Of a DNA stretch of 64,000 bases, positions 1-64,000 are shown piece by piece (position 1 is the first letter of the stretch; each line of letters opens with the position of its first letter). Source of the stretch: Herbiconiux sp. A18JL235 (lineage in GTDB: Bacteria; Actinomycetota; Actinomycetes; Actinomycetales; Microbacteriaceae); assembly GCF_040939305.1 (NCBI RefSeq), contig NZ_CP162511.1, positions 930,001-994,000 of the forward strand. The letters are read 5' to 3'. Both the position numbers and the translations under genes were made by a program. Under the pieces are notes generated by a model. That model was not told the origin of the DNA and did not search any database. It saw only the letters and a list, made by a program, of their open reading frames with translations.

Positions 1-370
1 GCACCCCCGACACGACGAGCCGCCGCAGCAGAACGCGCGCTGCCCGGTCGGCGGCGGAGCGGCCGGCCGCTCCTTCTGCCGCATCGCTGCCGTGCCGCAG
101 CGGGGAGGAGGCGGATGCGGCGCCCCCGTCGATGAGGGAGGTGCTCGGCGCATCGGCCGGCGCCGGGAGCCACGCCGAGTAACCCGCCGCCTCGATGGCG
201 GCGACCAGCTCGGGGGTCTCGACTCCGTCGCTGCGCACCCGCGCCTTCTCGGTGGCGTAGTTCACGGTGGCCTCGACGCCGGGCAGCTTGTTGAGCTTGC
301 GCTCGATGCGGTTCGCGCACGACGCACAGGTCATGCCGCCGATGTCGAGTTCGACGTCGAAAGTGCTCAC
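1..370 (-). CDS. copA: Copper-translocating P-type ATPase, N-terminal part (cut by window edge)
   Basis: First 123 residues of a P1B-type metal-exporting ATPase of the cytoplasmic membrane; the rest lies beyond the window start. The GTG start overlaps the TGA stop of the copZ-like gene as GTGA, so the two are translationally coupled. An HMA metal-binding domain carries GMTCASC at residues 12-18. It is followed by an Ala/Ser/Gly-rich linker and a basic stretch (LLRRLVVSGV at the edge) typical of the approach to the first membrane helix. The CPC and DKTGT motifs are outside the window, so copper specificity is inferred from the copZ-like partner and the CsoR-type operator upstream. Confidence 0.9.
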   Translation of the reverse strand, partial: MSTFDVELDIGGMTCASCANRIERKLNKLPGVEATVNYATEKARVRSDGVETPELVAAIEAAGYSAWLPAPADAPSTSLIDGGAASASSPLRHGSDAAEGAAGRSAADRAARVLLRRLVVSGV

Positions 371-714
371 GGCCGCGGGGCGAGCGTGTAGCCGGCCTCC
401 TCGACGGCCGCGCGCAGGGCGTCGGCGTCGGGCCGTGCGTCGCCGGCGGCGATGACGCGCACGGTCGACGCCCCGCCCACCACGAGCTCGACGCTGACCG
501 ACCCGACCCCCTCGACCTCAGACACCTCCTCGGTGACGCTCGAGACGCAGTGCGCGCAGGTCATGCCCTCCACCATCAGCGTCGTGACGGCTCCGTCGCC
601 CACGGTGTCGAGGGCGACCGCGTGATCGGAGTGATGGCCCCCGGGTGCGCAGCACGCGCATCCGTCACCCCCGCGCGTCGTCAGTCCCAGGTCGCGGATT
701 CCCTCGCTGTGCAT
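367..714 (-). CDS. copZ: CopZ-like copper chaperone with Cys/His-rich N-terminus
   Basis: A 115-residue soluble HMA protein expected to bind Cu(I) and pass it to the ATPase encoded next. The metal motif GMTCAHC is at residues 50-56. Before it, about 45 extra residues contain CACC at 19-22 and histidines near 27-31, possibly a second metal site; classical CopZ is only about 70 residues. The ATG at 714 was chosen because GGAGGA lies 10 bases upstream. A longer reading to 777 would run into the operator and has no ribosome site. The start codon of copA overlaps its stop. Confidence 0.85.
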   Translation of the reverse strand: MHSEGIRDLGLTTRGGDGCACCAPGGHHSDHAVALDTVGDGAVTTLMVEGMTCAHCVSSVTEEVSEVEGVGSVSVELVVGGASTVRVIAAGDARPDADALRAAVEEAGYTLAPRP

Positions 715-766
715 GATGGTGAACTCCTCCACGGCTCGACACCGCCACTCGGCGGCCTCCTCCGAG

Positions 767-785
767 CATACCCCCACCCGGTATG
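767..785. promoter_or_regulatory. CsoR-type operator upstream of copZ-copA
   Basis: Inverted repeat CATACC (767-772) / GGTATG (780-785) around a C-rich spacer, in the form of known CsoR boxes (pseudo-palindromes with a G/C tract). It lies about 55 bases upstream of the copZ-like start and overlaps a possible minus-strand -10 TATGCT (765-770). Copper-dependent derepression is inferred; no csoR gene is in the window. Confidence 0.6.
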
Positions 786-798
786 TTAGGCGAGAGGC

Positions 799-1515
799 TC
801 AGGCGATGACGAGGCTCGCCGGCGACATGAGCGCGATGAGCACGAGGGTGAACAGGGCGATGGTGCCGGCCACCGCGAGCCGTCCTGCCCACGGCCACCG
901 CTCGAACCAGTAGATGAGTTCGGGCATCTCGCTGCGCAGCCGGTCGGCGGTGATGGGGTCGTCGAGGCGTTGCACGGGTGCCCCGAAGGCTGTGGCCACG
1001 GCGTCGATGTCGTCGTTCGACCAGAACTCCCCGCGCATGCGCAGCAACGGCTCGCCCAGAGTGTCGAGCAGGAAGAGCTGCCGGGTGGTCTCGGTGGTCG
1101 CCCCGCGGTAGATGTCGACGATGAGCGCCGTCGCGACGCGCTTGGCCGGCACCCGGTTCTGGTGCACGAAGAAGCCCCGCTCGATGAGTCCGTCGCGTTC
1201 GAGGCGGATGCTCACCCCTCGCAGCAGCGCCACCGCGGCCAGGTAGAGGGCGAGGATGAACAGGGCGGCGATGATCACTCGCGGCCAGCTGCCGCGGGGG
1301 ATGGCGAACCACAGCATCGCCGCCAGGATCGGCAGCGTCAGCGCGGCGACCACGAGCCGGGTCTGCCGGATGAGCTGCGACCGCGGCCGGAGCGTTCGGG
1401 CGTCACCAGGCTCCCGCCGGGTTGCCGGCTCGCCCGCCGCCCGCGCGCCGTGCGCAGGGACGGAGGCGTCGACCCCGCCCGAGGGCAGAGTTCCACCCCG
1501 CTCTCCCTCACCCAT
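799..1515 (-). CDS. Membrane protein with a central soluble domain, function unknown
   Basis: 238 residues. A hydrophilic N-terminus of about 45 residues is followed by two adjacent helices (about 50-100), then a soluble middle containing GLIERGFFVHQNRVPAKRVA, and one C-terminal helix near the end. The helix pair followed by a soluble stretch resembles bacterial PH-domain membrane proteins, but that assignment is tentative. The ATG at 1515 is supported by a TATCCT box on the same strand exactly six bases upstream, giving a leaderless mRNA. It sits between the copper genes and a ClC transporter, all on the minus strand. Confidence 0.7.
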   Translation of the reverse strand: MGEGERGGTLPSGGVDASVPAHGARAAGEPATRREPGDARTLRPRSQLIRQTRLVVAALTLPILAAMLWFAIPRGSWPRVIIAALFILALYLAAVALLRGVSIRLERDGLIERGFFVHQNRVPAKRVATALIVDIYRGATTETTRQLFLLDTLGEPLLRMRGEFWSNDDIDAVATAFGAPVQRLDDPITADRLRSEMPELIYWFERWPWAGRLAVAGTIALFTLVLIALMSPASLVIA

Positions 1516-1521
1516 GGCTTC

Positions 1522-1527
1522 AGGATA
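1522..1527 (-). promoter_or_regulatory. -10 box of leaderless promoter (TATCCT)
   Basis: TATCCT on the minus strand, six bases before the ATG at 1515. Same geometry as many starts in this window. Confidence 0.5.
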
Positions 1528-1610
1528 CGTGCCCCGTTCGGGGCGCGACAGCGGCCGTCCGGGGGACACGACTCAGCCAACACCCAGCCCGCACCCGTGA
1601 GCCGGCCAGG

Positions 1611-2954
1611 TCAGAGCACCGGGCGGCGACGGAAGGGGTTGTGCACGCGGTTCGTGTCGGGCACCTCGGCCACCACCATCTCCGGAGCACGCGAGACCAG
1701 CAGCCAGGCGGGCAGGATGGCGATGCACAGGAGGGGCAGCGCCACCACGCTGCCCGTGATGAGCGTCGCGACGAAGAGCGCGATCCACCCGTCGCGGGCA
1801 ATGGCGAGAACCATGCCGAGCACCCCTGCCCCGACGGCGAGCGTGAGCGGGACGGCCGGCATCAGCACGGTCGCGTACATGCCGAACGCGACGCCGAGGA
1901 AGACCGCGGGGAAGATGTGCCCGCCGCGGAAGCCCGACGCTCCCGCCACCGCGAGCGCGATCAGCTTCACGCCGAAGATCGACAGCAGCTGCAGGCCCGA
2001 GTACTCGTTCGAGTTCGAGATGAGCTCGCCCATCTGCGCGAGCCCCTTGAACAGCGTGATCTCGCCGCCGAGAGCGCCGAGCAGCCCCAGCACGACGCCG
2101 CCGAGCGTAATGTAGACGAGCGGGTTGCCGAAGCCGTGGAAGAGGCGGTGCAACGCCCGGAACAGCACCACGCAGATGACACCGAACACGGCGGCGGCGA
2201 CGGCGATGCCCGCCCCGCTCACCAGGTCGATCGGCGCGATCGTGTCGTAGGAGGGCAGCGGCAGCTCGAAGGTCGGCTTGGCGAGGAGCCGCATCGTCAC
2301 CGAGCCGGCCCCGGCGGCGACGAGGGGCAGGAACAGTCTGTCCCACAGCGCGCCGCCACGCGGGAACGCGGCGACGATGCCCGTCAGCACCAGCGCGGCG
2401 GCAACCGGCGTACCGAACAGCGCCCCGACGGTGCCGGCCGCCGCCATCATCACCGTCAGCTGCACGGGGACCCGTTGGAACATCCGCCCCACCACCGCAG
2501 CCATGAGGCCGGCGTTGATGGCGATGATCGGGTTCTCCGGCCCCAGACTCACCCCGCCCGCGAGGCCGAGGGTGGCCACGAGGGCGAGCGTCGGCAGGGA
2601 GCGCAGTGGCAGCGGGGCGGCGATGAGCTCGGTGGTGGCCGAGTCGCGGCCGCCGTGGCCGGGAAGCTGCCACACCACGAGGCCCACCGCGATGCCCGTC
2701 GTCGTCAGCACCGTGAAGATGAAGAACCCGTTCGACGGGTCGAGGCCCGTCGCAGCGGGGAAGGTGTGCCAGATGAGGCCCTCCAGCCACTCCGAGAGCT
2801 CGTCGAGCCCGAACAGGATGAGCGCCGACACCGCTCCGACGAGGAGCGCGGGGATCGCGAGCAGCAACTGCTGACCTGTCGCCGGGGCGGCGTCGGGTGC
2901 CGGATGCGGCGCACCGCCGGGCGCGGGAACGGCGTCGGGTGATGCAGCGGTCAC
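1611..2954 (-). CDS. yfeO: ClC-family ion transporter, YfeO type
   Basis: 447-residue polytopic membrane protein of the ClC chloride channel/antiporter superfamily. The selectivity-filter regions are GGVSLGPENP (GREGP region of classical ClC) and GFRGGHIFPAVF (GxFxP region). These, plus RDGWIALF and LPLLCIAILPAWLL near the C-terminus, closely match E. coli YfeO. The Glu in GPENP occupies the gating-glutamate position. The start is GTG at 2954 with GGGAG seven bases upstream; the frame stays open far upstream but only as a shadow of the divergent phosphoketolase gene. Ion specificity is unknown. Confidence 0.88.
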   Translation of the reverse strand: MTAASPDAVPAPGGAPHPAPDAAPATGQQLLLAIPALLVGAVSALILFGLDELSEWLEGLIWHTFPAATGLDPSNGFFIFTVLTTTGIAVGLVVWQLPGHGGRDSATTELIAAPLPLRSLPTLALVATLGLAGGVSLGPENPIIAINAGLMAAVVGRMFQRVPVQLTVMMAAAGTVGALFGTPVAAALVLTGIVAAFPRGGALWDRLFLPLVAAGAGSVTMRLLAKPTFELPLPSYDTIAPIDLVSGAGIAVAAAVFGVICVVLFRALHRLFHGFGNPLVYITLGGVVLGLLGALGGEITLFKGLAQMGELISNSNEYSGLQLLSIFGVKLIALAVAGASGFRGGHIFPAVFLGVAFGMYATVLMPAVPLTLAVGAGVLGMVLAIARDGWIALFVATLITGSVVALPLLCIAILPAWLLVSRAPEMVVAEVPDTNRVHNPFRRRPVL

Positions 2955-3053
2955 GGTTCTCCCAGATTCGAGCGGCTGGCCCGAGAGTAATGCACAGGGG
3001 GCGCACTGTGCACTCGTTCTCCACAACCCCTGGCCGCGGTCGGCGCGCCTTCC

Positions 3054-3059
3054 TAGGCT
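3054..3059 (+). promoter_or_regulatory. -10 box of leaderless promoter of xfp (TAGGCT)
   Basis: TAGGCT ends six bases before the ATG at 3066, so transcription should begin at or next to the start codon. Confidence 0.55.
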
Positions 3060-3065
3060 GGGGCC

Positions 3066-5546
3066 ATGAGCGAGCACAGCACCACCGACCCTGTTGCACT
3101 CGAGGTCGTCGACGCCTGGTGGCGCGCGGCCAACTACCTCTCCGTCGGGCAGATCTACCTGCTCGGCGACGACCCCCTCCTCGAGAAACCCCTGACGCCC
3201 GAGTCGATCAAGCCGAGGCTGCTCGGCCACTGGGGCACCACCCCCGCGCTCAACCTGGTGTGGGCGCACCTCAACAAGCAGATCGTCGAGCGCGGCTGCG
3301 ACGTCATCTACCTCGCCGGCCCGGGGCACGGCGGCCCGGGTGTCGTGGCGAACGCCTGGCTCGACGAGACCTACTCCGAGCTCTTCCCGCGCATCCCCTT
3401 CGACCGCGAGGGCATCTCGCGGCTGTTCCGGCAGTTCTCGTTCCCGGGCGGCATCCCGTCGCACGCGGCGCCCGAGACCCCCGGGTCCATCAATGAGGGA
3501 GGCGAGCTCGGCTACTCTCTCGTCCACGCCTACGGGGCGGTGCTCGACAACCCGGGCCTCATCGCCGCCTGCGTGATCGGCGACGGGGAGGCCGAGACGG
3601 CGACGCTCGCCACGAGCTGGCACCTCAACAAGTTCCTCGACCCAGCGAGCGACGGGGCGGTGCTCCCCATCCTCAACCTCAACGGCTACAAGATCGCCAA
3701 CCCCACCCTGCTTGCCCGCATCCCCGAAGACGAACTGCGGTCGCTGTTCATCGGCTACGGCTATTCGCCCCGGATCGTCGAGGGCGGTTTCGACGGCGAA
3801 GATCCGATGCTCGTGCACGAGCGCTTCGCCGCCGTGCTCTCCGAGGCGCTCGACGACATCGTCGCCATCCAGGCAGCCGCCCGCGACGGCTCCGACTCGA
3901 CCCGCCCGCCCTGGCCCATGATCGTGCTGAAAACCCCCAAGGGCTGGACGGGCCCGAAGACCGTCGACGGCCTCCCCGTCGAGAACACGTGGCGGGCCCA
4001 CCAGGTGCCGTTGTCGGGGGTGCGCGACAATCCCGAGCACCTCGCCCAGCTGGAGGGGTGGCTGCGCAGCTACCGCCCCGAAGAGCTGTTCGACGCCGAA
4101 CGCGACGGCCGGCCCTCGGCCGTGCTCGACGCCGCCCGGCCCAGCGGTCAGCTGCGCATGAGTGCCAACCCGCACGCGAACGGCGGTCTGCTGCGCAGGT
4201 CTCTCGGGCTGCCGCCGCTCGAGCCGCACGCCGTCGACGTCTCCGAGGGGCGCGGCGTCGTGGTCGAACCCACGCGCGTGCTCGGCCGGTGGCTGCGCGA
4301 CCTGATGGCCGAGAACCCCGACACCTTCCGCATCTTCGGGCCCGACGAGGTGGCGTCGAACCGCCTCGACGACGTGTACGAGGTCACCGCGAAGCAGTGG
4401 GAGGGCGAGGTGCTCGACACCGACGCGAACCTCGCGCGCGACGGGCGGGTCATCGAGGTGCTGAGTGAGAACCTCGCCCAGGGCCTGCTCGAGGGCTATC
4501 TGCTCACCGGCCGGCACGGGCTGTTCACCTCGTACGAGGCCTTCATCCACATCGTTGACTCCATGTTCAACCAGTACGCGAAGTGGCTGGAGTCGAGCGC
4601 CGAGGTGGAGTGGCGGCGCCCCGTCTCCTCCTTCACCTACCTCCTCTCCTCCCACGTCTGGCGGCAAGACCACAACGGCTTCTCACACCAAGACCCCGGG
4701 TTCCTCGACCACGTCGTCAACAAGAAGGCGAGCGTCGTGCGGGTGTACCTGCCGCCGGATGCGAACACCCTGCTGGTCACCGCCGAGCACTGCTTCGCCA
4801 CCCGCGACTACGTGAACGTGATCGTCGCCGGCAAGCAGCCCACCGCCAGCCTGCTCTCCCTCGAGGAGGCGCGCACGCACGGTGCCCGCGGCCTGAGCGT
4901 GTGGGAGTGGGCGGGCACGGAGCGCCCGGGCGAGGAGCCCGACGTGGTGGTCGCCGCGGCCGGCGACATCCCGACCGTGGAGGCGATGGCGGCGGTGCAG
5001 ATCCTCCGGCACGAGATCCCCGACCTCGCGGTGCGGTTCGTGAACGTCGTCGACCTGATGCGCCTGCAAGACGAGTCGGAGCATCCGCACGGCCTCGACC
5101 ACGAGTCGTTCGACGCGGTGTTCACCGTCGACAAGCCCGTCGTGTTCGCCTTCCACGGCTACCCGTCGCTCATCCACCGCCTCACCTACCGGCGAACGAA
5201 CCACGCGAACATCCACGTACGCGGGTTCAAGGAGATGGGCACCACCACGACGCCGTTCGACATGCTCATGCTGAACGACCTCGACCGGTTCCGTCTGGTG
5301 ATGGACGTCATCCGGCGCGTTCCACGCCTCACCACCGCCTACGCGGCGTTGTCGCAGAAGATGGACGACGCGCGCGCCGAGCACCGCGCCTACACGCGAC
5401 GCCACGGTGAAGACATGCCCGACGTCACGGGGTCGGCCGGGTTGCCGTTCGACCGGTCGGGCGGGTCGGGCGGAGCGCTCGACTCCGAGGGGTCGAGCGA
5501 GGGGCCGAACGACGCCGCCGTCGACACGGGCGGCGACAACGGGTAG
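3066..5546 (+). CDS. xfp: Xylulose-5-phosphate/fructose-6-phosphate phosphoketolase
   Basis: 826-residue thiamine-diphosphate enzyme of the cytosol that splits xylulose-5-P (and often fructose-6-P) with phosphate into acetyl-phosphate plus glyceraldehyde-3-P or erythrose-4-P. Family motifs are clear: [40 protein letters not shown], and [14 protein letters not shown], which lies in the TPP-binding region. Length matches the family except for an extra tail of about 30 residues rich in Gly, Ser and acidic residues. No ribosome site precedes the ATG; a TAGGCT box six bases upstream points to a leaderless mRNA. Its product acetyl-phosphate is the substrate of AckA and Pta encoded near 13-17 kb. 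Confidence 0.97.
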
Positions 5547-5621
5547 CGTCTCTCGCCCGTTTCGCCGTGAGCGCACGAGAAGTGCTTTACAACGGATGCA
5601 CGGAGGCGTTGAATAGGGCAT

Positions 5622-5643
5622 CCACCTCTTCGGTGGAACCACC
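5622..5643 (+). promoter_or_regulatory. Overlapping alternative hairpins ahead of a tiny ORF
   Basis: CCACC (5622-5626) can pair with GGTGG (5632-5636), and the same GGTGG can instead pair with CCACC (5639-5643), just upstream of the ribosome site AAAGGAG (5648-5654). This is an arrangement that could switch; function is inferred. Confidence 0.35.
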
Positions 5644-5660
5644 TACGAAAGGAGTCGACT

Positions 5661-5720
5661 ATGACAGGCCAGATCGCATCGGGCTCGATTCAGAAGGTGA
5701 CGGGAGCCCGGGCTCACTGA
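5661..5720 (+). CDS. Tiny ORF, 19 residues, possible leader peptide or small protein
   Basis: ATG to TGA encoding MTGQIASGSIQKVTGARAH. A strong ribosome site (AAAGGAG, 6 bases before ATG) and a following perfect 11-bp hairpin (5753-5783) make it look like a self-contained small unit between xfp and the DUF3151 gene. No homologue is recognised; it may instead be the translated part of a small regulatory RNA. Confidence 0.4.
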   Translation: MTGQIASGSIQKVTGARAH

Positions 5721-5752
5721 GCCCCGCCCCGCATTTCCAGTTCGATTCCAGA

Positions 5753-5783
5753 AGACGCCCCGGTCGTGCAGGCCGGGGCGTCT
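5753..5783 (+). terminator. Hairpin between tiny ORF and DUF3151 gene
   Basis: Perfect 11-bp stem AGACGCCCCGG / CCGGGGCGTCT with a nine-base loop. There is no strong U tract, so termination is likely but not certain. Confidence 0.55.
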
Positions 5784-5814
5784 CGTCGTTCTCCGGGCCC
5801 CTGCGCGGCGCGGG

Positions 5815-5820
5815 TACGAT
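5815..5820 (+). promoter_or_regulatory. -10 box of leaderless promoter (TACGAT)
   Basis: TACGAT, six bases before the ATG at 5827. GAAGG in between could also serve as a weak ribosome site. Confidence 0.5.
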
Positions 5821-5826
5821 CGAAGG

Positions 5827-6264
5827 ATGAGCAGCGAGAACCTCCTGGGCGTGCCCCCGACCTACCTCACCGACGACCCGGCCGTGCGTGAGGCGCTCGC
5901 CGGAGCCATCGGCTTCGACGTCGACGACGTGCTCGAGCAGACGGTGCGCGACCACCCCACCTCCTCGCTCGCCTGGGCCGTGCTCGCCGACCGTGCCTGG
6001 TCGCGTCGCGAACTCGTGCAGTCGTACGCCTACGCCCGCGTCGGCTATCACCGCGGTCTCGATGCCCTCCGCCGCGGCGGCTGGAAGGGCCAGGGCCCGG
6101 TGCCGTGGTCGCACGAGGGCAACCGGGGCGTGCTGCTGTCGCTCTACATGCTCCGCCGCGCAGCCGAGGGCATCGGCGAGACCGACGAGGTCAGCCGCCT
6201 CACCGACTTCCTCGACGGCGCCGACCCCGCCGCCATCCCCGCCATCGAGGCGGGCGACCGCTAG
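5827..6264 (+). CDS. DUF3151 family protein
   Basis: 145-residue soluble protein matching the actinobacterial DUF3151 family, recognised by NLLGVPPTYL near the N-terminus and the central stretch SLAWAVLADRAW...YARVGYHRGLDALRRGGWKG. Mostly helical with no catalytic motif. The function of the family is unknown. The start is fixed by a TACGAT box six bases upstream. Not obviously in an operon. Confidence 0.85.
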   Translation: MSSENLLGVPPTYLTDDPAVREALAGAIGFDVDDVLEQTVRDHPTSSLAWAVLADRAWSRRELVQSYAYARVGYHRGLDALRRGGWKGQGPVPWSHEGNRGVLLSLYMLRRAAEGIGETDEVSRLTDFLDGADPAAIPAIEAGDR

Positions 6265-6434
6265 CACTGGCCCACCACGCCTCGCAAGGGAGCTTCTGCG
6301 AAGGCTTCCGCACGACGGATGCTCGACCCGTGTGCGACCGGATACTCCGTCGTGCGCACGCCTGCCGTGTACATCTCGAGGATGATTTCCGTGGGTTCGC
6401 CGTCGAGCGCCTCGAGCATCGTCGGCGCAGACCG

Positions 6435-6440
6435 TAGCGT
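6435..6440 (+). promoter_or_regulatory. -10 box upstream of histidine kinase (TAGCGT)
   Basis: TAGCGT ends seven bases before the ATG at 6448; leaderless geometry. Confidence 0.5.
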
Positions 6441-6447
6441 GAAAGGC

Positions 6448-7641
6448 ATGATCCGCTCCCTCCGTCCGGCGCAGCTGGCGATCGACGTGGGCCTCGCCGC
6501 CGCGTGCGTGCTGCTCCGGGTGGCGATCGGCATCGACGGCATCGCCCTCACGGTCGTCGTCGTCGCGATGGGCGTCGCCCTCGCCCTGCGCAGGCTGAGC
6601 CCCGCGCTCGCACTCGGCGTCGCCTGGCTGGGCGCCGTCGTGCAGCTCGCATCGGTGCTGCCGCCCGACATCGCGAACCTCGCCATCCTTCCCGTGCTCT
6701 ATGCGACGGCACGCCGCGGCACAGCAGCGATGAAATGGGTGGGGCTGGCTTCGGCGGTTCTCGGCGCACTGGTCGCCACCGGCTACCTCACGGCGGTCTC
6801 CTACCGGAGCGCGATCGTGGGGGAGGTCGCCCCGCCGGAGCCCTCCCGGGTGGTCGTGACCGCGACGATCCTGCTCTCCGCCTCCGCGGCGAGCCTGGTG
6901 CTCAGTTGGACGCTCGGGCTCCTGGCCCGCACCTGGTCGGCCGCGCGGGAGAGCCGCCGCCGGGAGACCCTGGCGGAGCAGACCGTGGCGATCGAACAGG
7001 AGCGCAACCGCATCGCCCGCGACATGCACGACGTCGTCGCCCACTCCCTGGCTGTGGTGATCGCCCAGGCCGATGGTGCGCGCTACGCCCGAGCGACCGA
7101 TCCCGACGCCGTCGACTCCTCGCTGGTCGCGATCTCCTCCACGGCGCGCGAGGCGCTCGCCGATGTGCGCCTGCTGCTCGCGCAGCTGCGCCACGACGAG
7201 GCTCCCGGCCCGCAGCCCGTGCTCTCCGACCTCGACCGCCTCTACGACCAGCTGCGCGCCTCCGGCCTTCCGGTCGATCTGGTCGAGAGCGGAAGCCCGG
7301 CCGGGCTTCCGGCCGGCGTGCAGATCGCGGTCTTCCGCATCGTGCAGGAGGCGCTGACCAACGCCCTCCGCCACGGTTCCGGCGAAGGAGCGAGGGTGGA
7401 ACTCGCCTGGCTGCCCGAGAGGGTCTCGGGAGTCGTCATCAACCGGGTCGCCACGACAGACCGAGCGGATGCCGCTGTCAAGGCCCCGGGGCACGGCATC
7501 GACGGCATGCGCGAGCGCGCCCTGCTGGCCGGCGGAACCCTCTCCGCCGGACCCCGCGACGACGGCTTCGTCGTCGACTTCACCATCCCTACCGTCCCGA
7601 CCGTCCCGACCGTCCCTGACGTCTCGGGGGGCCGAGCATGA
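6448..7641 (+). CDS. Sensor histidine kinase, NarL/DesK-type (HisKA_3)
   Basis: 397 residues. About five hydrophobic helices fill the first 150 residues with no extracellular sensor domain. Then comes the dimerisation/phosphoacceptor motif ERNRIARDMHDVVAHSLAVV (His about residue 194) and a HATPase domain with IVQEALTNALRHG (N box) and GHGIDGMRERALLAGG (G box). Its stop overlaps the ATG of the response regulator (ATGA), so the two form a two-component pair. The C-terminal tail repeats TVP three times (FTIPTVPTVPTVPDV). Cell-envelope stress sensing is inferred from the linked ABC exporter. Confidence 0.93.
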   Translation: MIRSLRPAQLAIDVGLAAACVLLRVAIGIDGIALTVVVVAMGVALALRRLSPALALGVAWLGAVVQLASVLPPDIANLAILPVLYATARRGTAAMKWVGLASAVLGALVATGYLTAVSYRSAIVGEVAPPEPSRVVVTATILLSASAASLVLSWTLGLLARTWSAARESRRRETLAEQTVAIEQERNRIARDMHDVVAHSLAVVIAQADGARYARATDPDAVDSSLVAISSTAREALADVRLLLAQLRHDEAPGPQPVLSDLDRLYDQLRASGLPVDLVESGSPAGLPAGVQIAVFRIVQEALTNALRHGSGEGARVELAWLPERVSGVVINRVATTDRADAAVKAPGHGIDGMRERALLAGGTLSAGPRDDGFVVDFTIPTVPTVPTVPDVSGGRA

Positions 7642-8333
7642 CCGCCCCCGCCGCCGCGCGCATCCGGGTCGCCCTCGTCGACGACCAGGCGCTCTTCCGG
7701 GCGGGCCTGCGCATGGTCGTCTCCTCGCAACCCGACCTCGAGTTCGTGGGGGAGGCCGCCGACGGGGCGGCGGGTGCCGCCCTCGCCGATTCAGCCCTCC
7801 CCGACGTCGTGCTGATGGACGTGCGGATGCCCGTGCTCGACGGCATCGAGTCGACGAGGCGCATCCTCGAGGCCGCCGACGCCGCGCACCGCACCGTGCG
7901 GGTCATCGTGCTCACCACCTTCGACTTCGACGAGGCGGCGGCTCGCGCCATCCGGGCCGGGGCGAGCGGCTTCGTGCTGAAAGACGCCGACCCCGAGTTC
8001 CTGCTCGCCGCCATCCGCACGGTGCACGCCGGCACCTCGGTGATCGCCGCCTCAGCGGTGCACGAGCTGATCGAGCACTTCTCCGACAGGGCGACGGATG
8101 CTCCTGCCGCCCCGGCCGGCCCGAGCGAACCACGTTCCTTCGACCGTCTCACCGCCCGGGAGCAGGAGATCTTCAGGCTCGCCGCCCGCGGGCTGAGCAA
8201 CGCCGAGATCGCGCGGGCCGAGTTCGTGAGCGAGGCGACGGTGAAGACGCATGTGAGCCGCATCCTCGGCAAGCTCGAGCTGCGCGACCGGGTGCAGCTC
8301 GTCGTGTTCGCGCACGAGCACCGCCTGAGCTGA
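7638..8333 (+). CDS. LuxR/NarL-family response regulator
   Basis: 231 residues. Receiver domain with the acidic pocket ALVDDQ and phosphoacceptor Asp in VVLMDVRMPVLDG (about residue 59), conserved Thr in IVLTTFD and Lys in FVLKDADPE. A linker (about 145-165) leads to a LuxR-type HTH: LTAREQEIFRLAARGLSNAE and EATVKTHVSRILGKL. Overlaps the kinase gene by four bases. It probably activates the ABC exporter genes that begin 143 bases downstream. Confidence 0.95.
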   Translation: MTAPAAARIRVALVDDQALFRAGLRMVVSSQPDLEFVGEAADGAAGAALADSALPDVVLMDVRMPVLDGIESTRRILEAADAAHRTVRVIVLTTFDFDEAAARAIRAGASGFVLKDADPEFLLAAIRTVHAGTSVIAASAVHELIEHFSDRATDAPAAPAGPSEPRSFDRLTAREQEIFRLAARGLSNAEIARAEFVSEATVKTHVSRILGKLELRDRVQLVVFAHEHRLS

Positions 8334-8334
8334 G

Positions 8335-8375
8335 GCGGCGCGCGGCGGGCGGCGCGCGGCGGGCGGCGCGCGGTG
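8335..8375 (+). repeat. Tandem 14-bp GC-only repeat
   Basis: GCGGCGCGCGGCGG occurs at 8335-8348 and 8349-8362, with a third partial copy to about 8373, directly after the regulator stop codon. It may form secondary structure between the two operons. Confidence 0.6.
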
Positions 8376-8463
8376 CGCGGCCGTCTGCGCGGGCCTCGAA
8401 GGTCATCCCAGCGATGGACGGTCGTCGTCCCGTGGTCCGACGCGCCGCCCGGCCGCCGGTTCG

Positions 8464-8469
8464 TAGCGT
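8464..8469 (+). promoter_or_regulatory. -10 box of ABC exporter promoter (TAGCGT)
   Basis: TAGCGT, six bases before the ATG at 8476. GGAG also sits two bases before the ATG. Confidence 0.5.
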
Positions 8470-8475
8470 CGGAGC

Positions 8476-9233
<758 letters not shown>

Positions 9234-9237
<4 letters not shown>

Positions 9238-10634
9238 ACCGCTTCCGCCTTCGCGAGCATGCGCCGAGCATCCTGGTCGCCACCCTCTCCTCGGCCTTCG
9301 GCGTCGCGCTGCTGTCGGTGACAGGGCACCTCACGGCCATCATCGCGGCCGACGACGTCACCGGTTCGAGTTCCACGGTCGCTTTCGTGCTGGCTCTGCT
9401 CGGCGGGGTCTTCATCGTCATCGCCACCTACGTGGGGGCGGTCGTGACGGCCAACACCTTCGCCACCATCATCGCGGGCCGCACCCGCACCATCGCCCTG
9501 CTCAGACTGCTCGGCGCGAGCGCGACGAGCCGGCGCCGCGCCGTGGCGGGGGAGGGGCTGCTGGTCGGGGTCGTGGGCGCGGTGCTGGGGGCGCTCCTCG
9601 GCGTGCTGGTGAGCGCGGGCCTCGTCGCCGTCGCGATGGCGAGCGGACTCGCGCCCGTGCTGTCCTACGAGTGGGTGCAGCCGGTGATCGTGCTTCCCGT
9701 GGTCGTCGTGGTGGTCACCACCTGGGCGGCATCCTGGGCCGGTTCGCGCCGGGTGCTCGACGTGTCGCCGATGCAGGCGACGGGCGGCGCCCATGAAGTG
9801 CGGTACGAGGATGCCCGCAAGGGTCGCGGCCGGAACGTCGCGGCGCTCGTGCTGCTGCTGCTCGGCGGCGGGCTGCTCGCGCTCGGTGTCGTCGTGGGCG
9901 TGGCGAACCCGGTCGGCATCCTGCCCGCGGTGCTCGGCGGGGTGCTCTCGTTCACCGGCTTCGTGCTCGGCGCACAGCTCGTCATGCCTGCCGCCCTGCG
10001 TCTCGTGGGCCGCCTGTTCGGGCGAGGTGCCAGCGCGCGACTGGCATCGGAGAACGCGGTGCGCTACCCGGAACGCAGCACCCGCACCACCATCGGCCTG
10101 GTGATCGGCGTGACCCTGGTGACGATGTTCGCCGTCGCGTCGGGGAGCTATCAGAGGGTGCTGGAGACCGCCTTCCCGGGCGGCCCCGACGGCGCGGTGC
10201 AACTCGACGCGATCATCCTCACCACCGTGGTGATCTTCTCTGTGCTGCTCGGCTTCAGCGCGCTCATCGCGGCGGTCGGCATGGTGAACAACCTGTCGCT
10301 CAGTGTGATGCAGCGCACCCGCGAACTGGGGTTGCTGCGCGCGCTCGGGTTCACCAGTGGTCAGCTGCGACGGATGATCGCCGTCGAGAGCGCACAGCTC
10401 ACGGTCGCCGCGGTGCTGGTCGGGCTGCTGCTCGGCGTCTTCTACGGCTGGGCGGGTGCCCAGTCGCTGCTGGCCTCGCTGCCGGGAACAGGTGGCTTCG
10501 TGGTGCCCGTCGTGCCGCTCTGGCTGCTGGCCGCGGTGGTGGTGGCGGCGGCACTGCTCACGCTGGCCGCTTCGGTCGCGCCCACCCGCCGTGCCACCCG
10601 CATCTCCCCGGTGGTGGCGCTCGCGGTGGAGTGA
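9234..10634 (+). CDS. ABC transporter permease with FtsX-like domains
   Basis: 466 residues, start GTG overlapping the ATPase stop. Hydrophobic segments fall in two blocks: three helices plus one in the first 180 residues, then a paired hairpin and four more helices. The second block holds the FtsX signature region MVNNLSLSVMQRTRELGLLRALGFT, and the first holds a similar RTRTIALLRLLGAS, so it is a compact two-module permease. No periplasmic MacB-like domain is present. With the ATPase it forms a complete exporter, substrate unknown. Confidence 0.92.
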
Positions 10635-10693
10635 ACGGGCTCTCCGGCGCCGAATGCGAGAAGGCGGCAGAGAATGCTGAGGGCAGGATGTGT

Positions 10694-10781
10694 TGGCGGA
10701 GAATGGGGGATTCGAACCCCCGAGGGCTTGCACCCAACACGCTTTCCAAGCGTGCGCCATAGGCCACTAGGCGAATTCTCC
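10694..10781 (-). tRNA. tRNA-Ser (anticodon GGA), CCA encoded
   Basis: Read on the minus strand: acceptor GGAGAAT pairs with ATTCTCC; anticodon stem CACGC/GCGTG encloses loop TTGGAAA, giving anticodon GGA. A long class II variable arm and T-loop GTTCGAATC follow. Discriminator G and CCA are encoded at 10694-10697. Length with CCA is 88 bases, normal for tRNA-Ser. Confidence 0.97.
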
Positions 10782-10862
10782 TGACGCCGGCTTGCGCGCG
10801 ACGACCTCGAACACTCTACCCGACGCTGGGCGCGGCGTCGTGCACCCCGGTCGGCGCGACGC

Positions 10863-11522
10863 TCAGAGGGAGCGCAGGGCGTCGGCGATCGGCACGTTGC
10901 CCGAGATCACCTCGAACTGCGTGCCGATGCCCTCGCCCGAGGTGAGCAGGCGCGCCACGATCCAGGCGACGTCGGCTCGCGGGATGGTGCCCCGCCCGGT
11001 CGACCCGTCGACGGCCACCTGCACGGTGCCGGTGGCGTGGTCGTCGGTGAGGCCGCCGGGCCGCACGATCGTGTAGTCGAGGGAGGAGGCGCGCAGCGCC
11101 GCATCCGCTTCGCTCTTCGCGCGCAGGTAGACCTGGAAGACGTCGTCGCTGGCGGGGTCGAACGAGTCGGCGGCCATCGCCGACACCATCACGTAGCGCG
11201 ACACGCCTGCCGCCTCGGCGGCCGAGGCCAGCAGCACGGCGCCGTCGCGGTCGACGGTGAGCTTGCGCTCGGCGGTCGACCCCGGCCCGGCGCCCGCGGC
11301 GAACGCGACGGCGTCGATGCCCCGCGACGAGAGTTCGCCCGCCAGCGCCTCGACCGACGACTGCTCCAGGTCGAGCACGAGTGCCTGCCCGCCCGCCTCC
11401 TCGATGTCCGACGACTGTGACGCGTCACGGATGATGCCCCACACCTCGTTCCCCTCGGCGGCGAGCAGCCGTGTGGCGATGAGGGCGATCTGCCCGTGTC
11501 CTCCTGCGATGGCGATCTTCAT
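10863..11522 (-). CDS. NAD(P)-binding SDR-like protein (NAD(P)H-binding, YwnB-like)
   Basis: 219-residue cytosolic Rossmann protein. It starts MKIAIAGGHGQIA with the nucleotide-binding Gly-rich loop; further family marks are AFAAGAGP, SRYVMVSAMAA and LDYTIVRPGGLTDD. It resembles atypical short-chain dehydrogenases used as nucleotide-sugar or flavin reductases or as redox sensors; the substrate cannot be read. The start is chosen at the Met directly before the Rossmann strand. It lies back to back with the SRP RNA gene. Confidence 0.85.
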   Translation of the reverse strand: MKIAIAGGHGQIALIATRLLAAEGNEVWGIIRDASQSSDIEEAGGQALVLDLEQSSVEALAGELSSRGIDAVAFAAGAGPGSTAERKLTVDRDGAVLLASAAEAAGVSRYVMVSAMAADSFDPASDDVFQVYLRAKSEADAALRASSLDYTIVRPGGLTDDHATGTVQVAVDGSTGRGTIPRADVAWIVARLLTSGEGIGTQFEVISGNVPIADALRSL

Positions 11523-11571
11523 GCTCCAAGCGAACCACCACCCGCCGACACCGGCCACCGCCCGCTCTTGC

Positions 11572-11577
11572 TACACT
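11572..11577 (+). promoter_or_regulatory. -10 box of SRP RNA promoter (TACACT)
   Basis: TACACT, about nine bases before the first stem base of the SRP RNA; no clear -35. Confidence 0.45.
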
Positions 11578-11586
11578 GGAGCCCGG

Positions 11587-11670
11587 CTCCCCGTGTGGCG
11601 CCATCCAGGCCAACTCCCCCAGGGCGGAAACGCAGCAAGGGTAACCGGGCTCTGGCGGGTGCGCGGGGAG
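11587..11670 (+). ncRNA. ffs: Signal recognition particle RNA, small bacterial type
   Basis: The conserved domain IV core AGGGCGGAAACGCAGCAAGG is at about 11621-11640. The ends pair as CTCCCCG (11587-11593) with CGGGGAG (11664-11670). A pyrimidine tract TCCTTTCTTTT (11671-11681) follows as terminator. Size fits the short form without the Alu domain. It scaffolds Ffh for targeting of signal peptides to the membrane. Confidence 0.95.
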
Positions 11671-11729
11671 TCCTTTCTTTTCCCTCACGGTCGTCTCATC
11701 ACGGATGCGCACCGACGTCTCCGGGGGCG

Positions 11730-11757
11730 TTGACGTACTCCACGACGGTTGTAGCGT
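11730..11757 (+). promoter_or_regulatory. Promoter TTGACG-16-TAGCGT of lipoprotein gene
   Basis: -35 TTGACG (11730-11735), 16-base spacer, -10 TAGCGT (11752-11757), six bases before the ATG at 11764. The clearest two-box promoter in the window. Confidence 0.65.
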
Positions 11758-11763
11758 GGGCCC

Positions 11764-12489
11764 ATGCGACCCGCTCAGCGTCCACACCGCATCCACGCGA
11801 ACTCGCGCCCGAGCCCCCGCTCACGCAGGCGCCCCGCCCCACGGTTCGCTGTCGCCGGCCTCGTCGCGGCGGCAGCACTCGCCCTCGCGGGCTGCGCGGG
11901 AACCGGCTCCGGCGGCTCCGAAGCGACGCCGTTTCCCATCCCGAGCGTCACCGCATCCGTCCCCACCATCACCGCGACACCCCCGGCCTTCACCTCCACG
12001 GCCACGCCGACCGCCGCGCCCGAGCCCGCCCCCGCACCCGACCCGGCCGACCCCTCCACCTGGACCATCGGCTTCGACGGCATCGGTCCCATCACCCTCG
12101 GCACCCCGCTCGCCGACATCGAGGCGGCCGTGCCGCCCACCGACTCCTGCCGCCCGGGCGTCGACAGCTTCTTCGGCTCGGCGGTCGTGGCCTCGACCGA
12201 CGGCGCCGACGGCGAGTCGGTCGGTCTCGTGATCTCGCAGGGCGTGGCTTCGGGCGAAGGCTCGTCGATCACCCCGCCCACCACCGCGGAGGGCATCGGC
12301 GTCGGCTCCACGATCGACGAGCTGCTCGCCGCCTACCCCGACGCCGAGCCGTACCAGGCCGTGAACTCGACGGTCTACCGCATCACCGACGGCGCCACGT
12401 ACATCCACTTCGACGACTACGGCAAGGGCACCGTCCAGATCGTCGAGGTCACCTCGTCGGCCGTGAAGCCGAAGGAGTACTGCGGCTAG
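11764..12489 (+). CDS. Lipoprotein, paralogue of the next gene
   Basis: 241 residues. A basic N-terminus and hydrophobic stretch end in the lipobox LALAGC (Cys about 44), followed by a Thr/Pro/Ala spacer. The folded part contains DGIGPITLGTPL, SCRPGVDSF, TAEGIGVGSTIDELLAAYP and a final EYCG. The same blocks recur in the gene at 12581, so the pair arose by tandem duplication. Two cysteines in the mature domain are conserved in both and could form a disulfide. Exported and membrane-anchored; function unknown. Confidence 0.85.
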   Translation: MRPAQRPHRIHANSRPSPRSRRRPAPRFAVAGLVAAAALALAGCAGTGSGGSEATPFPIPSVTASVPTITATPPAFTSTATPTAAPEPAPAPDPADPSTWTIGFDGIGPITLGTPLADIEAAVPPTDSCRPGVDSFFGSAVVASTDGADGESVGLVISQGVASGEGSSITPPTTAEGIGVGSTIDELLAAYPDAEPYQAVNSTVYRITDGATYIHFDDYGKGTVQIVEVTSSAVKPKEYCG

Positions 12490-12520
12490 TCACCCGGCGC
12501 CGCGAGCGCTCCCGAGGCCC

Positions 12521-12526
12521 TAGAGT
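12521..12526 (+). promoter_or_regulatory. -10 box (TAGAGT) of second lipoprotein gene
   Basis: TAGAGT about 55 bases before the ATG; the leader carries the ribosome site GAGGGGG. Confidence 0.4.
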
Positions 12527-12580
12527 CTGAGCAGGCAGCTCCGACCGATCCGACGGCACGGATGCCGATGAGGGGGACTC

Positions 12581-13237
12581 ATGAGGCTTCGAAGCGGGCT
12601 CGCGCTCACCGTTCTGTCGTTCGCGGTGGCGCTCACCGCATCCGGATGCTCGGGTGCGGACCCCGCGCCGGCCCCCACCGTCACGGTGACCGTGACGCCC
12701 AGCCCGACCGCGAGCGCCGACCCCACCGACGCGCCCACCCCGGCGATCCCCGACGCCGACTCCTACGACCCCGCCGACCCCGGCACCTGGCTGGTCTCGC
12801 TCGACGGCATCGGGCCGATGCGTCTCGGCGGCACCCTCCCCGCCCTGCAGACCGAGCTCGGCCTCACCCCCGAGACGTGCCGCGCGGGCGTCGACAGCTA
12901 CAGCCTCGACGGGCTCGCATACACCGCGGTGTCGGGCATCGACGAGTCAGACCCGCAGGCGCCGATCGTGGCGGTGCGCTCGCTCGCCGTCGACTCGTTC
13001 GACCCGTCGGCGGCGGTGCCGCGCACGGCAGAGGGCATCGGCGTGGGCTCGACGGTCGAGGAGCTGCAGGCCGCGTACCCCATGATCGAGACCTACCAGA
13101 ACCGGGGCGGCGAGACCGTCTACCGCGTCTCGGGCGACGAGTCGACGATCAACTTCGAGCCGATTGGCTCCGACCAGGTCGTCATCGTCACCGTCACCAC
13201 CAGCGCTGAGGTCGCCTCCGAGTACTGCGGCGCCTGA
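12581..13237 (+). CDS. Lipoprotein, paralogue of the preceding gene
   Basis: 218 residues. Signal peptide with lipobox TASGC (Cys about 23), then a Thr/Pro-rich spacer (VTVTVTPSPTASA). Core blocks DGIGPMRLGGTLPAL, TCRAGVDSY, TAEGIGVGSTVEELQAAYP, YRVSGDESTINF and EYCGA match the upstream lipoprotein one for one. GAGGGGG gives a good ribosome site, and its own -10 suggests separate transcription. The pair may sense or bind the same ligand outside the cell; no domain family is recognised. Confidence 0.85.
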   Translation: MRLRSGLALTVLSFAVALTASGCSGADPAPAPTVTVTVTPSPTASADPTDAPTPAIPDADSYDPADPGTWLVSLDGIGPMRLGGTLPALQTELGLTPETCRAGVDSYSLDGLAYTAVSGIDESDPQAPIVAVRSLAVDSFDPSAAVPRTAEGIGVGSTVEELQAAYPMIETYQNRGGETVYRVSGDESTINFEPIGSDQVVIVTVTTSAEVASEYCGA

Positions 13238-13265
13238 CCCGCGGGCCGCGCTGCCCCGCGCGCTG

Positions 13266-13323
13266 ACTTGGTCGCGCACACTGCTCGCATTCCGCGGATT
13301 GAGAGCAATTCGCGCGACCAAGT
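13266..13323. repeat. 58-bp nested palindrome
   Basis: Outer arms ACTTGGTCGCGC (13266-13277) / GCGCGACCAAGT (13312-13323), inner TGCTC (13282) / GAGCA (13303) and central TCCGCGGA (13291-13298) all share one centre at 13294.5. 23 of 29 positions pair. It lies between the second lipoprotein gene and pta with no T tract. It looks like a repetitive extragenic palindrome or large protein-binding site. Confidence 0.75.
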
Positions 13324-13392
13324 GCGCGCCAGCCCCCGCGCGAGCCCCGCGCATCCGCCCCCCACTCCCGCGCGGGTCGCAGGCCCCCGGCC

Positions 13393-13398
13393 TAGAAT
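13393..13398 (+). promoter_or_regulatory. -10 box (TAGAAT) of pta-ackA
   Basis: TAGAAT 27 bases before the GTG start; the short leader contains GAAGAGGA as ribosome site. Confidence 0.5.
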
Positions 13399-13425
13399 CG
13401 GGTACGGACGACCGAAGAGGATTCC

Positions 13426-15777
13426 GTGACGCGACTCGACACCCCCACCCCCCGCGCCGCCGGCGTGAAGAGCATCTACATCACCTCGGTGGAGGGCCAT
13501 TCCGGCAAGTCCACCGTCGCCCTCGGCGTGCTCGACATGCTGCGCCGCTCGGTGCAGCGGGTCGGCGTCTTCCGTCCCGTCGCCCGCTCGGTGAGCGCCC
13601 GCGACTACGTGCTCGAGATGCTGCTCGAGCACGACAACGCCGACATCCCCTACGAAGACGCTCTCGGCGTCACCTACGACGACGTGCACGAGAACCCGGA
13701 TGCCGCACTGTCGCGCATCGTCGAACGCTACAAGGCGGTCGAACGGCAGTGCGACGCGGTCGTCATCCTCGGCAGTGACTACACCGACGTCGGCAGCCCC
13801 ACCGAGCTGAGCTTCAACGCCCGCATCGCCGCGAACCTCGGCGCTCCCGTGCTCCTCGTGCTCGGCGGCCGGCGCGGACAGGGCAGCGACGAGCTCCTCG
13901 GCCAGGCCCCGCCGCGCTCGGCCGACGACATGCGGCAGATCACCGAGATCGCCCTGGTCGAGCTGCGCAACGCGCACGCCACCCTGGTCGGCATCGTGGC
14001 GAACCGCTCCGACCCCGAGAACCTCGAGAAGATCCGCGACGCGATCGGGGTCGCAGCCCGCGACGCCGTCGAAGGACTCGTGCGTGCCGCGAAGGAGTCG
14101 CCGATCGCCACCGGCGCGGTGTCGATGGTCGCGAGCGACGACGACGATGAGGATGCAGACGCGTCCGCCGCTTCCGGCGCCGGCAGCAGCGCGACGGATG
14201 CTCCTCCCGCCTCCCGCGCATCCGTCCCACTGGTCTCGGGCCCGGTGCAGCCCCGCCGCATCCCCATCTGGGCCATCCCCGAAGACCGCGTGCTCGTCGC
14301 CCCGAGCATGGCGGGCATCGTCGAGTCGATCGGCGGCACCCTCGTGATGGGCGACCACCGGCTCCTCGCCCGTGAGGCGCTCGGCGTGGTGGTGGCGGGC
14401 ATGTCGATGCGCAACGTGCTGCCGCGCCTCACCGAGGGCGCCGTGGTGGTGGTGCCGGGCGATCGCGAGGAGCTGCTGCTCGCCGCCCTGATGGCGAACG
14501 CGTCGGGCACCTTCCCGTCGCTGGCGGGCATCATCCTGAACGGCGGATTCGAGATCCCCGAACCGGTCGTGCGCCTCATCAAGGGCCTCGACCCGAAGCT
14601 CCCCATCATCACCACCGAGCTCGGCACCTACGAGACCGCGGTGCGCATCACCTCGACGCGGGGCAAGCTCGCCGCCGACTCCTCGCTGAAGTACGACAAC
14701 GCGCTCGCCCTGTTCGAGCAGTACGTCGACGGAGCCCAGCTGCTGCGCCTGCTCGACGTGAGCTCGAGCGACGTCGTCACCCCGCTCATGTTCGAGTACG
14801 GTCTGCTCGACCGCGCCCGCGCCGCCGACCGGCACATCGTGCTGCCCGAGGGCGACGACGATCGCGTGCTGCTCGCCGCCAACACCGTGCTGAAGCGACA
14901 GGTCGCGCGTCTCACCCTGCTCGGCGACGAGCAGGCGGTGCGGGCCCGTGCATCCGAGCTGGGCATCGACCTCGACGCAGCCGCGGTGGTGAGCCCCTTC
15001 GACCCCGAGCTCAGGCACCGTTTCGCCGAGGAGTACCAGCGCCTGCGGGCGCACCGCGGCATCACCTACGACATGGCGTACGACACCGTCTCCGACGTGT
15101 CGTACTTCGGCACGCTCATGGTGCAGCTCGGTCTCGCCGACGGCATGGTGTCGGGCGCCGCCCACACGACGGCGCACACCATCAGGCCGGCGTTCGAGAT
15201 CATCAAGACCCGACCCGACGTGTCGGTGGTCTCGAGCGTGTTCCTCATGGCGCTCGCCGACCGCGTGCTGGTCTACGGCGACTGCGCCGTGGTGCCCGAC
15301 CCCACGGCCGAGCAGCTCGCCGACATCGCCGTCTCCTCCGCCGCGACGGCGTCGCAGTTCGGCATCGAGCCGCGGGTCGCCATGCTGTCGTACTCGACCG
15401 GCTCGTCAGGATCGGGCGCCGACGTCGAGAAGGTGCGTCAGGCGACCGAGCTGGTGCGCGCATCCCGACCCGCGTTCCCCGTCGAGGGCCCCATCCAGTA
15501 CGACGCGGCGACGGATGCGGTGGTCGCCGCCGCGAAGATGCCCGGCTCGGCGGTGGCGGGTCGTGCGACGGTGTTCATCTTCCCGGACTTGAACACCGGC
15601 AACAACACCTACAAGGCTGTTCAGCGGAGCGCCGGCGCCGTGGCCATCGGGCCCGTGCTGCAGGGGCTCAACAAGCCGATCAACGATCTTTCCCGAGGAG
15701 CGCTCGTGCCCGATATCGTGAACACCATCGCCATCACGGCCATCCAGGCCGCCACCGGGTCGGGGGCCGGGGCATGA
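13426..15777 (+). CDS. pta: Phosphate acetyltransferase, long form
   Basis: 783-residue cytosolic enzyme interconverting acetyl-CoA and acetyl-phosphate. N-terminal BioD-like P-loop domain (SVEGHSGKSTVALGVLD), a DRTGG-type middle domain (MAGIVESIGGTLVMGDHRLLAREALGVVVAGMS), then the catalytic PTA_PTB domain from about residue 455 (HIVLPEGDDDRVLLAA...MLSYSTGSSGSGADVEKVRQAT). It is longer than the usual ~700 because of a low-complexity acidic/Ala/Ser insert near residues 235-265. GTG start with GAAGAGGA upstream. Coupled to ackA by an ATGA overlap. Confidence 0.97.
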   Translation: MTRLDTPTPRAAGVKSIYITSVEGHSGKSTVALGVLDMLRRSVQRVGVFRPVARSVSARDYVLEMLLEHDNADIPYEDALGVTYDDVHENPDAALSRIVERYKAVERQCDAVVILGSDYTDVGSPTELSFNARIAANLGAPVLLVLGGRRGQGSDELLGQAPPRSADDMRQITEIALVELRNAHATLVGIVANRSDPENLEKIRDAIGVAARDAVEGLVRAAKESPIATGAVSMVASDDDDEDADASAASGAGSSATDAPPASRASVPLVSGPVQPRRIPIWAIPEDRVLVAPSMAGIVESIGGTLVMGDHRLLAREALGVVVAGMSMRNVLPRLTEGAVVVVPGDREELLLAALMANASGTFPSLAGIILNGGFEIPEPVVRLIKGLDPKLPIITTELGTYETAVRITSTRGKLAADSSLKYDNALALFEQYVDGAQLLRLLDVSSSDVVTPLMFEYGLLDRARAADRHIVLPEGDDDRVLLAANTVLKRQVARLTLLGDEQAVRARASELGIDLDAAAVVSPFDPELRHRFAEEYQRLRAHRGITYDMAYDTVSDVSYFGTLMVQLGLADGMVSGAAHTTAHTIRPAFEIIKTRPDVSVVSSVFLMALADRVLVYGDCAVVPDPTAEQLADIAVSSAATASQFGIEPRVAMLSYSTGSSGSGADVEKVRQATELVRASRPAFPVEGPIQYDAATDAVVAAAKMPGSAVAGRATVFIFPDLNTGNNTYKAVQRSAGAVAIGPVLQGLNKPINDLSRGALVPDIVNTIAITAIQAATGSGAGA

Positions 15778-16970
15778 GCGCGATCCTGGTCGTGAACAGC
15801 GGTTCGTCGTCGTTCAAGTACCAGCTCATCGAGGTGGAGTCGGAGAAGGTGCTCGCCTCGGGTCTGGTCGAGCGCATCGGCGAGTCGTCGGGCCACACGC
15901 GCCACACCACGCAGGTCGGGCTGTGGGAACGGGAGCTGCCGATCGCCGACCACACGGCCGGGTTCGAGGCGATGCTCGAGGCGTTCGCCGAGCACGGGCC
16001 GCAGCTGGCGAAGCATCCGCTCACCGCGGTGGGGCACCGGGTGGTGCACGGAGGCAAGCGGTTCCACGAGGCGACGGTCATCACCGATCTGGTGAAGATC
16101 AACATCGAAGACCTGGCCGAGCTGGCCCCACTGCACAACCCGGCGAACCTGCAGGGCATCGAGGCGGCGCAGAAGGCGTTCCCCGAGGTGCCGCAGGTGG
16201 CGGTGTTCGACACCGCGTTCCACCAGACGCTGCCGCCCGCTGCCTACACGTATGCGATCGATGCGGCACTGGCCGAGAAGCAGCGCATCCGTCGCTACGG
16301 CTTCCACGGCACCTCGCACAAGTACGTGTCGGGCGAGGCAGCCCGGTTCCTCGGGCGGGAGCTCGAGTCGACGAAGACGATCGTGCTGCACCTCGGCAAC
16401 GGGGCGTCGGCGTGCGCGGTCGACGGCGGCCGCTCGGTGGAGACGTCGATGGGCATGACGCCGCTCGAAGGGCTCGTGATGGGCACGCGGTCGGGTGACA
16501 TCGACCCCGCGGTGCTGTTCCACCTCAACCGCAAGACCGGCATGGGGTTCGCCGAGCTCGACGAGCTGCTCAACCGGCGCTCGGGGCTGCTCGGTCTCTC
16601 GGGCACCGGAGACATGCGCGATGTGCAGAAGGCCGCGGCCGCCGGAGACGCCGCCGCCGCTGCCGCCCTCGACGTGTACGTGCACCGGCTGCGGAGCTAC
16701 GTGGGGGCCTACTACGCGCAGCTCGGGCACGTCGACGCGATCGTGTTCACCGCGGGGGTGGGGGAGAACAACCCGCTGGTGCGGGCGCGCGTGCTCGCCG
16801 GGCTCGAGGAGCTCGGCATCTCGATCGACCCCGCCCTGAACGAGCTCAGTGGTGCCGCGGCACAGGGGGCGCGGCGCATCAGCACGGCCGACTCGCGCGT
16901 GGCGGTGCTCGTGGTGCCCACGAACGAGGAACTCGAGATCGCGCGGCAGGCGGCCGCGGCGGTCGCGTAG
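15774..16970 (+). CDS. ackA: Acetate kinase
   Basis: 398 residues, standard length. ASKHA-fold motifs are complete: ILVVNSGSSSFKYQLIEV at the N-terminus, GHRVVHGGKRF, PLHNPANLQGIEA, FDTAFHQTLPPAAYTYAID, FHGTSHKYVS, LHLGNGASACAV, TPLEGLVMGTRSGDIDP and FTAGVGENNP. Converts acetyl-phosphate and ADP to acetate and ATP. Start overlaps the pta stop. Together with Xfp it allows ATP formation from sugar phosphates through acetyl-phosphate. Confidence 0.98.
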   Translation: MSAILVVNSGSSSFKYQLIEVESEKVLASGLVERIGESSGHTRHTTQVGLWERELPIADHTAGFEAMLEAFAEHGPQLAKHPLTAVGHRVVHGGKRFHEATVITDLVKINIEDLAELAPLHNPANLQGIEAAQKAFPEVPQVAVFDTAFHQTLPPAAYTYAIDAALAEKQRIRRYGFHGTSHKYVSGEAARFLGRELESTKTIVLHLGNGASACAVDGGRSVETSMGMTPLEGLVMGTRSGDIDPAVLFHLNRKTGMGFAELDELLNRRSGLLGLSGTGDMRDVQKAAAAGDAAAAAALDVYVHRLRSYVGAYYAQLGHVDAIVFTAGVGENNPLVRARVLAGLEELGISIDPALNELSGAAAQGARRISTADSRVAVLVVPTNEELEIARQAAAAVA

Positions 16971-17001
16971 CGGGGCGCTGCGTGCGCGCGTCGTCGCGCG
17001 A

Positions 17002-17064
17002 GCTGGCGTGGTCGTGAGGTGCTGCGCGCGTGCGCGGGCGGGCGCGTCGGCTGGCGTGGTCGTG
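17002..17064 (+). repeat. 15-bp direct repeat after ackA
   Basis: GCTGGCGTGGTCGTG at 17002-17016 and again at 17050-17064, in the 148-base gap between the convergent ackA and TetR-GNAT genes. Confidence 0.6.
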
Positions 17065-17118
17065 GGGCGCCGCGCCCACCGTCGCGCCCGCGCCGGGCTG
17101 CGCCGGGGCCGCGCGGAC

Positions 17119-18324
17119 TCAGGCGTCGGCGATGAGCCGCTTGCCGAAGCCCACGGCGCCGTCGGGCTCGTACCCGAGCGACCGGTAGAACGCCATCACA
17201 CCTTCGTTCCCCGCCCTGATCTGCAGATTCACCTTCGGGCACCCCCTCTCCCGCAACAGCTCCTCCGCTTGCCGCATCAACGCACCGCCGACCCCGTGCC
17301 CCTGCATCCCCGGCGCGACCGCGAGGTAGTTCACCCACCCCCGATGCCCGTCGTAGCCGATCATCGCGGTCGCCACGACCACCGGCCCCCCGTTCCCGTC
17401 GCGAAGAGCCCGCCCGTCGCCGTCGACCGCCTCGCCCACCAGGAACAACTCCGGCTGCACCGTCTTCTTGCGCGCGATATCCCTCCGCGGGTCGTTCCAC
17501 GGCCGCGTCAGCCCGCACTCCGCCCACAGCGCCACGATCCCCTCGTCGTCCCCTTCCGCGTAAGGCCGCACCCGCACCCTCCGCCCTTCCCCCAGCCCAG
17601 CGGATGCGCCCCCCACACCCTCCGCTCCCGCCACCTCGGCAGCAGCCACGGGCGCAGTGCCCGCGCCACTCGCGCCCCCGTCGCCCGCGGCCGCGCCTGC
17701 GTCCGCCGCGCCTCCGCCACCCGCGCCCGGCGCGCCGCCGGCGACGAGCCGCGCGACCGCGTCGCCGAGCACGCGGCGCTGCACCTCGGGGGAGTAGCTC
17801 TCCGCATCGGCCGAGCTCAGCGCGTTGAGCCCCTCCACGAGGGCGACGAGCGCGAGCGCATCCGACGAGTTCTCCTCGGCCGTCCTGTCGGGGCGGCTGA
17901 GCGCCACCCACCGCCCCACCCTGCCGATGAAGCTGCGGTTGCCGGCGACGTGCCGCTCGGCCAGGCCGTCGTCGGCGAGCGATGCCGCGAGGTAGCTCAC
18001 CCACACCCGTGCCTCGTCGACCCCGGTGTCATCGAGCGCCGCACCGTTCAGCAGCACCGCGAGCAGTGCCGCCGCCGGTTCACGACCCGCCTCTTCCTCC
18101 ACCGCATCGGCCCGGACGCGCGTGCGCTCGTGCAACAGCTCCCGAGCGTGAAGCAGCAGCGCCTCCTTGCTCGGGAACGCGTGCATCACGAGACCAGTCG
18201 TGCAGCCGGCCCGCTCGGCGACGGCACGGATCGTCAGCCCCGCCAGCCCCCGCTCGGTGAGCACCGACCAGGTCGCCTCCGAGAGTCGCTGCCTCTGATC
18301 GGCGAGATCGCGCTTGCGGGCCAT
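17119..18324 (-). CDS. TetR-family regulator fused to a YpeA-like GNAT acetyltransferase
   Basis: 401 residues. Residues 1-60 are a TetR HTH (LSEATWSVLTERGLAGLTIR...TTGLVMHAFPSKEALLLHA) and the ligand domain runs to about 195. An Ala/Gly linker (about 195-245) joins it to a complete GNAT domain whose blocks LWAECGLTRPWNDP, FLVGEAVDG, GYDGHRGWVNYLAVAPGMQG and ERGCPKVNLQI match E. coli YpeA. Start Met has GGAGGAGAG nine bases upstream. Divergent from another GNAT gene across a 101-base gap holding two dyads. Fusion of TetR to an acetyltransferase is unusual; self-regulated acetylation is inferred. Confidence 0.9.
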   Translation of the reverse strand: MARKRDLADQRQRLSEATWSVLTERGLAGLTIRAVAERAGCTTGLVMHAFPSKEALLLHARELLHERTRVRADAVEEEAGREPAAALLAVLLNGAALDDTGVDEARVWVSYLAASLADDGLAERHVAGNRSFIGRVGRWVALSRPDRTAEENSSDALALVALVEGLNALSSADAESYSPEVQRRVLGDAVARLVAGGAPGAGGGGAADAGAAAGDGGASGAGTAPVAAAEVAGAEGVGGASAGLGEGRRVRVRPYAEGDDEGIVALWAECGLTRPWNDPRRDIARKKTVQPELFLVGEAVDGDGRALRDGNGGPVVVATAMIGYDGHRGWVNYLAVAPGMQGHGVGGALMRQAEELLRERGCPKVNLQIRAGNEGVMAFYRSLGYEPDGAVGFGKRLIADA

Positions 18325-18383
18325 CGAGCACTCTCCTCCTTCTTCTCGATCGAGAGTCCGGCGTCCACCGGCTCCGAGCATCC

Positions 18384-18412
18384 GTAACATACGTTACCGT
18401 AATGACTGTTAC
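18384..18412. promoter_or_regulatory. Double operator between divergent TetR-GNAT and GNAT genes
   Basis: Two 14-bp dyads, GTAACATACGTTAC (18384-18397) and GTAATGACTGTTAC (18399-18412), centres 15 bp apart. The second abuts the ribosome site of the rightward gene. Likely bound by the TetR half of the fusion protein. Confidence 0.7.
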
Positions 18413-18425
18413 GAAAGGACGGGCC

Positions 18426-18947
18426 ATGACCCCCGACGCCTCCACTCCGCCGTCAGCCGAGCCGGCCGAACCGACCCGAGCATCCGTCGCCTTCACGGTG
18501 GAGCGCGTTCACTACGACCACCGCGACGCCGCGGCCCTGCGGGCGGCGCAACGCGCCGAGCTCGACGCCCGCTACGGGCGCGACGACCACGAGCCGGGCG
18601 AGGTGCCCACGGCCGACTCCGTGCCGGTGTTCCTGCTCGCGCGCGATGCCGCCGGAACGGCCCTCGGATGCGGCGGCCTGCGCCCGCTCGGCGACGGCGA
18701 GGTCGAGGTGAAGCGGATGTTCGTGCGTCCCGAAGCGCGCGGATCAGGCGTCGCGACGACCCTGCTCCGTGCCCTCGAAGACGAGGCGCGTGCACTCGGG
18801 GTGACCCGCCTGGTGCTCGAGACCGGCACGGCGCAGCCCGACGCCATGCGGTTCTACGAGCGGGAGGGCTACTCGCGGGTGCCGCTCTTCGGCGCTTACG
18901 TCGGCTCCGATCTCTCCGTCTGCTACGCCCGCGACCTGGAGGGGTGA
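18426..18947 (+). CDS. GNAT-family N-acetyltransferase
   Basis: 173 residues. GNAT core with VKRMFVRPEARGSGVATTLL (acetyl-CoA-binding Q/RxxGxG/A type loop) and LETGTAQPDAMRFYEREGYSRV. The N-terminal half (AAQRAELDARYG) resembles small-molecule acetyltransferases of actinobacteria. The ATG at 18426 is chosen because GAAAGGA ends about seven bases upstream; an earlier ATG at 18402 lies inside the operator. Probably repressed by the divergent TetR-GNAT protein. Confidence 0.88.
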   Translation: MTPDASTPPSAEPAEPTRASVAFTVERVHYDHRDAAALRAAQRAELDARYGRDDHEPGEVPTADSVPVFLLARDAAGTALGCGGLRPLGDGEVEVKRMFVRPEARGSGVATTLLRALEDEARALGVTRLVLETGTAQPDAMRFYEREGYSRVPLFGAYVGSDLSVCYARDLEG

Positions 18948-19023
18948 GCCTGTGGGACTGCGGGGCGCATCCGTCGACCGTCCCCAGCTCACCCGCAGCG
19001 ACCCCGGTGTCGGAGGCCGCAGG

Positions 19024-19029
19024 TAGTCT
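19024..19029 (+). promoter_or_regulatory. -10 box of leaderless dnaX promoter (TAGTCT)
   Basis: TAGTCT, six bases before the GTG at 19036; there is no ribosome site. Confidence 0.55.
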
Positions 19030-19035
19030 TGTCGC

Positions 19036-22000
19036 GTGGTCACCGCCCTGTATCGCCGTTACCGGCCAGAGAACTTCGCCGAGATGATCGGGCAGTCCCA
19101 GGTGACCGATCCGCTCATGACGGCTCTGCGCACCAACCGGGTCAATCACGCCTATCTCTTCAGCGGCCCGCGTGGCTGTGGCAAGACGACGTCGGCGCGC
19201 ATCCTGGCCCGGTGCCTCAACTGTGCCGAGGGGCCGACCGACTCGCCGTGCGGCGTGTGCCCGAGCTGTGTCGAGCTCAGTCGAGACGGCTCGGGCTCGC
19301 TCGACGTCGTCGAGATCGACGCCGCCAGCCACGGTGGTGTCGACGACGCACGCGACCTGCGCGAGCGGGCCATCTTCGCCCCCGCGCGAGACCGGTACAA
19401 GATCTTCATCATCGACGAGGCGCACATGGTGACCTCGGGCGGGTTCAACGCGCTGCTCAAGATCGTCGAAGAGCCGCCGGAGCACGTGAAGTTCATCTTT
19501 GCGACGACCGAGCCCGACAAGGTCATCGGCACCATCCGGTCGCGCACGCACCACTACCCCTTCCGCCTCATTCCGCCGGCTCAGCTGCTCGAGTACGTTC
19601 AGCAGCTGTGCGACTCCGAGGGCGTCGAAGTGGCACCTGGTGTGCTGCCGCTCGTGGTGCGTGCGGGCGGCGGCTCGGCGCGCGACACCCTGTCGCTGCT
19701 CGACCAGCTCATCGCGGGCTCGGAGGGCAACCGCGTGGAGTACGAGCGCGCTGTCGCGCTGCTCGGCTACACGCACGGCGCACTGCTCTCCGAGGCCATC
19801 GACGCGCTCGGCACCCACGACGGTGCGGCGGCGTTCGACGCCGTCGACCGCGTCATCCAGACCGGTCAAGACCCGCGTCGTTTCGTCGAAGACCTGCTCG
19901 AGCGCCTGCGCGACATCATCGTCGTCGAGGCCACGCGCGAGCAGGCGTCGTCGGTGCTGCGAGGAGTTCCGGCCGACGAGATCGAGGTGATGCGCCGCCA
20001 GGCGACCCTCTTCGGTCACGCCGAACTGTCGCGCGTCGCCGACATCGTCAACACCGCCCTGTCGGAGATGACGGGAGCGACCTCACCGCGGCTGCACCTC
20101 GAGCTGATGGTGGCACGCACGCTCGTGCCCTCGGTCGACGACACCCAGCGCGGCGCGCTGGCGCGCGTGGAGCGGCTCGAGCGGCGCATCGGTGTCGATG
20201 GGGGAGGGGCGCCGGCGGGCGCGGTGGTAGCTGGTGCGACTGAGGTGGGTGCGCCCGTGGCGGCGGCGCACGCGACTGTTGCGCCCGCGGCGGTCGTCGC
20301 CGCGCCGGCTCCGAGCGCCTCGACGAGCTCCATCCCATCCCCGTCCCCCGCTCCCGCGGCCTCTTCAGGAGGGTGGGCGGTCGCCGCGCCCGGTTCCGGC
20401 GCCCCGTCTTCGCGGGAGCCCGAGCCGGCGACTGCGACCGACCCTGGGAAGGCCCGCGAACGCTCTGAGCCTGTGCCCGCCTCGCCGCGCGCATCCGAGC
20501 ACTCGGCGCCATCCGCCTCGCCGGTCAACACCCCCGACGTGGTGGCGACCCCGCCGTCGGCGGCGCCGCTGGCGACGCCCGTCGAGCCGGGTACCGTGTC
20601 GGTGCAGCAGCTGAAGGATGCGTGGCCCGAGATCCTCGACCGCGTCCAGAAGGCGAAGATGACGGCGTGGCTCGTCGTCTACACGGCTCAGGTGCGCTCG
20701 CTCGATGGCGATGTGCTCACCCTCGCCTTCCCGAGCGAGAACGATGTCGCCAGCTTCAAAGAGCGCTCCGCGCCCGGCCAGGGCGTCAGCGAGTACCTCC
20801 GCGAGGCGATCGTCGAGGTGCTCGGCCTCCGCGTGAAGTACATCGCCCGCGTCGACACCTCCCTCCGCCCCCACGACGCCCCCGACGGCGGGGGCACGGC
20901 GGGCGACGCCGCCCCGGTGGCGGGTGCTTCGACGCCCTCCGCCCCCGCGCCGGCTGCCGCTTCCGTCGCGCCCTCCGCGGATTCGGTGCCTTCGACACCG
21001 CCCACCCCCGCCCCTGTCGCGCCGCCCACGAACGATCCTCGTGCTGGGACACCAGCAGGTGGTGGCTCCGACCTCTCGCCCTCCACGGCGGCAGCCGACC
21101 CGCAGCCCGCCGCCACGCCGAACCCGACCGGCATAGCGGGCATGACCATCCCGCCTCGGCGCACCCCCGCTCCGGTGCCCGCGTCGGAGTGGTCGACGCC
21201 GGGTGTCTCCGACTTGGGCGGCTCCAGCTTCGAGGAGCCCGCCCCACCGTCGCCCCCCGCAGCTGCACCCGAGTCGCCGGCCGCCGCCGCTTCGGGTTCG
21301 ACACCCCCCGTCACCGCCCAGGATGGGCAGCCCGCTGAGGGCGCGCACCCCGCTGACCCTGAGCCTGCTGGGCAGCAGCCGGTTCAGGGTCAGCGCCCCG
21401 CTCAGGCTGATCCTGCTGGGCAGCAGCCGGTTCAGGGTCAGCGCCCTGCTCAGGCTGATCCTGCTGGGGAGCCGCCCGCTCAGGGTCAGCGTCCCGCACA
21501 GGCTGATGCTGCGGGGCGCCAGCCGACTCAGGGTCAGCGGCCCGCTCAGGCTCAGGCGACCGGGCAGGGGCAAGGGCAGGGGCAGCGCCCCGCGCAGCAG
21601 CGCCCCGCGCCACAACGCGCACCCGAGCCGCAGCGCGGCCCGGCGTCGGCAGACGGCTCGGCACCCACCACGAGCTGGGACGTCGTAGCGATCCCGACAT
21701 CGGCCGGGTCCGACGATGACGAGCCCCCCTTCTTCGACGAGCCGATGCCGAGCGACGAGCCCGACCTGCCCGCCGACCGAGCCGGTGCGACGCCCGACCC
21801 TTACGCCCGGGCGACCCCGTCGACCCCGATCCGTCCGAGCGCCGCAGGCGGAACATCGTTCGGCAGCGGCAGCGGCCGCGGTGGCGCCGAGGCGAACCGA
21901 CCCGGCGCGCCTGCACCTGCATCCGGCGCATCATCTGCACCTGCACCCGCATCGCCCGCTTCCGGCCCCAACGAGCGGCGCCCGGGAGCCCTGCGCTTCG

Positions 22001-22170
22001 AGCCGAGCCCCGAAGCCGACACCGCCCCCGCGACGCCGGCGCATGTCGCCACCACCGCATCCGGCCGCGCGCGCTACGGCGAGGCGGTCGTGCGCGAGAT
22101 CCTCGGGGCGAACTTCATCGAAGAGCAACCTCTGCCGAGCCGCGAGCCCCGCAGCCCCGGCGAGGGGTAG
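19036..22170 (+). CDS. dnaX: DNA polymerase III subunits gamma and tau
   Basis: 1044 residues; clamp-loader ATPase of the replisome. AAA+ part at 1-370: YRRYRPENFAEMIGQSQV, Walker A GPRGCGKTTSARI, zinc ligands in CLNCAEG...CGVCPSC, Walker B IFIIDEAHMV, and RIRS-like IGTIRSRTHHYPF. Middle domain EILDRVQKAKMTAWLVVYTA follows a Pro/Ala linker. The tail is low complexity with four 16-residue repeats and ends in RYGEAVVREILGANFIEEQ. Much of the length is linker; about 600-900 is common in relatives. GTG start is leaderless. A programmed frameshift making gamma was not looked for rigorously. Confidence 0.97.
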   Translation: MVTALYRRYRPENFAEMIGQSQVTDPLMTALRTNRVNHAYLFSGPRGCGKTTSARILARCLNCAEGPTDSPCGVCPSCVELSRDGSGSLDVVEIDAASHGGVDDARDLRERAIFAPARDRYKIFIIDEAHMVTSGGFNALLKIVEEPPEHVKFIFATTEPDKVIGTIRSRTHHYPFRLIPPAQLLEYVQQLCDSEGVEVAPGVLPLVVRAGGGSARDTLSLLDQLIAGSEGNRVEYERAVALLGYTHGALLSEAIDALGTHDGAAAFDAVDRVIQTGQDPRRFVEDLLERLRDIIVVEATREQASSVLRGVPADEIEVMRRQATLFGHAELSRVADIVNTALSEMTGATSPRLHLELMVARTLVPSVDDTQRGALARVERLERRIGVDGGGAPAGAVVAGATEVGAPVAAAHATVAPAAVVAAPAPSASTSSIPSPSPAPAASSGGWAVAAPGSGAPSSREPEPATATDPGKARERSEPVPASPRASEHSAPSASPVNTPDVVATPPSAAPLATPVEPGTVSVQQLKDAWPEILDRVQKAKMTAWLVVYTAQVRSLDGDVLTLAFPSENDVASFKERSAPGQGVSEYLREAIVEVLGLRVKYIARVDTSLRPHDAPDGGGTAGDAAPVAGASTPSAPAPAAASVAPSADSVPSTPPTPAPVAPPTNDPRAGTPAGGGSDLSPSTAAADPQPAATPNPTGIAGMTIPPRRTPAPVPASEWSTPGVSDLGGSSFEEPAPPSPPAAAPESPAAAASGSTPPVTAQDGQPAEGAHPADPEPAGQQPVQGQRPAQADPAGQQPVQGQRPAQADPAGEPPAQGQRPAQADAAGRQPTQGQRPAQAQATGQGQGQGQRPAQQRPAPQRAPEPQRGPASADGSAPTTSWDVVAIPTSAGSDDDEPPFFDEPMPSDEPDLPADRAGATPDPYARATPSTPIRPSAAGGTSFGSGSGRGGAEANRPGAPAPASGASSAPAPASPASGPNERRPGALRFEPSPEADTAPATPAHVATTASGRARYGEAVVREILGANFIEEQPLPSREPRSPGEG
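21364..21555 (+). repeat. Four tandem 48-bp units in dnaX
   Basis: Units at 21364-21411, 21412-21459, 21460-21507 and 21508-21555 encode PAGQQPVQGQRPAQAD-like 16-mers. The first two differ by one base (CCCCG/CCCTG), the later two are more diverged, so expansion at the left end looks recent. Confidence 0.9.
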
Positions 22171-22280
22171 CCGCCCGGAGCGTGCTGCGAGCATCCTGCA
22201 CCCTCGCCGAGCGAAGACGGAAACCCCACCGCACGAGCGGATAGACGAGAACACCCCCGCGCGAGCGGAGAGGAGACACC

Positions 22281-22880
22281 ATGTACGAAGGAATCGTCCA
22301 GGACCTCATCGACGAACTCGGCCGCCTCCCCGGAATCGGACCGAAGTCCGCCCAGCGGATCGCCTTCCACATCGTGCAGACCGAGTCGTTCGACGTGTCG
22401 CGGCTCGCGCAGATCCTCACCGATGTGCGCGAGAAGGTGCACTTCTGCCAGATCTGCGGCAACGTCTCCGAGCAGGAGACCTGCGGCATCTGCCGCGACC
22501 CGCGCCGCAACCGCGCCCTCATCTGCGTGGTCGAGGAGGCGAAAGACGTCGTCGCCATCGAGCGCACGCGCGAGTTCCGCGGCCTCTACCACGTGCTCGG
22601 CGGCGCCATCAGCCCGATCGACGGCATCGGTCCCGACAACCTGCGCATCCGCGAGCTGATGCAGCGCCTCGCCGACGGCGAGGTCACCGAGGTCATCATC
22701 GCCACCGACCCCAACCTCGAGGGCGAGGCGACCGCCACCTACCTGTCGCGCCTGCTCACGACGCTCGAGATCCGCGTGACCCGCCTCGCCTCCGGTCTCC
22801 CCGTCGGCGGCGACCTCGAGTACGCCGACGAAGTCACCCTCGGCCGCGCCTTCGAGGGCCGCCGCCTCGTCGAGAACTGA
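22281..22880 (+). CDS. recR: Recombination mediator RecR
   Basis: 199 residues, normal length. HhH motif [19 protein letters not shown], zinc finger [16 protein letters not shown], Toprim domain [16 protein letters not shown]...[19 protein letters not shown], and Walker-like C-terminus [18 protein letters not shown]. Acts with RecF/RecO to load RecA at gaps. GAGAGGAGA precedes the ATG. The usual ybaB/ebfC gene between dnaX and recR is absent; the gap is 110 bases. Confidence 0.98.
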
Positions 22881-22882
22881 CC

Positions 22883-24943
22883 GTGCCCACCCCGGCCGCC
22901 GCCCACCCCACGGCCGCCACCCCGCCGCGGGACGCTCCGGATGCTCCACCCGCCACCCACATCGTGGTCTCGTCACCGGTCCCCGGCACCGTCACCCTCC
23001 ACCTCGTCGACGAGGCGGGCGAGCCAGCTCCCCTCCCCGCCGCGGTTCTCCCGCACAAAGTCCGCGAAGACCGCAGTCTTCCCGGACTTTTCGGGGGACA
23101 AGCGTCAGCATCCGGGCCGGTGGAGCTGACGGAGGCCGAATTCGTCGAGGCGGCGGGCGCGCTCGAGGCCGCTCACCCCCGCTGGGTGTGGAACGACACC
23201 GCCGCCTGGTACCCGCGGCTCCTGGCCGCGGGGGTACGGGTCGAACGGTGCGTCGACTTGAGGCTGTGCCACGCGATCCTGCGCGCCTCCACCCTCACGG
23301 CGGCGTCCGAGCTCGCCCGCGCCCCGCGCGACTCCTGGGCGACCATGCCCACCGCCGCAGGTGCGCCCGTCCACCTGCCCGAGCCCGCCCGCTCTCAGGG
23401 TCCGACCCTCTTCGACCATCTCGACGCCCCGTCTGAACCTCGACAGACGCCACGTCCCCTCGGCGCCGTCGCACAAATAGCACCGGATGCGGTGGTTCCG
23501 CCACGCGCACCCGAATCCTCCCCTCCCGTTCCCGACCCGCGACGCTCCATCGAAGCGTCGGCCGCTGCGCTTGCAACTCGCGTCGACACTGCCCTCCACG
23601 AGCCCAAGCACCCGGAACCCTCCGAGCTCCTCGAGTTCCGCCGCCAGCGCCGCGCCGCAGCCTCGGCGACCGACCCTTCGCGCATCGCCCTGCTGCTGGC
23701 AGCGGAGTCGGCAGGGAGCCTCGCCGCCGTCGAGATGCAGCACGCCGGCCTCCCCTGGAGCTCGGCACGCCACAACTCGCTGCTCGAGAACGCGCTCGGC
23801 CCACGCCCCACTCAGCCGGGCACCCGGCCGGCCAAGCTCGAGCAGCTGCTGGTGCACATCCGCGACGCCCTCGGCGACTCCACGGCGAACCCCGACTCCC
23901 CGGCCGAGCTCGTCAAGTCGCTCCGTCGCGCCGGACTCGAGGTGTCGAGCACCCGCCAGTGGGAGCTGGAGAACATCCGCCACCCGGCGATCCCCCCACT
24001 GCTCGAGTACAAGAAGCTCTCCCGTCTGCTCACCGCGAACGGATGGAACTGGCTCGACACCTGGGTCGTGAACGACCGCTTCCACCCCACGTACCTGCCG
24101 GGCGGCGTCGTCACCGGCCGCTGGGCTTCGGAGGGTGGGGGAGCGCTGCAGCTGCCGAAGCTCGTGCGCTCGGCCGTCGTCGCCGACCCGGGCCACGTGT
24201 TCGTGGTCGCCGATGCCGCCCAGCTCGAGCCGCGCATCCTCACCGCCCTTTCGGGCGACCGCGCCATGGCCGCCGCCGGCTTCGGCCGCGACCTCTACGA
24301 CGGCATCGTCGCCTCGGGCGCCGTCGACACCCGCGCGCACGCCAAGCTCGGGATGCTCGGCGCCATGTACGGCGGAACCACCGGCGAGAGCGGCCGCCTG
24401 CTCCCGCGGCTCGCGCGTGCGTACCCGACAGCGATCGCGTTCGTCGAGGATGCCGCCCGGGCCGGCGAGGCCGGCAACATCGTCACCACCCGGCTCGGCC
24501 GCAGCTCACCGCGGCCGGATGACACGTGGCAAGACCTCCAGGATGCTGCGGCCTCCGACGGCGCCACCGAGGCGACCCGCGCGAGAGCGCGCTCGGCGGC
24601 GCGCAGCTGGGGTCGATTCACCCGCAACTTCGTGGTGCAGGGAACGGCGGCGGAGTGGGCGCTGTGCTGGATCAGCTCCCTCCGTCGCCGCCTGTGGACG
24701 ATCGAGCCCGACGAACCGTTTCCCCCAGGCGCGCCGCGCGCATCCGTGTTCTCCACACGGCCGCACCTGGCGTTCTTCCTCCACGACGAGCTGCTCATCC
24801 ACACCCCCGAACAGCACGCCGAAGCGGTGTCGACGCACCTGCGGGAGGCCGCCGCAGAGGCCGGCCGCCTCATCTTCGGCGGCGCCCCCGTGCAGTTCCC
24901 TGTGACGGTCGCCGTCGTCGACAGCTACGACAAGGCCAAGTAG
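22883..24943 (+). CDS. DNA polymerase family A-like protein (bifunctional exonuclease/polymerase type)
   Basis: 686 residues, shorter than PolA and without a FEN domain. The C-terminal half has family A palm and finger blocks: motif A VVADAAQLEPRILTALSGD (DYSxIELR equivalent, D/Q/E/R kept), the finger region AKLGMLGAMYGGTTGESG, and motif C FFLHDELLIHTP. N-terminal ~200 residues contain an exonuclease-like part (WVWNDTAAWYPRLLAAGVRV, ELARAPRDSW). GTG at 22883, two bases after the recR stop; a later in-frame start is possible. Residues about 55-75 are encoded by a palindromic repeat also found outside genes nearby. Confidence 0.85.
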   Translation: MPTPAAAHPTAATPPRDAPDAPPATHIVVSSPVPGTVTLHLVDEAGEPAPLPAAVLPHKVREDRSLPGLFGGQASASGPVELTEAEFVEAAGALEAAHPRWVWNDTAAWYPRLLAAGVRVERCVDLRLCHAILRASTLTAASELARAPRDSWATMPTAAGAPVHLPEPARSQGPTLFDHLDAPSEPRQTPRPLGAVAQIAPDAVVPPRAPESSPPVPDPRRSIEASAAALATRVDTALHEPKHPEPSELLEFRRQRRAAASATDPSRIALLLAAESAGSLAAVEMQHAGLPWSSARHNSLLENALGPRPTQPGTRPAKLEQLLVHIRDALGDSTANPDSPAELVKSLRRAGLEVSSTRQWELENIRHPAIPPLLEYKKLSRLLTANGWNWLDTWVVNDRFHPTYLPGGVVTGRWASEGGGALQLPKLVRSAVVADPGHVFVVADAAQLEPRILTALSGDRAMAAAGFGRDLYDGIVASGAVDTRAHAKLGMLGAMYGGTTGESGRLLPRLARAYPTAIAFVEDAARAGEAGNIVTTRLGRSSPRPDDTWQDLQDAAASDGATEATRARARSAARSWGRFTRNFVVQGTAAEWALCWISSLRRRLWTIEPDEPFPPGAPRASVFSTRPHLAFFLHDELLIHTPEQHAEAVSTHLREAAAEAGRLIFGGAPVQFPVTVAVVDSYDKAK
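23046..23101. repeat. Palindromic repeat copy A, inside the polymerase-like gene
   Basis: Arms TTCTCCCGCACAAAGTCCGC (23046-) and CCCGGACTTTTCGGGGGACA (23081-). Aligns across its length with copies B and C but is more diverged. Read in frame it encodes LPHKVREDRSLPGLFGGQ. Confidence 0.75.
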
Positions 24944-24958
24944 GGAGCGCTCCCGACG

Positions 24959-25014
24959 TTCTCGCGGAGAAAGTCCGTGAAGACTGCCGTTATCACGGAC
25001 TTTGTCCGTCAGAA
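24959..25014. repeat. Palindromic repeat copy B
   Basis: Arms TTCTCGCGGAGAAAGTCCGT (24959-) and ACGGACTTTGTCCGTCAGAA (24995-25014), loop around GAAGACTGCCGTTATC. It starts 16 bases after the polymerase-like stop and could act as a terminator between convergent genes. Confidence 0.85.
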
Positions 25015-25028
25015 AGTGGCGGGACGCG

Positions 25029-25235
25029 TCACCCGCGCGCGAACGACATCTCATCGAACAGCGCGGCGCCCGCGTCGGGGGAGATGACCCCGGCGTCGAC
25101 CCCGGCGACGACACGGAGGTACTCGAGGCGCCGGGCGGCATCGTCGGCGCTCACGCGACGACCGGCGGCATTGACGGCGACATCGGCGCGGAGCCGTGCG
25201 CGCAGCGCCCGCTCCGTCCACTTGCTGGTGCTCAT
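25029..25235 (-). CDS. Small hypothetical protein, 68 residues
   Basis: Starts MSTSKWTERALRARLRADV, ends ALFDEMSFARG; acidic/basic amphipathic helices, no membrane segment and no known motif. Judged real because TAGCGT on its strand stands exactly six bases before the ATG, as at many other genes here, and because its codon pattern is normal for the window. Lies convergent to the polymerase-like gene and divergent from lysC. Confidence 0.65.
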   Translation of the reverse strand: MSTSKWTERALRARLRADVAVNAAGRRVSADDAARRLEYLRVVAGVDAGVISPDAGAALFDEMSFARG

Positions 25236-25241
25236 ACGGCG

Positions 25242-25247
25242 ACGCTA
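25242..25247 (-). promoter_or_regulatory. -10 box of leaderless promoter (TAGCGT)
   Basis: ACGCTA on the plus strand, i.e. TAGCGT on minus, six bases before the ATG at 25235. Confidence 0.5.
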
Positions 25248-25357
25248 AGCCCGCCGCATGAACCTCCAGTAAACGGATGCTGCGAGAACCCCCGACTCCG
25301 CGAAGCCCCACCCGGCACCCCCGCGCCCCATTCAGCTCCGGGAATACACCCGCACGA

Positions 25358-25363
25358 TATAAT
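25358..25363 (+). promoter_or_regulatory. -10 box of lysC-asd (TATAAT)
   Basis: Perfect consensus TATAAT 47 bases before the lysC start, unlike the TAGNNT boxes elsewhere. The leader is too short for a lysine riboswitch. Confidence 0.6.
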
Positions 25364-25410
25364 CGACAGCCGGGTTCCGACGACCCGTGCAACGACCCCC
25401 AGGAGTGCCC

Positions 25411-27890
<2,480 letters not shown>

Positions 27891-27901
27891 GCGTCGCCAC
27901 T

Positions 27902-27957
27902 TTCTCGCGGACAAAGTCCGTCATGACTGACGTTGTGACGGACTTTGTCCGCGAGAA
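27902..27957. repeat. Palindromic repeat copy C, near-perfect
   Basis: Left arm TTCTCGCGGACAAAGTCCGT plus C (27902-27922) pairs perfectly over 21 bp with the right arm (27937-27957) around a 14-base loop. It follows asd by 11 bases; the best-preserved of three copies and possibly a terminator. Confidence 0.9.
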
Positions 27958-27996
27958 CGTGCAAACCGCATCCGTCGGCCGCTCCGAACGACGGAT

Positions 27997-28716
27997 GTGC
28001 GCAAGCCCCTGGTCTTCATCCTGCTCGCCGCCGTCGCGGTGGCTGCGGCGGTCACCACGGCCGTCGCCGTCGCGACGCTGACGCCGAGCAGCAGCACGAG
28101 CACGAGCAGCAGCACGAGCGCGAGCACCGCACCCGACCCGAACGCCCCGGTCGTCGCCTTCTACGGCGACTCCTACACCCTCGGCACCGGCGCATCCGAC
28201 CCCGCCCTCCGCTGGTCGAGCGTCATCAGCGCCGAGCGCGGCTGGAACGAGTTCAACCCCAGCGTCAACGGCCTCGGCTTCGTGAACAACCGCGCAAGCA
28301 CCCCGCCCGACTACGCGCCGACCGACGAGGTGAGCGAGATCATCGCCGCCGACCCCGACATCGTGTTCATCACGATGGGCCTGAACGACAACTTCTCCAT
28401 GCCGCGCCGCGCCGACGACATCCAGGCTGCGATCCGCACCGACTTCAGCACCCTGCGCACCGAGCTGCCCGAGGCCCGCATCATCGTCGTCGAGCCGTTC
28501 TGGTACACGGATGCGCGCCCCGACTCGGTCGAGCAGATCATCGCCTGGGTGCACGACGAGGCGGGGGCGATCGGCGCCGACTACATCGGGGGAGCCTCGC
28601 ACTGGATCGAGGGCCACCCCGAGTGGATGGCCGCCGACGGCCTGCACCCCAACGACGCCGGCTACGCCGAGATGGCCACCCGCATGGACGCCGAGCTCAC
28701 CCGCCTCGGCCTCTGA
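27997..28716 (+). CDS. SGNH/GDSL-type secreted esterase-like hydrolase
   Basis: 239 residues. One N-terminal helix (signal peptide or anchor, residues 4-27), a Ser/Thr run, then an SGNH fold: block I YGDSYTLGTGA (Ser nucleophile), block III ITMGLNDNF (Asn) and block V DGLHPNDAGYAEMA (Asp/His). Likely deacylates a surface or extracellular ester, for example acyl groups on cell-wall glycan; substrate not readable. GTG start; the ribosome site is weak. Its last 25 bases including the stop are duplicated in tandem downstream. Confidence 0.88.
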   Translation: MRKPLVFILLAAVAVAAAVTTAVAVATLTPSSSTSTSSSTSASTAPDPNAPVVAFYGDSYTLGTGASDPALRWSSVISAERGWNEFNPSVNGLGFVNNRASTPPDYAPTDEVSEIIAADPDIVFITMGLNDNFSMPRRADDIQAAIRTDFSTLRTELPEARIIVVEPFWYTDARPDSVEQIIAWVHDEAGAIGADYIGGASHWIEGHPEWMAADGLHPNDAGYAEMATRMDAELTRLGL

Positions 28717-28801
28717 CGAGCTCACCCGCCTCGGCCTCTGACGAGCCACCCCCTCGGCCTCCGACGAGCCACCCCTCGGCCTCTGACGAGCCACCCCCGC
28801 G
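28693..28801 (+). repeat. Tandem duplications of the hydrolase 3' end
   Basis: Unit of about 25 bp (GAGCTCACCCGCCTCGGCCT...) at 28693-28717 and identically at 28718-28742, then shortened copies at 28743-28765 and 28766-28787 and a fragment to about 28801. Each full unit carries the TGA stop, so the copies are silent. Confidence 0.9.
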
Positions 28802-28807
28802 CGGCGG

Positions 28808-28813
28808 TAGGCT
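28808..28813 (+). promoter_or_regulatory. -10 box of leaderless promoter (TAGGCT)
   Basis: TAGGCT six bases before the ATG at 28820. Confidence 0.5.
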
Positions 28814-28819
28814 CACCGC

Positions 28820-31291
28820 ATGGCATCCGTGCGGCTCGAGCAGCGACAGCGTCAGCCCACCTCCGCGGCGACGTCGTTCGTGCTCATCGCGATCACGGCG
28901 GCGACGATCGCCTTCGGTGTCGTGGCGGGCATCGCCGATCCGCCGCGGAGCTGGATCTCGTGCGTCGTCTTCCTCCTCAGCGTCGGCGTCACCGCCGTGT
29001 TCCAGCTGCCGATCGGTCGCGCCGCGGGCCTCCCGCCGATCGGTGTGGCGAGCGCCCTGCTCGTGGTGGGCACGGCGGGAACGAACCCCGTGTTCGACGT
29101 GGGGATGTGGGTGCTGGCGTACTTCGTCTCCCGCGCCCTCAGCACGCGCTCGCTCTTCCTCTCGGCGCAATGGTCTGGTGTGGCGACGCTCGGCGCGATC
29201 GCGTTCGTCGCCTCGTCGCGGTGGCTCATCGGGCTGGGCGTCAGCGATCTGATCGCGGTGGTCGTGGGCGTCGTGCTTTACGTGGTGGTGGTGCTCGCGC
29301 TCGAGTTCGTGCGTGAGCGCGGCCGGTGGAGCGTCGACAGCACCTTCGGGTTCAGCGGGCTGAGCCTGTGGCGTCTGGGCGCCGTGCTGGGCCTGAGCGC
29401 CGTGGTGGCACTCGGCGTCTTCGTGTCGACGACGGGGATGCTGCGCATCGTCGACGGCCCCGCCGAGCAACTCCAGCTGGCCCGGGAGACCATCCCGCTG
29501 CTGCTGGTCTCGATGGTGTTCTACGGGGCGGCGAAGCGCCGCCAGACCAGGAGCAGCGAGCGCCGGCTGAGCGGCGTCGTCGACGCGGCGCGGGCCCTCC
29601 CGTGGAGCACCGAGCAGGATCCGCGGGAGACGATGGTCGACTTCGCCCGCCGGGCCATCGACGCCACCGACTTCGAGATCCGCCGCACCCCTCCCGGCCG
29701 CAACGAGATCGGCACGCGCTTCTCCGAGATCGACTCGACCGACCCGCAGCTGAACCCCGAGTCGTTCTCCGACGCCGAGGACGGGGTGTCGCAGGAGCAT
29801 CAGCAAGACGCGGTGCAGCCGCCCGAGTACCTCATCGCGAGCCGCAAGAGCGGCGGCTCCCCGTTCACCGCCGACGACGAGCTCGCCCTCGACGCCATCG
29901 GGCACATGGCCTCCGAGACCGCGCGGGTGCGCGGCGCCTACGACACCCTGCTCGACCAGGTCGACCGCGACTCGCTCACCGGCCTGCCGAACTACAACGC
30001 CTTCCAGCGCTCGCTCGCCCGCCTCAACGAAGACCGCACCTACGCCTCCGGCATCGCCGTGCTGTTCATCGACCTCGATCAGTTCAAGCGCCTCAACGAC
30101 TCCGAGGGCCACCACATCGGCGACGAGGTGCTCTCGGTGGTCGCCACGCGCCTGCGCGCGAGCGTGCGCTCGCACGACTTCGTGGCGCGGGTGGGCGGCG
30201 ACGAGTTCGTGGTCATCCTCACCAAGCTGCAGTCGCTGGCCGAGTCGAAGCAGGTCGCCGACCACATCGTGGCGAACGTCGGCGCCCCCGCCACCCTGGG
30301 TGGCAGGGAGTACCGCCCCCTGGTGAGCGTGGGGCTCGCCTACTCGGGGCACCAGGAGACCGACCCGCAGTCGATCGTCGTCGACGCCGACCACTCGATG
30401 CTCGCCATCAAGAAGTCGAGGCGGCAGGGCGGGCCGTCGTTCGAGTCGAGCATCGGCATCTCCCCGCACCGCTCGAGCCGCATCAACGAGATCGTGGCGA
30501 AGGCCATCGACGACGGCGTGCTCAACGTCGTCTACCAGCCCATCGTCAACACGGTCGACGACGAGATCTGGGCGTTCGAGTCGCTCGTGCGCTACACCCA
30601 CCCCGAGCTCGGCCGCATCTCGACGTCGTCGCTGATCGAGAAGGCCAAGGGCCTCGGCCGCATGGACCAGCTCACCAAGCAGGTCATCGCCGCCTCCCTG
30701 AAGTCGGCTCGCGAGTTCCACAAGGTGGTTCCGGGCATCGCCACGATGACCATCAACCTCGAGGTGGAGCAGATCCGCGACGAGCACGTGGGCGCCTTCC
30801 TCAAGGAGATCGTGCCGAAGTACCCCGAGGTCACGCTCTGCCTCGAGCTCAACGAGCGCTCGGTTAAGGACATCGACGACGACCTGCGCCGGCAGGCCGA
30901 GCACTTCCGGGCCCTCGGCATGCTCATCGCGCTCGACGACTACGGCTCGGAGGCCTCCTCCGTGGGGGCTCTGGTGCGCATCCCGATGGACATCCTGAAG
31001 ATCGACCGCTCCCTCGTCGACAACCTCGACGACACCCGCCAGCGCGAGGTGGTGCGTGCGCTGCAGGGCTTCGGCGACGCCTTCGACTACTCGACGATCA
31101 TCGAGGGCGTGGAGACTCAGGATGCTGTGGACATCCTCGCGGGAATCGGTGTGAAGCACGCCCAGGGCTTCTTCTACGGCCGGCCGATGCCGTTCAACCA
31201 GACCATGGCGCGCCTCAAGGCCAACGGCGCGGCGGGAACACCGGGTCGGGAACGCGACCGCGAGCGGGAGCGGGCCCGCGAGGCCGGGTAG
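28820..31291 (+). CDS. Membrane GGDEF-EAL protein (cyclic-di-GMP turnover)
   Basis: 823 residues. About seven to eight N-terminal helices (1-235) form a membrane sensor; a GAF-like soluble part spans about 250-375. The GGDEF domain (about 380-545) has DSLTGLPNYNAF and an intact GGDEF at about 458. The EAL domain (about 555-805) reads FESLVRY for EAL, with TINLE, ELNERS, ALDDYGSEASS, DILKIDRSLV and EGVET, so metal and catalytic positions look largely kept. It may make or degrade c-di-GMP; which activity dominates is unknown. Next to a GH6 glucanase and close to a BcsA-like synthase. A basic tail (RERDRERERAREAG) ends the protein. Confidence 0.93.
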   Translation: MASVRLEQRQRQPTSAATSFVLIAITAATIAFGVVAGIADPPRSWISCVVFLLSVGVTAVFQLPIGRAAGLPPIGVASALLVVGTAGTNPVFDVGMWVLAYFVSRALSTRSLFLSAQWSGVATLGAIAFVASSRWLIGLGVSDLIAVVVGVVLYVVVVLALEFVRERGRWSVDSTFGFSGLSLWRLGAVLGLSAVVALGVFVSTTGMLRIVDGPAEQLQLARETIPLLLVSMVFYGAAKRRQTRSSERRLSGVVDAARALPWSTEQDPRETMVDFARRAIDATDFEIRRTPPGRNEIGTRFSEIDSTDPQLNPESFSDAEDGVSQEHQQDAVQPPEYLIASRKSGGSPFTADDELALDAIGHMASETARVRGAYDTLLDQVDRDSLTGLPNYNAFQRSLARLNEDRTYASGIAVLFIDLDQFKRLNDSEGHHIGDEVLSVVATRLRASVRSHDFVARVGGDEFVVILTKLQSLAESKQVADHIVANVGAPATLGGREYRPLVSVGLAYSGHQETDPQSIVVDADHSMLAIKKSRRQGGPSFESSIGISPHRSSRINEIVAKAIDDGVLNVVYQPIVNTVDDEIWAFESLVRYTHPELGRISTSSLIEKAKGLGRMDQLTKQVIAASLKSAREFHKVVPGIATMTINLEVEQIRDEHVGAFLKEIVPKYPEVTLCLELNERSVKDIDDDLRRQAEHFRALGMLIALDDYGSEASSVGALVRIPMDILKIDRSLVDNLDDTRQREVVRALQGFGDAFDYSTIIEGVETQDAVDILAGIGVKHAQGFFYGRPMPFNQTMARLKANGAAGTPGRERDRERERAREAG

Positions 31292-31312
31292 GCCGGGCGG
31301 GATAGAGTTGAG

Positions 31313-31318
31313 CCGACA
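31313..31318 (+). promoter_or_regulatory. -10 box (TAGAGT) of GH6 gene
   Basis: TAGAGT 21 bases before the GTG at 31340, followed by ribosome site AGGAAGGGG. Confidence 0.4.
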
Positions 31319-31339
31319 CCCGCGACAGGAAGGGGCTCC

Positions 31340-32329
31340 GTGCCACGAGTTCTGCCCCGCATCGGCCTCGCCGTGGCGATCGTGGCGATCGTCGGCGTTC
31401 TGGCGGCCATGGTGATCGGCGTCGGCGGCATCCTGTCCCAGGGCGGGGTGGCGAGCGACAACCCCTTCGCGGGCAAGACCCTGTTCGTCGACCCGGCGTC
31501 GAAGGCGGCGACAGCCGCGGCCGAGGAGAAGAAGGCCGGCGACGAGGGCGATGCCGCCGTCTTCACCCGCATCGCTGAGGTTCCGACCGCCATCTGGCTC
31601 ACGCCCGAGAAGCACCCGATCGACGACGTGGGAGGCTACGCCTCGAAACTCGTCGACGAGGCCGCGAAGCTCAAGGCGACGCCCGTGTTCGTGGTCTACG
31701 GCATCCCGAACCGCGACTGCGGCAACCAGTCGGCGGGCGGCCTGTCGAACGACGACTACCCCGTCTGGGTGAAGGAGATCGCCGACAGCCTCGAGGGCAG
31801 CGACTCCGTCATCATCCTCGAGCCCGACGCCCTGGCGCTCGCCGACGAGTGCGACAACGTCGACGAGCGGCTCGTGCAGGTGGGCGACTCGGTCGACACG
31901 CTCGTGGCGGCGGGTCTCACGGTGTACATCGACGCCGGTCACTCGAACTGGGGCCCGGCTGCCGAGATGGCCGACCTGCTGAACCGCGCGGGCGTCGAGC
32001 GGGCGCGCGGCTTCTCGACCAACGTGTCGAACTACAACACCACCGACCGCGAGCAGTACTACGCGAACTCCATCTCGGCGCTCACGAACGGCGCGCACTA
32101 CGTCATCGACACGGGCCGCAACGGTGCCGGATCGAACGGCGAGTGGTGCAACCCGCCCGGCCGCGCCCTCGGCGCGACGCCGGAGCCGGCGAAGTCGGGC
32201 TCGGCGCAAGACGCGACCCTCTGGGTCAAGCCCCCGGGCGAGAGCGACGGCGAGTGCAACGGCGGGCCGGCAGCGGGAGAGTGGTGGAACGAGAACGCCC
32301 TCGAGCTGGCGAAGAACGCCGGCTGGTAG
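31340..32329 (+). CDS. Membrane-anchored or secreted GH6 beta-1,4-glucanase
   Basis: 329 residues. N-terminal hydrophobic segment (8-33) and then one GH6 domain, no carbohydrate-binding module. Family signatures: VFVVYGIPNRDCGNQSAGG, VIILEPDALA (general acid Asp), YIDAGHSNWG, GFSTNVSNYN, VIDTGRNGAGS and WVKPPGESDG. Cleaves cellulose-like glucan outside the cell. Position beside a GGDEF-EAL protein and a BcsA-like synthase parallels CslZ/BcsZ hydrolases of polysaccharide synthesis loci rather than a feeding enzyme. GTG start with AGGAAGGGG upstream. Confidence 0.93.
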   Translation: MPRVLPRIGLAVAIVAIVGVLAAMVIGVGGILSQGGVASDNPFAGKTLFVDPASKAATAAAEEKKAGDEGDAAVFTRIAEVPTAIWLTPEKHPIDDVGGYASKLVDEAAKLKATPVFVVYGIPNRDCGNQSAGGLSNDDYPVWVKEIADSLEGSDSVIILEPDALALADECDNVDERLVQVGDSVDTLVAAGLTVYIDAGHSNWGPAAEMADLLNRAGVERARGFSTNVSNYNTTDREQYYANSISALTNGAHYVIDTGRNGAGSNGEWCNPPGRALGATPEPAKSGSAQDATLWVKPPGESDGECNGGPAAGEWWNENALELAKNAGW

Positions 32330-32402
32330 AGCGGATGCGCGCCGCGCATCACACGGCGGGCCCGCTTGGGCAGGCCCCATGCCGGGTGAGGTGATCCCTT
32401 GC

Positions 32403-32408
32403 TACGAT
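32403..32408 (+). promoter_or_regulatory. -10 box of leaderless promoter (TACGAT)
   Basis: TACGAT, seven bases before ATG 32416; this favours that ATG over the GTG at 32410. Confidence 0.5.
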
Positions 32409-32415
32409 CGTGGCA

Positions 32416-33369
32416 ATGGACACGCATGGGGAACGTAGGGTCGCGGTCATCATCGAGGATGACGCCGACATCAGGCACCTTCTCGAGACGGTGCTGAGCC
32501 AGGCCGGCTTCGAGGTCGTGGCGACCGGGAACGGTCTCGACGGAGTGCAGGCGGTGCGGGCCTACGACCCGATGGTCACCACGCTCGACGTGAGCATGCC
32601 CGGCATCGACGGCTTCGAGGCGGCCAAGCGCATCCGTGCCTTCAGCAACACCTACCTGGTGATGCTGACGGCCCGCGACGAGGAGATCGACACCCTGCAG
32701 GGTCTCGAGGCGGGCGCCGACGACTACCTCACGAAGCCGTTCCGCCCGCGCGAGCTGCGGGCGCGGGTCGAGGCGATGATGCGGCGCCCGCGGCAGGTGA
32801 ACGCGGTCGACGGGTCTGGTCCGGTCGCGCCCATCGCCGCCCCGCCGGCTCCGGCGCCTGCCGCGCAGGCTCCCGCTGTCCAGTATGCGCCGCAGGCTCC
32901 CGCTTCCTCGGCCCCCGCCGCGGGCTACGCTCCCGCCCCCGACGCTGCCTCCTACGCCGCCACGCCGACCGCCCCGCTCGCCCCCGCCGCCGCTGCTCCC
33001 GAGCCCGCGGCGCCCAAGAGCTACTCGCGCGAAGACGGCTGGCTCGAGCACAACAGCCTGTTCGTGAACTCCGAGATGCGTCTCGCCGAGAAAGACGGCA
33101 AGGCCATCGACCTCACTCGTAGCGAGTTCGACCTGCTGAACGCGCTCATGGAGAGCCAGCGTCGGGTGCGCAGCAAGGCCGACCTGGCGCTGCTCCTGCG
33201 TGGTGAGAGCTACGTCACCGCCCACTTCGTGAGCGAGGCCGACAAGCGCGCCATCGAGGTGCACATGGCGAACCTGCGCCGCAAGCTCGCCGACAGCATC
33301 ACCACGCCGCGCTGGATCGAGACCGTGCGGGGCGTCGGCTACCGCCTCGCCGCCTCCGAGGACGACTGA
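32416..33369 (+). CDS. OmpR-type response regulator with long Pro/Ala linker
   Basis: 317 residues, about 90 longer than usual. Receiver (1-120) with EDDADIRHLL, phosphoacceptor Asp in TLDVSMPGIDG, VMLTARDEE and DDYLTKPFRPREL. A disordered Pro/Ala linker (about 130-205) precedes the winged-helix domain (LTRSEFDLLNALMESQRRVR, AIEVHMANLRRKLAD, IETVRGVGYRL). The last 31 bases overlap, tail to tail, the Hpt-like gene on the other strand. No kinase is fused or coupled; the minus-strand kinase near 38 kb is a candidate partner. Likely controls this polysaccharide/signalling region. Confidence 0.92.
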   Translation: MDTHGERRVAVIIEDDADIRHLLETVLSQAGFEVVATGNGLDGVQAVRAYDPMVTTLDVSMPGIDGFEAAKRIRAFSNTYLVMLTARDEEIDTLQGLEAGADDYLTKPFRPRELRARVEAMMRRPRQVNAVDGSGPVAPIAAPPAPAPAAQAPAVQYAPQAPASSAPAAGYAPAPDAASYAATPTAPLAPAAAAPEPAAPKSYSREDGWLEHNSLFVNSEMRLAEKDGKAIDLTRSEFDLLNALMESQRRVRSKADLALLLRGESYVTAHFVSEADKRAIEVHMANLRRKLADSITTPRWIETVRGVGYRLAASEDD

Positions 33370-33734
33370 CCCGAACCCGTCGCCTTCAGGGAGTCGAGCA
33401 GCTCGAGCAGTTCGTCGCAGGTGTGCCTGCCCACCTCGTGCAGCCTCGCGAGGTGCGACATGCATCCGGCCAGGTCCTGCTGCTTGACAGCGGTGTGCAC
33501 CATGCCGGCGATGGCCTCGAGGGGCCACGCGCCGAGCATGGTGCTCGACGAACGGATGCTCAGACACACCACATCGGCATCCTCGAAGTCGCGGATGCCG
33601 AGTGCTTTCATCAACCTCTGGGATCGGGTCTCCCAGAGGTTGATGAAGTCGTGGACGAAGCGGCCGCGGTGCTCGTCGTCTCCGACGGCACTGAGGAGGC
33701 CGAGGGCCGCCTCGCGGTCGACGAACCGGGTCAA
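33339..33734 (-). CDS. Hpt-like helical protein lacking the phosphoacceptor His
   Basis: 131 residues. The pattern around CLSIRSSSTMLGAWPLEAIA lines up with the Hpt block AHxLKGSSxxLGAxxL, but the His position is not His and the Lys position is Arg. If it is an Hpt fold, it cannot take part in a normal phosphorelay. A Cys/His-bearing helix (GCMSHLARLHEVGRHTCDEL) follows. The start is TTG, overlapping the glycosyltransferase stop as TTGA, so it is co-translated with that enzyme. A perfect 17-bp hairpin lies in its coding sequence. A binding or regulatory role on the synthase or the convergent response regulator is inferred. Confidence 0.7.
   Translation of the reverse strand: MTRFVDREAALGLLSAVGDDEHRGRFVHDFINLWETRSQRLMKALGIRDFEDADVVCLSIRSSSTMLGAWPLEAIAGMVHTAVKQQDLAGCMSHLARLHEVGRHTCDELLELLDSLKATGSGQSSSEAARR
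33607..33647. repeat. Perfect 17-bp hairpin inside the Hpt-like gene
   Basis: TTCATCAACCTCTGGGA (33607-33623) and its exact reverse complement (33631-33647) flank a seven-base loop. It encodes FINLWETRSQRLM on the minus strand. Confidence 0.95.
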
Positions 33735-35173
33735 ACCTTGTACCCCCGGTAGCGGCGGAGGACCTTGATGACCATGCCGAGGGTCTGGATGATCGTGATG
33801 ATGCCGAGCACCGGCCAGCCGATCCAGAGGATTGTCGATTGAACGAACGGGGTGAGCTGGAACCAGACCAGCACCATCACCGCCACGACGAGCACCAGGA
33901 TGACGAGGGGCACGAGGTAGCCGTTGCCGCGACCGCGTTCAGCCTTGGCCTGGGCCGCCCAGTTGTCGGTCTGCTTGCGGCTGAGGAACTTGGTCCATGC
34001 CCGGAGGAAGTGCCCGAGCCTGACCCACATGTAGATCTCGGCGGGGAACAGGGCGAGCGCGAAGAAGATGTCACGACCGTTGCGGTTCTTCATCGACAGC
34101 GCCGTGCGGAGGTTCAGCAGAATGGCGACGACCGGCGGGATGAGCCAGATGGGGGAGAACACGAAGGCGTTGATCGACAGCGAGGCGAACAGCAGGATGA
34201 AGAACAGCACGCGGGTGACGAGGTTCGTGAGCATCGAGAGGTTCTCGAGCCAGCGCAGGCGGAGGTTCGGGTGGAAGGGCTGACCCTTCGTGTCGCCGCG
34301 CTGCCCGGGCCACATGAGCTCGATGGCGCCGAAGTTCCACTTCACCTGCTGCGCGTCGAGGCCGCGGAGGGTGGTCATGCCGCCCACGTCGGCGCGGGCC
34401 TGCGCCGAGATCTTGGTGAGGTAGCCCGCGCTCTTGATCTGGAGCGAGAGCAGCGAGTCCTCCACCTCGGAGTCCTTCACCCACGGGGTGTTCTGGTGGT
34501 TCTCGACCATGATCTGGCGGAGCGCCTTGGTGGAGAAGATGGAGAACTGCCCGCCGAGCACCGCCATGTTGCGGCCGCGCAGCATGTTCTGCATGTTGAA
34601 GGCCGCGAACTGGAACCGCTGGCCGGTGATGAGGAACTTGGCGATGAAGCCCTTGATGGGCGCGTCGTCGATGGAGAAGATCGCCGAGATGCCGCCGATG
34701 CGCGAGTCGGAGGTGATCTCCTCTGCGAGACGCTCCACAGCATCCGGGGCCGCCGTGGTGTCGCCGTCGACACCGAGCAGGAAGTCGCAGCCCTCGACCA
34801 GCTGGTAGCCGTAGTTGAGCGCGCCCACCTTCTTGTCTTTGTTCTTGCCGATGTCGTGCACGTAGACCTCGGTGAACTGCTCGACCCCGTCGACCTCCTT
34901 GAGATGGGGGCCGGCGTACTGGGCAGCGATCTTCACCGTGTCGTCGGTGGTGTTGTTCACCACGACGTGGATGACGTCGGGGAGGCGGGTCTGGTTGAGC
35001 AGCGACTCGAGCACGTCGCCGATCGACTCCGCCTCGTTGTAGGCCGGGATGATGCACCCGATCGTGGGTCGGTACGACGGCAGCGATTCCACCGACTCGA
35101 TGAAGTCGTTCTGGAACTCGCCCGACTCACCGAGTTCGGTGCGGTCGGTCACGTACGGGTTGATCTCTGACAT
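33731..35173 (-). CDS. BcsA-like processive family 2 glycosyltransferase
   Basis: 480 residues. Cytosolic GT-A domain (about 35-300) with IIPAYNEAESIGDVLESLL, VNNTTDD, DxD in LLGVDGDTTAAPDA, DSEVEDSLLSLQI (acceptor/base region) and QQVKWNFG where QxxRW of processive synthases is expected (Arg replaced by Lys). Five C-terminal helices follow (about 310-470). No N-terminal helices and no PilZ domain, so it is shorter than BcsA; closer in layout to actinobacterial CslA-like or hyaluronan/chitin-type synthases. It should polymerise a surface beta-glycan and thread it through the membrane. Coupled to the Hpt-like gene; the GH6 enzyme is 1.4 kb away. Confidence 0.9.
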   Translation of the reverse strand: MSEINPYVTDRTELGESGEFQNDFIESVESLPSYRPTIGCIIPAYNEAESIGDVLESLLNQTRLPDVIHVVVNNTTDDTVKIAAQYAGPHLKEVDGVEQFTEVYVHDIGKNKDKKVGALNYGYQLVEGCDFLLGVDGDTTAAPDAVERLAEEITSDSRIGGISAIFSIDDAPIKGFIAKFLITGQRFQFAAFNMQNMLRGRNMAVLGGQFSIFSTKALRQIMVENHQNTPWVKDSEVEDSLLSLQIKSAGYLTKISAQARADVGGMTTLRGLDAQQVKWNFGAIELMWPGQRGDTKGQPFHPNLRLRWLENLSMLTNLVTRVLFFILLFASLSINAFVFSPIWLIPPVVAILLNLRTALSMKNRNGRDIFFALALFPAEIYMWVRLGHFLRAWTKFLSRKQTDNWAAQAKAERGRGNGYLVPLVILVLVVAVMVLVWFQLTPFVQSTILWIGWPVLGIITIIQTLGMVIKVLRRYRGYKV

Positions 35174-35219
35174 GGCTCAAGTCTGCGGTATCACCCACAG
35201 GGTTCGCACGTGAATGCGC

Positions 35220-35225
35220 TAGGGT
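35220..35225 (+). promoter_or_regulatory. -10 box (TAGGGT) of lipoprotein gene
   Basis: TAGGGT 54 bases before the ATG at 35280, in the divergent gap to the glycosyltransferase. Confidence 0.35.
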
Positions 35226-35279
35226 CCGGTCAGGAAAACCTTAAGATTGCATCAGTCGGAACGGGAGAGGGTGTTGTCG

Positions 35280-35930
35280 ATGGCAGGCAGGCTGTTCAGG
35301 GGCATCGCGGCGGGTGCCGTCGCGCTCGCCACCGTGGCCGGCGTGAGCGCCTGCGGCACCGCCCCGTGGGATCAGTCGCGCTTCAACACGGATGCGCCGG
35401 AGACGTCGTCGTCGGCTCCTGCGACCCCCACAGCCCGCCCCACCATCACCCCCGTGGTGAACGAGCTCGCCACGGGCAGCGCCAAGCACCTCCTGCAGGC
35501 CGGCGACATCGCGATGACGGTCGACTACTACTCGACCCTCAGCATGGACCAGTGGACGGCCGAGGCGAACAAGCCCATCACCTTCTCGCTCACCGGCGCC
35601 CTCGGCACCGACGACGGGCAGAGCTTCTACCTCTCGCGGGTCACCCTCACCCCCGCGGTCGACGGGCCGACCGGCTCGCTGCCCGCCCCCGCCCCCATCA
35701 CCGACCAGGCGGCTGTGCAGCCGGGGTACTACATCAAGTCGCCCTACAGCTACAGTCAGACCTTCATCCTGCCCGCGCTCGATCCGGCGGCCACCTCGGT
35801 GACGCTCTCGTTCACCTACGAGATCCTGCTGCAGACGGCGCCCGGGTCGAACGACTACGCCAAGCAGACGGCCAGCGACCAGCTCACCGTGGCCATCGCT
35901 CAGGCACCCGACTCGTCGGGCGGCGAGTGA
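35280..35930 (+). CDS. Lipoprotein next to the glycosyltransferase
   Basis: 216 residues. Signal peptide with lipobox GVSAC (Cys about 25), a Ser/Thr/Pro spacer, then a beta-rich domain with LLQAGDIAMTVDYYSTLSMDQW and a final stretch SVTLSFTYEILLQTAPGSN. No known family recognised. ATG chosen with GGGAGAGG upstream; an earlier start at 35247 would break the signal peptide. Divergent from the synthase gene, so a role at the cell surface in handling or anchoring the polymer is possible but unproven. Confidence 0.8.
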   Translation: MAGRLFRGIAAGAVALATVAGVSACGTAPWDQSRFNTDAPETSSSAPATPTARPTITPVVNELATGSAKHLLQAGDIAMTVDYYSTLSMDQWTAEANKPITFSLTGALGTDDGQSFYLSRVTLTPAVDGPTGSLPAPAPITDQAAVQPGYYIKSPYSYSQTFILPALDPAATSVTLSFTYEILLQTAPGSNDYAKQTASDQLTVAIAQAPDSSGGE

Positions 35931-35948
35931 GGCGATCGGGCGGAGCCG

Positions 35949-37124
35949 TTACGAACCGGCCTGCGTGACCCCGCGCCCCACCACGATGCTGTTGCCGCCC
36001 GCCTCCCGCGCGGCGTGGGTGGCGTCGTCGAGCGCCCGGCGCAGTACGGGCAGCCCGTAGCCGTAGCCCTCGGTGTCGACGACCCCGAAGCTGGCCGTCG
36101 CCCGCAGCGACTGCTGCGGGTCGATCGGCTCGTCGACCAGGGCGGTCTGCAGACGGATGGCGAGCTGCTCGGCGTCGACGGCGCTCTGCGTGACCACCAC
36201 GATGACGAAGCGGCCTGCGCCGGTGTGACCGAGCAGTGCTGTGGTGGGTGCGTGGTGCCGCACGATCTGGGCGACGGAGCGGATGGCGGTGTCGCCGAAG
36301 GTGCGGCCGAACGCGGTGTTCATCTGGGGCAGGTTGTCGACATCCATCGCGATCATGGCGAGCCGGTCGCCGTGGAAGGATGCGCGTTCGACCCAGTCGG
36401 CCCACTGCTGCATGAAGGGGGCGGCCGAAAGCACCCCGACCACCGAGTGCACACCGACCGTGACGTCGCCGAGCGCCCGTGCGCCCGAGCGCTCCGCCTG
36501 CAGGATCGACATCGAGATGGTGCCTAGCAGCACGACGACGATGGTGAGGACGGAGGTGAGCTCCGAGCTGAAGTACTGCTGGAAGGTCGAGCTCTCGGGG
36601 CCCAGGCTCACGAAGATGCCGGTGCGGGCGACGTAATAGGCGCAGACGATCCAGAGGGCGAAGCTCATGACTCGCGCGTTCAGGTTGCGCCGCATGCGGG
36701 AGCGCATGGTCTCCGCACCGCCGAGGCCCGCGAACACCGCGACCCCCGCGAACAGTGCAGCCGAGCCCGTCCACTCGCCCCCGGCGGGGCCTTCGATCGC
36801 CGTGAACAGCGCGACGACCCCACCGCCCAGGAGAACCACCCAGATGAGCGACGGCCGGCCGTTGAACACGCGCGCCCCCGCCCAGATGGATCCGATCGAG
36901 ATGACGTGCGCCGTGTTGCCGACCGCGAGCACCCACCACAACTGGTCGGAGATGCTCCAGACCGAGAACGACAGGGCGGTGAGCATGGCTGCGATGAAGG
37001 AGATGCTCCAGAGACGACCGGAGGCGTCGTTCCGCCGCATCGCGGTGTTGAGGATGAAGGTGATGCCGCAGAGGACGATGATGAGACCGCTGGTGACGAT
37101 GAGGGTGTCGAGGTCGAGTGTCAT
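35949..37124 (-). CDS. Membrane protein with degenerate GGDEF domain (paralogue 1)
   Basis: 391 residues. Six to seven helices (1-215) including GNTAHVISIGSIWAGARVFNGRP, then a GGDEF-fold domain whose active loop reads GHTGAGRFVIVV (GAGRF for GGDEF) and whose substrate region AMDVDNLPQMNTAFG keeps DxD-like residues. Catalysis is therefore doubtful; such proteins often bind GTP or c-di-GMP or regulate partners. AAGGAGG nine bases before the ATG. The same architecture and the GNxA...FNGR block recur in the gene at 43732. Confidence 0.85.
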   Translation of the reverse strand: MTLDLDTLIVTSGLIIVLCGITFILNTAMRRNDASGRLWSISFIAAMLTALSFSVWSISDQLWWVLAVGNTAHVISIGSIWAGARVFNGRPSLIWVVLLGGGVVALFTAIEGPAGGEWTGSAALFAGVAVFAGLGGAETMRSRMRRNLNARVMSFALWIVCAYYVARTGIFVSLGPESSTFQQYFSSELTSVLTIVVVLLGTISMSILQAERSGARALGDVTVGVHSVVGVLSAAPFMQQWADWVERASFHGDRLAMIAMDVDNLPQMNTAFGRTFGDTAIRSVAQIVRHHAPTTALLGHTGAGRFVIVVVTQSAVDAEQLAIRLQTALVDEPIDPQQSLRATASFGVVDTEGYGYGLPVLRRALDDATHAAREAGGNSIVVGRGVTQAGS

Positions 37125-37173
37125 GCCGTGAGACCTCCTTCCGCGCCGCGCATCGGCCGCCGATGATCGGAGT

Positions 37174-38808
37174 TTATCGCGCGCGGGGAAGAGTCGCCGT
37201 GAACGTCGTTCCGACGCCGATCGCGCTCGACACCGTGAGGTCGCCGCCGTGGCGCCGAATGATGTCGCGGCTGATGGTGAGCCCAAGCCCGGAGCCGTGG
37301 ATCGTCGACTGCCGCACGCCCTCTGCCCGGAAATACCGTTCGAACAGCTTCGACTGCTCCAGGTCGGTCAGGCCGATGCCGGTGTCGCTCACCACCAGGT
37401 CGATGCTGCCGGCGTCGGCGCTGACCGACACGTCGACCCTGCCGTCTTCGACGTTGTACTTGATGGCGTTCGAGAGCAGGTTGTCGACGACCTGGCGCAG
37501 GCGGAAGCCGTCGGCGTCGAGGATCACCGGCCCCGCCACGCGGTTGACGATCTCGATGCCGCGCTCGCCCGCCGCGATGGTCTGACCCTGGATGGCCTGG
37601 GCGACGATCTCGGCGAGGTCGCACTGGCTGAACGACATGACGATCTGCTGCTCCTTCTCGCTGGCAGCCGTGAGCAGGTCGGCGACGAGGGCGAGCAGAC
37701 GGTCGGAATTGGCCGAGGCCACCTCGAGCATCGACCGCGTCGACGGGTCGAGGGTCTCGTCGTCGAGGGCGAGTTCGAGGTAGCCGAGGATGGAGGTGAG
37801 GGGAGTGCGCAGCTCGTGCGAGACCGAGGCCACCAGGTCGTCACGGGCCCTGATGGCGTTGATCTCGCTGGTGACGTCGCGGGAGATCATCACACCACCG
37901 TCGGGCTCGCCGTCGGGGGCCGTGAGCGGTCGCGAGCTGACCGAGAGCGCGATGCGGTGCTCGCCCGGCTCGCCGAGCCACACCACCATGTCGTCGAAGC
38001 GCTCGCCGCGGGTGGCCCGCCCGAACGGCCGCTCGTTCTCGTCGTAGGGGGTGACGCGATCGGGGCGGTACATCACCGGATGCTCGATGCTGGTCTCGGG
38101 GAGCCCGAACTCGGTCTGATAGTTGCGGTGGGCACGGTTGACGATGGTCTGCTTGCCGTCTTTGCCGAAGGCGACGACACCGAAGGTCACGGCGTTCAGC
38201 ACCTCGTCGAGCGTCTGCTCCTGTCGCCGCGCCCGGCGCAGGGCGACCTCGAGGAGGTCGGCCTGCTGGCGCAGCAGGCCCCTCTGGGCAGCTGTGCGAC
38301 TCGAGGTTGCGAGCGTGGTCGTGGCGATGAAGGCGAGGGTGACGGGCAGCACCAGCAGGGAGCCGAGGTTGGCGACGCTGACGGGCACGTCGCCGATCAC
38401 CGCGCTCAGCCAGATGAGCAGGGCGGAGGTGAGCACACTGACCACGGCGCCGGTCAGCCCGAAGTAGCTCGACAGCCAGATCACCGGGAACACGAGCAGC
38501 AGGCCGGTGCCGAGCTGCAGGTTGCCCTCGCGCACGAGCATGATGGCGAAGATGTCGACGACCGGCAGTGCGGCGGCCCAGGCGCGCGGGATGCTCGACC
38601 ACGGCACGAGCGCTGCGGCGCCGGTGAGCACGAAGACGACGGCGACCCCGCCGAAGAACCGCACGTCGAGCACCGCGGAGGGCTGGAAGATGTAGGCGGC
38701 GCAGACGAGCAGCAGCAGGGCCGCCGCGAGAAGGAGCTGCGACTGGAACACGGCACGGTCGAACCGGGAACGGCGCTCCGTCTCCCTGTCCCCGTTCCCC
38801 GCACTCAT
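37174..38808 (-). CDS. Sensor histidine kinase with membrane domain and PAS
   Basis: 544 residues. Six helices in residues 20-165 (MASE-like membrane sensor), a coiled coil, a PAS domain (EVLNAVTFGVVAFGKDGKQT...GGVMISRDVTSE), HisKA with VASVSHELRTPLTSILGYLE and a HATPase with VVDNLLSNAIKYN, VSDTGIGL and SGLGLTISRDIIRRHGG. No receiver domain. Leaderless start: TACCCT seven bases before the ATG. Best available partner for the orphan OmpR-type regulator at 32416. Confidence 0.93.
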   Translation of the reverse strand: MSAGNGDRETERRSRFDRAVFQSQLLLAAALLLLVCAAYIFQPSAVLDVRFFGGVAVVFVLTGAAALVPWSSIPRAWAAALPVVDIFAIMLVREGNLQLGTGLLLVFPVIWLSSYFGLTGAVVSVLTSALLIWLSAVIGDVPVSVANLGSLLVLPVTLAFIATTTLATSSRTAAQRGLLRQQADLLEVALRRARRQEQTLDEVLNAVTFGVVAFGKDGKQTIVNRAHRNYQTEFGLPETSIEHPVMYRPDRVTPYDENERPFGRATRGERFDDMVVWLGEPGEHRIALSVSSRPLTAPDGEPDGGVMISRDVTSEINAIRARDDLVASVSHELRTPLTSILGYLELALDDETLDPSTRSMLEVASANSDRLLALVADLLTAASEKEQQIVMSFSQCDLAEIVAQAIQGQTIAAGERGIEIVNRVAGPVILDADGFRLRQVVDNLLSNAIKYNVEDGRVDVSVSADAGSIDLVVSDTGIGLTDLEQSKLFERYFRAEGVRQSTIHGSGLGLTISRDIIRRHGGDLTVSSAIGVGTTFTATLPRAR

Positions 38809-38815
38809 GATCTGT

Positions 38816-38821
38816 AGGGTA
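38816..38821 (-). promoter_or_regulatory. -10 box of histidine kinase promoter (TACCCT)
   Basis: AGGGTA on plus, TACCCT on minus, seven bases before the ATG at 38808. Confidence 0.45.
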
Positions 38822-38922
38822 CAGGCACCGGAGGCGGCGATTGGCGGCGTGTCGGCACGGCGGATATCCTCGTTCCGGGGGTCTTCCGTGAACGGTTCGG
38901 GTGCGCAGCGGGTGACTGCGCG

Positions 38923-40122
38923 ATGACGTTGCAGATCGCCGCCGACGTCGACGGCGTCGTCACGAGCCGCGCTCTCGCTCGAGCGGGTGTCTGGCTGTCG
39001 TCGGTCTTCCTCGCGGCAACGGTGGTGCTCACCGCCCTGTTCATCCCGATCACCGGCCGCTGGGAGCTCTCACTGGCCATCGTCGGCCTGCTGGTGACCG
39101 CCGCCGGAGTGATCGCGGCCCTTCTCACGCGCTCCTTCGTGCGGGCACTCGTCTACACGATCGCGGGCTGCGCCGGCCTCTACGTCTACGCGCTCCTCGC
39201 CACAGGGGTGACCGTCAGCCTGTCTCCGCATCCGCCGTCGAGCGACTACGTGCTGCTGTCGATGCCCGAGCTCGCGGTGCTCGTCGTGGGGGTCGCCGCC
39301 CGGTCTCTCGCGAAGTCGATCGTGCTGGGGAGCGTCGCCTTCGTCGCCGGGCCGGGCTTCGTGCAGCTCGCGGCCTGGCAGCAGGGCATGACCCTTGCCG
39401 TCGACGTGCCGGTGGTGGCGGCCTACGTGGCCCTCGGCCTCCTCGTCAGTGCCCTGTGGCTCGGCCGGCGCGACGCGGCTCGCGGCACCGTGATGATGTC
39501 GGATGCGGCGCTCGCCGAGGAGCGCGACGTCGCGATGGGCCGCTTCACCGCCCGGGCCTCGACGTGGCTTCACGACACCGTGCTCGTCGACCTCCGGGCG
39601 CTCGCCGACGGCTCGCCCGGCCCAATCCCGCCGGAGCAGATGCAGGCGATCGATCGCGATCTCGCGAACCTCGCCGACGTGCGGGTGATCCTCGAGGGCC
39701 AGCGCCCGGCCGGGTCGTTGCGCAAGCTCGCGAAGGTGCCGCTGCTCGTGGGTCTGGTGAGGGCCGCCGAGCAGAAAGGTCTGGCCGTGCGGGTCACGGG
39801 CGACATCGACGCCGTCAACGCCCTCAGCGTCTCGGTGGGGCGTGCCGTCGAGCGGGCCGTTGCCGAGTGCCTCGACAACGTGACGGCGCACTCGGGGGTC
39901 GTGGAGGCGGAGATCGCCGTGATGTCGAGCCCGCCGGAGCTGAGCATCATGGTGTCGGATGCGGGGGTCGGCTTCGACGTCGACGCCGCCGACGACCACA
40001 CGGTGGGCCTGCGCATGACCGTCGTCGACACCATCGTCGAAGTCGGGGGCTCCGTGCAGATCTGGTCGCGGCCGGGGGCAGGCACCGCCGTCTTCGTCAC
40101 GGTGCCCGGGGGTGCCGCATGA
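38923..40122 (+). CDS. Membrane sensor kinase with DesK-like H box
   Basis: 399 residues. Five to six helices in residues 15-185, then FTARASTWLHDTVLVDLRAL, in which LHD(T)VL resembles the HisKA_3 phosphoacceptor motif, and a HATPase-like C-terminus (VERAVAECLDNVTAHSG, SDAGVGFD, GLRMTVVDTIVEVGGSVQIWSRPGAGTAV). No receiver partner is linked; instead the next gene overlaps by ATGA and encodes another membrane protein. Could act as a kinase for a distant regulator or as an ATP-binding sensor. Confidence 0.82.
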   Translation: MTLQIAADVDGVVTSRALARAGVWLSSVFLAATVVLTALFIPITGRWELSLAIVGLLVTAAGVIAALLTRSFVRALVYTIAGCAGLYVYALLATGVTVSLSPHPPSSDYVLLSMPELAVLVVGVAARSLAKSIVLGSVAFVAGPGFVQLAAWQQGMTLAVDVPVVAAYVALGLLVSALWLGRRDAARGTVMMSDAALAEERDVAMGRFTARASTWLHDTVLVDLRALADGSPGPIPPEQMQAIDRDLANLADVRVILEGQRPAGSLRKLAKVPLLVGLVRAAEQKGLAVRVTGDIDAVNALSVSVGRAVERAVAECLDNVTAHSGVVEAEIAVMSSPPELSIMVSDAGVGFDVDAADDHTVGLRMTVVDTIVEVGGSVQIWSRPGAGTAVFVTVPGGAA

Positions 40123-41264
40123 ACGTGCGCGAGGCGGCGCTGCGCCCGCCCGCAGGCACCACGGCGCTGCAGCTCGACCCGCTCGCCTCCATCAGCGCAC
40201 GCGGCTTCCTGCTCGTGGTGACGGCGGTCTCCCTGCTGACCGCGGTCGGGCTGACGGTGGTCGCCGCCGACCAGATCTCGTCGTGGCCTCTCGCCGTCGC
40301 GGCGATCGTGGCGCTGGCGGCGGGACACGCCTGGTTCATCCGCAGCGCCTTCCGTTTCGATCTCGGGGTCACGAGCGATCGCTTCGCGACAGCCTTCGCG
40401 CTCATCGCGATCGCCACCGTGCTCAGCTCGGTGAGCTGCATCGGCACGAACCTCTACATCCGGGACGACTGGGGGCTCCTCACCATCGGCCTCGCGATGA
40501 TGGCGGCGGCGCCGTTCCGCACCTCGGCGGAGCTCACGGGCTACACGGTCATCTCGACGGTGCTCTGCACCGTTCTCGCCACCCTTCACTACTTCTTGAG
40601 CTTCGAGGACTCGCTTCCGCTGGCGGTGATCGTCGCGGTAGCGGTGGCTCCGGCCCTCGCCCTCGGCCTCGGCTCGATCGCCTACGCGCGCACTCTGTTG
40701 CGCGGCATCTACGCGGAGCGCCTCACCCAGGCCGAGCAGAGGGAACAACAGTACGAGGAGGTGCGCGGCCGGTTCGTCGACGACGACCTGATGGGGGAGA
40801 TGGGGGCGCTGCGGGAGGAGATCGTGCCGTTCCTGGCGCGCATCCGTCTCTCGGGAACCCTCAGCCCCGAAGACCGCGTGCGCGCGGGGGAGCTCGCAAG
40901 GAGCCTGCAGGCCGCGATCGCCGAGACGCAACAGCTCGACTCGCTGGGCGATCACGTCGACCTCCTCGTCGATGAGAGCGGTCTCTCACCGCGCCTCCAC
41001 GAAGACGACCGGGCGACGCTGCGGGCGTTGCTCGTGGCGGTGCAGTCGTCGCCGCACACCCGCCCGGGGTCGATCATCCTGGAGCTGGTGGAGGGGGAGG
41101 ACGACCGCTTCGGCATGCTGCGCTGCTCGAGCTCCGACGTGCGCGCGCTCCGCTCCGCCGTGCTCCCGTTCATCAGGATGACCCGGCTGATGATGCGCAC
41201 CACCTCGGAGGAGGTGCAGGGCGACGAACTGCTGGTGCAGTTCGACATCGACCGCGTCGCGTGA
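40119..41264 (+). CDS. Membrane sensor-like protein with kinase-like but His-less helical domain
   Basis: 381 residues. Six helices (30-200), a coiled coil (ERLTQAEQREQQYEEVRGRF), then a helical bundle (ALREEIVPFLARIRLSGTLSPEDRVRAGELARSL) like the dimerisation part of actinobacterial kinases but with no phosphoacceptor His in the expected place, and a C-terminal alpha/beta part without ATP-lid motifs. Its ATG overlaps the stop of the kinase-like gene, so the two probably form a hetero-complex. No family name can be given. Confidence 0.75.
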   Translation: MNVREAALRPPAGTTALQLDPLASISARGFLLVVTAVSLLTAVGLTVVAADQISSWPLAVAAIVALAAGHAWFIRSAFRFDLGVTSDRFATAFALIAIATVLSSVSCIGTNLYIRDDWGLLTIGLAMMAAAPFRTSAELTGYTVISTVLCTVLATLHYFLSFEDSLPLAVIVAVAVAPALALGLGSIAYARTLLRGIYAERLTQAEQREQQYEEVRGRFVDDDLMGEMGALREEIVPFLARIRLSGTLSPEDRVRAGELARSLQAAIAETQQLDSLGDHVDLLVDESGLSPRLHEDDRATLRALLVAVQSSPHTRPGSIILELVEGEDDRFGMLRCSSSDVRALRSAVLPFIRMTRLMMRTTSEEVQGDELLVQFDIDRVA

Positions 41265-41309
41265 GCCCGCGAGGGGTCGTGTCCCGGTGCGGAACCGCAT
41301 CGAGTGGCG

Positions 41310-41774
41310 CTACTCCTGCTGCGCCGCGACCCTCGCCATGTCGAGCAGGAAGGTGCGCACCACGAGGGCGGCGCGGGCGTCGAGGCCGGTGGCGACCGCC
41401 ATCATCCGGCGGTGCATCTCGCCAAGGGTCTGGCGCACTTCGTCGTCAGAGCCGGGAGTCGCCGTCACAGCGAGCGATCGGCGGTCGGTGGGGTGCGGGT
41501 GACGGGAGAGGTGGCCGGACTTCGTGAGGCGATCGAGCATCACGGTGACGGAGGCCGACTTCATGCCGAGGTGATCGGCGAGCGCCCCGGGAGTGACGAC
41601 GCGCCCTTCGCGTTGGGCCTTGAGAAGGAAGCGCAGGGCGGTGAGGTCGTTCTCGCCCATCTTCATCGACTCGCGCGTGCGGCGACGCATCGCCTCTTCG
41701 GCGGCGCGGTAGGCGCGCAGTTCGGTCAAGACCTCCAAGCTGCGCCTCGAGGCCTGCGGTTCAGCGCCGCTCAT
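41310..41774 (-). CDS. MarR-family regulator (paralogue A)
   Basis: 154 residues. Winged-helix core NDLTALRFLLKAQREGRVVTP, LADHLGMKSASVTVMLDRLTKSGHL and wing HPTDRRSLAVTATP. Shares a nearly collinear sequence with the preceding gene (MGENDL...SASxTVxLDRLxKxGHL). Its first 14 bases overlap the end of that gene, so the two paralogues are co-translated; they may form heterodimers. No enzyme gene follows in the operon. Confidence 0.88.
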   Translation of the reverse strand: MSGAEPQASRRSLEVLTELRAYRAAEEAMRRRTRESMKMGENDLTALRFLLKAQREGRVVTPGALADHLGMKSASVTVMLDRLTKSGHLSRHPHPTDRRSLAVTATPGSDDEVRQTLGEMHRRMMAVATGLDARAALVVRTFLLDMARVAAQQE

Positions 41775-42288
41775 CGCGATCGAAGACGTGCGAGTCGACC
41801 TGGTCGACGGCGTCTCTCATGCGGGTGAGAAAAGCCACGACGGTCTCGGCGTCGTCTTCGGACAGGCCCTCGATGATCTGCAGCAGCTCGGGCCGGGCGT
41901 CGCCCAGGGCTGCCGCCTCGAGCTCGCTGCTCGGTGTGCTCGGCACGATGATGAGCGCCCGACGGTCGAACGGGCTGGGCTGCCGGGTGAGGTGGCCGTT
42001 CTTCTCGAGGCGGTCGAGGAGGACAGTGATGGAGGCGCTCGTGATGCCGAGGTACTGCGCGAGCTCCTTGGGCCCGACGGCCTTGCCCTCGGCGGTGGCG
42101 CGCAGCAGGTAGCGCATGGCGATGAGGTCGTTCTCGCCCATGCCCATCGAGGCTTGGGAGCGGCGTCGCATGGCGGACTCGGCGGCGCGGTAGCTGCGCA
42201 TCGCCTCCAGCACGTCTACTCCGCGCTGGTGTCCGGCATCATCGGCGTACCAGTAGTGGTTGGCCGACTCGGGGCGGTCGGTGGTCAT
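41761..42288 (-). CDS. MarR-family regulator (paralogue B)
   Basis: 175 residues. Winged helix NDLIAMRYLLRATAEGKAVG, LAQYLGITSASITVLLDRLEKNGHL, SPFDRRALIIVPS; N-terminal extension contains ESANHYWYADDAG and a C-terminal helical dimer region. Leaderless: TACGAT six bases before the ATG at 42288. First gene of a two-gene operon with paralogue A. Confidence 0.9.
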   Translation of the reverse strand: MTTDRPESANHYWYADDAGHQRGVDVLEAMRSYRAAESAMRRRSQASMGMGENDLIAMRYLLRATAEGKAVGPKELAQYLGITSASITVLLDRLEKNGHLTRQPSPFDRRALIIVPSTPSSELEAAALGDARPELLQIIEGLSEDDAETVVAFLTRMRDAVDQVDSHVFDRDERR

Positions 42289-42294
42289 CCTGTT

Positions 42295-42300
42295 ATCGTA
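42295..42300 (-). promoter_or_regulatory. -10 box of marR pair (TACGAT)
   Basis: TACGAT on minus, six bases before the ATG at 42288. Confidence 0.5.
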
Positions 42301-42322
42301 AACCCACTCGTTCGGGAACGGA

Positions 42323-42610
42323 CTACGCGGCGGAGAGCAGTTCGGTGGGAACGGTGCTCTCGAAGGGAGCGCGCAGGAGTGCGGCGGCCTTGCCGAGCGA
42401 GAGTGCCTGCCCGGCCTCCACCGCCCGGTCGTAGCGGGTGCCCGAGAGGGCGACGTAGATGGAGCCGGCTCGCTCGACGAAGCCGAGGAAGCGCTCGCCG
42501 CACAGCACCTGGTACACACCCGAGTCGAGGCGCGCGACCGTGTAGGTCTCGCCGTTGGAGATGAGTTTCATGGTGTTCATGACTGCCGCCTCTCGTTGCG
42601 TCTGGCTCAT
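42323..42610 (-). CDS. Small hypothetical protein, 95 residues
   Basis: MSQTQREAAVMNTMKLISNG...LGFVERAGSIYVALSGTRYDRAVEAGQALSLGKAAALL. Compact beta/alpha composition, soluble, no recognised domain. Two starts are possible: ATG at 42610, just after a TAGGCT-type box, or ATG at 42580 with GAGAGG about eight bases upstream. An ACTAG/CTAGT dyad at 42612-42630 overlaps the promoter and may be a target of the neighbouring MarR proteins. Confidence 0.7.
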   Translation of the reverse strand: MSQTQREAAVMNTMKLISNGETYTVARLDSGVYQVLCGERFLGFVERAGSIYVALSGTRYDRAVEAGQALSLGKAAALLRAPFESTVPTELLSAA

Positions 42611-42611
42611 T

Positions 42612-42630
42612 ACTAGATAGCCTAACTAGT
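42612..42630. promoter_or_regulatory. Dyad operator ACTAG-N9-CTAGT
   Basis: ACTAGATAGCCTAACTAGT, overlapping a minus-strand -10 (TAGGCT) immediately before the ATG at 42610. A MarR-type site is inferred from position and neighbours. Confidence 0.5.
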
Positions 42631-42795
42631 AGTTGGCAAAGAATCTTGGGGTTGACGGAATTCGGTCGCATCCGCTACGGCGCGAGCGGGGGTTTCCCCG
42701 TCGACCTCCGGCGAAACGCCGTGGTATTCACTACGCTAGCGACACGTGTAGTCGAGAGATCCGATCCGGCTCCACGATGTTCTGGAGGTAAGCCC

Positions 42796-43812
42796 ATGGG
42801 TGATGTCTTCTCGACCGGCAGCGACGGGGGTGCCAGCTACTCGCAGCAGAGGCGGGCGCGCATCCGAGCATCCGAGGTGCGCAGGCGTGTGCTCGATGTC
42901 GCTCTCGAACGGGTGGAGGGCATCGGGCTCACCATCGGTTTCGAGCACATCGTCATGGACGATCTCATCCGCGAGGCGGGGGTTCCCCGGAGTTCGACCT
43001 ACCGCCTCTGGGACTCGAAGGAGGCGTTCGTCGCCGATCTGCTCGTCGAGATCGCCTCCGAGACCTCGAACAAGCTCGCCGACAACGAGACCCTCGCCAT
43101 CAGCGAGGGCATCCTGTTCGCCAACATCGACCGGTTGCGCAGCACCGACGACCGCGTGCGCGTGATGTACGAGGTCATCAGGGTCGCGCTCGAGCACAAT
43201 TACCGCGCCGTCATCGAGTCGGTGCCGTGGCAGTCGTACGTGGGGCTCTCGGCGACGCTCCTCAGCCAGATGGAGTCGTCGGCCCGAGAGGACATCGAGC
43301 AGGCGCTGCGGTCGGGCAGCTCCGACTTCATCGACCGCATGGCCGAGTTCCACGGCTGGTTCTCGGGGATTCTCGGCTATCGGCTGAAGGCGGAGTGGGA
43401 CGGCGACTACCGTCCCTACGCCGTCGTCATCTCGGCGGTGGTGGAGGGGCTCGGCCTCCGGCATCTCGGCAACCCGCAGCTCGTCGACGCCACCTACCGG
43501 GGCCCGGCGACGATCGCCTCCGACGACCCGGAGTGGGCGCTGCCCGCGATCGCGCTGGTGGCCATCCTCGAGCGCTTCCTGGAGCAAGACCCCGACTACG
43601 ACGTCGAGGCCACCGTGGCGCTGCTGGAGGCGATGAAGGCGCAGCGGGAGACCGGTGCGGTCACCGGCATACCCGGCGGCTCCGAGTCCGATTCCGAGGG
43701 AGAGCAGGCCGAGGGGGAGCAGGCCGAGGGGTCAGGCGATGGCGCACGTGCCGACGGCTCCGACGGCGATGCGCCCCCGCACGGAGTCGGCGTCGCGCAC
43801 GAGCGCGGCTGA
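42796..43812 (+). CDS. Large TetR-like regulator
   Basis: 338 residues, far longer than the usual ~200. HTH at about 25-75 (RRRVLDVALERVEGIG...DLIREAGVPRSSTYRLWDSKEAFVADLL), then a long helical effector domain (to about 290) with HGWFSGILGYRLKAEWDGDY, and an acidic low-complexity tail (SESDSEGEQAEGEQAEGSGD). GGAGG is eight bases before the ATG. Its last 81 bases overlap the end of the minus-strand GGDEF-like gene; the tail is the overlapping part, so it may be a read-in extension. Confidence 0.85.
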   Translation: MGDVFSTGSDGGASYSQQRRARIRASEVRRRVLDVALERVEGIGLTIGFEHIVMDDLIREAGVPRSSTYRLWDSKEAFVADLLVEIASETSNKLADNETLAISEGILFANIDRLRSTDDRVRVMYEVIRVALEHNYRAVIESVPWQSYVGLSATLLSQMESSAREDIEQALRSGSSDFIDRMAEFHGWFSGILGYRLKAEWDGDYRPYAVVISAVVEGLGLRHLGNPQLVDATYRGPATIASDDPEWALPAIALVAILERFLEQDPDYDVEATVALLEAMKAQRETGAVTGIPGGSESDSEGEQAEGEQAEGSGDGARADGSDGDAPPHGVGVAHERG

Positions 43813-44898
43813 CGCGGCGGTGAGCAGCTCCTCGTAGGGCACACCCGCGGCCACCACCACACCGAAGCTCGCCGACGACGCGTCGTCGATGCCGGTCGTC
43901 TGCGTCTCGTACTCGCGGTGCAAGGCGGTGGCGAGCCGGTGGGCGGTGGCGAGCAGCGGCTCCAGCGATTCCGAGGCGTCGTCGGCCCCGAACATCAGCA
44001 GCCAGCGGTCTCCGTCGACCCCGATCACGGCGCCGGCGGGAGCGTCGCGCACGACGAGCCGGGTGAGGGTGCGCTGCAGCTCGCGGCCGTGGGCGACGCC
44101 ATAGGCGCCCCGCAGCTCGCCGAGCAGGTCGATGGTTCCCACCAGGAAGGCGGCGCGGGGCAGCTCGGTGAGCCGTCGTCGCGCGAGCTGATCGAAGGCC
44201 TTGGCGCCGAGCACCCGTTCCCGTGCGCCGCTCGGGTCGCGTCGGCTGAGGCCGCGTCGAGCATCCTGAACCCTGATGGCGATGATCCCCGCGCCGCCGA
44301 GAACCACGAGAACCAGGTTGATGCCGGTGGCCCCTGCGCTACCGAACACCCCCTCGAACAGCGGATGCCCGGGGCCGGCGACGAGGTAGGCGAGGCTGCG
44401 CAGAACGACGTAGACGCCGTGCACGGCGAGTGTCCCGGCGAGCACCCACGCACCGGCGAAACGGCGCAGGCGCGGGCGCAGCGACTCCGCCACGACGAGC
44501 ACCGAGAACAGCGCGAGCCCGAGCATCTTCTCGGGGGCACCCGCCCACCTCGATCCGTCGTGGGAGGGCAGGGCGGAGACGACTCCGACGAGCAGCGCGA
44601 CGGCGCCGACGCCGAGCACGAAGGGTCGCCGCCCGTTGAAGGCGCGGCACCCCATCCACACCGAACCGAGCGTGAGCACCATGGCCGCGTTGCCCACCGC
44701 CACCGACCACCAGATGTCGTGACTGCTGCCCGACACGTAGTAGGCGACCGAGCAGAGCACCGCCGACACGAAGGTGAGTGACCAGTAGCGCCCGGCGTCG
44801 TCGGCGGGTCGGCGGAGCTTGTCGACGAAGAACACGGCGGCGAGCGGGATGATCGTGAAGCTCATCGCCGCCAGCAGCGTCGGGTAGTCGAGGCCCAT
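43732..44898 (-). CDS. Membrane protein with degenerate GGDEF domain (paralogue 2)
   Basis: 388 residues. Six to seven helices (1-205) with GNAAMVLTLGSVWMGCRAFNGRRP, then a GGDEF-like fold in which the active loop is IGVDGDRWLLMFG (GDRW for GDEF) and the metal-binding start of the domain (VGTIDLLGELRGAYG) is also changed. Same plan as the protein at 35949, so both derive from one ancestor and both have lost the catalytic signature. GGAGG eight bases before the ATG. Confidence 0.82.
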   Translation of the reverse strand: MGLDYPTLLAAMSFTIIPLAAVFFVDKLRRPADDAGRYWSLTFVSAVLCSVAYYVSGSSHDIWWSVAVGNAAMVLTLGSVWMGCRAFNGRRPFVLGVGAVALLVGVVSALPSHDGSRWAGAPEKMLGLALFSVLVVAESLRPRLRRFAGAWVLAGTLAVHGVYVVLRSLAYLVAGPGHPLFEGVFGSAGATGINLVLVVLGGAGIIAIRVQDARRGLSRRDPSGARERVLGAKAFDQLARRRLTELPRAAFLVGTIDLLGELRGAYGVAHGRELQRTLTRLVVRDAPAGAVIGVDGDRWLLMFGADDASESLEPLLATAHRLATALHREYETQTTGIDDASSASFGVVVAAGVPYEELLTAASAALVRDADSVRGRIAVGAVGTCAIA

Positions 44899-44934
44899 GC
44901 CCGGATCCTCCCTCGTCGTGGGCGGGAGCGGTGC

Positions 44935-47199
44935 TCAGCCCCGCCGGCCGCGACCGCCGATCGCCGTGGCGCGGCCCAGGGCCACCAGGGCGATTCCCGC
45001 GGCGATGATGACCGCCATGCCGATCAGACCGCCGGAGGCGCCCGTGACATCGGCGCCGGTGTCGGCGAGACGGTTGCCGCCGCCGGCATCAGGAGTCGGA
45101 GTCGGGGTGGGTGAGGGTGTGGGAGCCGGGGCGGGCAGCGCGGCGAGCGCGTTCACCGCCTCGACCCGGCCGGTGCCGGTCACGTTCTCCCGCGAGACGT
45201 TGCGGATGCGCTGCTCGGGCATCGCCGTCGCGGTCGACACCAGGGCGTGGCGCAGCTGCTCGGCGGTGGCATCGGGGGAGTACTCCAAACCCAGCGCCGC
45301 GACCGCGCCCGCGTTCGGCGTCGCAGCCGAGGTGCCGCCGAAGCGGAACTCGCGCTTCGCGCCGGCGGGGAAGAAGGTCGTCAACGACTGGTCGACCGAC
45401 ACGACATCGGGCTTCGACCTCGTGACCGGGTCGATGATCGGCACCGGCGTCGACTTCGTACCCGTCGCTGGCTCCCACAGGTAGCGCACGGGGCCGACTC
45501 CGGAGTAGTCCTCGATCACGTCGGGGGTGAGCACCGACGCCGCTCCGACCGTCAGCACCGACTCGTCGCCCGCGTGGCCCCAGATGCTCGGGCCGATGGT
45601 CACTCCGTCGGCCCAGCCCCGCCCGTCGCCGAGGCTCGACACCCCGCCATCGTCGAGCATGAACTGGATGCGCACCTCGGGTGTGCCGGGGTGGAAGCCC
45701 TCGAGATGAAGCCTCACCAACGCGAACGTGAAGCTGGCCGGGTTCTCGATCCCCGCCGGCGGAGCGAACTCCGTCGACGCGTACGGCGTGGTGGTCTCGG
45801 CCCCAGGGCTCTGCGGCACGAGGGCGGTACCGTCTTCGTCGAGGGCGATGATGAGGAAGACGGTCTCGACACCCCAGACCGGCTCGGCCCACTGCGCCTT
45901 GATCGTGCCGGCCAAGGTGCCCTCCGGCGTCAGGGGCAGGCCCATCGTGGCGCGGAGCAGCGGGTCGTGCCCTTCGCGCGCGAAGTTCTGGCAGTCGACG
46001 ACGAGCTCGGGCTGCTGCACGACCGCGCGGGCCTCCTCGGCAACGATCTCGGGGCACGGGCCGAAGCTCGAGACCTTCGTGGTCCACGATCCCGTGCTCT
46101 GGTCGTCGCGGAACCCGGGCTCGGTGCCCTGGCTGGCCTGACCGATGCTCGATTGGTTCTGCGCCGCCGAGAGGTAGAGCACACCCTGCTCCACGGCCTT
46201 GCGAGCGCCGGTGCCCACCACGCCCTCCTGATAGAGGGGCTCGTCGGGGAAGGTCGCGTCGTCGACGATGATGTCGGCGCCCGCCTCGACGAGCCGGTTG
46301 ATGTTGTCGGCGTACGCCGCCTCGTTGGCCCCCGCCGTCGCGAACATGAGCTCGGCGCCTGGTGCCACACCGTGCACCAGCTGAGCCATGGCCCTGCCTT
46401 CGTCGGTGTTGGTGAGCAGCTTCGGGTTGCCGTCTTCGATGATGAGGATGTCGGTGGTGTACCCGCAGGGGTTGGTGCTGCCGGGCAGCGCGCCGGCGGC
46501 GATGTCTTCCGCCATCGTGCGGTAGGGGTCGGTGACGACGGCGAAGGAGTCGGAGATGATGCCGACCTTCACGCCGGTGCCGTCGACTCCGAAGCGTTCG
46601 CGGGCGGCAGCGGAGTTGAGCGCGCCGGGTGCGTCGGCTTCGACGTCGAGCGGGTTGCAGGCCGTGTTGCCGGAGGACGCCGGCGCGGAGGCGATCGTCG
46701 CACTCGCCGAGTGGCCGAGAACGGGCTGCTGCACCGGCCTCACCGAGACCACGCCGGGCAGGGCGGCGAGCTGCTCGAACGCCGTCGGGGCGGCCGTGAC
46801 GACGATGGTGGGCTGCGAGGTCGTGACCGTGAGGATCTCGCCCGAGCCGGCCACCGCATCCCGAGCGGCGTCGAGCGCGTCGGCGCTCGCGAACAGCACG
46901 GTCACGGGGGTGCGGCCCTGGTCGTCGAAGGTGAGGCCGAGGGTGGGGTCGAGGGTGTCGCCGATCGCAGCGCTCCCCGAGCCCTCGGCGCCGCCCGTTC
47001 CCGAGGCCTCGTCGGCGAGCAGGGCGAGGCTCTGCGCGAGCACCTCGACCCGCGGTGCGGGCGCGGGGGGAGTGGTCGTCGCGAAGGCGGGCGCCGCGCC
47101 GGCGGCCGCGAGGAGAAGGCCGAGGCCCAGTGCGGTGGCGGCGGTGCCGAGCACTCCGCGGTGTGAGCGGCGCGCCCCGGCGCCGGTCGAGTCTGTCAT
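44935..47199 (-). CDS. Secreted, wall-anchored subtilase/S53-like protease
   Basis: 754 residues. Signal peptide (to about 40). The protease domain has VGIISDSF (D217), TDEGRAMAQLVHGVAPGAEL (E268 where subtilisin has the HGTH His), IIVDDATFPDEP (D313/D314) and GGTSAATPNAGAVAAL (S624), a Ser-Glu-Asp set as in S53-like subtilases. A jelly-roll-like insert separates Asp and Ser blocks. The C-terminus has a Pro/Thr stalk, LADTG, a helix and basic RGRRG, a sortase-type anchor. GGAAAGAG precedes the ATG. No sortase gene is in the window. Confidence 0.9.
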   Translation of the reverse strand: MTDSTGAGARRSHRGVLGTAATALGLGLLLAAAGAAPAFATTTPPAPAPRVEVLAQSLALLADEASGTGGAEGSGSAAIGDTLDPTLGLTFDDQGRTPVTVLFASADALDAARDAVAGSGEILTVTTSQPTIVVTAAPTAFEQLAALPGVVSVRPVQQPVLGHSASATIASAPASSGNTACNPLDVEADAPGALNSAAARERFGVDGTGVKVGIISDSFAVVTDPYRTMAEDIAAGALPGSTNPCGYTTDILIIEDGNPKLLTNTDEGRAMAQLVHGVAPGAELMFATAGANEAAYADNINRLVEAGADIIVDDATFPDEPLYQEGVVGTGARKAVEQGVLYLSAAQNQSSIGQASQGTEPGFRDDQSTGSWTTKVSSFGPCPEIVAEEARAVVQQPELVVDCQNFAREGHDPLLRATMGLPLTPEGTLAGTIKAQWAEPVWGVETVFLIIALDEDGTALVPQSPGAETTTPYASTEFAPPAGIENPASFTFALVRLHLEGFHPGTPEVRIQFMLDDGGVSSLGDGRGWADGVTIGPSIWGHAGDESVLTVGAASVLTPDVIEDYSGVGPVRYLWEPATGTKSTPVPIIDPVTRSKPDVVSVDQSLTTFFPAGAKREFRFGGTSAATPNAGAVAALGLEYSPDATAEQLRHALVSTATAMPEQRIRNVSRENVTGTGRVEAVNALAALPAPAPTPSPTPTPTPDAGGGNRLADTGADVTGASGGLIGMAVIIAAGIALVALGRATAIGGRGRRG

Positions 47200-47326
47200 C
47201 TCTTTCCATCCCCCTGTGTCGCGCATCGCTGCGCACTCGATCGTAGCGACGGCGGATGGCCCGCTGGGGCGGCAACGTGATTCCCCGTGGCGCTCCGGAT
47301 GCGCGGATTAACGACACATGAGGTGA

Positions 47327-47346
47327 CGAGAACGACGTGGTTCTCG
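47327..47346. promoter_or_regulatory. Inverted repeat upstream of Tat-signal gene
   Basis: CGAGAAC (47327-47333) / GTTCTCG (47340-47346), six-base spacer, in the 246-base divergent gap between the protease and the Tat-signal protein. Operator-like; the regulator is unknown (the AraC gene at 49240 is a candidate). Confidence 0.45.
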
Positions 47347-47445
47347 GCTGCCGTTCAGGTGCCGCGGGGTCGCGGTGAGGCTGGTGCACCAGGCGGCGGA
47401 ACGACCGCCTCAGCCCGACACATCCGTTAGATCCCAGGGGAACTC

Positions 47446-47964
47446 ATGACCGAACTCGAGCCCACCGGCACCGACCTGAAGAGCGGCGTCGACCGCCGCA
47501 CCGTGATGAAGGGGGCCGCCTGGTCGCTCCCCGTCATCGCCCTCGCCGTGGCGACTCCCGCCGCATCGGCGTCGGGAACCACCGACATCGGCGCCTACGC
47601 CCTCAACGGGTCGTGCGGCACCCTGGGCATCCTCGGCCCTGGCTTCACGCTGACGGCCGGCGCCACGGAGCCCATCCCGGCCAACACGACCGTGCTCATC
47701 AACGGAAGCGGCGTCGCCAACATCGGCGTCTTCTCCGTCTCGGGCGGCACGGCGAACGTCGCCGTGCTGAGCGGTACCAGCCGCCTGATCACCCTCACCT
47801 CCGCCGTGCCCGCGGGTGCCACCATCTCGTTCCGCACCACGCTCTCGATCACCGTCGCGTTCACGCTGAACGCCACGGCGACCCTGCCCACCGGCTACGT
47901 GGGCACGGGCGGCAAGCCGGCCGGTTCGGTCACCTCGACCCTGGTGCTCTGCTCCACCACCTGA
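47446..47964 (+). CDS. Tat-exported surface protein, small (paralogue 1)
   Basis: 172 residues. Twin-arginine leader VDRRTVMKGAAWSLPVIALAVATPAASAS; the mature part is beta-rich, Thr/Ala/Gly-rich, with two cysteines (NGSCGTLGIL and LVLCSTT at the very end) that could form a disulfide. The leader type (RRxVxxGAAWxxPVIALAxxTPxAxAS) is shared with the proteins at 54611 and 56466, while the mature domains differ. Followed by a strong hairpin and a MauE-thioredoxin gene, which could serve its disulfide. Confidence 0.85.
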   Translation: MTELEPTGTDLKSGVDRRTVMKGAAWSLPVIALAVATPAASASGTTDIGAYALNGSCGTLGILGPGFTLTAGATEPIPANTTVLINGSGVANIGVFSVSGGTANVAVLSGTSRLITLTSAVPAGATISFRTTLSITVAFTLNATATLPTGYVGTGGKPAGSVTSTLVLCSTT

Positions 47965-47977
47965 CCGGTGGCTCACC

Positions 47978-48020
47978 CCCGTGGCCGCCCGCGATCGTCA
48001 CGATCGTCGGCGGCCACGGG
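47978..48020 (+). terminator. Large two-part hairpin after Tat-signal gene
   Basis: CCCGTGGCCGCC (47978-47989) pairs with GGCGGCCACGGG (48009-48020), enclosing CGATCGT/ACGATCG. There is no T tract, so a palindromic repeat is an alternative to a terminator. Confidence 0.6.
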
Positions 48021-48085
48021 TGTCTCCGCCCGCTGCAGCCCTTCCGGCACACTCTCCGCCGGTCGACTCCAGGAGAAGCCTCACC

Positions 48086-49126
48086 ATGACCACCGCCGTC
48101 GGCACCGCACTCGCGCTCACCCTCGCCGTGGTCTTCGGGTGGAGCGGCGTGGCCAAGCTCAGCACGCCTGGGTCGACGCGGAGGTCGCTCGAGGAGTTCG
48201 GTGTTCCCGGCCGCGCCGCCGGGTGGGGTGCCTGGGCGCTGCCTCTCGGCGAGTGCACGATCGCCATCGTGCTGATCGTCGTCCCCGGCCCCGCCTTCAT
48301 CGTCGCCGGTGCCGCCTCGATCGCACTGCTCGTCGTGTTCTCCGTGGCGCTGGCCCGCGTCGTCCGTGCCGGTGAGGCGGTGCACTGCAACTGCTTCGGG
48401 GTGGCGTCGACCGCACCCGTGAGCTGGCGGAGCGTGGTGCGCAACCTGGCGCTGGTCGTGGTCGCGGGCGGCGCCGTGCTGCTCGGCGGCGACGCGGTCG
48501 CTCCGACGGTCGCGGGCTTCGCTCCCGCCCAATGGACTGCGTTCTTCGCCACGACGACGCTCGTGCTCGCGGTCGTGGCGGTCGTGGCGGTGGCCACGCG
48601 GGCCCGCGCCGGTCGGGCCTCGACGGCGGGTGAGGCGCAGCAGGGGGTCCTGGAACAGGGGCCCGGCCGCGACGGCGCCGAGTGGCCGGTTCCCGACCTG
48701 GAGGTCACCGATCGAGGCGGCCGGGCCGTCGAGCTCGCCACCATCGCGTCGGCGCGGCCGACCCTCCTCGTGCTGCTCTCCGCCGACTGCACGCCCTGCA
48801 CGACCGTCGCCGCCCGGCTCGACGGGTGGGCGGATGCGGTGGGCGCATCCGTCGGCGTCGCCGTGCTCACTTCAGCCGAGCCGCGCACCTTCGCCGAGCG
48901 GTATCCGCACCTCGGCGCCCCGGTCTACTACGGCTCGAGATCGTTGATGGCGGCGGCGCAGATCGCCGGACTCCCGGCGGCACTCCTGCTCACGCCGGCC
49001 CGCACGGTGGCGGCCGGCCCGGCCCAGGGAAGCGACGAGGTGGCGGAATTGCTGAGCGCGATAGGCCATGTCATCGGAGTCAATACCGATGTACTACCGG
49101 TTTCACACCATGAAATCGCCACCTGA
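48086..49126 (+). CDS. MauE/DoxX-type membrane protein fused to a thioredoxin-like domain
   Basis: 346 residues. Residues 1-145: four helices of the MauE/DoxX family with the redox motif CNCFG (about 101). A further helix follows (about 152-175), then a soluble thioredoxin-like domain (about 195-330) with the active site ADCTPC and a cis-Pro region (GLPAALLLTP). The layout suggests electron transfer across the membrane to form or repair disulfides or mature haem/quinoproteins. AGGAGA precedes the ATG. Its TGA overlaps a possible ATG of the AraC gene. Confidence 0.85.
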   Translation: MTTAVGTALALTLAVVFGWSGVAKLSTPGSTRRSLEEFGVPGRAAGWGAWALPLGECTIAIVLIVVPGPAFIVAGAASIALLVVFSVALARVVRAGEAVHCNCFGVASTAPVSWRSVVRNLALVVVAGGAVLLGGDAVAPTVAGFAPAQWTAFFATTTLVLAVVAVVAVATRARAGRASTAGEAQQGVLEQGPGRDGAEWPVPDLEVTDRGGRAVELATIASARPTLLVLLSADCTPCTTVAARLDGWADAVGASVGVAVLTSAEPRTFAERYPHLGAPVYYGSRSLMAAAQIAGLPAALLLTPARTVAAGPAQGSDEVAELLSAIGHVIGVNTDVLPVSHHEIAT

Positions 49127-49218
49127 TGATCGGATTGACGACAGGCGTCGCCTCCCGGGCCTCCCCGGGATCCACGACTGTGCACATCATCAGCAGCGGG
49201 AACGGCGATTTCCCACGG

Positions 49219-49250
49219 GTTCATGAACGGGGTTCATTCATGAGTACGAC
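49219..49250. promoter_or_regulatory. Repeated GTTCAT motif at AraC gene start
   Basis: Palindrome GTTCATGAAC (49219-49228) followed by GTTCATTCATGA (49232-49243), which includes the start codon. Possible autoregulatory site. Confidence 0.35.
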
Positions 49251-50103
49251 TGATTCACCACTCCGGAGGTCGCTGGCCGATCTTCCGCGGCCCTCCACGC
49301 GCGGCACGATCGCCATCGGCGACACCGAGGTGTCGATGCTCGAGGTGCCGGCCGGCGGCACACCCCTCCGCAAGATCTGCCGCAACACGCCCAGTTCGGT
49401 CGAGTTCGTGTTCCCGCTCGACACCACGGTCGTCGTGCGCGACGAAGAGCGGGAGGAGAGCGCGGTGCGGGCCGACGAGGCGCTCGTGCTGATCGGCGCG
49501 CGGCGCTACGCGGTGTTCTCCGCTCAGCGCTCGGTGGCGGTCGCGGTGACGGTGCCGCGGCTGGCGGTCGACGAGTACGTGACGGATGCGGGACGCTCGA
49601 CGATCATCCGCGACTCGGCGGTGCTGGGGCCGGTGAAGAAATTCCTCGGCGGCGTCATGGAGACGCCTGGCGAACTCGAGCGGCTGTCGGCGTACTTCCT
49701 CGAGAAGCTGCTGTGGGAGATGACGGCGTCACTGCTGCTGGAGAACCGGGGCGCCGGAGGCATCGCAGCGCCGGCGCCGGGCCTCCTCGACCGGGCGATG
49801 GCGCAGATCGCCGCGTACCGCACCGACCAGAGCCTCACCCCGACGGTGCTCGCGCAGAGCCTCAGCATCTCGATGCGGCAGCTGCAGCGCATCTTCTCGA
49901 GCATCGGGTCGACGCCGTCACGTGAGATCCGCCGGCACCGCGCCGAGCTCGCCGTGTCGATGCTGAAGAACCCGGCGTTCCGGGTGCTCAACATCACGCA
50001 GGTCGCCCACCACAGCGGGTTCGCGGATGCGGCCGATCTGCGGCGGGCGTTCGAGGCGCTGGGCTACTGCACTCCCTCCCAGTTGAGGGCTCGCGGCGCC
50101 TGA
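49240..50103 (+). CDS. AraC-family transcriptional regulator
   Basis: 287 residues from the ATG at 49240; an in-frame ATG at 49126 overlapping the previous stop (TGATG) would add 38 residues. N-terminal cupin-like sensing domain (about 10-125) with EFVFPLDTTVVVRDEE, then an AraC HTH (about 190-287): LTPTVLAQSLSISMRQLQRI and ITQVAHHSGFADAADLRRAFEALGYCTPSQLR. It may control the neighbouring Tat-protein/thioredoxin genes. Confidence 0.9.
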   Translation: MSTTDSPLRRSLADLPRPSTRGTIAIGDTEVSMLEVPAGGTPLRKICRNTPSSVEFVFPLDTTVVVRDEEREESAVRADEALVLIGARRYAVFSAQRSVAVAVTVPRLAVDEYVTDAGRSTIIRDSAVLGPVKKFLGGVMETPGELERLSAYFLEKLLWEMTASLLLENRGAGGIAAPAPGLLDRAMAQIAAYRTDQSLTPTVLAQSLSISMRQLQRIFSSIGSTPSREIRRHRAELAVSMLKNPAFRVLNITQVAHHSGFADAADLRRAFEALGYCTPSQLRARGA

Positions 50104-50114
50104 GCCAGAAGCGA

Positions 50115-50120
50115 TAGCCT
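50115..50120 (+). promoter_or_regulatory. -10 box of leaderless recQ promoter (TAGCCT)
   Basis: TAGCCT, six bases before the GTG at 50127. Confidence 0.5.
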
Positions 50121-50126
50121 CGGCGC

Positions 50127-51911
50127 GTGGGGGAGACCCGGGCTGGCGGCAAGGCCGAGAAAGCAGCGATCGACGAGCGGATCGCCGCGGTGGCGCGCGA
50201 CGAGTTCGGATGGGAGACGCTCCGCCCCGGTCAGCTCGTCGCGGTGCGAGCGGTGGTGCAGGGGCACGACGCGCTCGCCGTGATGCCCACCGGGTACGGC
50301 AAGTCGGCGATCTACCAGCTCGCCGGTCACCTGCTCGACGGGCCCACGGTCGTGGTGTCGCCGCTCATCTCGCTGCAGGCCGATCAGGTGCGCAGCATCC
50401 GTTCCCGCACCGGCGACGGGCGCGAGGCGGTGGCGGTGAACTCGGGGCGCTCGAAGAGGGCGAACGACGAGGCTTGGGTGTGGGTGGCGAACGGGTCGGC
50501 GGAGTTCGTCTTCCTCGCCCCCGAGCAGCTGGCGCGAGACGAGGTGGTCGAGCGGTTGCGCGACCTCGGGGTGAGTCTCTTCGTCGTCGACGAGGCGCAC
50601 TGCGTCACGTCGTGGGGGCGCGATTTCCGGCCGGCCTATCTGCGTCTGGGGGCGGTCATCCGTCGGCTGGGCGGGCCGCGCATCCTCGCCCTCACCGCCA
50701 CCGGTTCGGCGCCCGTGCGCGACGAGATCGTGCAGCGGCTCGGCCTTCGCGAGCCGGAGGTGTTCGTGCACGGCTTCGATCGGCCGAACATCCGCCTCGC
50801 CGTGGAGCGGCACGAGAGTGAGCACGAGAAGGAGCGGGCGGTGCTCGAGCAGGTCACGCGGCTGGCGCCGCCCGGGCTGGTGTATCTCGCCACGCGGGGT
50901 GACACCGAGCGGGTCGCCGATGCGCTCGGCGCGACGGGGCTGCGCGCTGCCGCCTACCACGGAGGGCTCGGCGCACGGGAGCGGGCGGAGGTGCACGAGC
51001 TCTTCCAGGCGGGCGGGCTCGACGTGGTGGTGGCGACCTCGGCGTTCGGCATGGGGATAGACAAGCCGGATGTGCGGTTCGTCGTGCACGGCGACGTCAC
51101 GGAGTCGCTCGACAGCTACTACCAGGAGCTCGGGCGGGCGGGCCGCGACGGCGAGCCCGCGTTGGCGACGCTGCACTACCGGCCCGAAGACCTGGGGCTG
51201 CGGCGGTTCTTCGCCGGCGGTCGGGTGTCGGAGGAGCGGGTGGGTGACGTGGTGGAGGCGCTGCTCGCGGGTGGCGGTGGCGTCGATGGTTCGGCCGTGC
51301 GTTCCGTCTCGGACCTCGTCGAGGCCACGGGCCTACCCGACCGGGCGGTGGAGAACATCGTCAACCTGCTCGTCGAAACCGGGTTGCTCGCAGAGGAGGG
51401 GGAGGGGGTCGTGCTCGCCTCCGCGGTGACCCCGGAACAGGCGTTCGACGCCGTCACCTCCGCGCGCGAGCGCCAAGAGCGCATCGACACCTCCCGCATC
51501 GTCCTCATGCAGGGGTACGCCGAGACGCGTGGCTGCCGCCGCCAGTTCCTCCTCGGCTACTTCGGCGACGACCTCGCCGCGCCCTGCGGCAACTGCGACG
51601 TCTGCACCCGCCGCGGCTGGGGCCCGGGTGGAACGGATGCGCGTCCCGGGCTCAGGGGCGATGGTGCTGCCGGTGTTGCCGACGCCTCGGTGCCGACCCC
51701 AGAGGCCGGCGGGCTCCCGGAGGCTGGTGCGCCCACTGCGCCACCGTACGCCGAGGGCGACGACGTCATCCATGTCGCCTGGGGCCCGGGCGAGATCGTC
51801 TCCCTCGACGGAGACCGCCTCACCGCCTACTTCCCCGCCCAGGGCTACAAAGTCCTCTCCCTCGACGCCGTCCTCACCCGCGATCTCCTCCGTCCCGCCG
51901 CCCCCGAGTAG
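50127..51911 (+). CDS. recQ: RecQ-family ATP-dependent DNA helicase
   Basis: 594 residues, 3'-5' helicase of recombination/repair. Motifs: LRPGQLVAVRAVV, Walker A MPTGYGKSAIYQL, DEAH in FVVDEAHCVTSWG, LALTATGSA, YHGGLGARERAEVH, ATSAFGMGIDKPDVRFVVH and QELGRAGRDG. Zinc site: GCRRQFLLGYFG...PCGNCDVC. No HRDC domain; instead the C-terminus (about 545-590: VIHVAWGPGEIVSLDGDRLT) resembles a DUF3553-type clamp domain after an Ala/Pro linker. GTG leaderless start. Confidence 0.95.
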   Translation: MGETRAGGKAEKAAIDERIAAVARDEFGWETLRPGQLVAVRAVVQGHDALAVMPTGYGKSAIYQLAGHLLDGPTVVVSPLISLQADQVRSIRSRTGDGREAVAVNSGRSKRANDEAWVWVANGSAEFVFLAPEQLARDEVVERLRDLGVSLFVVDEAHCVTSWGRDFRPAYLRLGAVIRRLGGPRILALTATGSAPVRDEIVQRLGLREPEVFVHGFDRPNIRLAVERHESEHEKERAVLEQVTRLAPPGLVYLATRGDTERVADALGATGLRAAAYHGGLGARERAEVHELFQAGGLDVVVATSAFGMGIDKPDVRFVVHGDVTESLDSYYQELGRAGRDGEPALATLHYRPEDLGLRRFFAGGRVSEERVGDVVEALLAGGGGVDGSAVRSVSDLVEATGLPDRAVENIVNLLVETGLLAEEGEGVVLASAVTPEQAFDAVTSARERQERIDTSRIVLMQGYAETRGCRRQFLLGYFGDDLAAPCGNCDVCTRRGWGPGGTDARPGLRGDGAAGVADASVPTPEAGGLPEAGAPTAPPYAEGDDVIHVAWGPGEIVSLDGDRLTAYFPAQGYKVLSLDAVLTRDLLRPAAPE

Positions 51912-51953
51912 TGGCAGTGCCCTCCGCCGGCCGCAGGAGAAGCAGCCGCTCGG

Positions 51954-51959
51954 TAGGCT
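51954..51959 (+). promoter_or_regulatory. -10 box of leaderless promoter (TAGGCT)
   Basis: TAGGCT, six bases before the ATG at 51966. Confidence 0.5.
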
Positions 51960-51965
51960 GGCGCA

Positions 51966-52382
51966 ATGAGACTGCCCGTGAGAGCGACGTTGTTGGCGGG
52001 CATCCCTCTGGTGGTGATGTCGACGATCGGTGTGGTGCTGCTGGCCCAGGGCAAGACCGACGACGGGCGGGCGACCCTCGCCGTCGGGGTGATCGTCGCT
52101 GCGACGGCCGGCGCATCCGTCGTCTATCAGGTCGAGCGGTGGAGTTTGCGCACGCAGACGGCCGTGCACTTCGCGATCATGCTGGTGACTGTGCTCCCCG
52201 CCCTCCTGCTCAGCGGATGGTTCCCGCTCGACACCGCCTGGGGATATCTCGCCGTCGTCGCGACCTTCCTGGCCACGGGTCTCCTGCTCTGGATCGTCTT
52301 CTACGTCATTTTCACCAAGCTGGTCCCGAAGAGGGGCGGCGGCGCTGACGGGGTCACCGAGGCTCCGACACGTCCTCGATGA
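51966..52382 (+). CDS. DUF3021-like four-helix membrane protein
   Basis: 138 residues with four helices at about 8-28, 37-55, 65-85 and 92-118; QTAVHFAIMLVTVLPALLLSGWFP fits the DUF3021 pattern. Function of the family is unclear; members often sit beside regulators or drug exporters. Its last 29 bases overlap the end of the convergent small gene at 52354. Confidence 0.75.
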   Translation: MRLPVRATLLAGIPLVVMSTIGVVLLAQGKTDDGRATLAVGVIVAATAGASVVYQVERWSLRTQTAVHFAIMLVTVLPALLLSGWFPLDTAWGYLAVVATFLATGLLLWIVFYVIFTKLVPKRGGGADGVTEAPTRPR

Positions 52383-52671
52383 ATCCGCGCAGGTCGGCGA
52401 CGACGTCTTCGAGGTCGACGGAGTTCGCCGCCGCGAGATGAGCCGCGAGCCACGAGATGCACACCACCGCGGCGCCCACGACGTCGCTCGGCTCAGGCTG
52501 TTCCCGACCGTCGGGCCTCTCATCCGTGCCCTCGGTCAACGCCTCCAGTGCCACGGCCATCGCCGAGATGTTGGCCTCCATCGACTGGCCGCTGCTCTGC
52601 GAGATCACCGCGTCGAGCAAGACCCTCGCGGCCAGAGCACCGAGGCGAGGAATCTGAGCGTCGTCTGTCAC
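52354..52671 (-). CDS. Small hypothetical protein, 105 residues
   Basis: GTG start at 52671 (TDDAQIPRLGALAARVLLDA...VVGAAVVCISWLAAHLAAANSVDLEDVVADL). Helical, with a moderately hydrophobic stretch near 65-85; soluble or peripheral. No domain recognised. An inverted repeat TATCACC-N12-GGTGATA lies just upstream. Supported by normal codon use and the operator-like site, not by homology. Confidence 0.6.
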   Translation of the reverse strand: MTDDAQIPRLGALAARVLLDAVISQSSGQSMEANISAMAVALEALTEGTDERPDGREQPEPSDVVGAAVVCISWLAAHLAAANSVDLEDVVADLRGFIEDVSEPR

Positions 52672-52672
52672 C

Positions 52673-52698
52673 TATCACCCCATGAGAATCGTGGTGAT
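52673..52698. promoter_or_regulatory. Inverted repeat TATCACC-N12-GGTGATA
   Basis: TATCACC (52673-52679) and GGTGATA (52692-52698), two bases upstream of the GTG at 52671. Looks like a dimeric repressor site covering the promoter of the minus-strand gene. Confidence 0.5.
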
Positions 52699-52927
52699 AA
52701 CCCTACGCTGCGCCCGTGCGCGAGGAAACGGCACGATTATCCGAAAAGCGGCCGATCGATGCCCATTTAGCTCTCAAATCCGCCGACAGTCTGAAAATCA
52801 CTGTGTCGCCGAATGAAATACCGGCATGCTGGGGTCACGCCCAGCGACCCGTGCGCGAATTGTACACGTGTCGAGTAGTGAGACCCACGCTCTTCGACAG
52901 GCGCTGGCCGATACTGGAGACGAACGG

Positions 52928-53494
52928 ATGACCGCATACTCAGGCCCGGAGGCACCCTCGAACGAGCCCGACGGGTTCGATGACGCTCACGATGCCCCGA
53001 CCGAAGACCAGCGGATGCACGACGCCGCCTCGTGGATGTCCCGCGTCGTCGCCCGCGTGCCCGACCCCAAGGGCCCCCCGCTCCCCGGAATCGTCAGCCC
53101 CCTGCAGTTCTCCGCCGAGTTCGCCGTCAATGCGAACTCGGGAATCGTGAGCGTCACCCTCGGCAACGGCCGGGTGCGTCTGAGCGGCGGAGGCCTCGGC
53201 CCGTCGTCGGGTGCGCTCCGCATGTCTCTGCGCTGGACGGACGGCTTCCTCGCCCACGGCCTCGTCGTCGACGACGTGCTCGATGGTGGGTGGCGTGTGG
53301 TGTCGGTGTCCGACCGCGGCGCCGAGTTCACGGGCCCCTCGCTCGTCGCGAGCGCGCGAGAGGTCGAGGTGCCCACCATCACCATCCTCAAGACGTCGGA
53401 GCCCGAGCCCACCGACGAGTTCACGGCCCGCATCTGGGGTGAGGCGCCGGAATGCCGCGGTGCGAGCATCCGCGGCTGGTCCTGCACCGAGTAG
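52928..53494 (+). CDS. Hypothetical protein, 188 residues
   Basis: Acidic N-terminus (PSNEPDGFDDAHDAPTEDQ), then a beta-rich region (NSGIVSVTLGNGRVRLSGGGL, ALRMSLRWTDGFLAHGLVVDDVLDGGWRVVSVSD) ending in GASIRGWSCTE with two cysteines near the C-terminus. No signal peptide or helix. ATG with GGAG eight bases upstream. The 230 bases upstream are unusually AT-rich for this window and may hold its promoter. Not recognised. Confidence 0.65.
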   Translation: MTAYSGPEAPSNEPDGFDDAHDAPTEDQRMHDAASWMSRVVARVPDPKGPPLPGIVSPLQFSAEFAVNANSGIVSVTLGNGRVRLSGGGLGPSSGALRMSLRWTDGFLAHGLVVDDVLDGGWRVVSVSDRGAEFTGPSLVASAREVEVPTITILKTSEPEPTDEFTARIWGEAPECRGASIRGWSCTE

Positions 53495-53503
53495 CGGCCG
53501 CCG

Positions 53504-53995
53504 TCAGCCTTCGTCGGCCGCGTCTGCCTGCTCGAGGTGAAGCTCACGGAGCCGCCGCAGTGTCGCCCGGTTCACGCTCAGGTTGGTGAGTCCCGTCACC
53601 GTCATGACACCGGCCCAGGCCAGCTGCCACCACTTCTGCTGGGAGACGGCGTAGAACGCGAGCGCGATCACCGCGACGAACAGCACACTCGTGACGATCT
53701 GACTCACCCGAACCCGCCGCAGCTGCTTCTGCAGCGACGGCGTGACATCGGGGGGCCACGGTTCGCTCCACGTCTGCCGCAGCATCCAGACCACTCCCAC
53801 CGCCGCCAGGATGCTCGCCCCCACCAGCACCACCGCGCCCAGGATGCTCCACGGCGGGTACACGAGCAGCATGCCCCCGCCCACCGCCAGCACCGCCGCC
53901 CCGCCGACGGCCGCCCATCCTGCGGCCCGCGGACTGATTCGGTCGGTCATCGCCGTGCTCGTGCTCGTGCTCGTCGTCGATTCGTCATCCGCCAT
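53504..53995 (-). CDS. Small four-helix membrane protein
   Basis: 163 residues. Thr/Ser run (STTSTSTSTAMTD), two helices (about 28-70), a basic loop (LQKQLRRVRVSQ), two more helices (about 95-135) and a charged tail. The ATG at 53995 is chosen; it overlaps the end of the upstream gene by 11 bases, and a GTG 15 bases earlier is possible. Probably partner of the small membrane protein encoded just before it. No family recognised. Confidence 0.7.
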   Translation of the reverse strand: MADDESTTSTSTSTAMTDRISPRAAGWAAVGGAAVLAVGGGMLLVYPPWSILGAVVLVGASILAAVGVVWMLRQTWSEPWPPDVTPSLQKQLRRVRVSQIVTSVLFVAVIALAFYAVSQQKWWQLAWAGVMTVTGLTNLSVNRATLRRLRELHLEQADAADEG

Positions 53996-54272
53996 GGGTG
54001 TCGCACTCACTCCGAGCCGCTGCGCCCGCCTCCGACTCAGGGATGCGCTGCGCCCGTTCGAAAGCGCGGAGCCGCACTGCCTGCCACCCGAAGTGGGCCG
54101 CGACGACCGCGCATCCGACCGCCAGCAGCCAACCCCACGGTCGCCCCTCGCTATCGACCAACCACAGACTCACGGCGCCGAGGGCGATGACCCCGTTGGC
54201 GACGGCCGACCCCGCGAGCCCACGCGACGTGAACCCGCGATCCCAGTACCGATTGCGTGTGCCGACCCCCAT
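53985..54272 (-). CDS. Small membrane protein, 95 residues
   Basis: Starts MGVGTRNRYWDRGFTSRGLA. Two helices (about 20-40 and 47-65) and a charged, soluble end. It overlaps the following gene, forming a two-gene operon of small membrane proteins. Not recognised. Confidence 0.65.
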   Translation of the reverse strand: MGVGTRNRYWDRGFTSRGLAGSAVANGVIALGAVSLWLVDSEGRPWGWLLAVGCAVVAAHFGWQAVRLRAFERAQRIPESEAGAAARSECDTHGG

Positions 54273-54418
54273 GCCTGGACCTTACGACCCCATGCCCGCG
54301 CTGCACACCCCTAGCCCTTGCCGCATCGACGTAAGCCTCGAGGACGGAGCGGCGTCGGGGACACGCGCTTTCAGGCTGGCGCTCTCGTCATCGTCACCGC
54401 CGTGCGGGGAATGAGAAG

Positions 54419-54461
54419 GCCCCCTCGCCGGGACTGTTTGGGGCCAGGCCGGCGAGGGGGC
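54419..54461. terminator. Strong hairpin, probable terminator
   Basis: GCCCCCTCGCCGG (54419-54431) and its exact complement (54449-54461) with a 17-base loop. The 337-base gap around it (54273-54610) has no supported gene; beyond the hairpin, a small GGAG/CTCC stem is the only structure seen. Confidence 0.65.
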
Positions 54462-54610
54462 GATGTATCTGCGCCACGGAGTGGGTGCTCCGTCGAGGTC
54501 GCGACACCGTCGAGACCTTGTGACGTCATCGGGTCCGACCTGACGAATCTATCCGTCCGGTGATCGACGATCATCGAAAAGCGACGAATTCACCCGCCGC
54601 CTCACCCTTG

Positions 54611-55183
54611 TCAGGCGGGCGGGTCGACCGTGACTTCGAGTCCTGAACCGAGGGGGTTCGTCGCCCCACCGATCGTGAAGCTTCCTGCGATGAGGAAGAC
54701 GGCTCGCCGAGGATTGTCCGCAGCCCACTGGAAGTACAGGGCGATCACCACTGTGGCCCCGGCGGCGACGGTGAGGGGGCCGCTGAGCGTCAGGCCCGAC
54801 TGGTCGACGTCGGTGAAGCTGAAGGCGAAGTCGTCATTGACGACGTCTCCCAGCTCGCCGTTCGACTCTGCGACCTGGGCTTCGGTCGGGAGGGAGACGG
54901 CGTACGACTCGCTCGGGGTGACCTCTGCACCTTCGTCGGTCTGCGTCGCGGTGAGCACGATCGACAGCGTCTCTCCCGAGATGGCTGCGCCCGACGTGTT
55001 CGTGATGCGGATGACGCCTGCCACGATGTCGGAGCTGCGCAGCGCGATGAACGCTGCGGCGAAGTCGACGGTGATCGTCGTTCCCGAGGCCGCTGCCAGG
55101 GGAGTGCCCACCGCCAGCGCGACCACGGGCACCGACCAGGCGGCACCCTGCAAGACGGTGCGCCGGTCGAGCTCGCCGGTCAT
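54611..55183 (-). CDS. Tat-exported surface protein (paralogue 2), downstream of TatA
   Basis: 190 residues. Leader LDRRTVLQGAAWSVPVVALA followed by VGTPLAAAS, then a single Ig-like beta domain (GVIRITNTSGAAISGETLSIVL, LTLSGPLTVAAGATVVIALYFQW). No anchor. Start ATG overlaps the TAA of the tatA-like gene by one base (TAATG), so it is translated with that translocase subunit. This coupling argues that the TatA copy serves this substrate. Confidence 0.87.
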   Translation of the reverse strand: MTGELDRRTVLQGAAWSVPVVALAVGTPLAAASGTTITVDFAAAFIALRSSDIVAGVIRITNTSGAAISGETLSIVLTATQTDEGAEVTPSESYAVSLPTEAQVAESNGELGDVVNDDFAFSFTDVDQSGLTLSGPLTVAAGATVVIALYFQWAADNPRRAVFLIAGSFTIGGATNPLGSGLEVTVDPPA

Positions 55184-55533
55184 TACTTGCTCTCGCCCGT
55201 CGCAGAAGCCGGCGCGGGCACCGGAGCCGCGACCGGCTCGGCGGGGGCCGCAGGCGCTGCTGCGGCGGGTGCAGCTGGCGCGGGCGCGGCGGGCGCAGCG
55301 GGCGCGGGCGTCGCCGCAACTGCGGGAGCCGGCGTTGCCGCAGTCGGGGGAGTGGCGGTCGTCGCCGTCGACGGGTCTGCGTTCTCCTCCTTCATGGCCT
55401 TCGTCTCGTTCTTGAAGATGCGCATCGACTGGCCGAGACTCTTGCTGAGCGCCGGGAGCCTCGTCGCTCCGAACAGCAGCAGAATCACCACCAGAACGAT
55501 GATCAAGTGCCATCCGTTGAGGTTGCCGAGCAT
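55183..55533 (-). CDS. tatA: TatA-like twin-arginine translocase subunit
   Basis: 116 residues. One N-terminal helix with the TatA pattern WHLIIVLVVILLLFGATRLP, then the amphipathic helix LSKSLGQSMRIFKNETKAMK; the rest is a Pro/Ala-rich tail (about 60 residues, APAAPAAPAP repeats). ATG at 55533 has AAAGG nine bases upstream. It lies between signal peptidase I and a Tat substrate, not beside tatC, so it is probably an accessory or dedicated TatA rather than the housekeeping one. TatA versus TatB cannot be fully separated by eye. Confidence 0.88.
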   Translation of the reverse strand: MLGNLNGWHLIIVLVVILLLFGATRLPALSKSLGQSMRIFKNETKAMKEENADPSTATTATPPTAATPAPAVAATPAPAAPAAPAPAAPAAAAPAAPAEPVAAPVPAPASATGESK

Positions 55534-55595
55534 CGGATCCACCCTTTCCGTTGGTCCTCAGGTCGTCGAAGTCTACCCGAGCCGCCTCTCGGAGG

Positions 55596-56303
55596 TCAGA
55601 GAGATCTGAAACTTCCGAACGGGAACACCACCTGGAACACCTTCCCCACCACGCCCGACCGCTCGACCAGCCGCACGCATCCGTCTGTCGTCGCAGGCGC
55701 CCCGCGACACAGGGCGATGGAGTCGCTCGAGGCCGAACGATGGTCTCCGAGCACGAAGTACTCGCCTTCCGGAACGGTGTACTCGCCGAAACAGCGCAGG
55801 GATGCGGGGGTCGAGTCACAGTCGAGAGTGCCGGCCTCGAAGGGGAGGTTCTCGAACACATAAGTTTCGTCGAGCGGCTGACCGTCGACCAGGATGCGCC
55901 CCTCTGCGTCGCAGCACGACACTGTCTGGCCGGGCCCGGCTATCACTCGTTTCACGAGCGTGTGCCGATCGGAAGGGCCGATGCCCACCACGCCGCCGAG
56001 CCACCGCACGGCGGCTTTCAGCGGATTCGTCTCGGGCGCCGTCTCGCCATCCCACGCCTCGCTGGCGTCGAACACGATCACGTCGCCCGTGGTCGGCTCG
56101 GAACCGAGGTAGGCGAGCCGGTTGACGAGGATGCGGTCGCCCACCTCGAGCGTCTGCTCCATCGACCCGGAGGGTACGTAGTAGAGGCGAACGAGAAAGT
56201 TCTGCACGAGCGCGAGCACGATGAAGGCCGCGACGAGGTTCACGAAGGGGTTGCGCGCCAGCCGCCTGAGCTGGCTGGGGCGCTTCGCGGTGGTCGAGCT
56301 CAC
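55596..56303 (-). CDS. lepB: Signal peptidase I
   Basis: 235 residues. One membrane helix (about 20-38), then catalytic Ser47 in PSGSMEQTL, Lys118 in LVKRVIAGPGQ, and GDHRSASSDSI near 200. A CC pair (TVSCCDAEGR) and a further Cys pair (TLDCDSTPASLRC) lie in the periplasm-facing domain. It cleaves signal peptides of exported proteins. Promoter TAGCGT stands six bases before the GTG. First gene of the operon lepB-tatA-Tat substrate; divergent from another Tat substrate. Confidence 0.93.
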   Translation of the reverse strand: MSSTTAKRPSQLRRLARNPFVNLVAAFIVLALVQNFLVRLYYVPSGSMEQTLEVGDRILVNRLAYLGSEPTTGDVIVFDASEAWDGETAPETNPLKAAVRWLGGVVGIGPSDRHTLVKRVIAGPGQTVSCCDAEGRILVDGQPLDETYVFENLPFEAGTLDCDSTPASLRCFGEYTVPEGEYFVLGDHRSASSDSIALCRGAPATTDGCVRLVERSGVVGKVFQVVFPFGSFRSL

Positions 56304-56309
56304 ACGAGA

Positions 56310-56315
56310 ACGCTA
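56310..56315 (-). promoter_or_regulatory. -10 box of lepB-tatA operon (TAGCGT)
   Basis: ACGCTA on plus, TAGCGT on minus, six bases before the GTG at 56303. Confidence 0.55.
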
Positions 56316-56465
56316 GCCGATCGAGGCGGTCGATCTCCGGAGGTGATTTCGGGGGTGAAAAGAACCGCCCCTATAAGAGGACTGTGGAGAACTGGCCCTA
56401 GCGTCGAATTCGCGACATCTTCGACCCGGTTCGCGACAAGCCCACAACCCACGGGGGATACACCT

Positions 56466-57167
56466 ATGACTCAGAACACTCCTGACTTCCCGAGCTCCGA
56501 GGCCACCGAGACCGCACCTCGCGGCCTCACCCGCCGCCAGGTCGCCGTCGGCGCCGCCTGGGCCGCGCCCGTCATCGCGCTCGCTGCTGCCACGCCGCTT
56601 GCCGCTGCGAGCGGTGGCGGACCGTCCGACGCGACCTCGATCTCCGGCGCCACCTCGACGGTCAGCACCAACCCGTCGACCGTCGTTCCGGGTGAGTACC
56701 CGGGCGTGCAGGTCACCTCGGCCTTCACCAACGGCTACCTGCAGATCAGCAACATCATCGGCACCTGGGAGACGGGTATCCTCCGCCTCGACATCAACAA
56801 CGCAGCCGGCGGCACCTCCACGGCGCGCTCGATCGTCGACCAGAACGGTGCCACCGTTCCCACCGGCGCCTCGGCCATCGGCCGCACCTACGTTGCTGGC
56901 GGCCTCGTGTGGACCGTCACGGCCTCCTCGAGCACCCTCCTCACCCTCACCGCTCCGTCGCAGACCGTCGCGGCCCCCGGCCCGGTCACTTACCCGGCAC
57001 CGGCGTTCACGGTGAAGGCCACCTACAACGGCACCTGGGAGCAGGACGACGAGGGCCAGTGGCCCGTCTACTCGGCGTCGTACGTCGTCTCGGCGGGCAA
57101 CGTCGCCGGCGGCGGCGGTGCTACCGGCACCTTCCCGTCCGACCCGTACGCCCCGCCCGTCGGCTGA
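56466..57167 (+). CDS. Tat-exported surface protein (paralogue 3)
   Basis: 233 residues. Leader LTRRQVAVGAAWAAPVIALA then AATPLAAAS. The mature domain is Ser/Thr/Gly-rich beta structure (GVQVTSAFTNGYLQISNI, AGGLVWTVTASSSTLLTLTA, FTVKATYNGTW) and ends in Pro/Tyr-rich DPYAPPVG. Same leader class as the proteins at 47446 and 54611. Good ribosome site GGGGGA and a strong terminator after it suggest a well-expressed single gene. Divergent from the lepB-tatA operon. Confidence 0.87.
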   Translation: MTQNTPDFPSSEATETAPRGLTRRQVAVGAAWAAPVIALAAATPLAAASGGGPSDATSISGATSTVSTNPSTVVPGEYPGVQVTSAFTNGYLQISNIIGTWETGILRLDINNAAGGTSTARSIVDQNGATVPTGASAIGRTYVAGGLVWTVTASSSTLLTLTAPSQTVAAPGPVTYPAPAFTVKATYNGTWEQDDEGQWPVYSASYVVSAGNVAGGGGATGTFPSDPYAPPVG

Positions 57168-57173
57168 TCGTTT

Positions 57174-57216
57174 CGATGAAGGCTCCGTCGCGTACACCGC
57201 GGCGGAGCCTTCATCG
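57174..57216 (+). terminator. Terminator of Tat-exported protein gene
   Basis: CGATGAAGGCTCCG (57174-57187) and its exact complement (57203-57216), 14-bp stem, starting seven bases after the stop codon. The rest of the gap to 57523 is lower in GC; no gene or clear promoter seen there, only an isolated TTGACA at 57392. Confidence 0.75.
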
Positions 57217-57523
57217 TGTCGTGCCGTTGATCCGCGAAGCTCCCGCTCGGAGTGAAAGCTCCTCGCTCAGATCACTCTGTCGAACGCCGTTGAACGGTCG
57301 AGGCTGACGTCTTGCGGGTGCCTCATATTGAGCACAGTTCCACCGCTGATTCCGTGCTTCCAGAATCATTACTAGCTGGCATGAACGTGGGTTGACAGTC
57401 TCCTTGTAGCACCGAAGCCGGAGCTGCAAGGCATCTGTGAGCCCATCACGATTGCCATCGTTCCTAAGCTGGCACAGGAGCCACTAACCTGTCACAAAGA
57501 CACGTGTCGATGGGGGCGGGCGT

Positions 57524-60500
57524 ATGCGAGGTAACACAGGGGCGCGGCGATGGTGGAGCATCGCTGCCGGTAGTTTTAGTGCACTCCTAGTGGCAACGCT
57601 GATGTCCGCATCGCCGGCCACCGCGCACACCCTCGAGTCGGAAGCGAACGCGGTTTCGGTGCAGCTGCAAGGAACGGTGACCGGAGGTGGGGTTGATGCG
57701 CCACGCCTTGAAGGTGTACGCGTTGTCCTGACGGACAATGCGTATGACTCGGAAGTTGGATCGACTCTGACCTCCGCGTCCGGGCAGTACTCTTTCTCAA
57801 ACGTCTTGGCCGACGGACGAAGCTTCACTATCACCGCGACGCCTCCAAGCGGTAGTCCGTACGTGGCAACCACAGTGCGCCCGGTTGTACCCGATCCCAC
57901 GGGCGACAACATCGTCGGCATATCCATGCCGGTCGGTGCGAGTATTCAGGGCACGGTGAGCCTTACGAACGGCGGAAGTCCGGAGGGCGCCATCGTGACC
58001 GTGGCAAGGTCATCCCGACCGGTCGCGACGCGCACTGTGCAGGCGGGCGGGGCCTTCAACGTCGTGGGGCTTGCTGCGGGTGATTACCGCGTCAGCGCGA
58101 CGCTTCCGGGTAACGGGCCGGCCGCGGTCGACGTCCCAGGCGTCGTCCTCGGCCAAGACTATGACGTCGATCTCGAGCTTCAGTCGCCTGGGGTGCTTTC
58201 CGGCACAGTCACGTCCTCAGCGGATGGGGAGCCAATCGCCGGCGTCTCAGTCAGTAGAGCCGATCAGACTGCGCAAACGGATAGTGATGGGAACTACGTA
58301 CTCGCTGGAGCTAAGACCGGTGCGTATACCGTTTACTTCACCGACAACGTCGGAGCATATCTCGACCTCACTACCGCTCCGGTCGCAGTCCAGACCGCGC
58401 AGGCGGTAGACCTCGACGTCGAACTCGAGCCGGCAGCGATCATTACAGGAATCGTCAGGGATTCAGCAGGTGCCCCCTTGCCTGGCGTCACGGTGACGAG
58501 CGATGAGTTTGGTCGCCCGGCGCAGGCGCTGAGCGATTTCGAGGGACGCTACCGTCTGGCGGGTGTCCCGGCAGGTACTTACCAGCTCGTTGGGCGACCA
58601 TCCGAGGAGCCAGCAAGTTCCACGAGTGTTGAGACAGCTGGCCCGACAGTGACCGTTGAGCCCGGTCAGACACTGGACGGAGTCGACTTCGCTCTGGACG
58701 CCTTCAGTGTGATATCTGGCACTTTGACGCGATCTGCCCCTGTGGAGGGTGACTTGACGAAGTTCTCCGTCATGTTCATCTCGCTGGAGCAGTTCTCGGA
58801 AGAGAACCACACGGCGCGGCGCCGAACGGTGCATCCAGACGCTTCCGGCCGCTACGAAATCAAGGTGCCACCGGGCAAGTACCTCATTCGCATCACCCCG
58901 CCCTGGAATGGCAACGAGTATGAAACGACATACGACATCAACTGGTGGCAGCACATACGAGGAGATTTCGATTATGAATACCCCGACTCCTCTTTGAGTT
59001 CGGGTACGAAGATCCTCGTGGTCGAGCGCAACTCGTCGGCAGACTTGGACCTGAACATCGATAGGGGTAGCCCGTTCTCGACAGTGCCAGACCCGGTCAT
59101 CCAGGGTAAGGCGACACCCGGAAACACCCTCTCAGTTGCGGCAGGGTCGTGGAGCCCGCAACCCACGACAGTCAAGTACGAATGGCGTCGCGATAATGTT
59201 CCGATTCCTGGTGCCACGACACTCACATACGTCGTGACCGATGCCGATGTCGACAGAGAGCTGACCTTCGCCGTGTCGGCGACCCTGGGGTCCGGGCAGG
59301 ACACCAGGGTGTCGCAGGAGATCATCCCTTCTCGTGAACTCTCGCCGACCCCGGAACCTGTGATCAGTGGCGTGCCGCGAGTCGGAGGTAAGTTGACCGC
59401 GAATCCAGGTACCTGGGGACCCGAGCCTGTCTCGCTCGCCTATCAGTGGAATCGTAACGGCGCGGCAATCGGCGGGGCTACGGGGGCGAGCTACACCGTT
59501 CAGCAGACCGACGAGGCTCAGAAGATCACCGTTGTGGTCACTGGTAGCAAAGCTGGCTATCCCTCCAAATCGATAACATCGAAGCCAGTAACGATTGAGC
59601 GCACAGCGCCGTCGGTGGAGAGAATCGCGGGAGCTGACCGGTACGAGGGTTCCGCCCTCATCTCGAAGACGCTAGCTCCGGACGGTTCGCGTCTCGTGTA
59701 CGTTGCCAGCGGTGAGATTTTCCCGGATTCACTGAGCGGGTCGGCTATCGCTGCACAGCGCAACGCCCCCCTCCTGCTTGCTACGAGGACATCTGTGCCG
59801 GATACTGTCGCGGCGGAGCTCGCGCGTCTTGCGCCGGCCGATGTAGTCGTGCTCGGGGGGGAGAACACACTTACTCCGGCCGTGGTCGATCAGCTGCGCG
59901 GCATCGTGCCCGACGCGGTGATTACGCGCATCGGGGGCGCGGACCGCTATGAGATGTCTCGAAACCTCATCGCGCACCCGAAATTCGGAGCCGCCCCCTC
60001 TTCAAAGATCTTCGTGGCCACCGGTCGAACGTTCCCCGACGCCCTCAGTGCGTCGCCTGCAGCTGCTTTGCATGACTCGCCGGTGTTGCTCGTCGATGGG
60101 ACTCAAACCTCACTGAACGATAGCGAAAAGGCGCTTTTGAAGAATCGGGGGGTCACATCGGTTATCACCTTTGGGGGGCCGGCCAGCCTGACTCCCGCCC
60201 TCATAACGGGCTTCGCGCGAACCGGGGCATACGTGACCAAGATCACCGGCGCCGACCGGTACGCCGTCTCTCTGAACACCGCTAAGAAATACTTTCCCAC
60301 GAAGTTTCAGCGTGACACCGCGTATGTCGCAGCCGGAGCCAACTTCCCCGACGCGCTCACAGGCGGCGTCCTAGCGGGATCCGGCAGGGCGGCACCCATC
60401 CTCCTCGCGCAGACGCAGTGCGTCGGTTCAGGTGTGAATGACCAGATACTCGGCATGGGTGCCAAAAAGGCTGTCATTCTGGGTGGCCCTAACAGTGTCG

Positions 60501-60535
60501 CATTCACGCAGTTCCCATTCCCCACGTGTAGCTGA
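57524..60535 (+). CDS. Secreted surface protein: regulatory-like beta domains, Ig-like domains and three CWB2 repeats
   Basis: 1003 residues. Signal peptide ending ATAHT (about 35). About four carboxypeptidase-regulatory-like domains (50-420; e.g. GIVRDSAGAPLPGVTVTSDE, LEGVRVVLTDN). Two Ig-like repeats (about 520-690; KYEWRRDNVPIPGATTLTY and AYQWNRNGAAIGGATGASYT). Three cell-wall-binding type 2 repeats start near 700 (RIAGADRYEGS), 802 (RIGGADRYEMS) and 906 (KITGADRYAVS). CWB2 repeats hold proteins non-covalently to wall polymers, which fits the capsule cluster nearby. Codon use is visibly less GC-biased than in the first 57 kb, suggesting transfer. Confidence 0.92.
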   Translation: MRGNTGARRWWSIAAGSFSALLVATLMSASPATAHTLESEANAVSVQLQGTVTGGGVDAPRLEGVRVVLTDNAYDSEVGSTLTSASGQYSFSNVLADGRSFTITATPPSGSPYVATTVRPVVPDPTGDNIVGISMPVGASIQGTVSLTNGGSPEGAIVTVARSSRPVATRTVQAGGAFNVVGLAAGDYRVSATLPGNGPAAVDVPGVVLGQDYDVDLELQSPGVLSGTVTSSADGEPIAGVSVSRADQTAQTDSDGNYVLAGAKTGAYTVYFTDNVGAYLDLTTAPVAVQTAQAVDLDVELEPAAIITGIVRDSAGAPLPGVTVTSDEFGRPAQALSDFEGRYRLAGVPAGTYQLVGRPSEEPASSTSVETAGPTVTVEPGQTLDGVDFALDAFSVISGTLTRSAPVEGDLTKFSVMFISLEQFSEENHTARRRTVHPDASGRYEIKVPPGKYLIRITPPWNGNEYETTYDINWWQHIRGDFDYEYPDSSLSSGTKILVVERNSSADLDLNIDRGSPFSTVPDPVIQGKATPGNTLSVAAGSWSPQPTTVKYEWRRDNVPIPGATTLTYVVTDADVDRELTFAVSATLGSGQDTRVSQEIIPSRELSPTPEPVISGVPRVGGKLTANPGTWGPEPVSLAYQWNRNGAAIGGATGASYTVQQTDEAQKITVVVTGSKAGYPSKSITSKPVTIERTAPSVERIAGADRYEGSALISKTLAPDGSRLVYVASGEIFPDSLSGSAIAAQRNAPLLLATRTSVPDTVAAELARLAPADVVVLGGENTLTPAVVDQLRGIVPDAVITRIGGADRYEMSRNLIAHPKFGAAPSSKIFVATGRTFPDALSASPAAALHDSPVLLVDGTQTSLNDSEKALLKNRGVTSVITFGGPASLTPALITGFARTGAYVTKITGADRYAVSLNTAKKYFPTKFQRDTAYVAAGANFPDALTGGVLAGSGRAAPILLAQTQCVGSGVNDQILGMGAKKAVILGGPNSVAFTQFPFPTCS

Positions 60536-60622
60536 TACGCCGCCGAGTCGGGTTCCACCGTCTCCTCAGTAAACTTAGCGACCAGCGCCGCCTCTAGCCG
60601 TGACTGCGAGGAGCATGGCGCT

Positions 60623-60916
60623 GTGGGATGGACCTTGTTGCACGGCTGCTTTGGGCCAACACACTCGCGTCGGATCCTGGGCTGGTCAATCTCGGATCGG
60701 GTCACCGCGGAAATCGTCGTCGACGCCCAAGAGATGGCACGCTGGCGTCGCCGTCCCAAGCCTGGGATCTTGGTTCAGGCGGACCGCGGAGCGCAATCCA
60801 TCAGCTGGCTCTTCGGGCACCGTTTGCGCCTTGCCGTGCTGCTCGGGTCTATGAGTAGAGTCGGCTTAAGCGTCGACAACGCGCGCATCGAGAGCTTCTG
60901 GTCGTCTCGATCCTGA
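60623..60916 (+). pseudogene. Remnant of IS3-family transposase (OrfB, integrase core)
   Basis: A reading frame with RRILGWSISDRVTAEIVVDA, WRRRPKPGILVQADRGAQS and VGLSVDNARIESFW corresponds to the rve core of IS3-type OrfB (RRVVGWS..., HSDRGSQY, SYDNAxAESF). HSDRG has become QADRG, and the frame ends shortly after. The N-terminal half, orfA and terminal inverted repeats are not seen. The rest of the 495-base gap 60536-61030 shows nothing else. Confidence 0.75.
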
Positions 60917-61030
60917 TCGCATCCCTCTCCCCGTATCTCGCCCTCGCGGTCCTACTTCACTTCGCCGTCTGTTTGGCTATCCGACGGTCAACGAAGTTGT
61001 TCGCGGGACGTTGAGGAGATGAGCCACCGC

Positions 61031-62146
61031 TCAGTGGAGCGCGGTTTCCGATCGAACGAGCCCAGAATCGACCATCTGACTGAGGGCGCTCGTAACCAGG
61101 AGTGCGGAGTCCGTGTCTTCCGGCTCGCCGTGGCGGTCGACGACGAATTCAGTGATTTGTGTAGGCGTCCTCGGGCTCACGAGAGCGTCCCAGATGGCGG
61201 GCCCTATGCCGTTTAGAACAAGTACGCTGCGCCCCCTCAGCGCTACGTATTCCCCCTCGAGCTCGAGTTGATCTAACACCGTCTCACGAACGAACTCGCC
61301 CGCGCCAAGGCGGTGATGAGGCCCATCGTCAGCTATCAGGTTCCAGGATGATTCTCTCGACGGCTTGATGAGATCAGGTACCACAACGGGCACATCATTT
61401 GCCTCACGATATCTCAGTCGCCTGACCCCGCCGACGCTATCGATGAGCCCTGCCACGCGCTGGAGAGGGCGTGGCAGCTCGGGGAGATAGCTCAATTCCG
61501 GGACGAGCGACACAAGCGCGTCCCGCATCGAGACGTCGCTGACCTCCGGCGGACCGGTGTAAGTTTCGCTCCGGTCGAGCAGCACAATCGCTGCTATACG
61601 GAGTGCGGTTGAGGGAATCGGCAGGAGGTCGAGCTCGCCCGGGGCGATCTGAGTCTTGACCTGCGGCGCTGCTCGATCCTCGATGATCGAGAGGGGCTTC
61701 CGATAAGGATAGACAATACCGTTCGAATCAATTCCGACCGTTTCGTCAGTGACGTAGCCGTAGTGTCTACCGAGTGCTCGCGCCAGGGTCGTCTTGCCTC
61801 GCCCTGAGGGGCCGACGAATGCAACGACACGACCGTCTGGTAAAGCCACACCACAGGCGTGAATCATGACCAGATCGGACTTACGCTGTTCGATCGCGGT
61901 CAGCGTCACGCGGGTCGACAATGCGGCAGCCAACGAACTGAAGTCCTGCGCAGTCACGTCTGCCGACGCGGGGGCTAACGCGGCCGAGATCGAGGTCTCA
62001 GCAGGCTCATGTGTCAGAGTCGATGCCCACAGCTCCGAAAGCCGGTTCGCGTCGTCTTCGGAGATGCTCTTCTCGAACTGGAGACCAACCACGGCCCCTA
62101 GCGCACTGATTGCAATGGCCCCGTCCATTTCGTCAGAATATCTCAT
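61031..62146 (-). CDS. HPr-kinase-like/PqqD-domain protein of the polysaccharide cluster
   Basis: 371 residues. The middle (about 90-250) resembles HprK-type kinases: MIHACGVALPDGRVVAFVGP with P-loop GPSGRGKTTLARAL, followed by YVTDETVGID. The C-terminal ~90 residues (ALRGRSVLVLNGIGPAIWDALV...ITEFVVDRHGEPEDT...SALSQMVDSGLV) resemble PqqD. Such fusions occur in exopolysaccharide and peptide-modification clusters; a protein target is unknown. Start ATG at 62146, 26 bases after the phosphatase stop. Third gene after BY-kinase and phosphatase, so probably co-transcribed. Confidence 0.78.
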   Translation of the reverse strand: MRYSDEMDGAIAISALGAVVGLQFEKSISEDDANRLSELWASTLTHEPAETSISAALAPASADVTAQDFSSLAAALSTRVTLTAIEQRKSDLVMIHACGVALPDGRVVAFVGPSGRGKTTLARALGRHYGYVTDETVGIDSNGIVYPYRKPLSIIEDRAAPQVKTQIAPGELDLLPIPSTALRIAAIVLLDRSETYTGPPEVSDVSMRDALVSLVPELSYLPELPRPLQRVAGLIDSVGGVRRLRYREANDVPVVVPDLIKPSRESSWNLIADDGPHHRLGAGEFVRETVLDQLELEGEYVALRGRSVLVLNGIGPAIWDALVSPRTPTQITEFVVDRHGEPEDTDSALLVTSALSQMVDSGLVRSETALH

Positions 62147-62171
62147 ACGCAACGGCGACCAGCGGCACCGG

Positions 62172-62789
62172 CTACTTACCTGTCGATGAGGCAACGAGGC
62201 GGGCTGACAGACGCTGCGAGAGACCCGCGATCTCCGATCCGACACGTTCGTGAGTCTCGATCGAGCGTCGGTAGGGATCGTCGATGTCGCGTTTGGAATC
62301 ACGCGGTATGAGAGACCGATTGTTGAAAGCGTCTATGGCGACGTCGAAAAGCGATCTCCCAGACTCTTCATCCACCGGTGGAACCGAATCCGGTAGCTGC
62401 TCGAGTATCTCCACGAACTCGGCGAACGTGAAGGCGCGCTTCATGGTGCTTGGATACTCGACGACGAGTTCATTGAGTTGCGCCACCGTCATCGTGAGAA
62501 TGAGAGAGGCCGAATCTGCGATCGAGCTGTCGATCTGACGCGCTACATGAGCAGGATCTGCACCATGGCGCTGAGCGATGAGAGCGGGCATCGTGTCCAT
62601 CGAGGAACCCACGACGGCGTGCAGTCCGGCACTTGACGTGAGTAGTTGCGGCAGACTACCCGCCTCATCGAGGCGAGTAGCGACGAGCTTTTCTGCTAAC
62701 GGCGAGCGACAGATGTTACCCGTGCATACGAACAAGACCAGGGGCGGCCCTTCAGGTGCCTGCGGCCTGGCGAAGGGGTTACCGAACAT
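62172..62789 (-). CDS. Low-molecular-weight protein-tyrosine phosphatase
   Basis: 205 residues. Active-site loop VCTGNICRSPLAE (Cys and Arg of CX5R) near residue 21 and the general-acid region DIDDPYRRS near 170. It is longer than stand-alone enzymes (~150) through an insert around 125-165. Dephosphorylates the tyrosine-rich tail of the BY-kinase, a Wzb/Wzc-type pair that controls chain length and export of capsule or EPS. Begins three bases after the kinase stop. Confidence 0.93.
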   Translation of the reverse strand: MFGNPFARPQAPEGPPLVLFVCTGNICRSPLAEKLVATRLDEAGSLPQLLTSSAGLHAVVGSSMDTMPALIAQRHGADPAHVARQIDSSIADSASLILTMTVAQLNELVVEYPSTMKRAFTFAEFVEILEQLPDSVPPVDEESGRSLFDVAIDAFNNRSLIPRDSKRDIDDPYRRSIETHERVGSEIAGLSQRLSARLVASSTGK

Positions 62790-62791
62790 TC

Positions 62792-64000
62792 TCAGGTATT
62801 CCTGGATCGCGCGCGCAGTTCGCGTCGAGTGGAGGGTCGCTCGGAGCCGGAAGGCGCGACGAGATCAATGGCGCCCGGCATGGACGTAGCCGAATCGATG
62901 ATCCCTGCGCCCGAAACCAGCTCGTCGAACTCGAGGGCCGATGGTTCTCTCAGGTGGCTGTCCCGCTCGTGCGTTGGCTGCGGGGCTTCCGTGGGTGCAC
63001 CAGCCTCTGCGGATGCCGGCGGTCGTGCACTGGTCACGGGGGTATGGGAGGTTTCCGCGGACTCGTCAGCGTTCGGTCGGCTGCTGTAATCGCCTCGGTA
63101 CCCGTAGTACCCATAACCCGAACCAAGGCCGCGCCGGGGTACGCGGTTCAGAATGATGCCCAGCGCCTGCCCGTTCGCTCGTTCGAGGTTTTGGATGGCT
63201 TTGGAAAGGGCCTCGAACGTCGTCTTTCCGACACTGGCCACGACAAGCGCGCCGTCGGTGTTGTGCGTGAGGATCGCAGCATCCGTCACGGGGATGAGAG
63301 GCGGGGCGTCGATCAACACGATGGCATGCTCTGACAACTCGGCAAGCAGTGCGTGCATGCGTTCCGAGCCTAGGAGCTCGCTCGGATTGGGAGGGGTCTT
63401 ACCTGCCGCGAGGATGAACAGCTTGCCCGAAGTGCCCCAGGGCTGCAGGACGTCTGCGATGTCAGATCGACCTGCGAGTACTTCCGTGAGACCAGCACCT
63501 CCAACCAGATTGAAGGTCTTCGACACTGTAGGCCGGCGCAGGTCGGCATCGACCAGCACGACCTGCTGACCTCCGGCCGCCAATGCGATCGCCAGGTTCG
63601 CGATCGTCGTCGACTTCCCGTCGCCAGGCAAGGGGCTGGTGACGACGATAACCCGGGGTGGATTGTCGACGTTCATGTACTGCAGGTTTGTGCGCAACTC
63701 GCGGAGCGCCTCGGCCACAGCCACGTCGTCGTCATCGTCGCGTGAGTAGTCGGTGGCTCCATCCATCGCCACGAGCCTGTCCTCGTCGGTGAACCGCCTG
63801 TCGATCGGAATGCTTCCCACGACAGAGACATCGAACTCCTTTTCCACAGCGTCGGCGCTGCGAATGCGGCGGTCGAGTGCGTGGCGGATGAATACGTAGA
63901 TGAGAGCGAGCACGAGACCCGCCACGAGGCCGATGGCTACAGACAGGCGAGTGTTGGGCGAGGTGGGCGAGGAAGGCAGCACAGCAGAGTCGAGAGGTAC
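62792..64000 (-). CDS. BY-kinase/Wzz-type polysaccharide co-polymerase, C-terminal part
   Basis: 402 residues inside the window; continues beyond the right edge. A last periplasmic stretch, membrane helix SVAIGLVAGLVLALIYVFI, then a CpsD/Wzc-type kinase domain: Walker A TSPLPGDGKSTTIANLA, Walker A' VVLVDADLRRP, Walker B IVLIDAPPLIP. A tyrosine cluster (GYGYYGYRGDYSS, about 290) is a typical autophosphorylation tail, followed by about 100 disordered residues. Marks an EPS/capsule cluster lying mainly outside the window. Confidence 0.92.
   Translation of the reverse strand, partial: VPLDSAVLPSSPTSPNTRLSVAIGLVAGLVLALIYVFIRHALDRRIRSADAVEKEFDVSVVGSIPIDRRFTDEDRLVAMDGATDYSRDDDDDVAVAEALRELRTNLQYMNVDNPPRVIVVTSPLPGDGKSTTIANLAIALAAGGQQVVLVDADLRRPTVSKTFNLVGGAGLTEVLAGRSDIADVLQPWGTSGKLFILAAGKTPPNPSELLGSERMHALLAELSEHAIVLIDAPPLIPVTDAAILTHNTDGALVVASVGKTTFEALSKAIQNLERANGQALGIILNRVPRRGLGSGYGYYGYRGDYSSRPNADESAETSHTPVTSARPPASAEAGAPTEAPQPTHERDSHLREPSALEFDELVSGAGIIDSATSMPGAIDLVAPSGSERPSTRRELRARSRNT

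Follow-up and report, generated by a model that had tools for sequence, protein, structure and literature searches.

A conserved actinobacterial locus with a GT2 synthase, a GH6 glucanase and a two-component pair, and its putative pseudo-Hpt modulator

Introduction

In the excerpted text of PMC9040799, the Streptomyces cslA-glxA-cslZ locus places a GT2 synthase next to a membrane-bound GH6 enzyme. The locus described here, from Herbiconiux sp. A18JL235, resembles it in that GH6 lies beside GT2, as it does at 58 of the 62 well-flanked loci among the best 80 of 222 GT2 relatives. The likeness concerns gene layout. No GlxA-type domain occurs among the ten proteins scanned here (27997-40119), an absence already remarked in an earlier note on this DNA. 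Streptomyces CslZ is a lipoprotein, whereas the GH6 protein of this locus carries a hydrophobic anchor and, by eye, lacks a lipobox Cys. The present locus also differs in its kinase, regulator, pseudo-Hpt, separate lipoprotein and repeat.

The proteobacterial bcsABZC genes (E. coli record) likewise combine a synthase with an endo-1,4-glucanase gene. They differ from the present locus, which has no PilZ, no BcsB- or BcsC-type domain in the ten proteins scanned and only a weak match to BcsA. BcsZ is also not known to be a GH6 enzyme. The PgaC/IcaA poly-GlcNAc synthases are the closest GT2 profile tested. Unlike PgaC, the Herbiconiux protein reads QxxKW for QxxRW and lacks an N-terminal transmembrane segment, of which PgaC has two; GH6 is nearby, and no deacetylase was found among the proteins scanned.

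On the signalling side, the excerpted text of PMC5579306 describes Arabidopsis AHP6 as a pseudo-Hpt that inhibits signalling. AHP6 acts in a plant multistep relay, whereas the pseudo-Hpt reported here is bacterial and is encoded beside one OmpR regulator, downstream of a shared repeat. In other genera, genes for SipW-dependent exported proteins (TIGR04089) have an OmpR/pseudo-Hpt pair beside them, with a protein output in place of a glycan. Among the titles and abstract openings listed by searches of the open-licence PubMed Central literature, none describes the locus, and none a bacterial pseudo-Hpt encoded next to an OmpR regulator, which is a weak negative. We lean, by a small measure, toward reading the block as an extracellular glycan unit under two-component control, with an output that the pseudo-Hpt damps.

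Conservation of the gene block

The block is a conserved gene set of soil and plant actinobacteria that brings together a membrane sugar-chain synthase, a cellulose-cutting enzyme and a sensor-regulator pair. The six genes named in the earlier note are all in place, according to open reading frames and Pfam domain calls. From the GGDEF-EAL gene to the kinase gene, the block is whole and in unchanged order in 12 of 15 same-genus regions, with contig ends cutting the other three, so the layout is not due to chance. Related loci extend across 19 genus groups. The gene group is conserved, so the lack of conservation that would have counted against the earlier note's reading is not seen. We note that loci from one genus are not independent of each other, that L053 and L056 are counted as Herbiconiux in the genus tally, and that some comparison stretches were hand-picked among 55 genomes.

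The synthase, the glucanase and the lipoprotein

The membrane GT2 glycan synthase (33731..35173, - strand; PF00535 E 3.5e-18) contains the motifs DGDT, SEVED and QQVKW. DGD, VED and QQVKW, with Lys for the Arg of QxxRW, occur in every one of the 80 rows of the alignment, which covers the best 80 of 222 relatives. Hydropathy predicts four to five hydrophobic segments C-terminal to the domain and none before it. In profile comparison with E. coli PgaC, the protein scores E 1.4e-12 over 225 aa, with DGD, ED and QxxRW/KW aligned, vs E 0.0066 and a probability of 5.7% for E. coli BcsA. The synthase claimed as BcsA-like is thus a GT2 enzyme whose likeness to BcsA is loose; assignment as BcsA itself was rejected on the weak profile match and the lack of PilZ in the protein and the genome.

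The GH6 beta-1,4-glucanase (31340..32329, + strand) is borne out as such by PF01341 (E 5.8e-58) and its catalytic Asp motifs. Among 51 aligned sequences, RDC is kept in 50, EPD in 51 and K..GESDG in 50, the remainder being gaps. Hydropathy gives a single transmembrane segment, the N-terminal anchor. The nearest solved chain is 1uoz, a putative cellulase (E 2.2e-72). Taken together, the retained GT2 motifs, the intact GH6 motifs and the frequency with which the two genes adjoin make the proposed beta-glycan synthesis plausible.

A doubtful alternative is that the GT2 product is a glycolipid or some other glycan, such as a PNAG-like one, with GH6 as a wall remodeller that opens the peptidoglycan for export, a role put forward for Streptomyces CslZ. 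PgaC is the nearest profile tested, and among curated models PgaC_IcaA (TIGR03937; 42.5 bits where the cut-off is 422.3, residues 35-288) and the hopanoid- or lipid-type HpnB (TIGR03469; 41.1 bits where it is 379.25, residues 31-158) are nearly tied, both far under cut-off. This near-tie takes weight from the glycan unit outlined above and adds it to the glycan or glycolipid alternative. A precedent comes from Streptomyces, where CslZ together with LpmP degrades peptidoglycan in the model published in PMC9040799, as excerpted. Against it stand the lack of a deacetylase domain in the ten proteins scanned and the sequence of GH6, which is nearest to solved cellulases.

The secreted lipoprotein (35280..35930, + strand), also among the genes first listed, has the lipobox SACG and occurs at 56 of the 62 well-flanked loci. 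Its open reading frame opens at TTG 35247 (35247-35930); we judge ATG 35280 the likelier start. The family has no Pfam model: neither Pfam nor the curated models gave a match, and other searches returned weak single-member matches only.

The two-component pair and the shared repeat

The OmpR-family response regulator (32410..33369, + strand; PF00072, PF00486) is found at 61 of the 62 well-flanked loci, and its TLDV motif is kept in 54 of 54 aligned sequences. It had been called an orphan, a description that does not fit: a PAS-HisKA kinase and a degenerate-GGDEF protein are encoded at a distance of 2.6-3.8 kb, and their conservation goes with that of the regulator. The kinase (37174..38808, - strand) has a 6-TM PAS-HisKA-HATPase arrangement by domains and hydropathy, and retains its phospho-accepting His in 54 of 54 aligned sequences. 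Receiver Asp, winged helix and kinase His are all present, as in OmpR/PhoB two-component systems, and the gene neighbourhood leads us to propose the kinase as the partner of the regulator. The second protein (35949..about 37124, - strand, the start judged from alignment; PF00990 E 9.4e-13) has six transmembrane segments and a degenerate GGDEF domain that reads GAGRF and lacks RxxD; among 41 aligned sequences neither GGDEF nor RxxD is found (0/41 each). At the four well-flanked Nocardioides loci, no recognised kinase or degenerate GGDEF is nearby.

OmpR/PhoB regulators typically recognise direct repeats of roughly 11 bp arranged in tandem. A tandem 11-bp direct repeat lies between GT2 and the lipoprotein gene (35229..35247, - strand) and is a candidate OmpR operator; it does not appear in the earlier note. 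When a matrix of the repeat is run over the window, i.e. the whole 64-kb stretch analysed, this is the single site that scores above 5 bits. In Herbiconiux the repeat is nearly unique per genome, which makes the prediction of regulator binding readily testable. Upstream of GT2, 23 of 80 loci (the best 80 of 222) fall below the percentile threshold: 12 from Microbacterium, eight from Nocardioides/Nocardioidaceae and three others. Among 30 pseudo-Hpt loci without GT2, 14 have no site above 9.5 bits, a cut-off set after the window matrix result; at 11.8 bits, which is above all 385 background windows, 9 of the 30 remain. A pattern search, with a pattern built from the very sites recovered, gave 27 hits at two mismatches and 11 for the reversed control.

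Separately, a second exact repeat, of the TCCTAACG or TCTTAACG type, occurs in 8 of 10 same-genus genomes. Two were inspected: in the own genome it lies upstream of an ORF that we take to be kdpF-like, and the L232 neighbour is similar. As a probable KdpE site, it was left out of the analysis.

The pseudo-Hpt

The gene at 33339..33734 (- strand) begins with a TTG that overlaps the GT2 stop by 4 nt. An Hpt-like protein coupled to the synthase had been suggested, and both the overlap and the four-helix Hpt fold agree, the latter in a predicted structure compared with VIA-align 2. The phospho-accepting His does not: Leu58, which lines up with the HptB histidine, occupies its place. Leu is found there in all 23 aligned sequences and at 36 of 36 named loci, and two distant members (L175 and L176) have Gly. 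The protein was consequently rejected as a working relay.

The pseudo-Hpt is missing at 32 of the 62 GT2 loci and so is dispensable for output. Conversely, it remains with OmpR where GT2 is absent. In other genera the pair adjoins genes for SipW-dependent exported proteins, some with the repeat upstream. A SipW-type motif gene is present at nine loci. In six of these, the 600 bp preceding the motif contain a site that scores above 13 bits; L051, L255 and L256 have none there. Nine proteins were tested against TIGR04089 and seven pass; among the genes tested, only those of L168 and L169 directly follow a repeat site.

We consider it unlikely that, instead of serving as a decoy, the pseudo-Hpt dephosphorylates the regulator or works as a membrane adaptor that docks the regulator to the synthase. 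Across the 23 aligned sequences, L58 is invariant and S59, R61 and S62 are nearly so, and the 4-nt overlap is possible in 33 of 36 loci, with the start taken by script as the one nearest the GT2 stop; both points would suit such a role. LSIRS may correspond to HELRT in HisKA kinases, in which case a Ser would stand where those kinases have the Thr of their putative phosphatase activity. A synthase adaptor is at odds with the retention of the pseudo-Hpt beside OmpR where GT2 is absent.

The GGDEF-EAL gene and c-di-GMP

The GGDEF-EAL protein (28820..31291, + strand; PF00990 E 8.7e-38, PF00563 E 5.3e-48) is accessory rather than core. Its motifs are near-intact, as the earlier note had read them: GGDEF, RxxD and the EAL-domain motifs inspected are all intact, and the EAL triplet itself reads ESL. 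The gene occurs at 16 of the 62 well-flanked loci and in 3 of 19 genus groups (Herbiconiux, Cryobacterium and Subtercola). At L179, which lacks GT2, it adjoins the module, sharing 4 nt with the start of the kinase gene. Genome profile searches identify it as the sole EAL match of its own genome, in which a second cyclase gene lies at C1:3162449, and find no PilZ there; the GT2 protein has no PilZ domain either, as had been proposed.

Across 22 synthase-bearing genomes, 11 have no GGDEF match and one has PilZ. The 11 GGDEF-less genomes still keep OmpR beside the synthase (11/11) and GH6 (10/11, the contig ending in the eleventh), and c-di-GMP was rejected as a conserved input on these grounds. 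Neither receptor type covered, PilZ or a degenerate GGDEF keeping RxxD, was found at the locus; the lack of RxxD rules against the GAGRF protein as a receptor through the inhibition site. The GGDEF-EAL gene was also rejected as a regulon member, the only matrix site above 5 bits being at GT2/lipoprotein. The c-di-GMP link therefore falls as a conserved feature and is at most a genus-level addition, which may matter locally in Herbiconiux, Cryobacterium and Subtercola. That c-di-GMP, made and degraded by this protein, activates the synthase through some unknown receptor, with the regulator setting expression only, is quite improbable: the retained motifs, the lone EAL match and the position beside the module favour it, against the scarcity of GGDEF and PilZ, the degenerate GGDEF and GT2 motifs that are alike with and without GGDEF-EAL.

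Discussion

In the glycan unit that we favour, the OmpR-type regulator would be phosphorylated by the membrane kinase, for which the membrane protein with the degenerate GGDEF domain would act as a co-sensor. The regulator would then bind the tandem repeat and switch on both divergent units. GT2 would make a beta-glycan and extrude it, presumably processively, with beta-1,4-glucan as the likeliest product. The anchored GH6 would trim this glycan, and the lipoprotein would help outside the membrane. The pseudo-Hpt, predicted to share the synthase transcript and to be unable to relay phosphate, would occupy the receiver domain of the regulator and keep the kinase from it, a feedback by which output would damp the signal that drives it. 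Several observations count against this reading: the GT2 loci below the percentile threshold, the pseudo-Hpt loci with no site above the cut-off, the GT2 loci lacking a pseudo-Hpt, the Nocardioides loci with no kinase or degenerate GGDEF nearby, the profile likeness to PgaC and HpnB, and the GGDEF-EAL gene beside the module in three genera and at L179.

More tentatively, these proteins may form a family of non-phosphorylatable bacterial Hpts, single-partner modulators of one OmpR-type regulator, each made from the target transcript of that regulator. The feedback loop would have moved between outputs, with a glycan synthase in some genera and SipW-exported proteins in others. If this is true, a widespread actinobacterial glycan locus would gain a testable control circuit with no need for c-di-GMP, and the pseudo-Hpt would be a bacterial counterpart to the plant inhibitor AHP6.

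Gene order and distribution

The earlier note named six genes, all of which are present with the domains claimed for them. Just beyond its coordinates, the block continues into a six-transmembrane degenerate-GGDEF protein (35949 to about 37124) and a six-transmembrane PAS-HisKA kinase (37174-38808). The conservation of gene order, which the note had left to be checked, is borne out: the series GGDEF/EAL, GH6, OmpR, Hpt, GT2, lipoprotein, degenerate GGDEF and kinase is whole and collinear in 12 of 15 same-genus regions, and the remaining three (L040, L044 and L050) are interrupted by contig ends. The genes lysC and asd stand before the block wherever these regions extend that far; no GDSL gene was found in L044. 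In L038 and L040, ~2.3 kb of additional DNA separates the lipoprotein and degenerate GGDEF genes. A DesK-like kinase ORF (window 38923-40122), a transmembrane protein (40119-41264) and a putative LuxR-type regulator (41304-41828) lie beside the block in most same-genus regions of sufficient length.

A tblastn scan of named species genomes confirmed 222 GT2 relatives, and the best 80 (67-95% identity), the closest of which bear the name Herbiconiux (Microbacteriaceae), were studied. The 80 come from Herbiconiux, Glaciihabitans, Leifsonia, Okibacterium, Cryobacterium, Agreia, Labedella, Agromyces, Plantibacter, Curtobacterium, Microbacterium, Subtercola, Sanguibacter, Nocardioides, Aeromicrobium, Microlunatus and others. 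GT2 is found at E ≤ 1e-60 in 22 of 394 genomes drawn evenly from the class (own genome counted), and in 15/15 same-genus genomes, with the G009 copy ending at a contig end. At the 62 of 80 loci with at least 6 kb on either side of GT2, the neighbours are OmpR (61), GH6 (58), lipoprotein (56), kinase (49), degenerate GGDEF (44), pseudo-Hpt (30) and GGDEF-EAL (16). GGDEF-EAL accompanies GT2 only in Herbiconiux, Cryobacterium and Subtercola, three of 19 genus groups; asd adjoins it in Cryobacterium, and the orientation of the remaining module relative to it is reversed between Herbiconiux and Cryobacterium.

Locus L051, from another genus, carries a 174-residue GT2 remnant lacking DxD (8755-9279), flanked by the degenerate GGDEF and OmpR genes, as though the synthase had degenerated and the signalling genes been retained. 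An actinobacterial-type GT2/OmpR/kinase locus (L113, GT2 71% identity) on contig JACEFY010000146, which is titled Stenotrophomonas maltophilia, is probably contamination. A Lacticaseibacillus paracasei plasmid GT2 (L266, 5932-7416) shows 30% identity over 79% of the synthase.

Predicted product

The synthase (33731-35173, minus strand) retains DGD, VED and QQVKW in all 80 rows of the alignment (the window plus 79 loci), which we take to be a processive-type signature; Lys occupies the Arg position of QxxRW. Hydropathy places four to five segments C-terminal to the domain and none N-terminal. Profile comparison yields E. coli PgaC at E 1.4e-12 and BcsA at E 0.0066 (probability 5.7%). Against curated models, PgaC_IcaA (42.5 bits, residues 35-288) and hopanoid-associated HpnB (41.1 bits, residues 31-158) score closely and far under cut-off, so a non-processive or lipid-type role would be compatible with the sequence alone. 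The GH6 protein (31340-32329, plus strand) has cellulase 1uoz as its closest solved structure by sequence (E 2.2e-72) and retains RDC, EPD and GESDG. PMC9040799 describes GH6 enzymes as cleaving beta-1,4 bonds of cellulose and of other beta-1,4-glycans, which would make a beta-1,4-glucan the likeliest GT2 product. The proposed beta-glycan synthesis appears likely, given the GT2 and GH6 motifs.

Cyclic di-GMP

The proposed c-di-GMP link does not hold as a conserved trait. Among 22 GT2 genomes (21 non-own genomes from the 394-genome draw, plus G024), 11 have no GGDEF (PF00990) match at E ≤ 0.001, and the completeness of each of these 11 is 99% or higher. Two further genomes show a single weak match, which in G631 falls under the cut-off of the family and in G675 lies close to GT2. 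The 11 GGDEF-free genomes keep OmpR beside GT2 in every case and GH6 in ten; in the eleventh the contig ends. The suggested search for a separate receptor found PilZ in one of the 22 and none in the 4.3-Mb own genome, and the degenerate GGDEF protein has neither the GGDEF motif nor RxxD in any of 41 aligned sequences. On these counts, c-di-GMP is no conserved part of the module. The own GGDEF-EAL protein retains its motifs and is the sole EAL match of its genome, so c-di-GMP may still have a local role there.

Candidate operator

A direct repeat of period 11, approximately ATCTTGAGCnnATCTTGAG, lies upstream of GT2 (35229-35247). The exact form TCYTRAn5TCYTRA occurs as a single copy in 28 of 80 loci, each time beside GT2 or a lipoprotein gene; all the remaining periods between 8 and 15 account for five occurrences altogether, and the window holds one against 0.02 expected. 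With a matrix trained on the 28 exact sites and a threshold at the 99th percentile of 385 background windows, the GT2 upstream region passes in 57/80 loci (26/28 training, 31/52 other). In the two failing training loci, L127 and L131, the site stands upstream of a separate lipoprotein gene; the 23 loci under threshold comprise 12 from Microbacterium, eight from Nocardioides or Nocardioidaceae and three others. Across the 15 same-genus genomes, 15 of 16 sites with at most one mismatch are the GT2-locus repeat, and the pattern search gives 27 two-mismatch sites (reversed control, 11 hits). High-scoring sites also occur where OmpR is present without pseudo-Hpt (Agromyces, Labedella, Glaciihabitans), which points to the OmpR regulator (32410-33369, plus strand) as the predicted binder. 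In the own genome, a different 11-bp repeat (L245, G000:C1:3877654) precedes a kdpF-like ORF and is probably a KdpE site; seven further genomes of the genus have similar sites.

At pseudo-Hpt loci without GT2, a site above 9.5 bits lies within 420 bp before pseudo-Hpt in 16/30, compared with 8/555 background windows and 0/7 loci with GT2; nine of the 30 still pass at 11.8 bits. Nine loci carry SipW-type motif genes; six of these loci have a site above 13 bits before such a gene, and in L168 and L169 the gene so preceded passes TIGR04089. The OmpR/pseudo-Hpt pair adjoins SipW-dependent exported proteins in L167, L168, L169 and L051; the repeat lies upstream of some of these genes, though not in L051.

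Proposed mechanism

The findings are consistent with a two-component circuit acting on a target unit that includes both the matrix gene and pseudo-Hpt (33339-33734, minus strand; Leu58 replaces the phospho-accepting His). Because the His site cannot carry phosphate, yet the receiver-binding fold is present, a decoy is the simplest role for this protein: regulator phosphorylation would drop as output increases. AHP6, a plant pseudo-Hpt, is described in PMC5579306 as a signalling inhibitor. Pseudo-Hpt may instead act as a phosphatase or activator. The more unusual feature of the locus is the conserved, non-phosphorylatable Hpt together with its regulator and the repeat.
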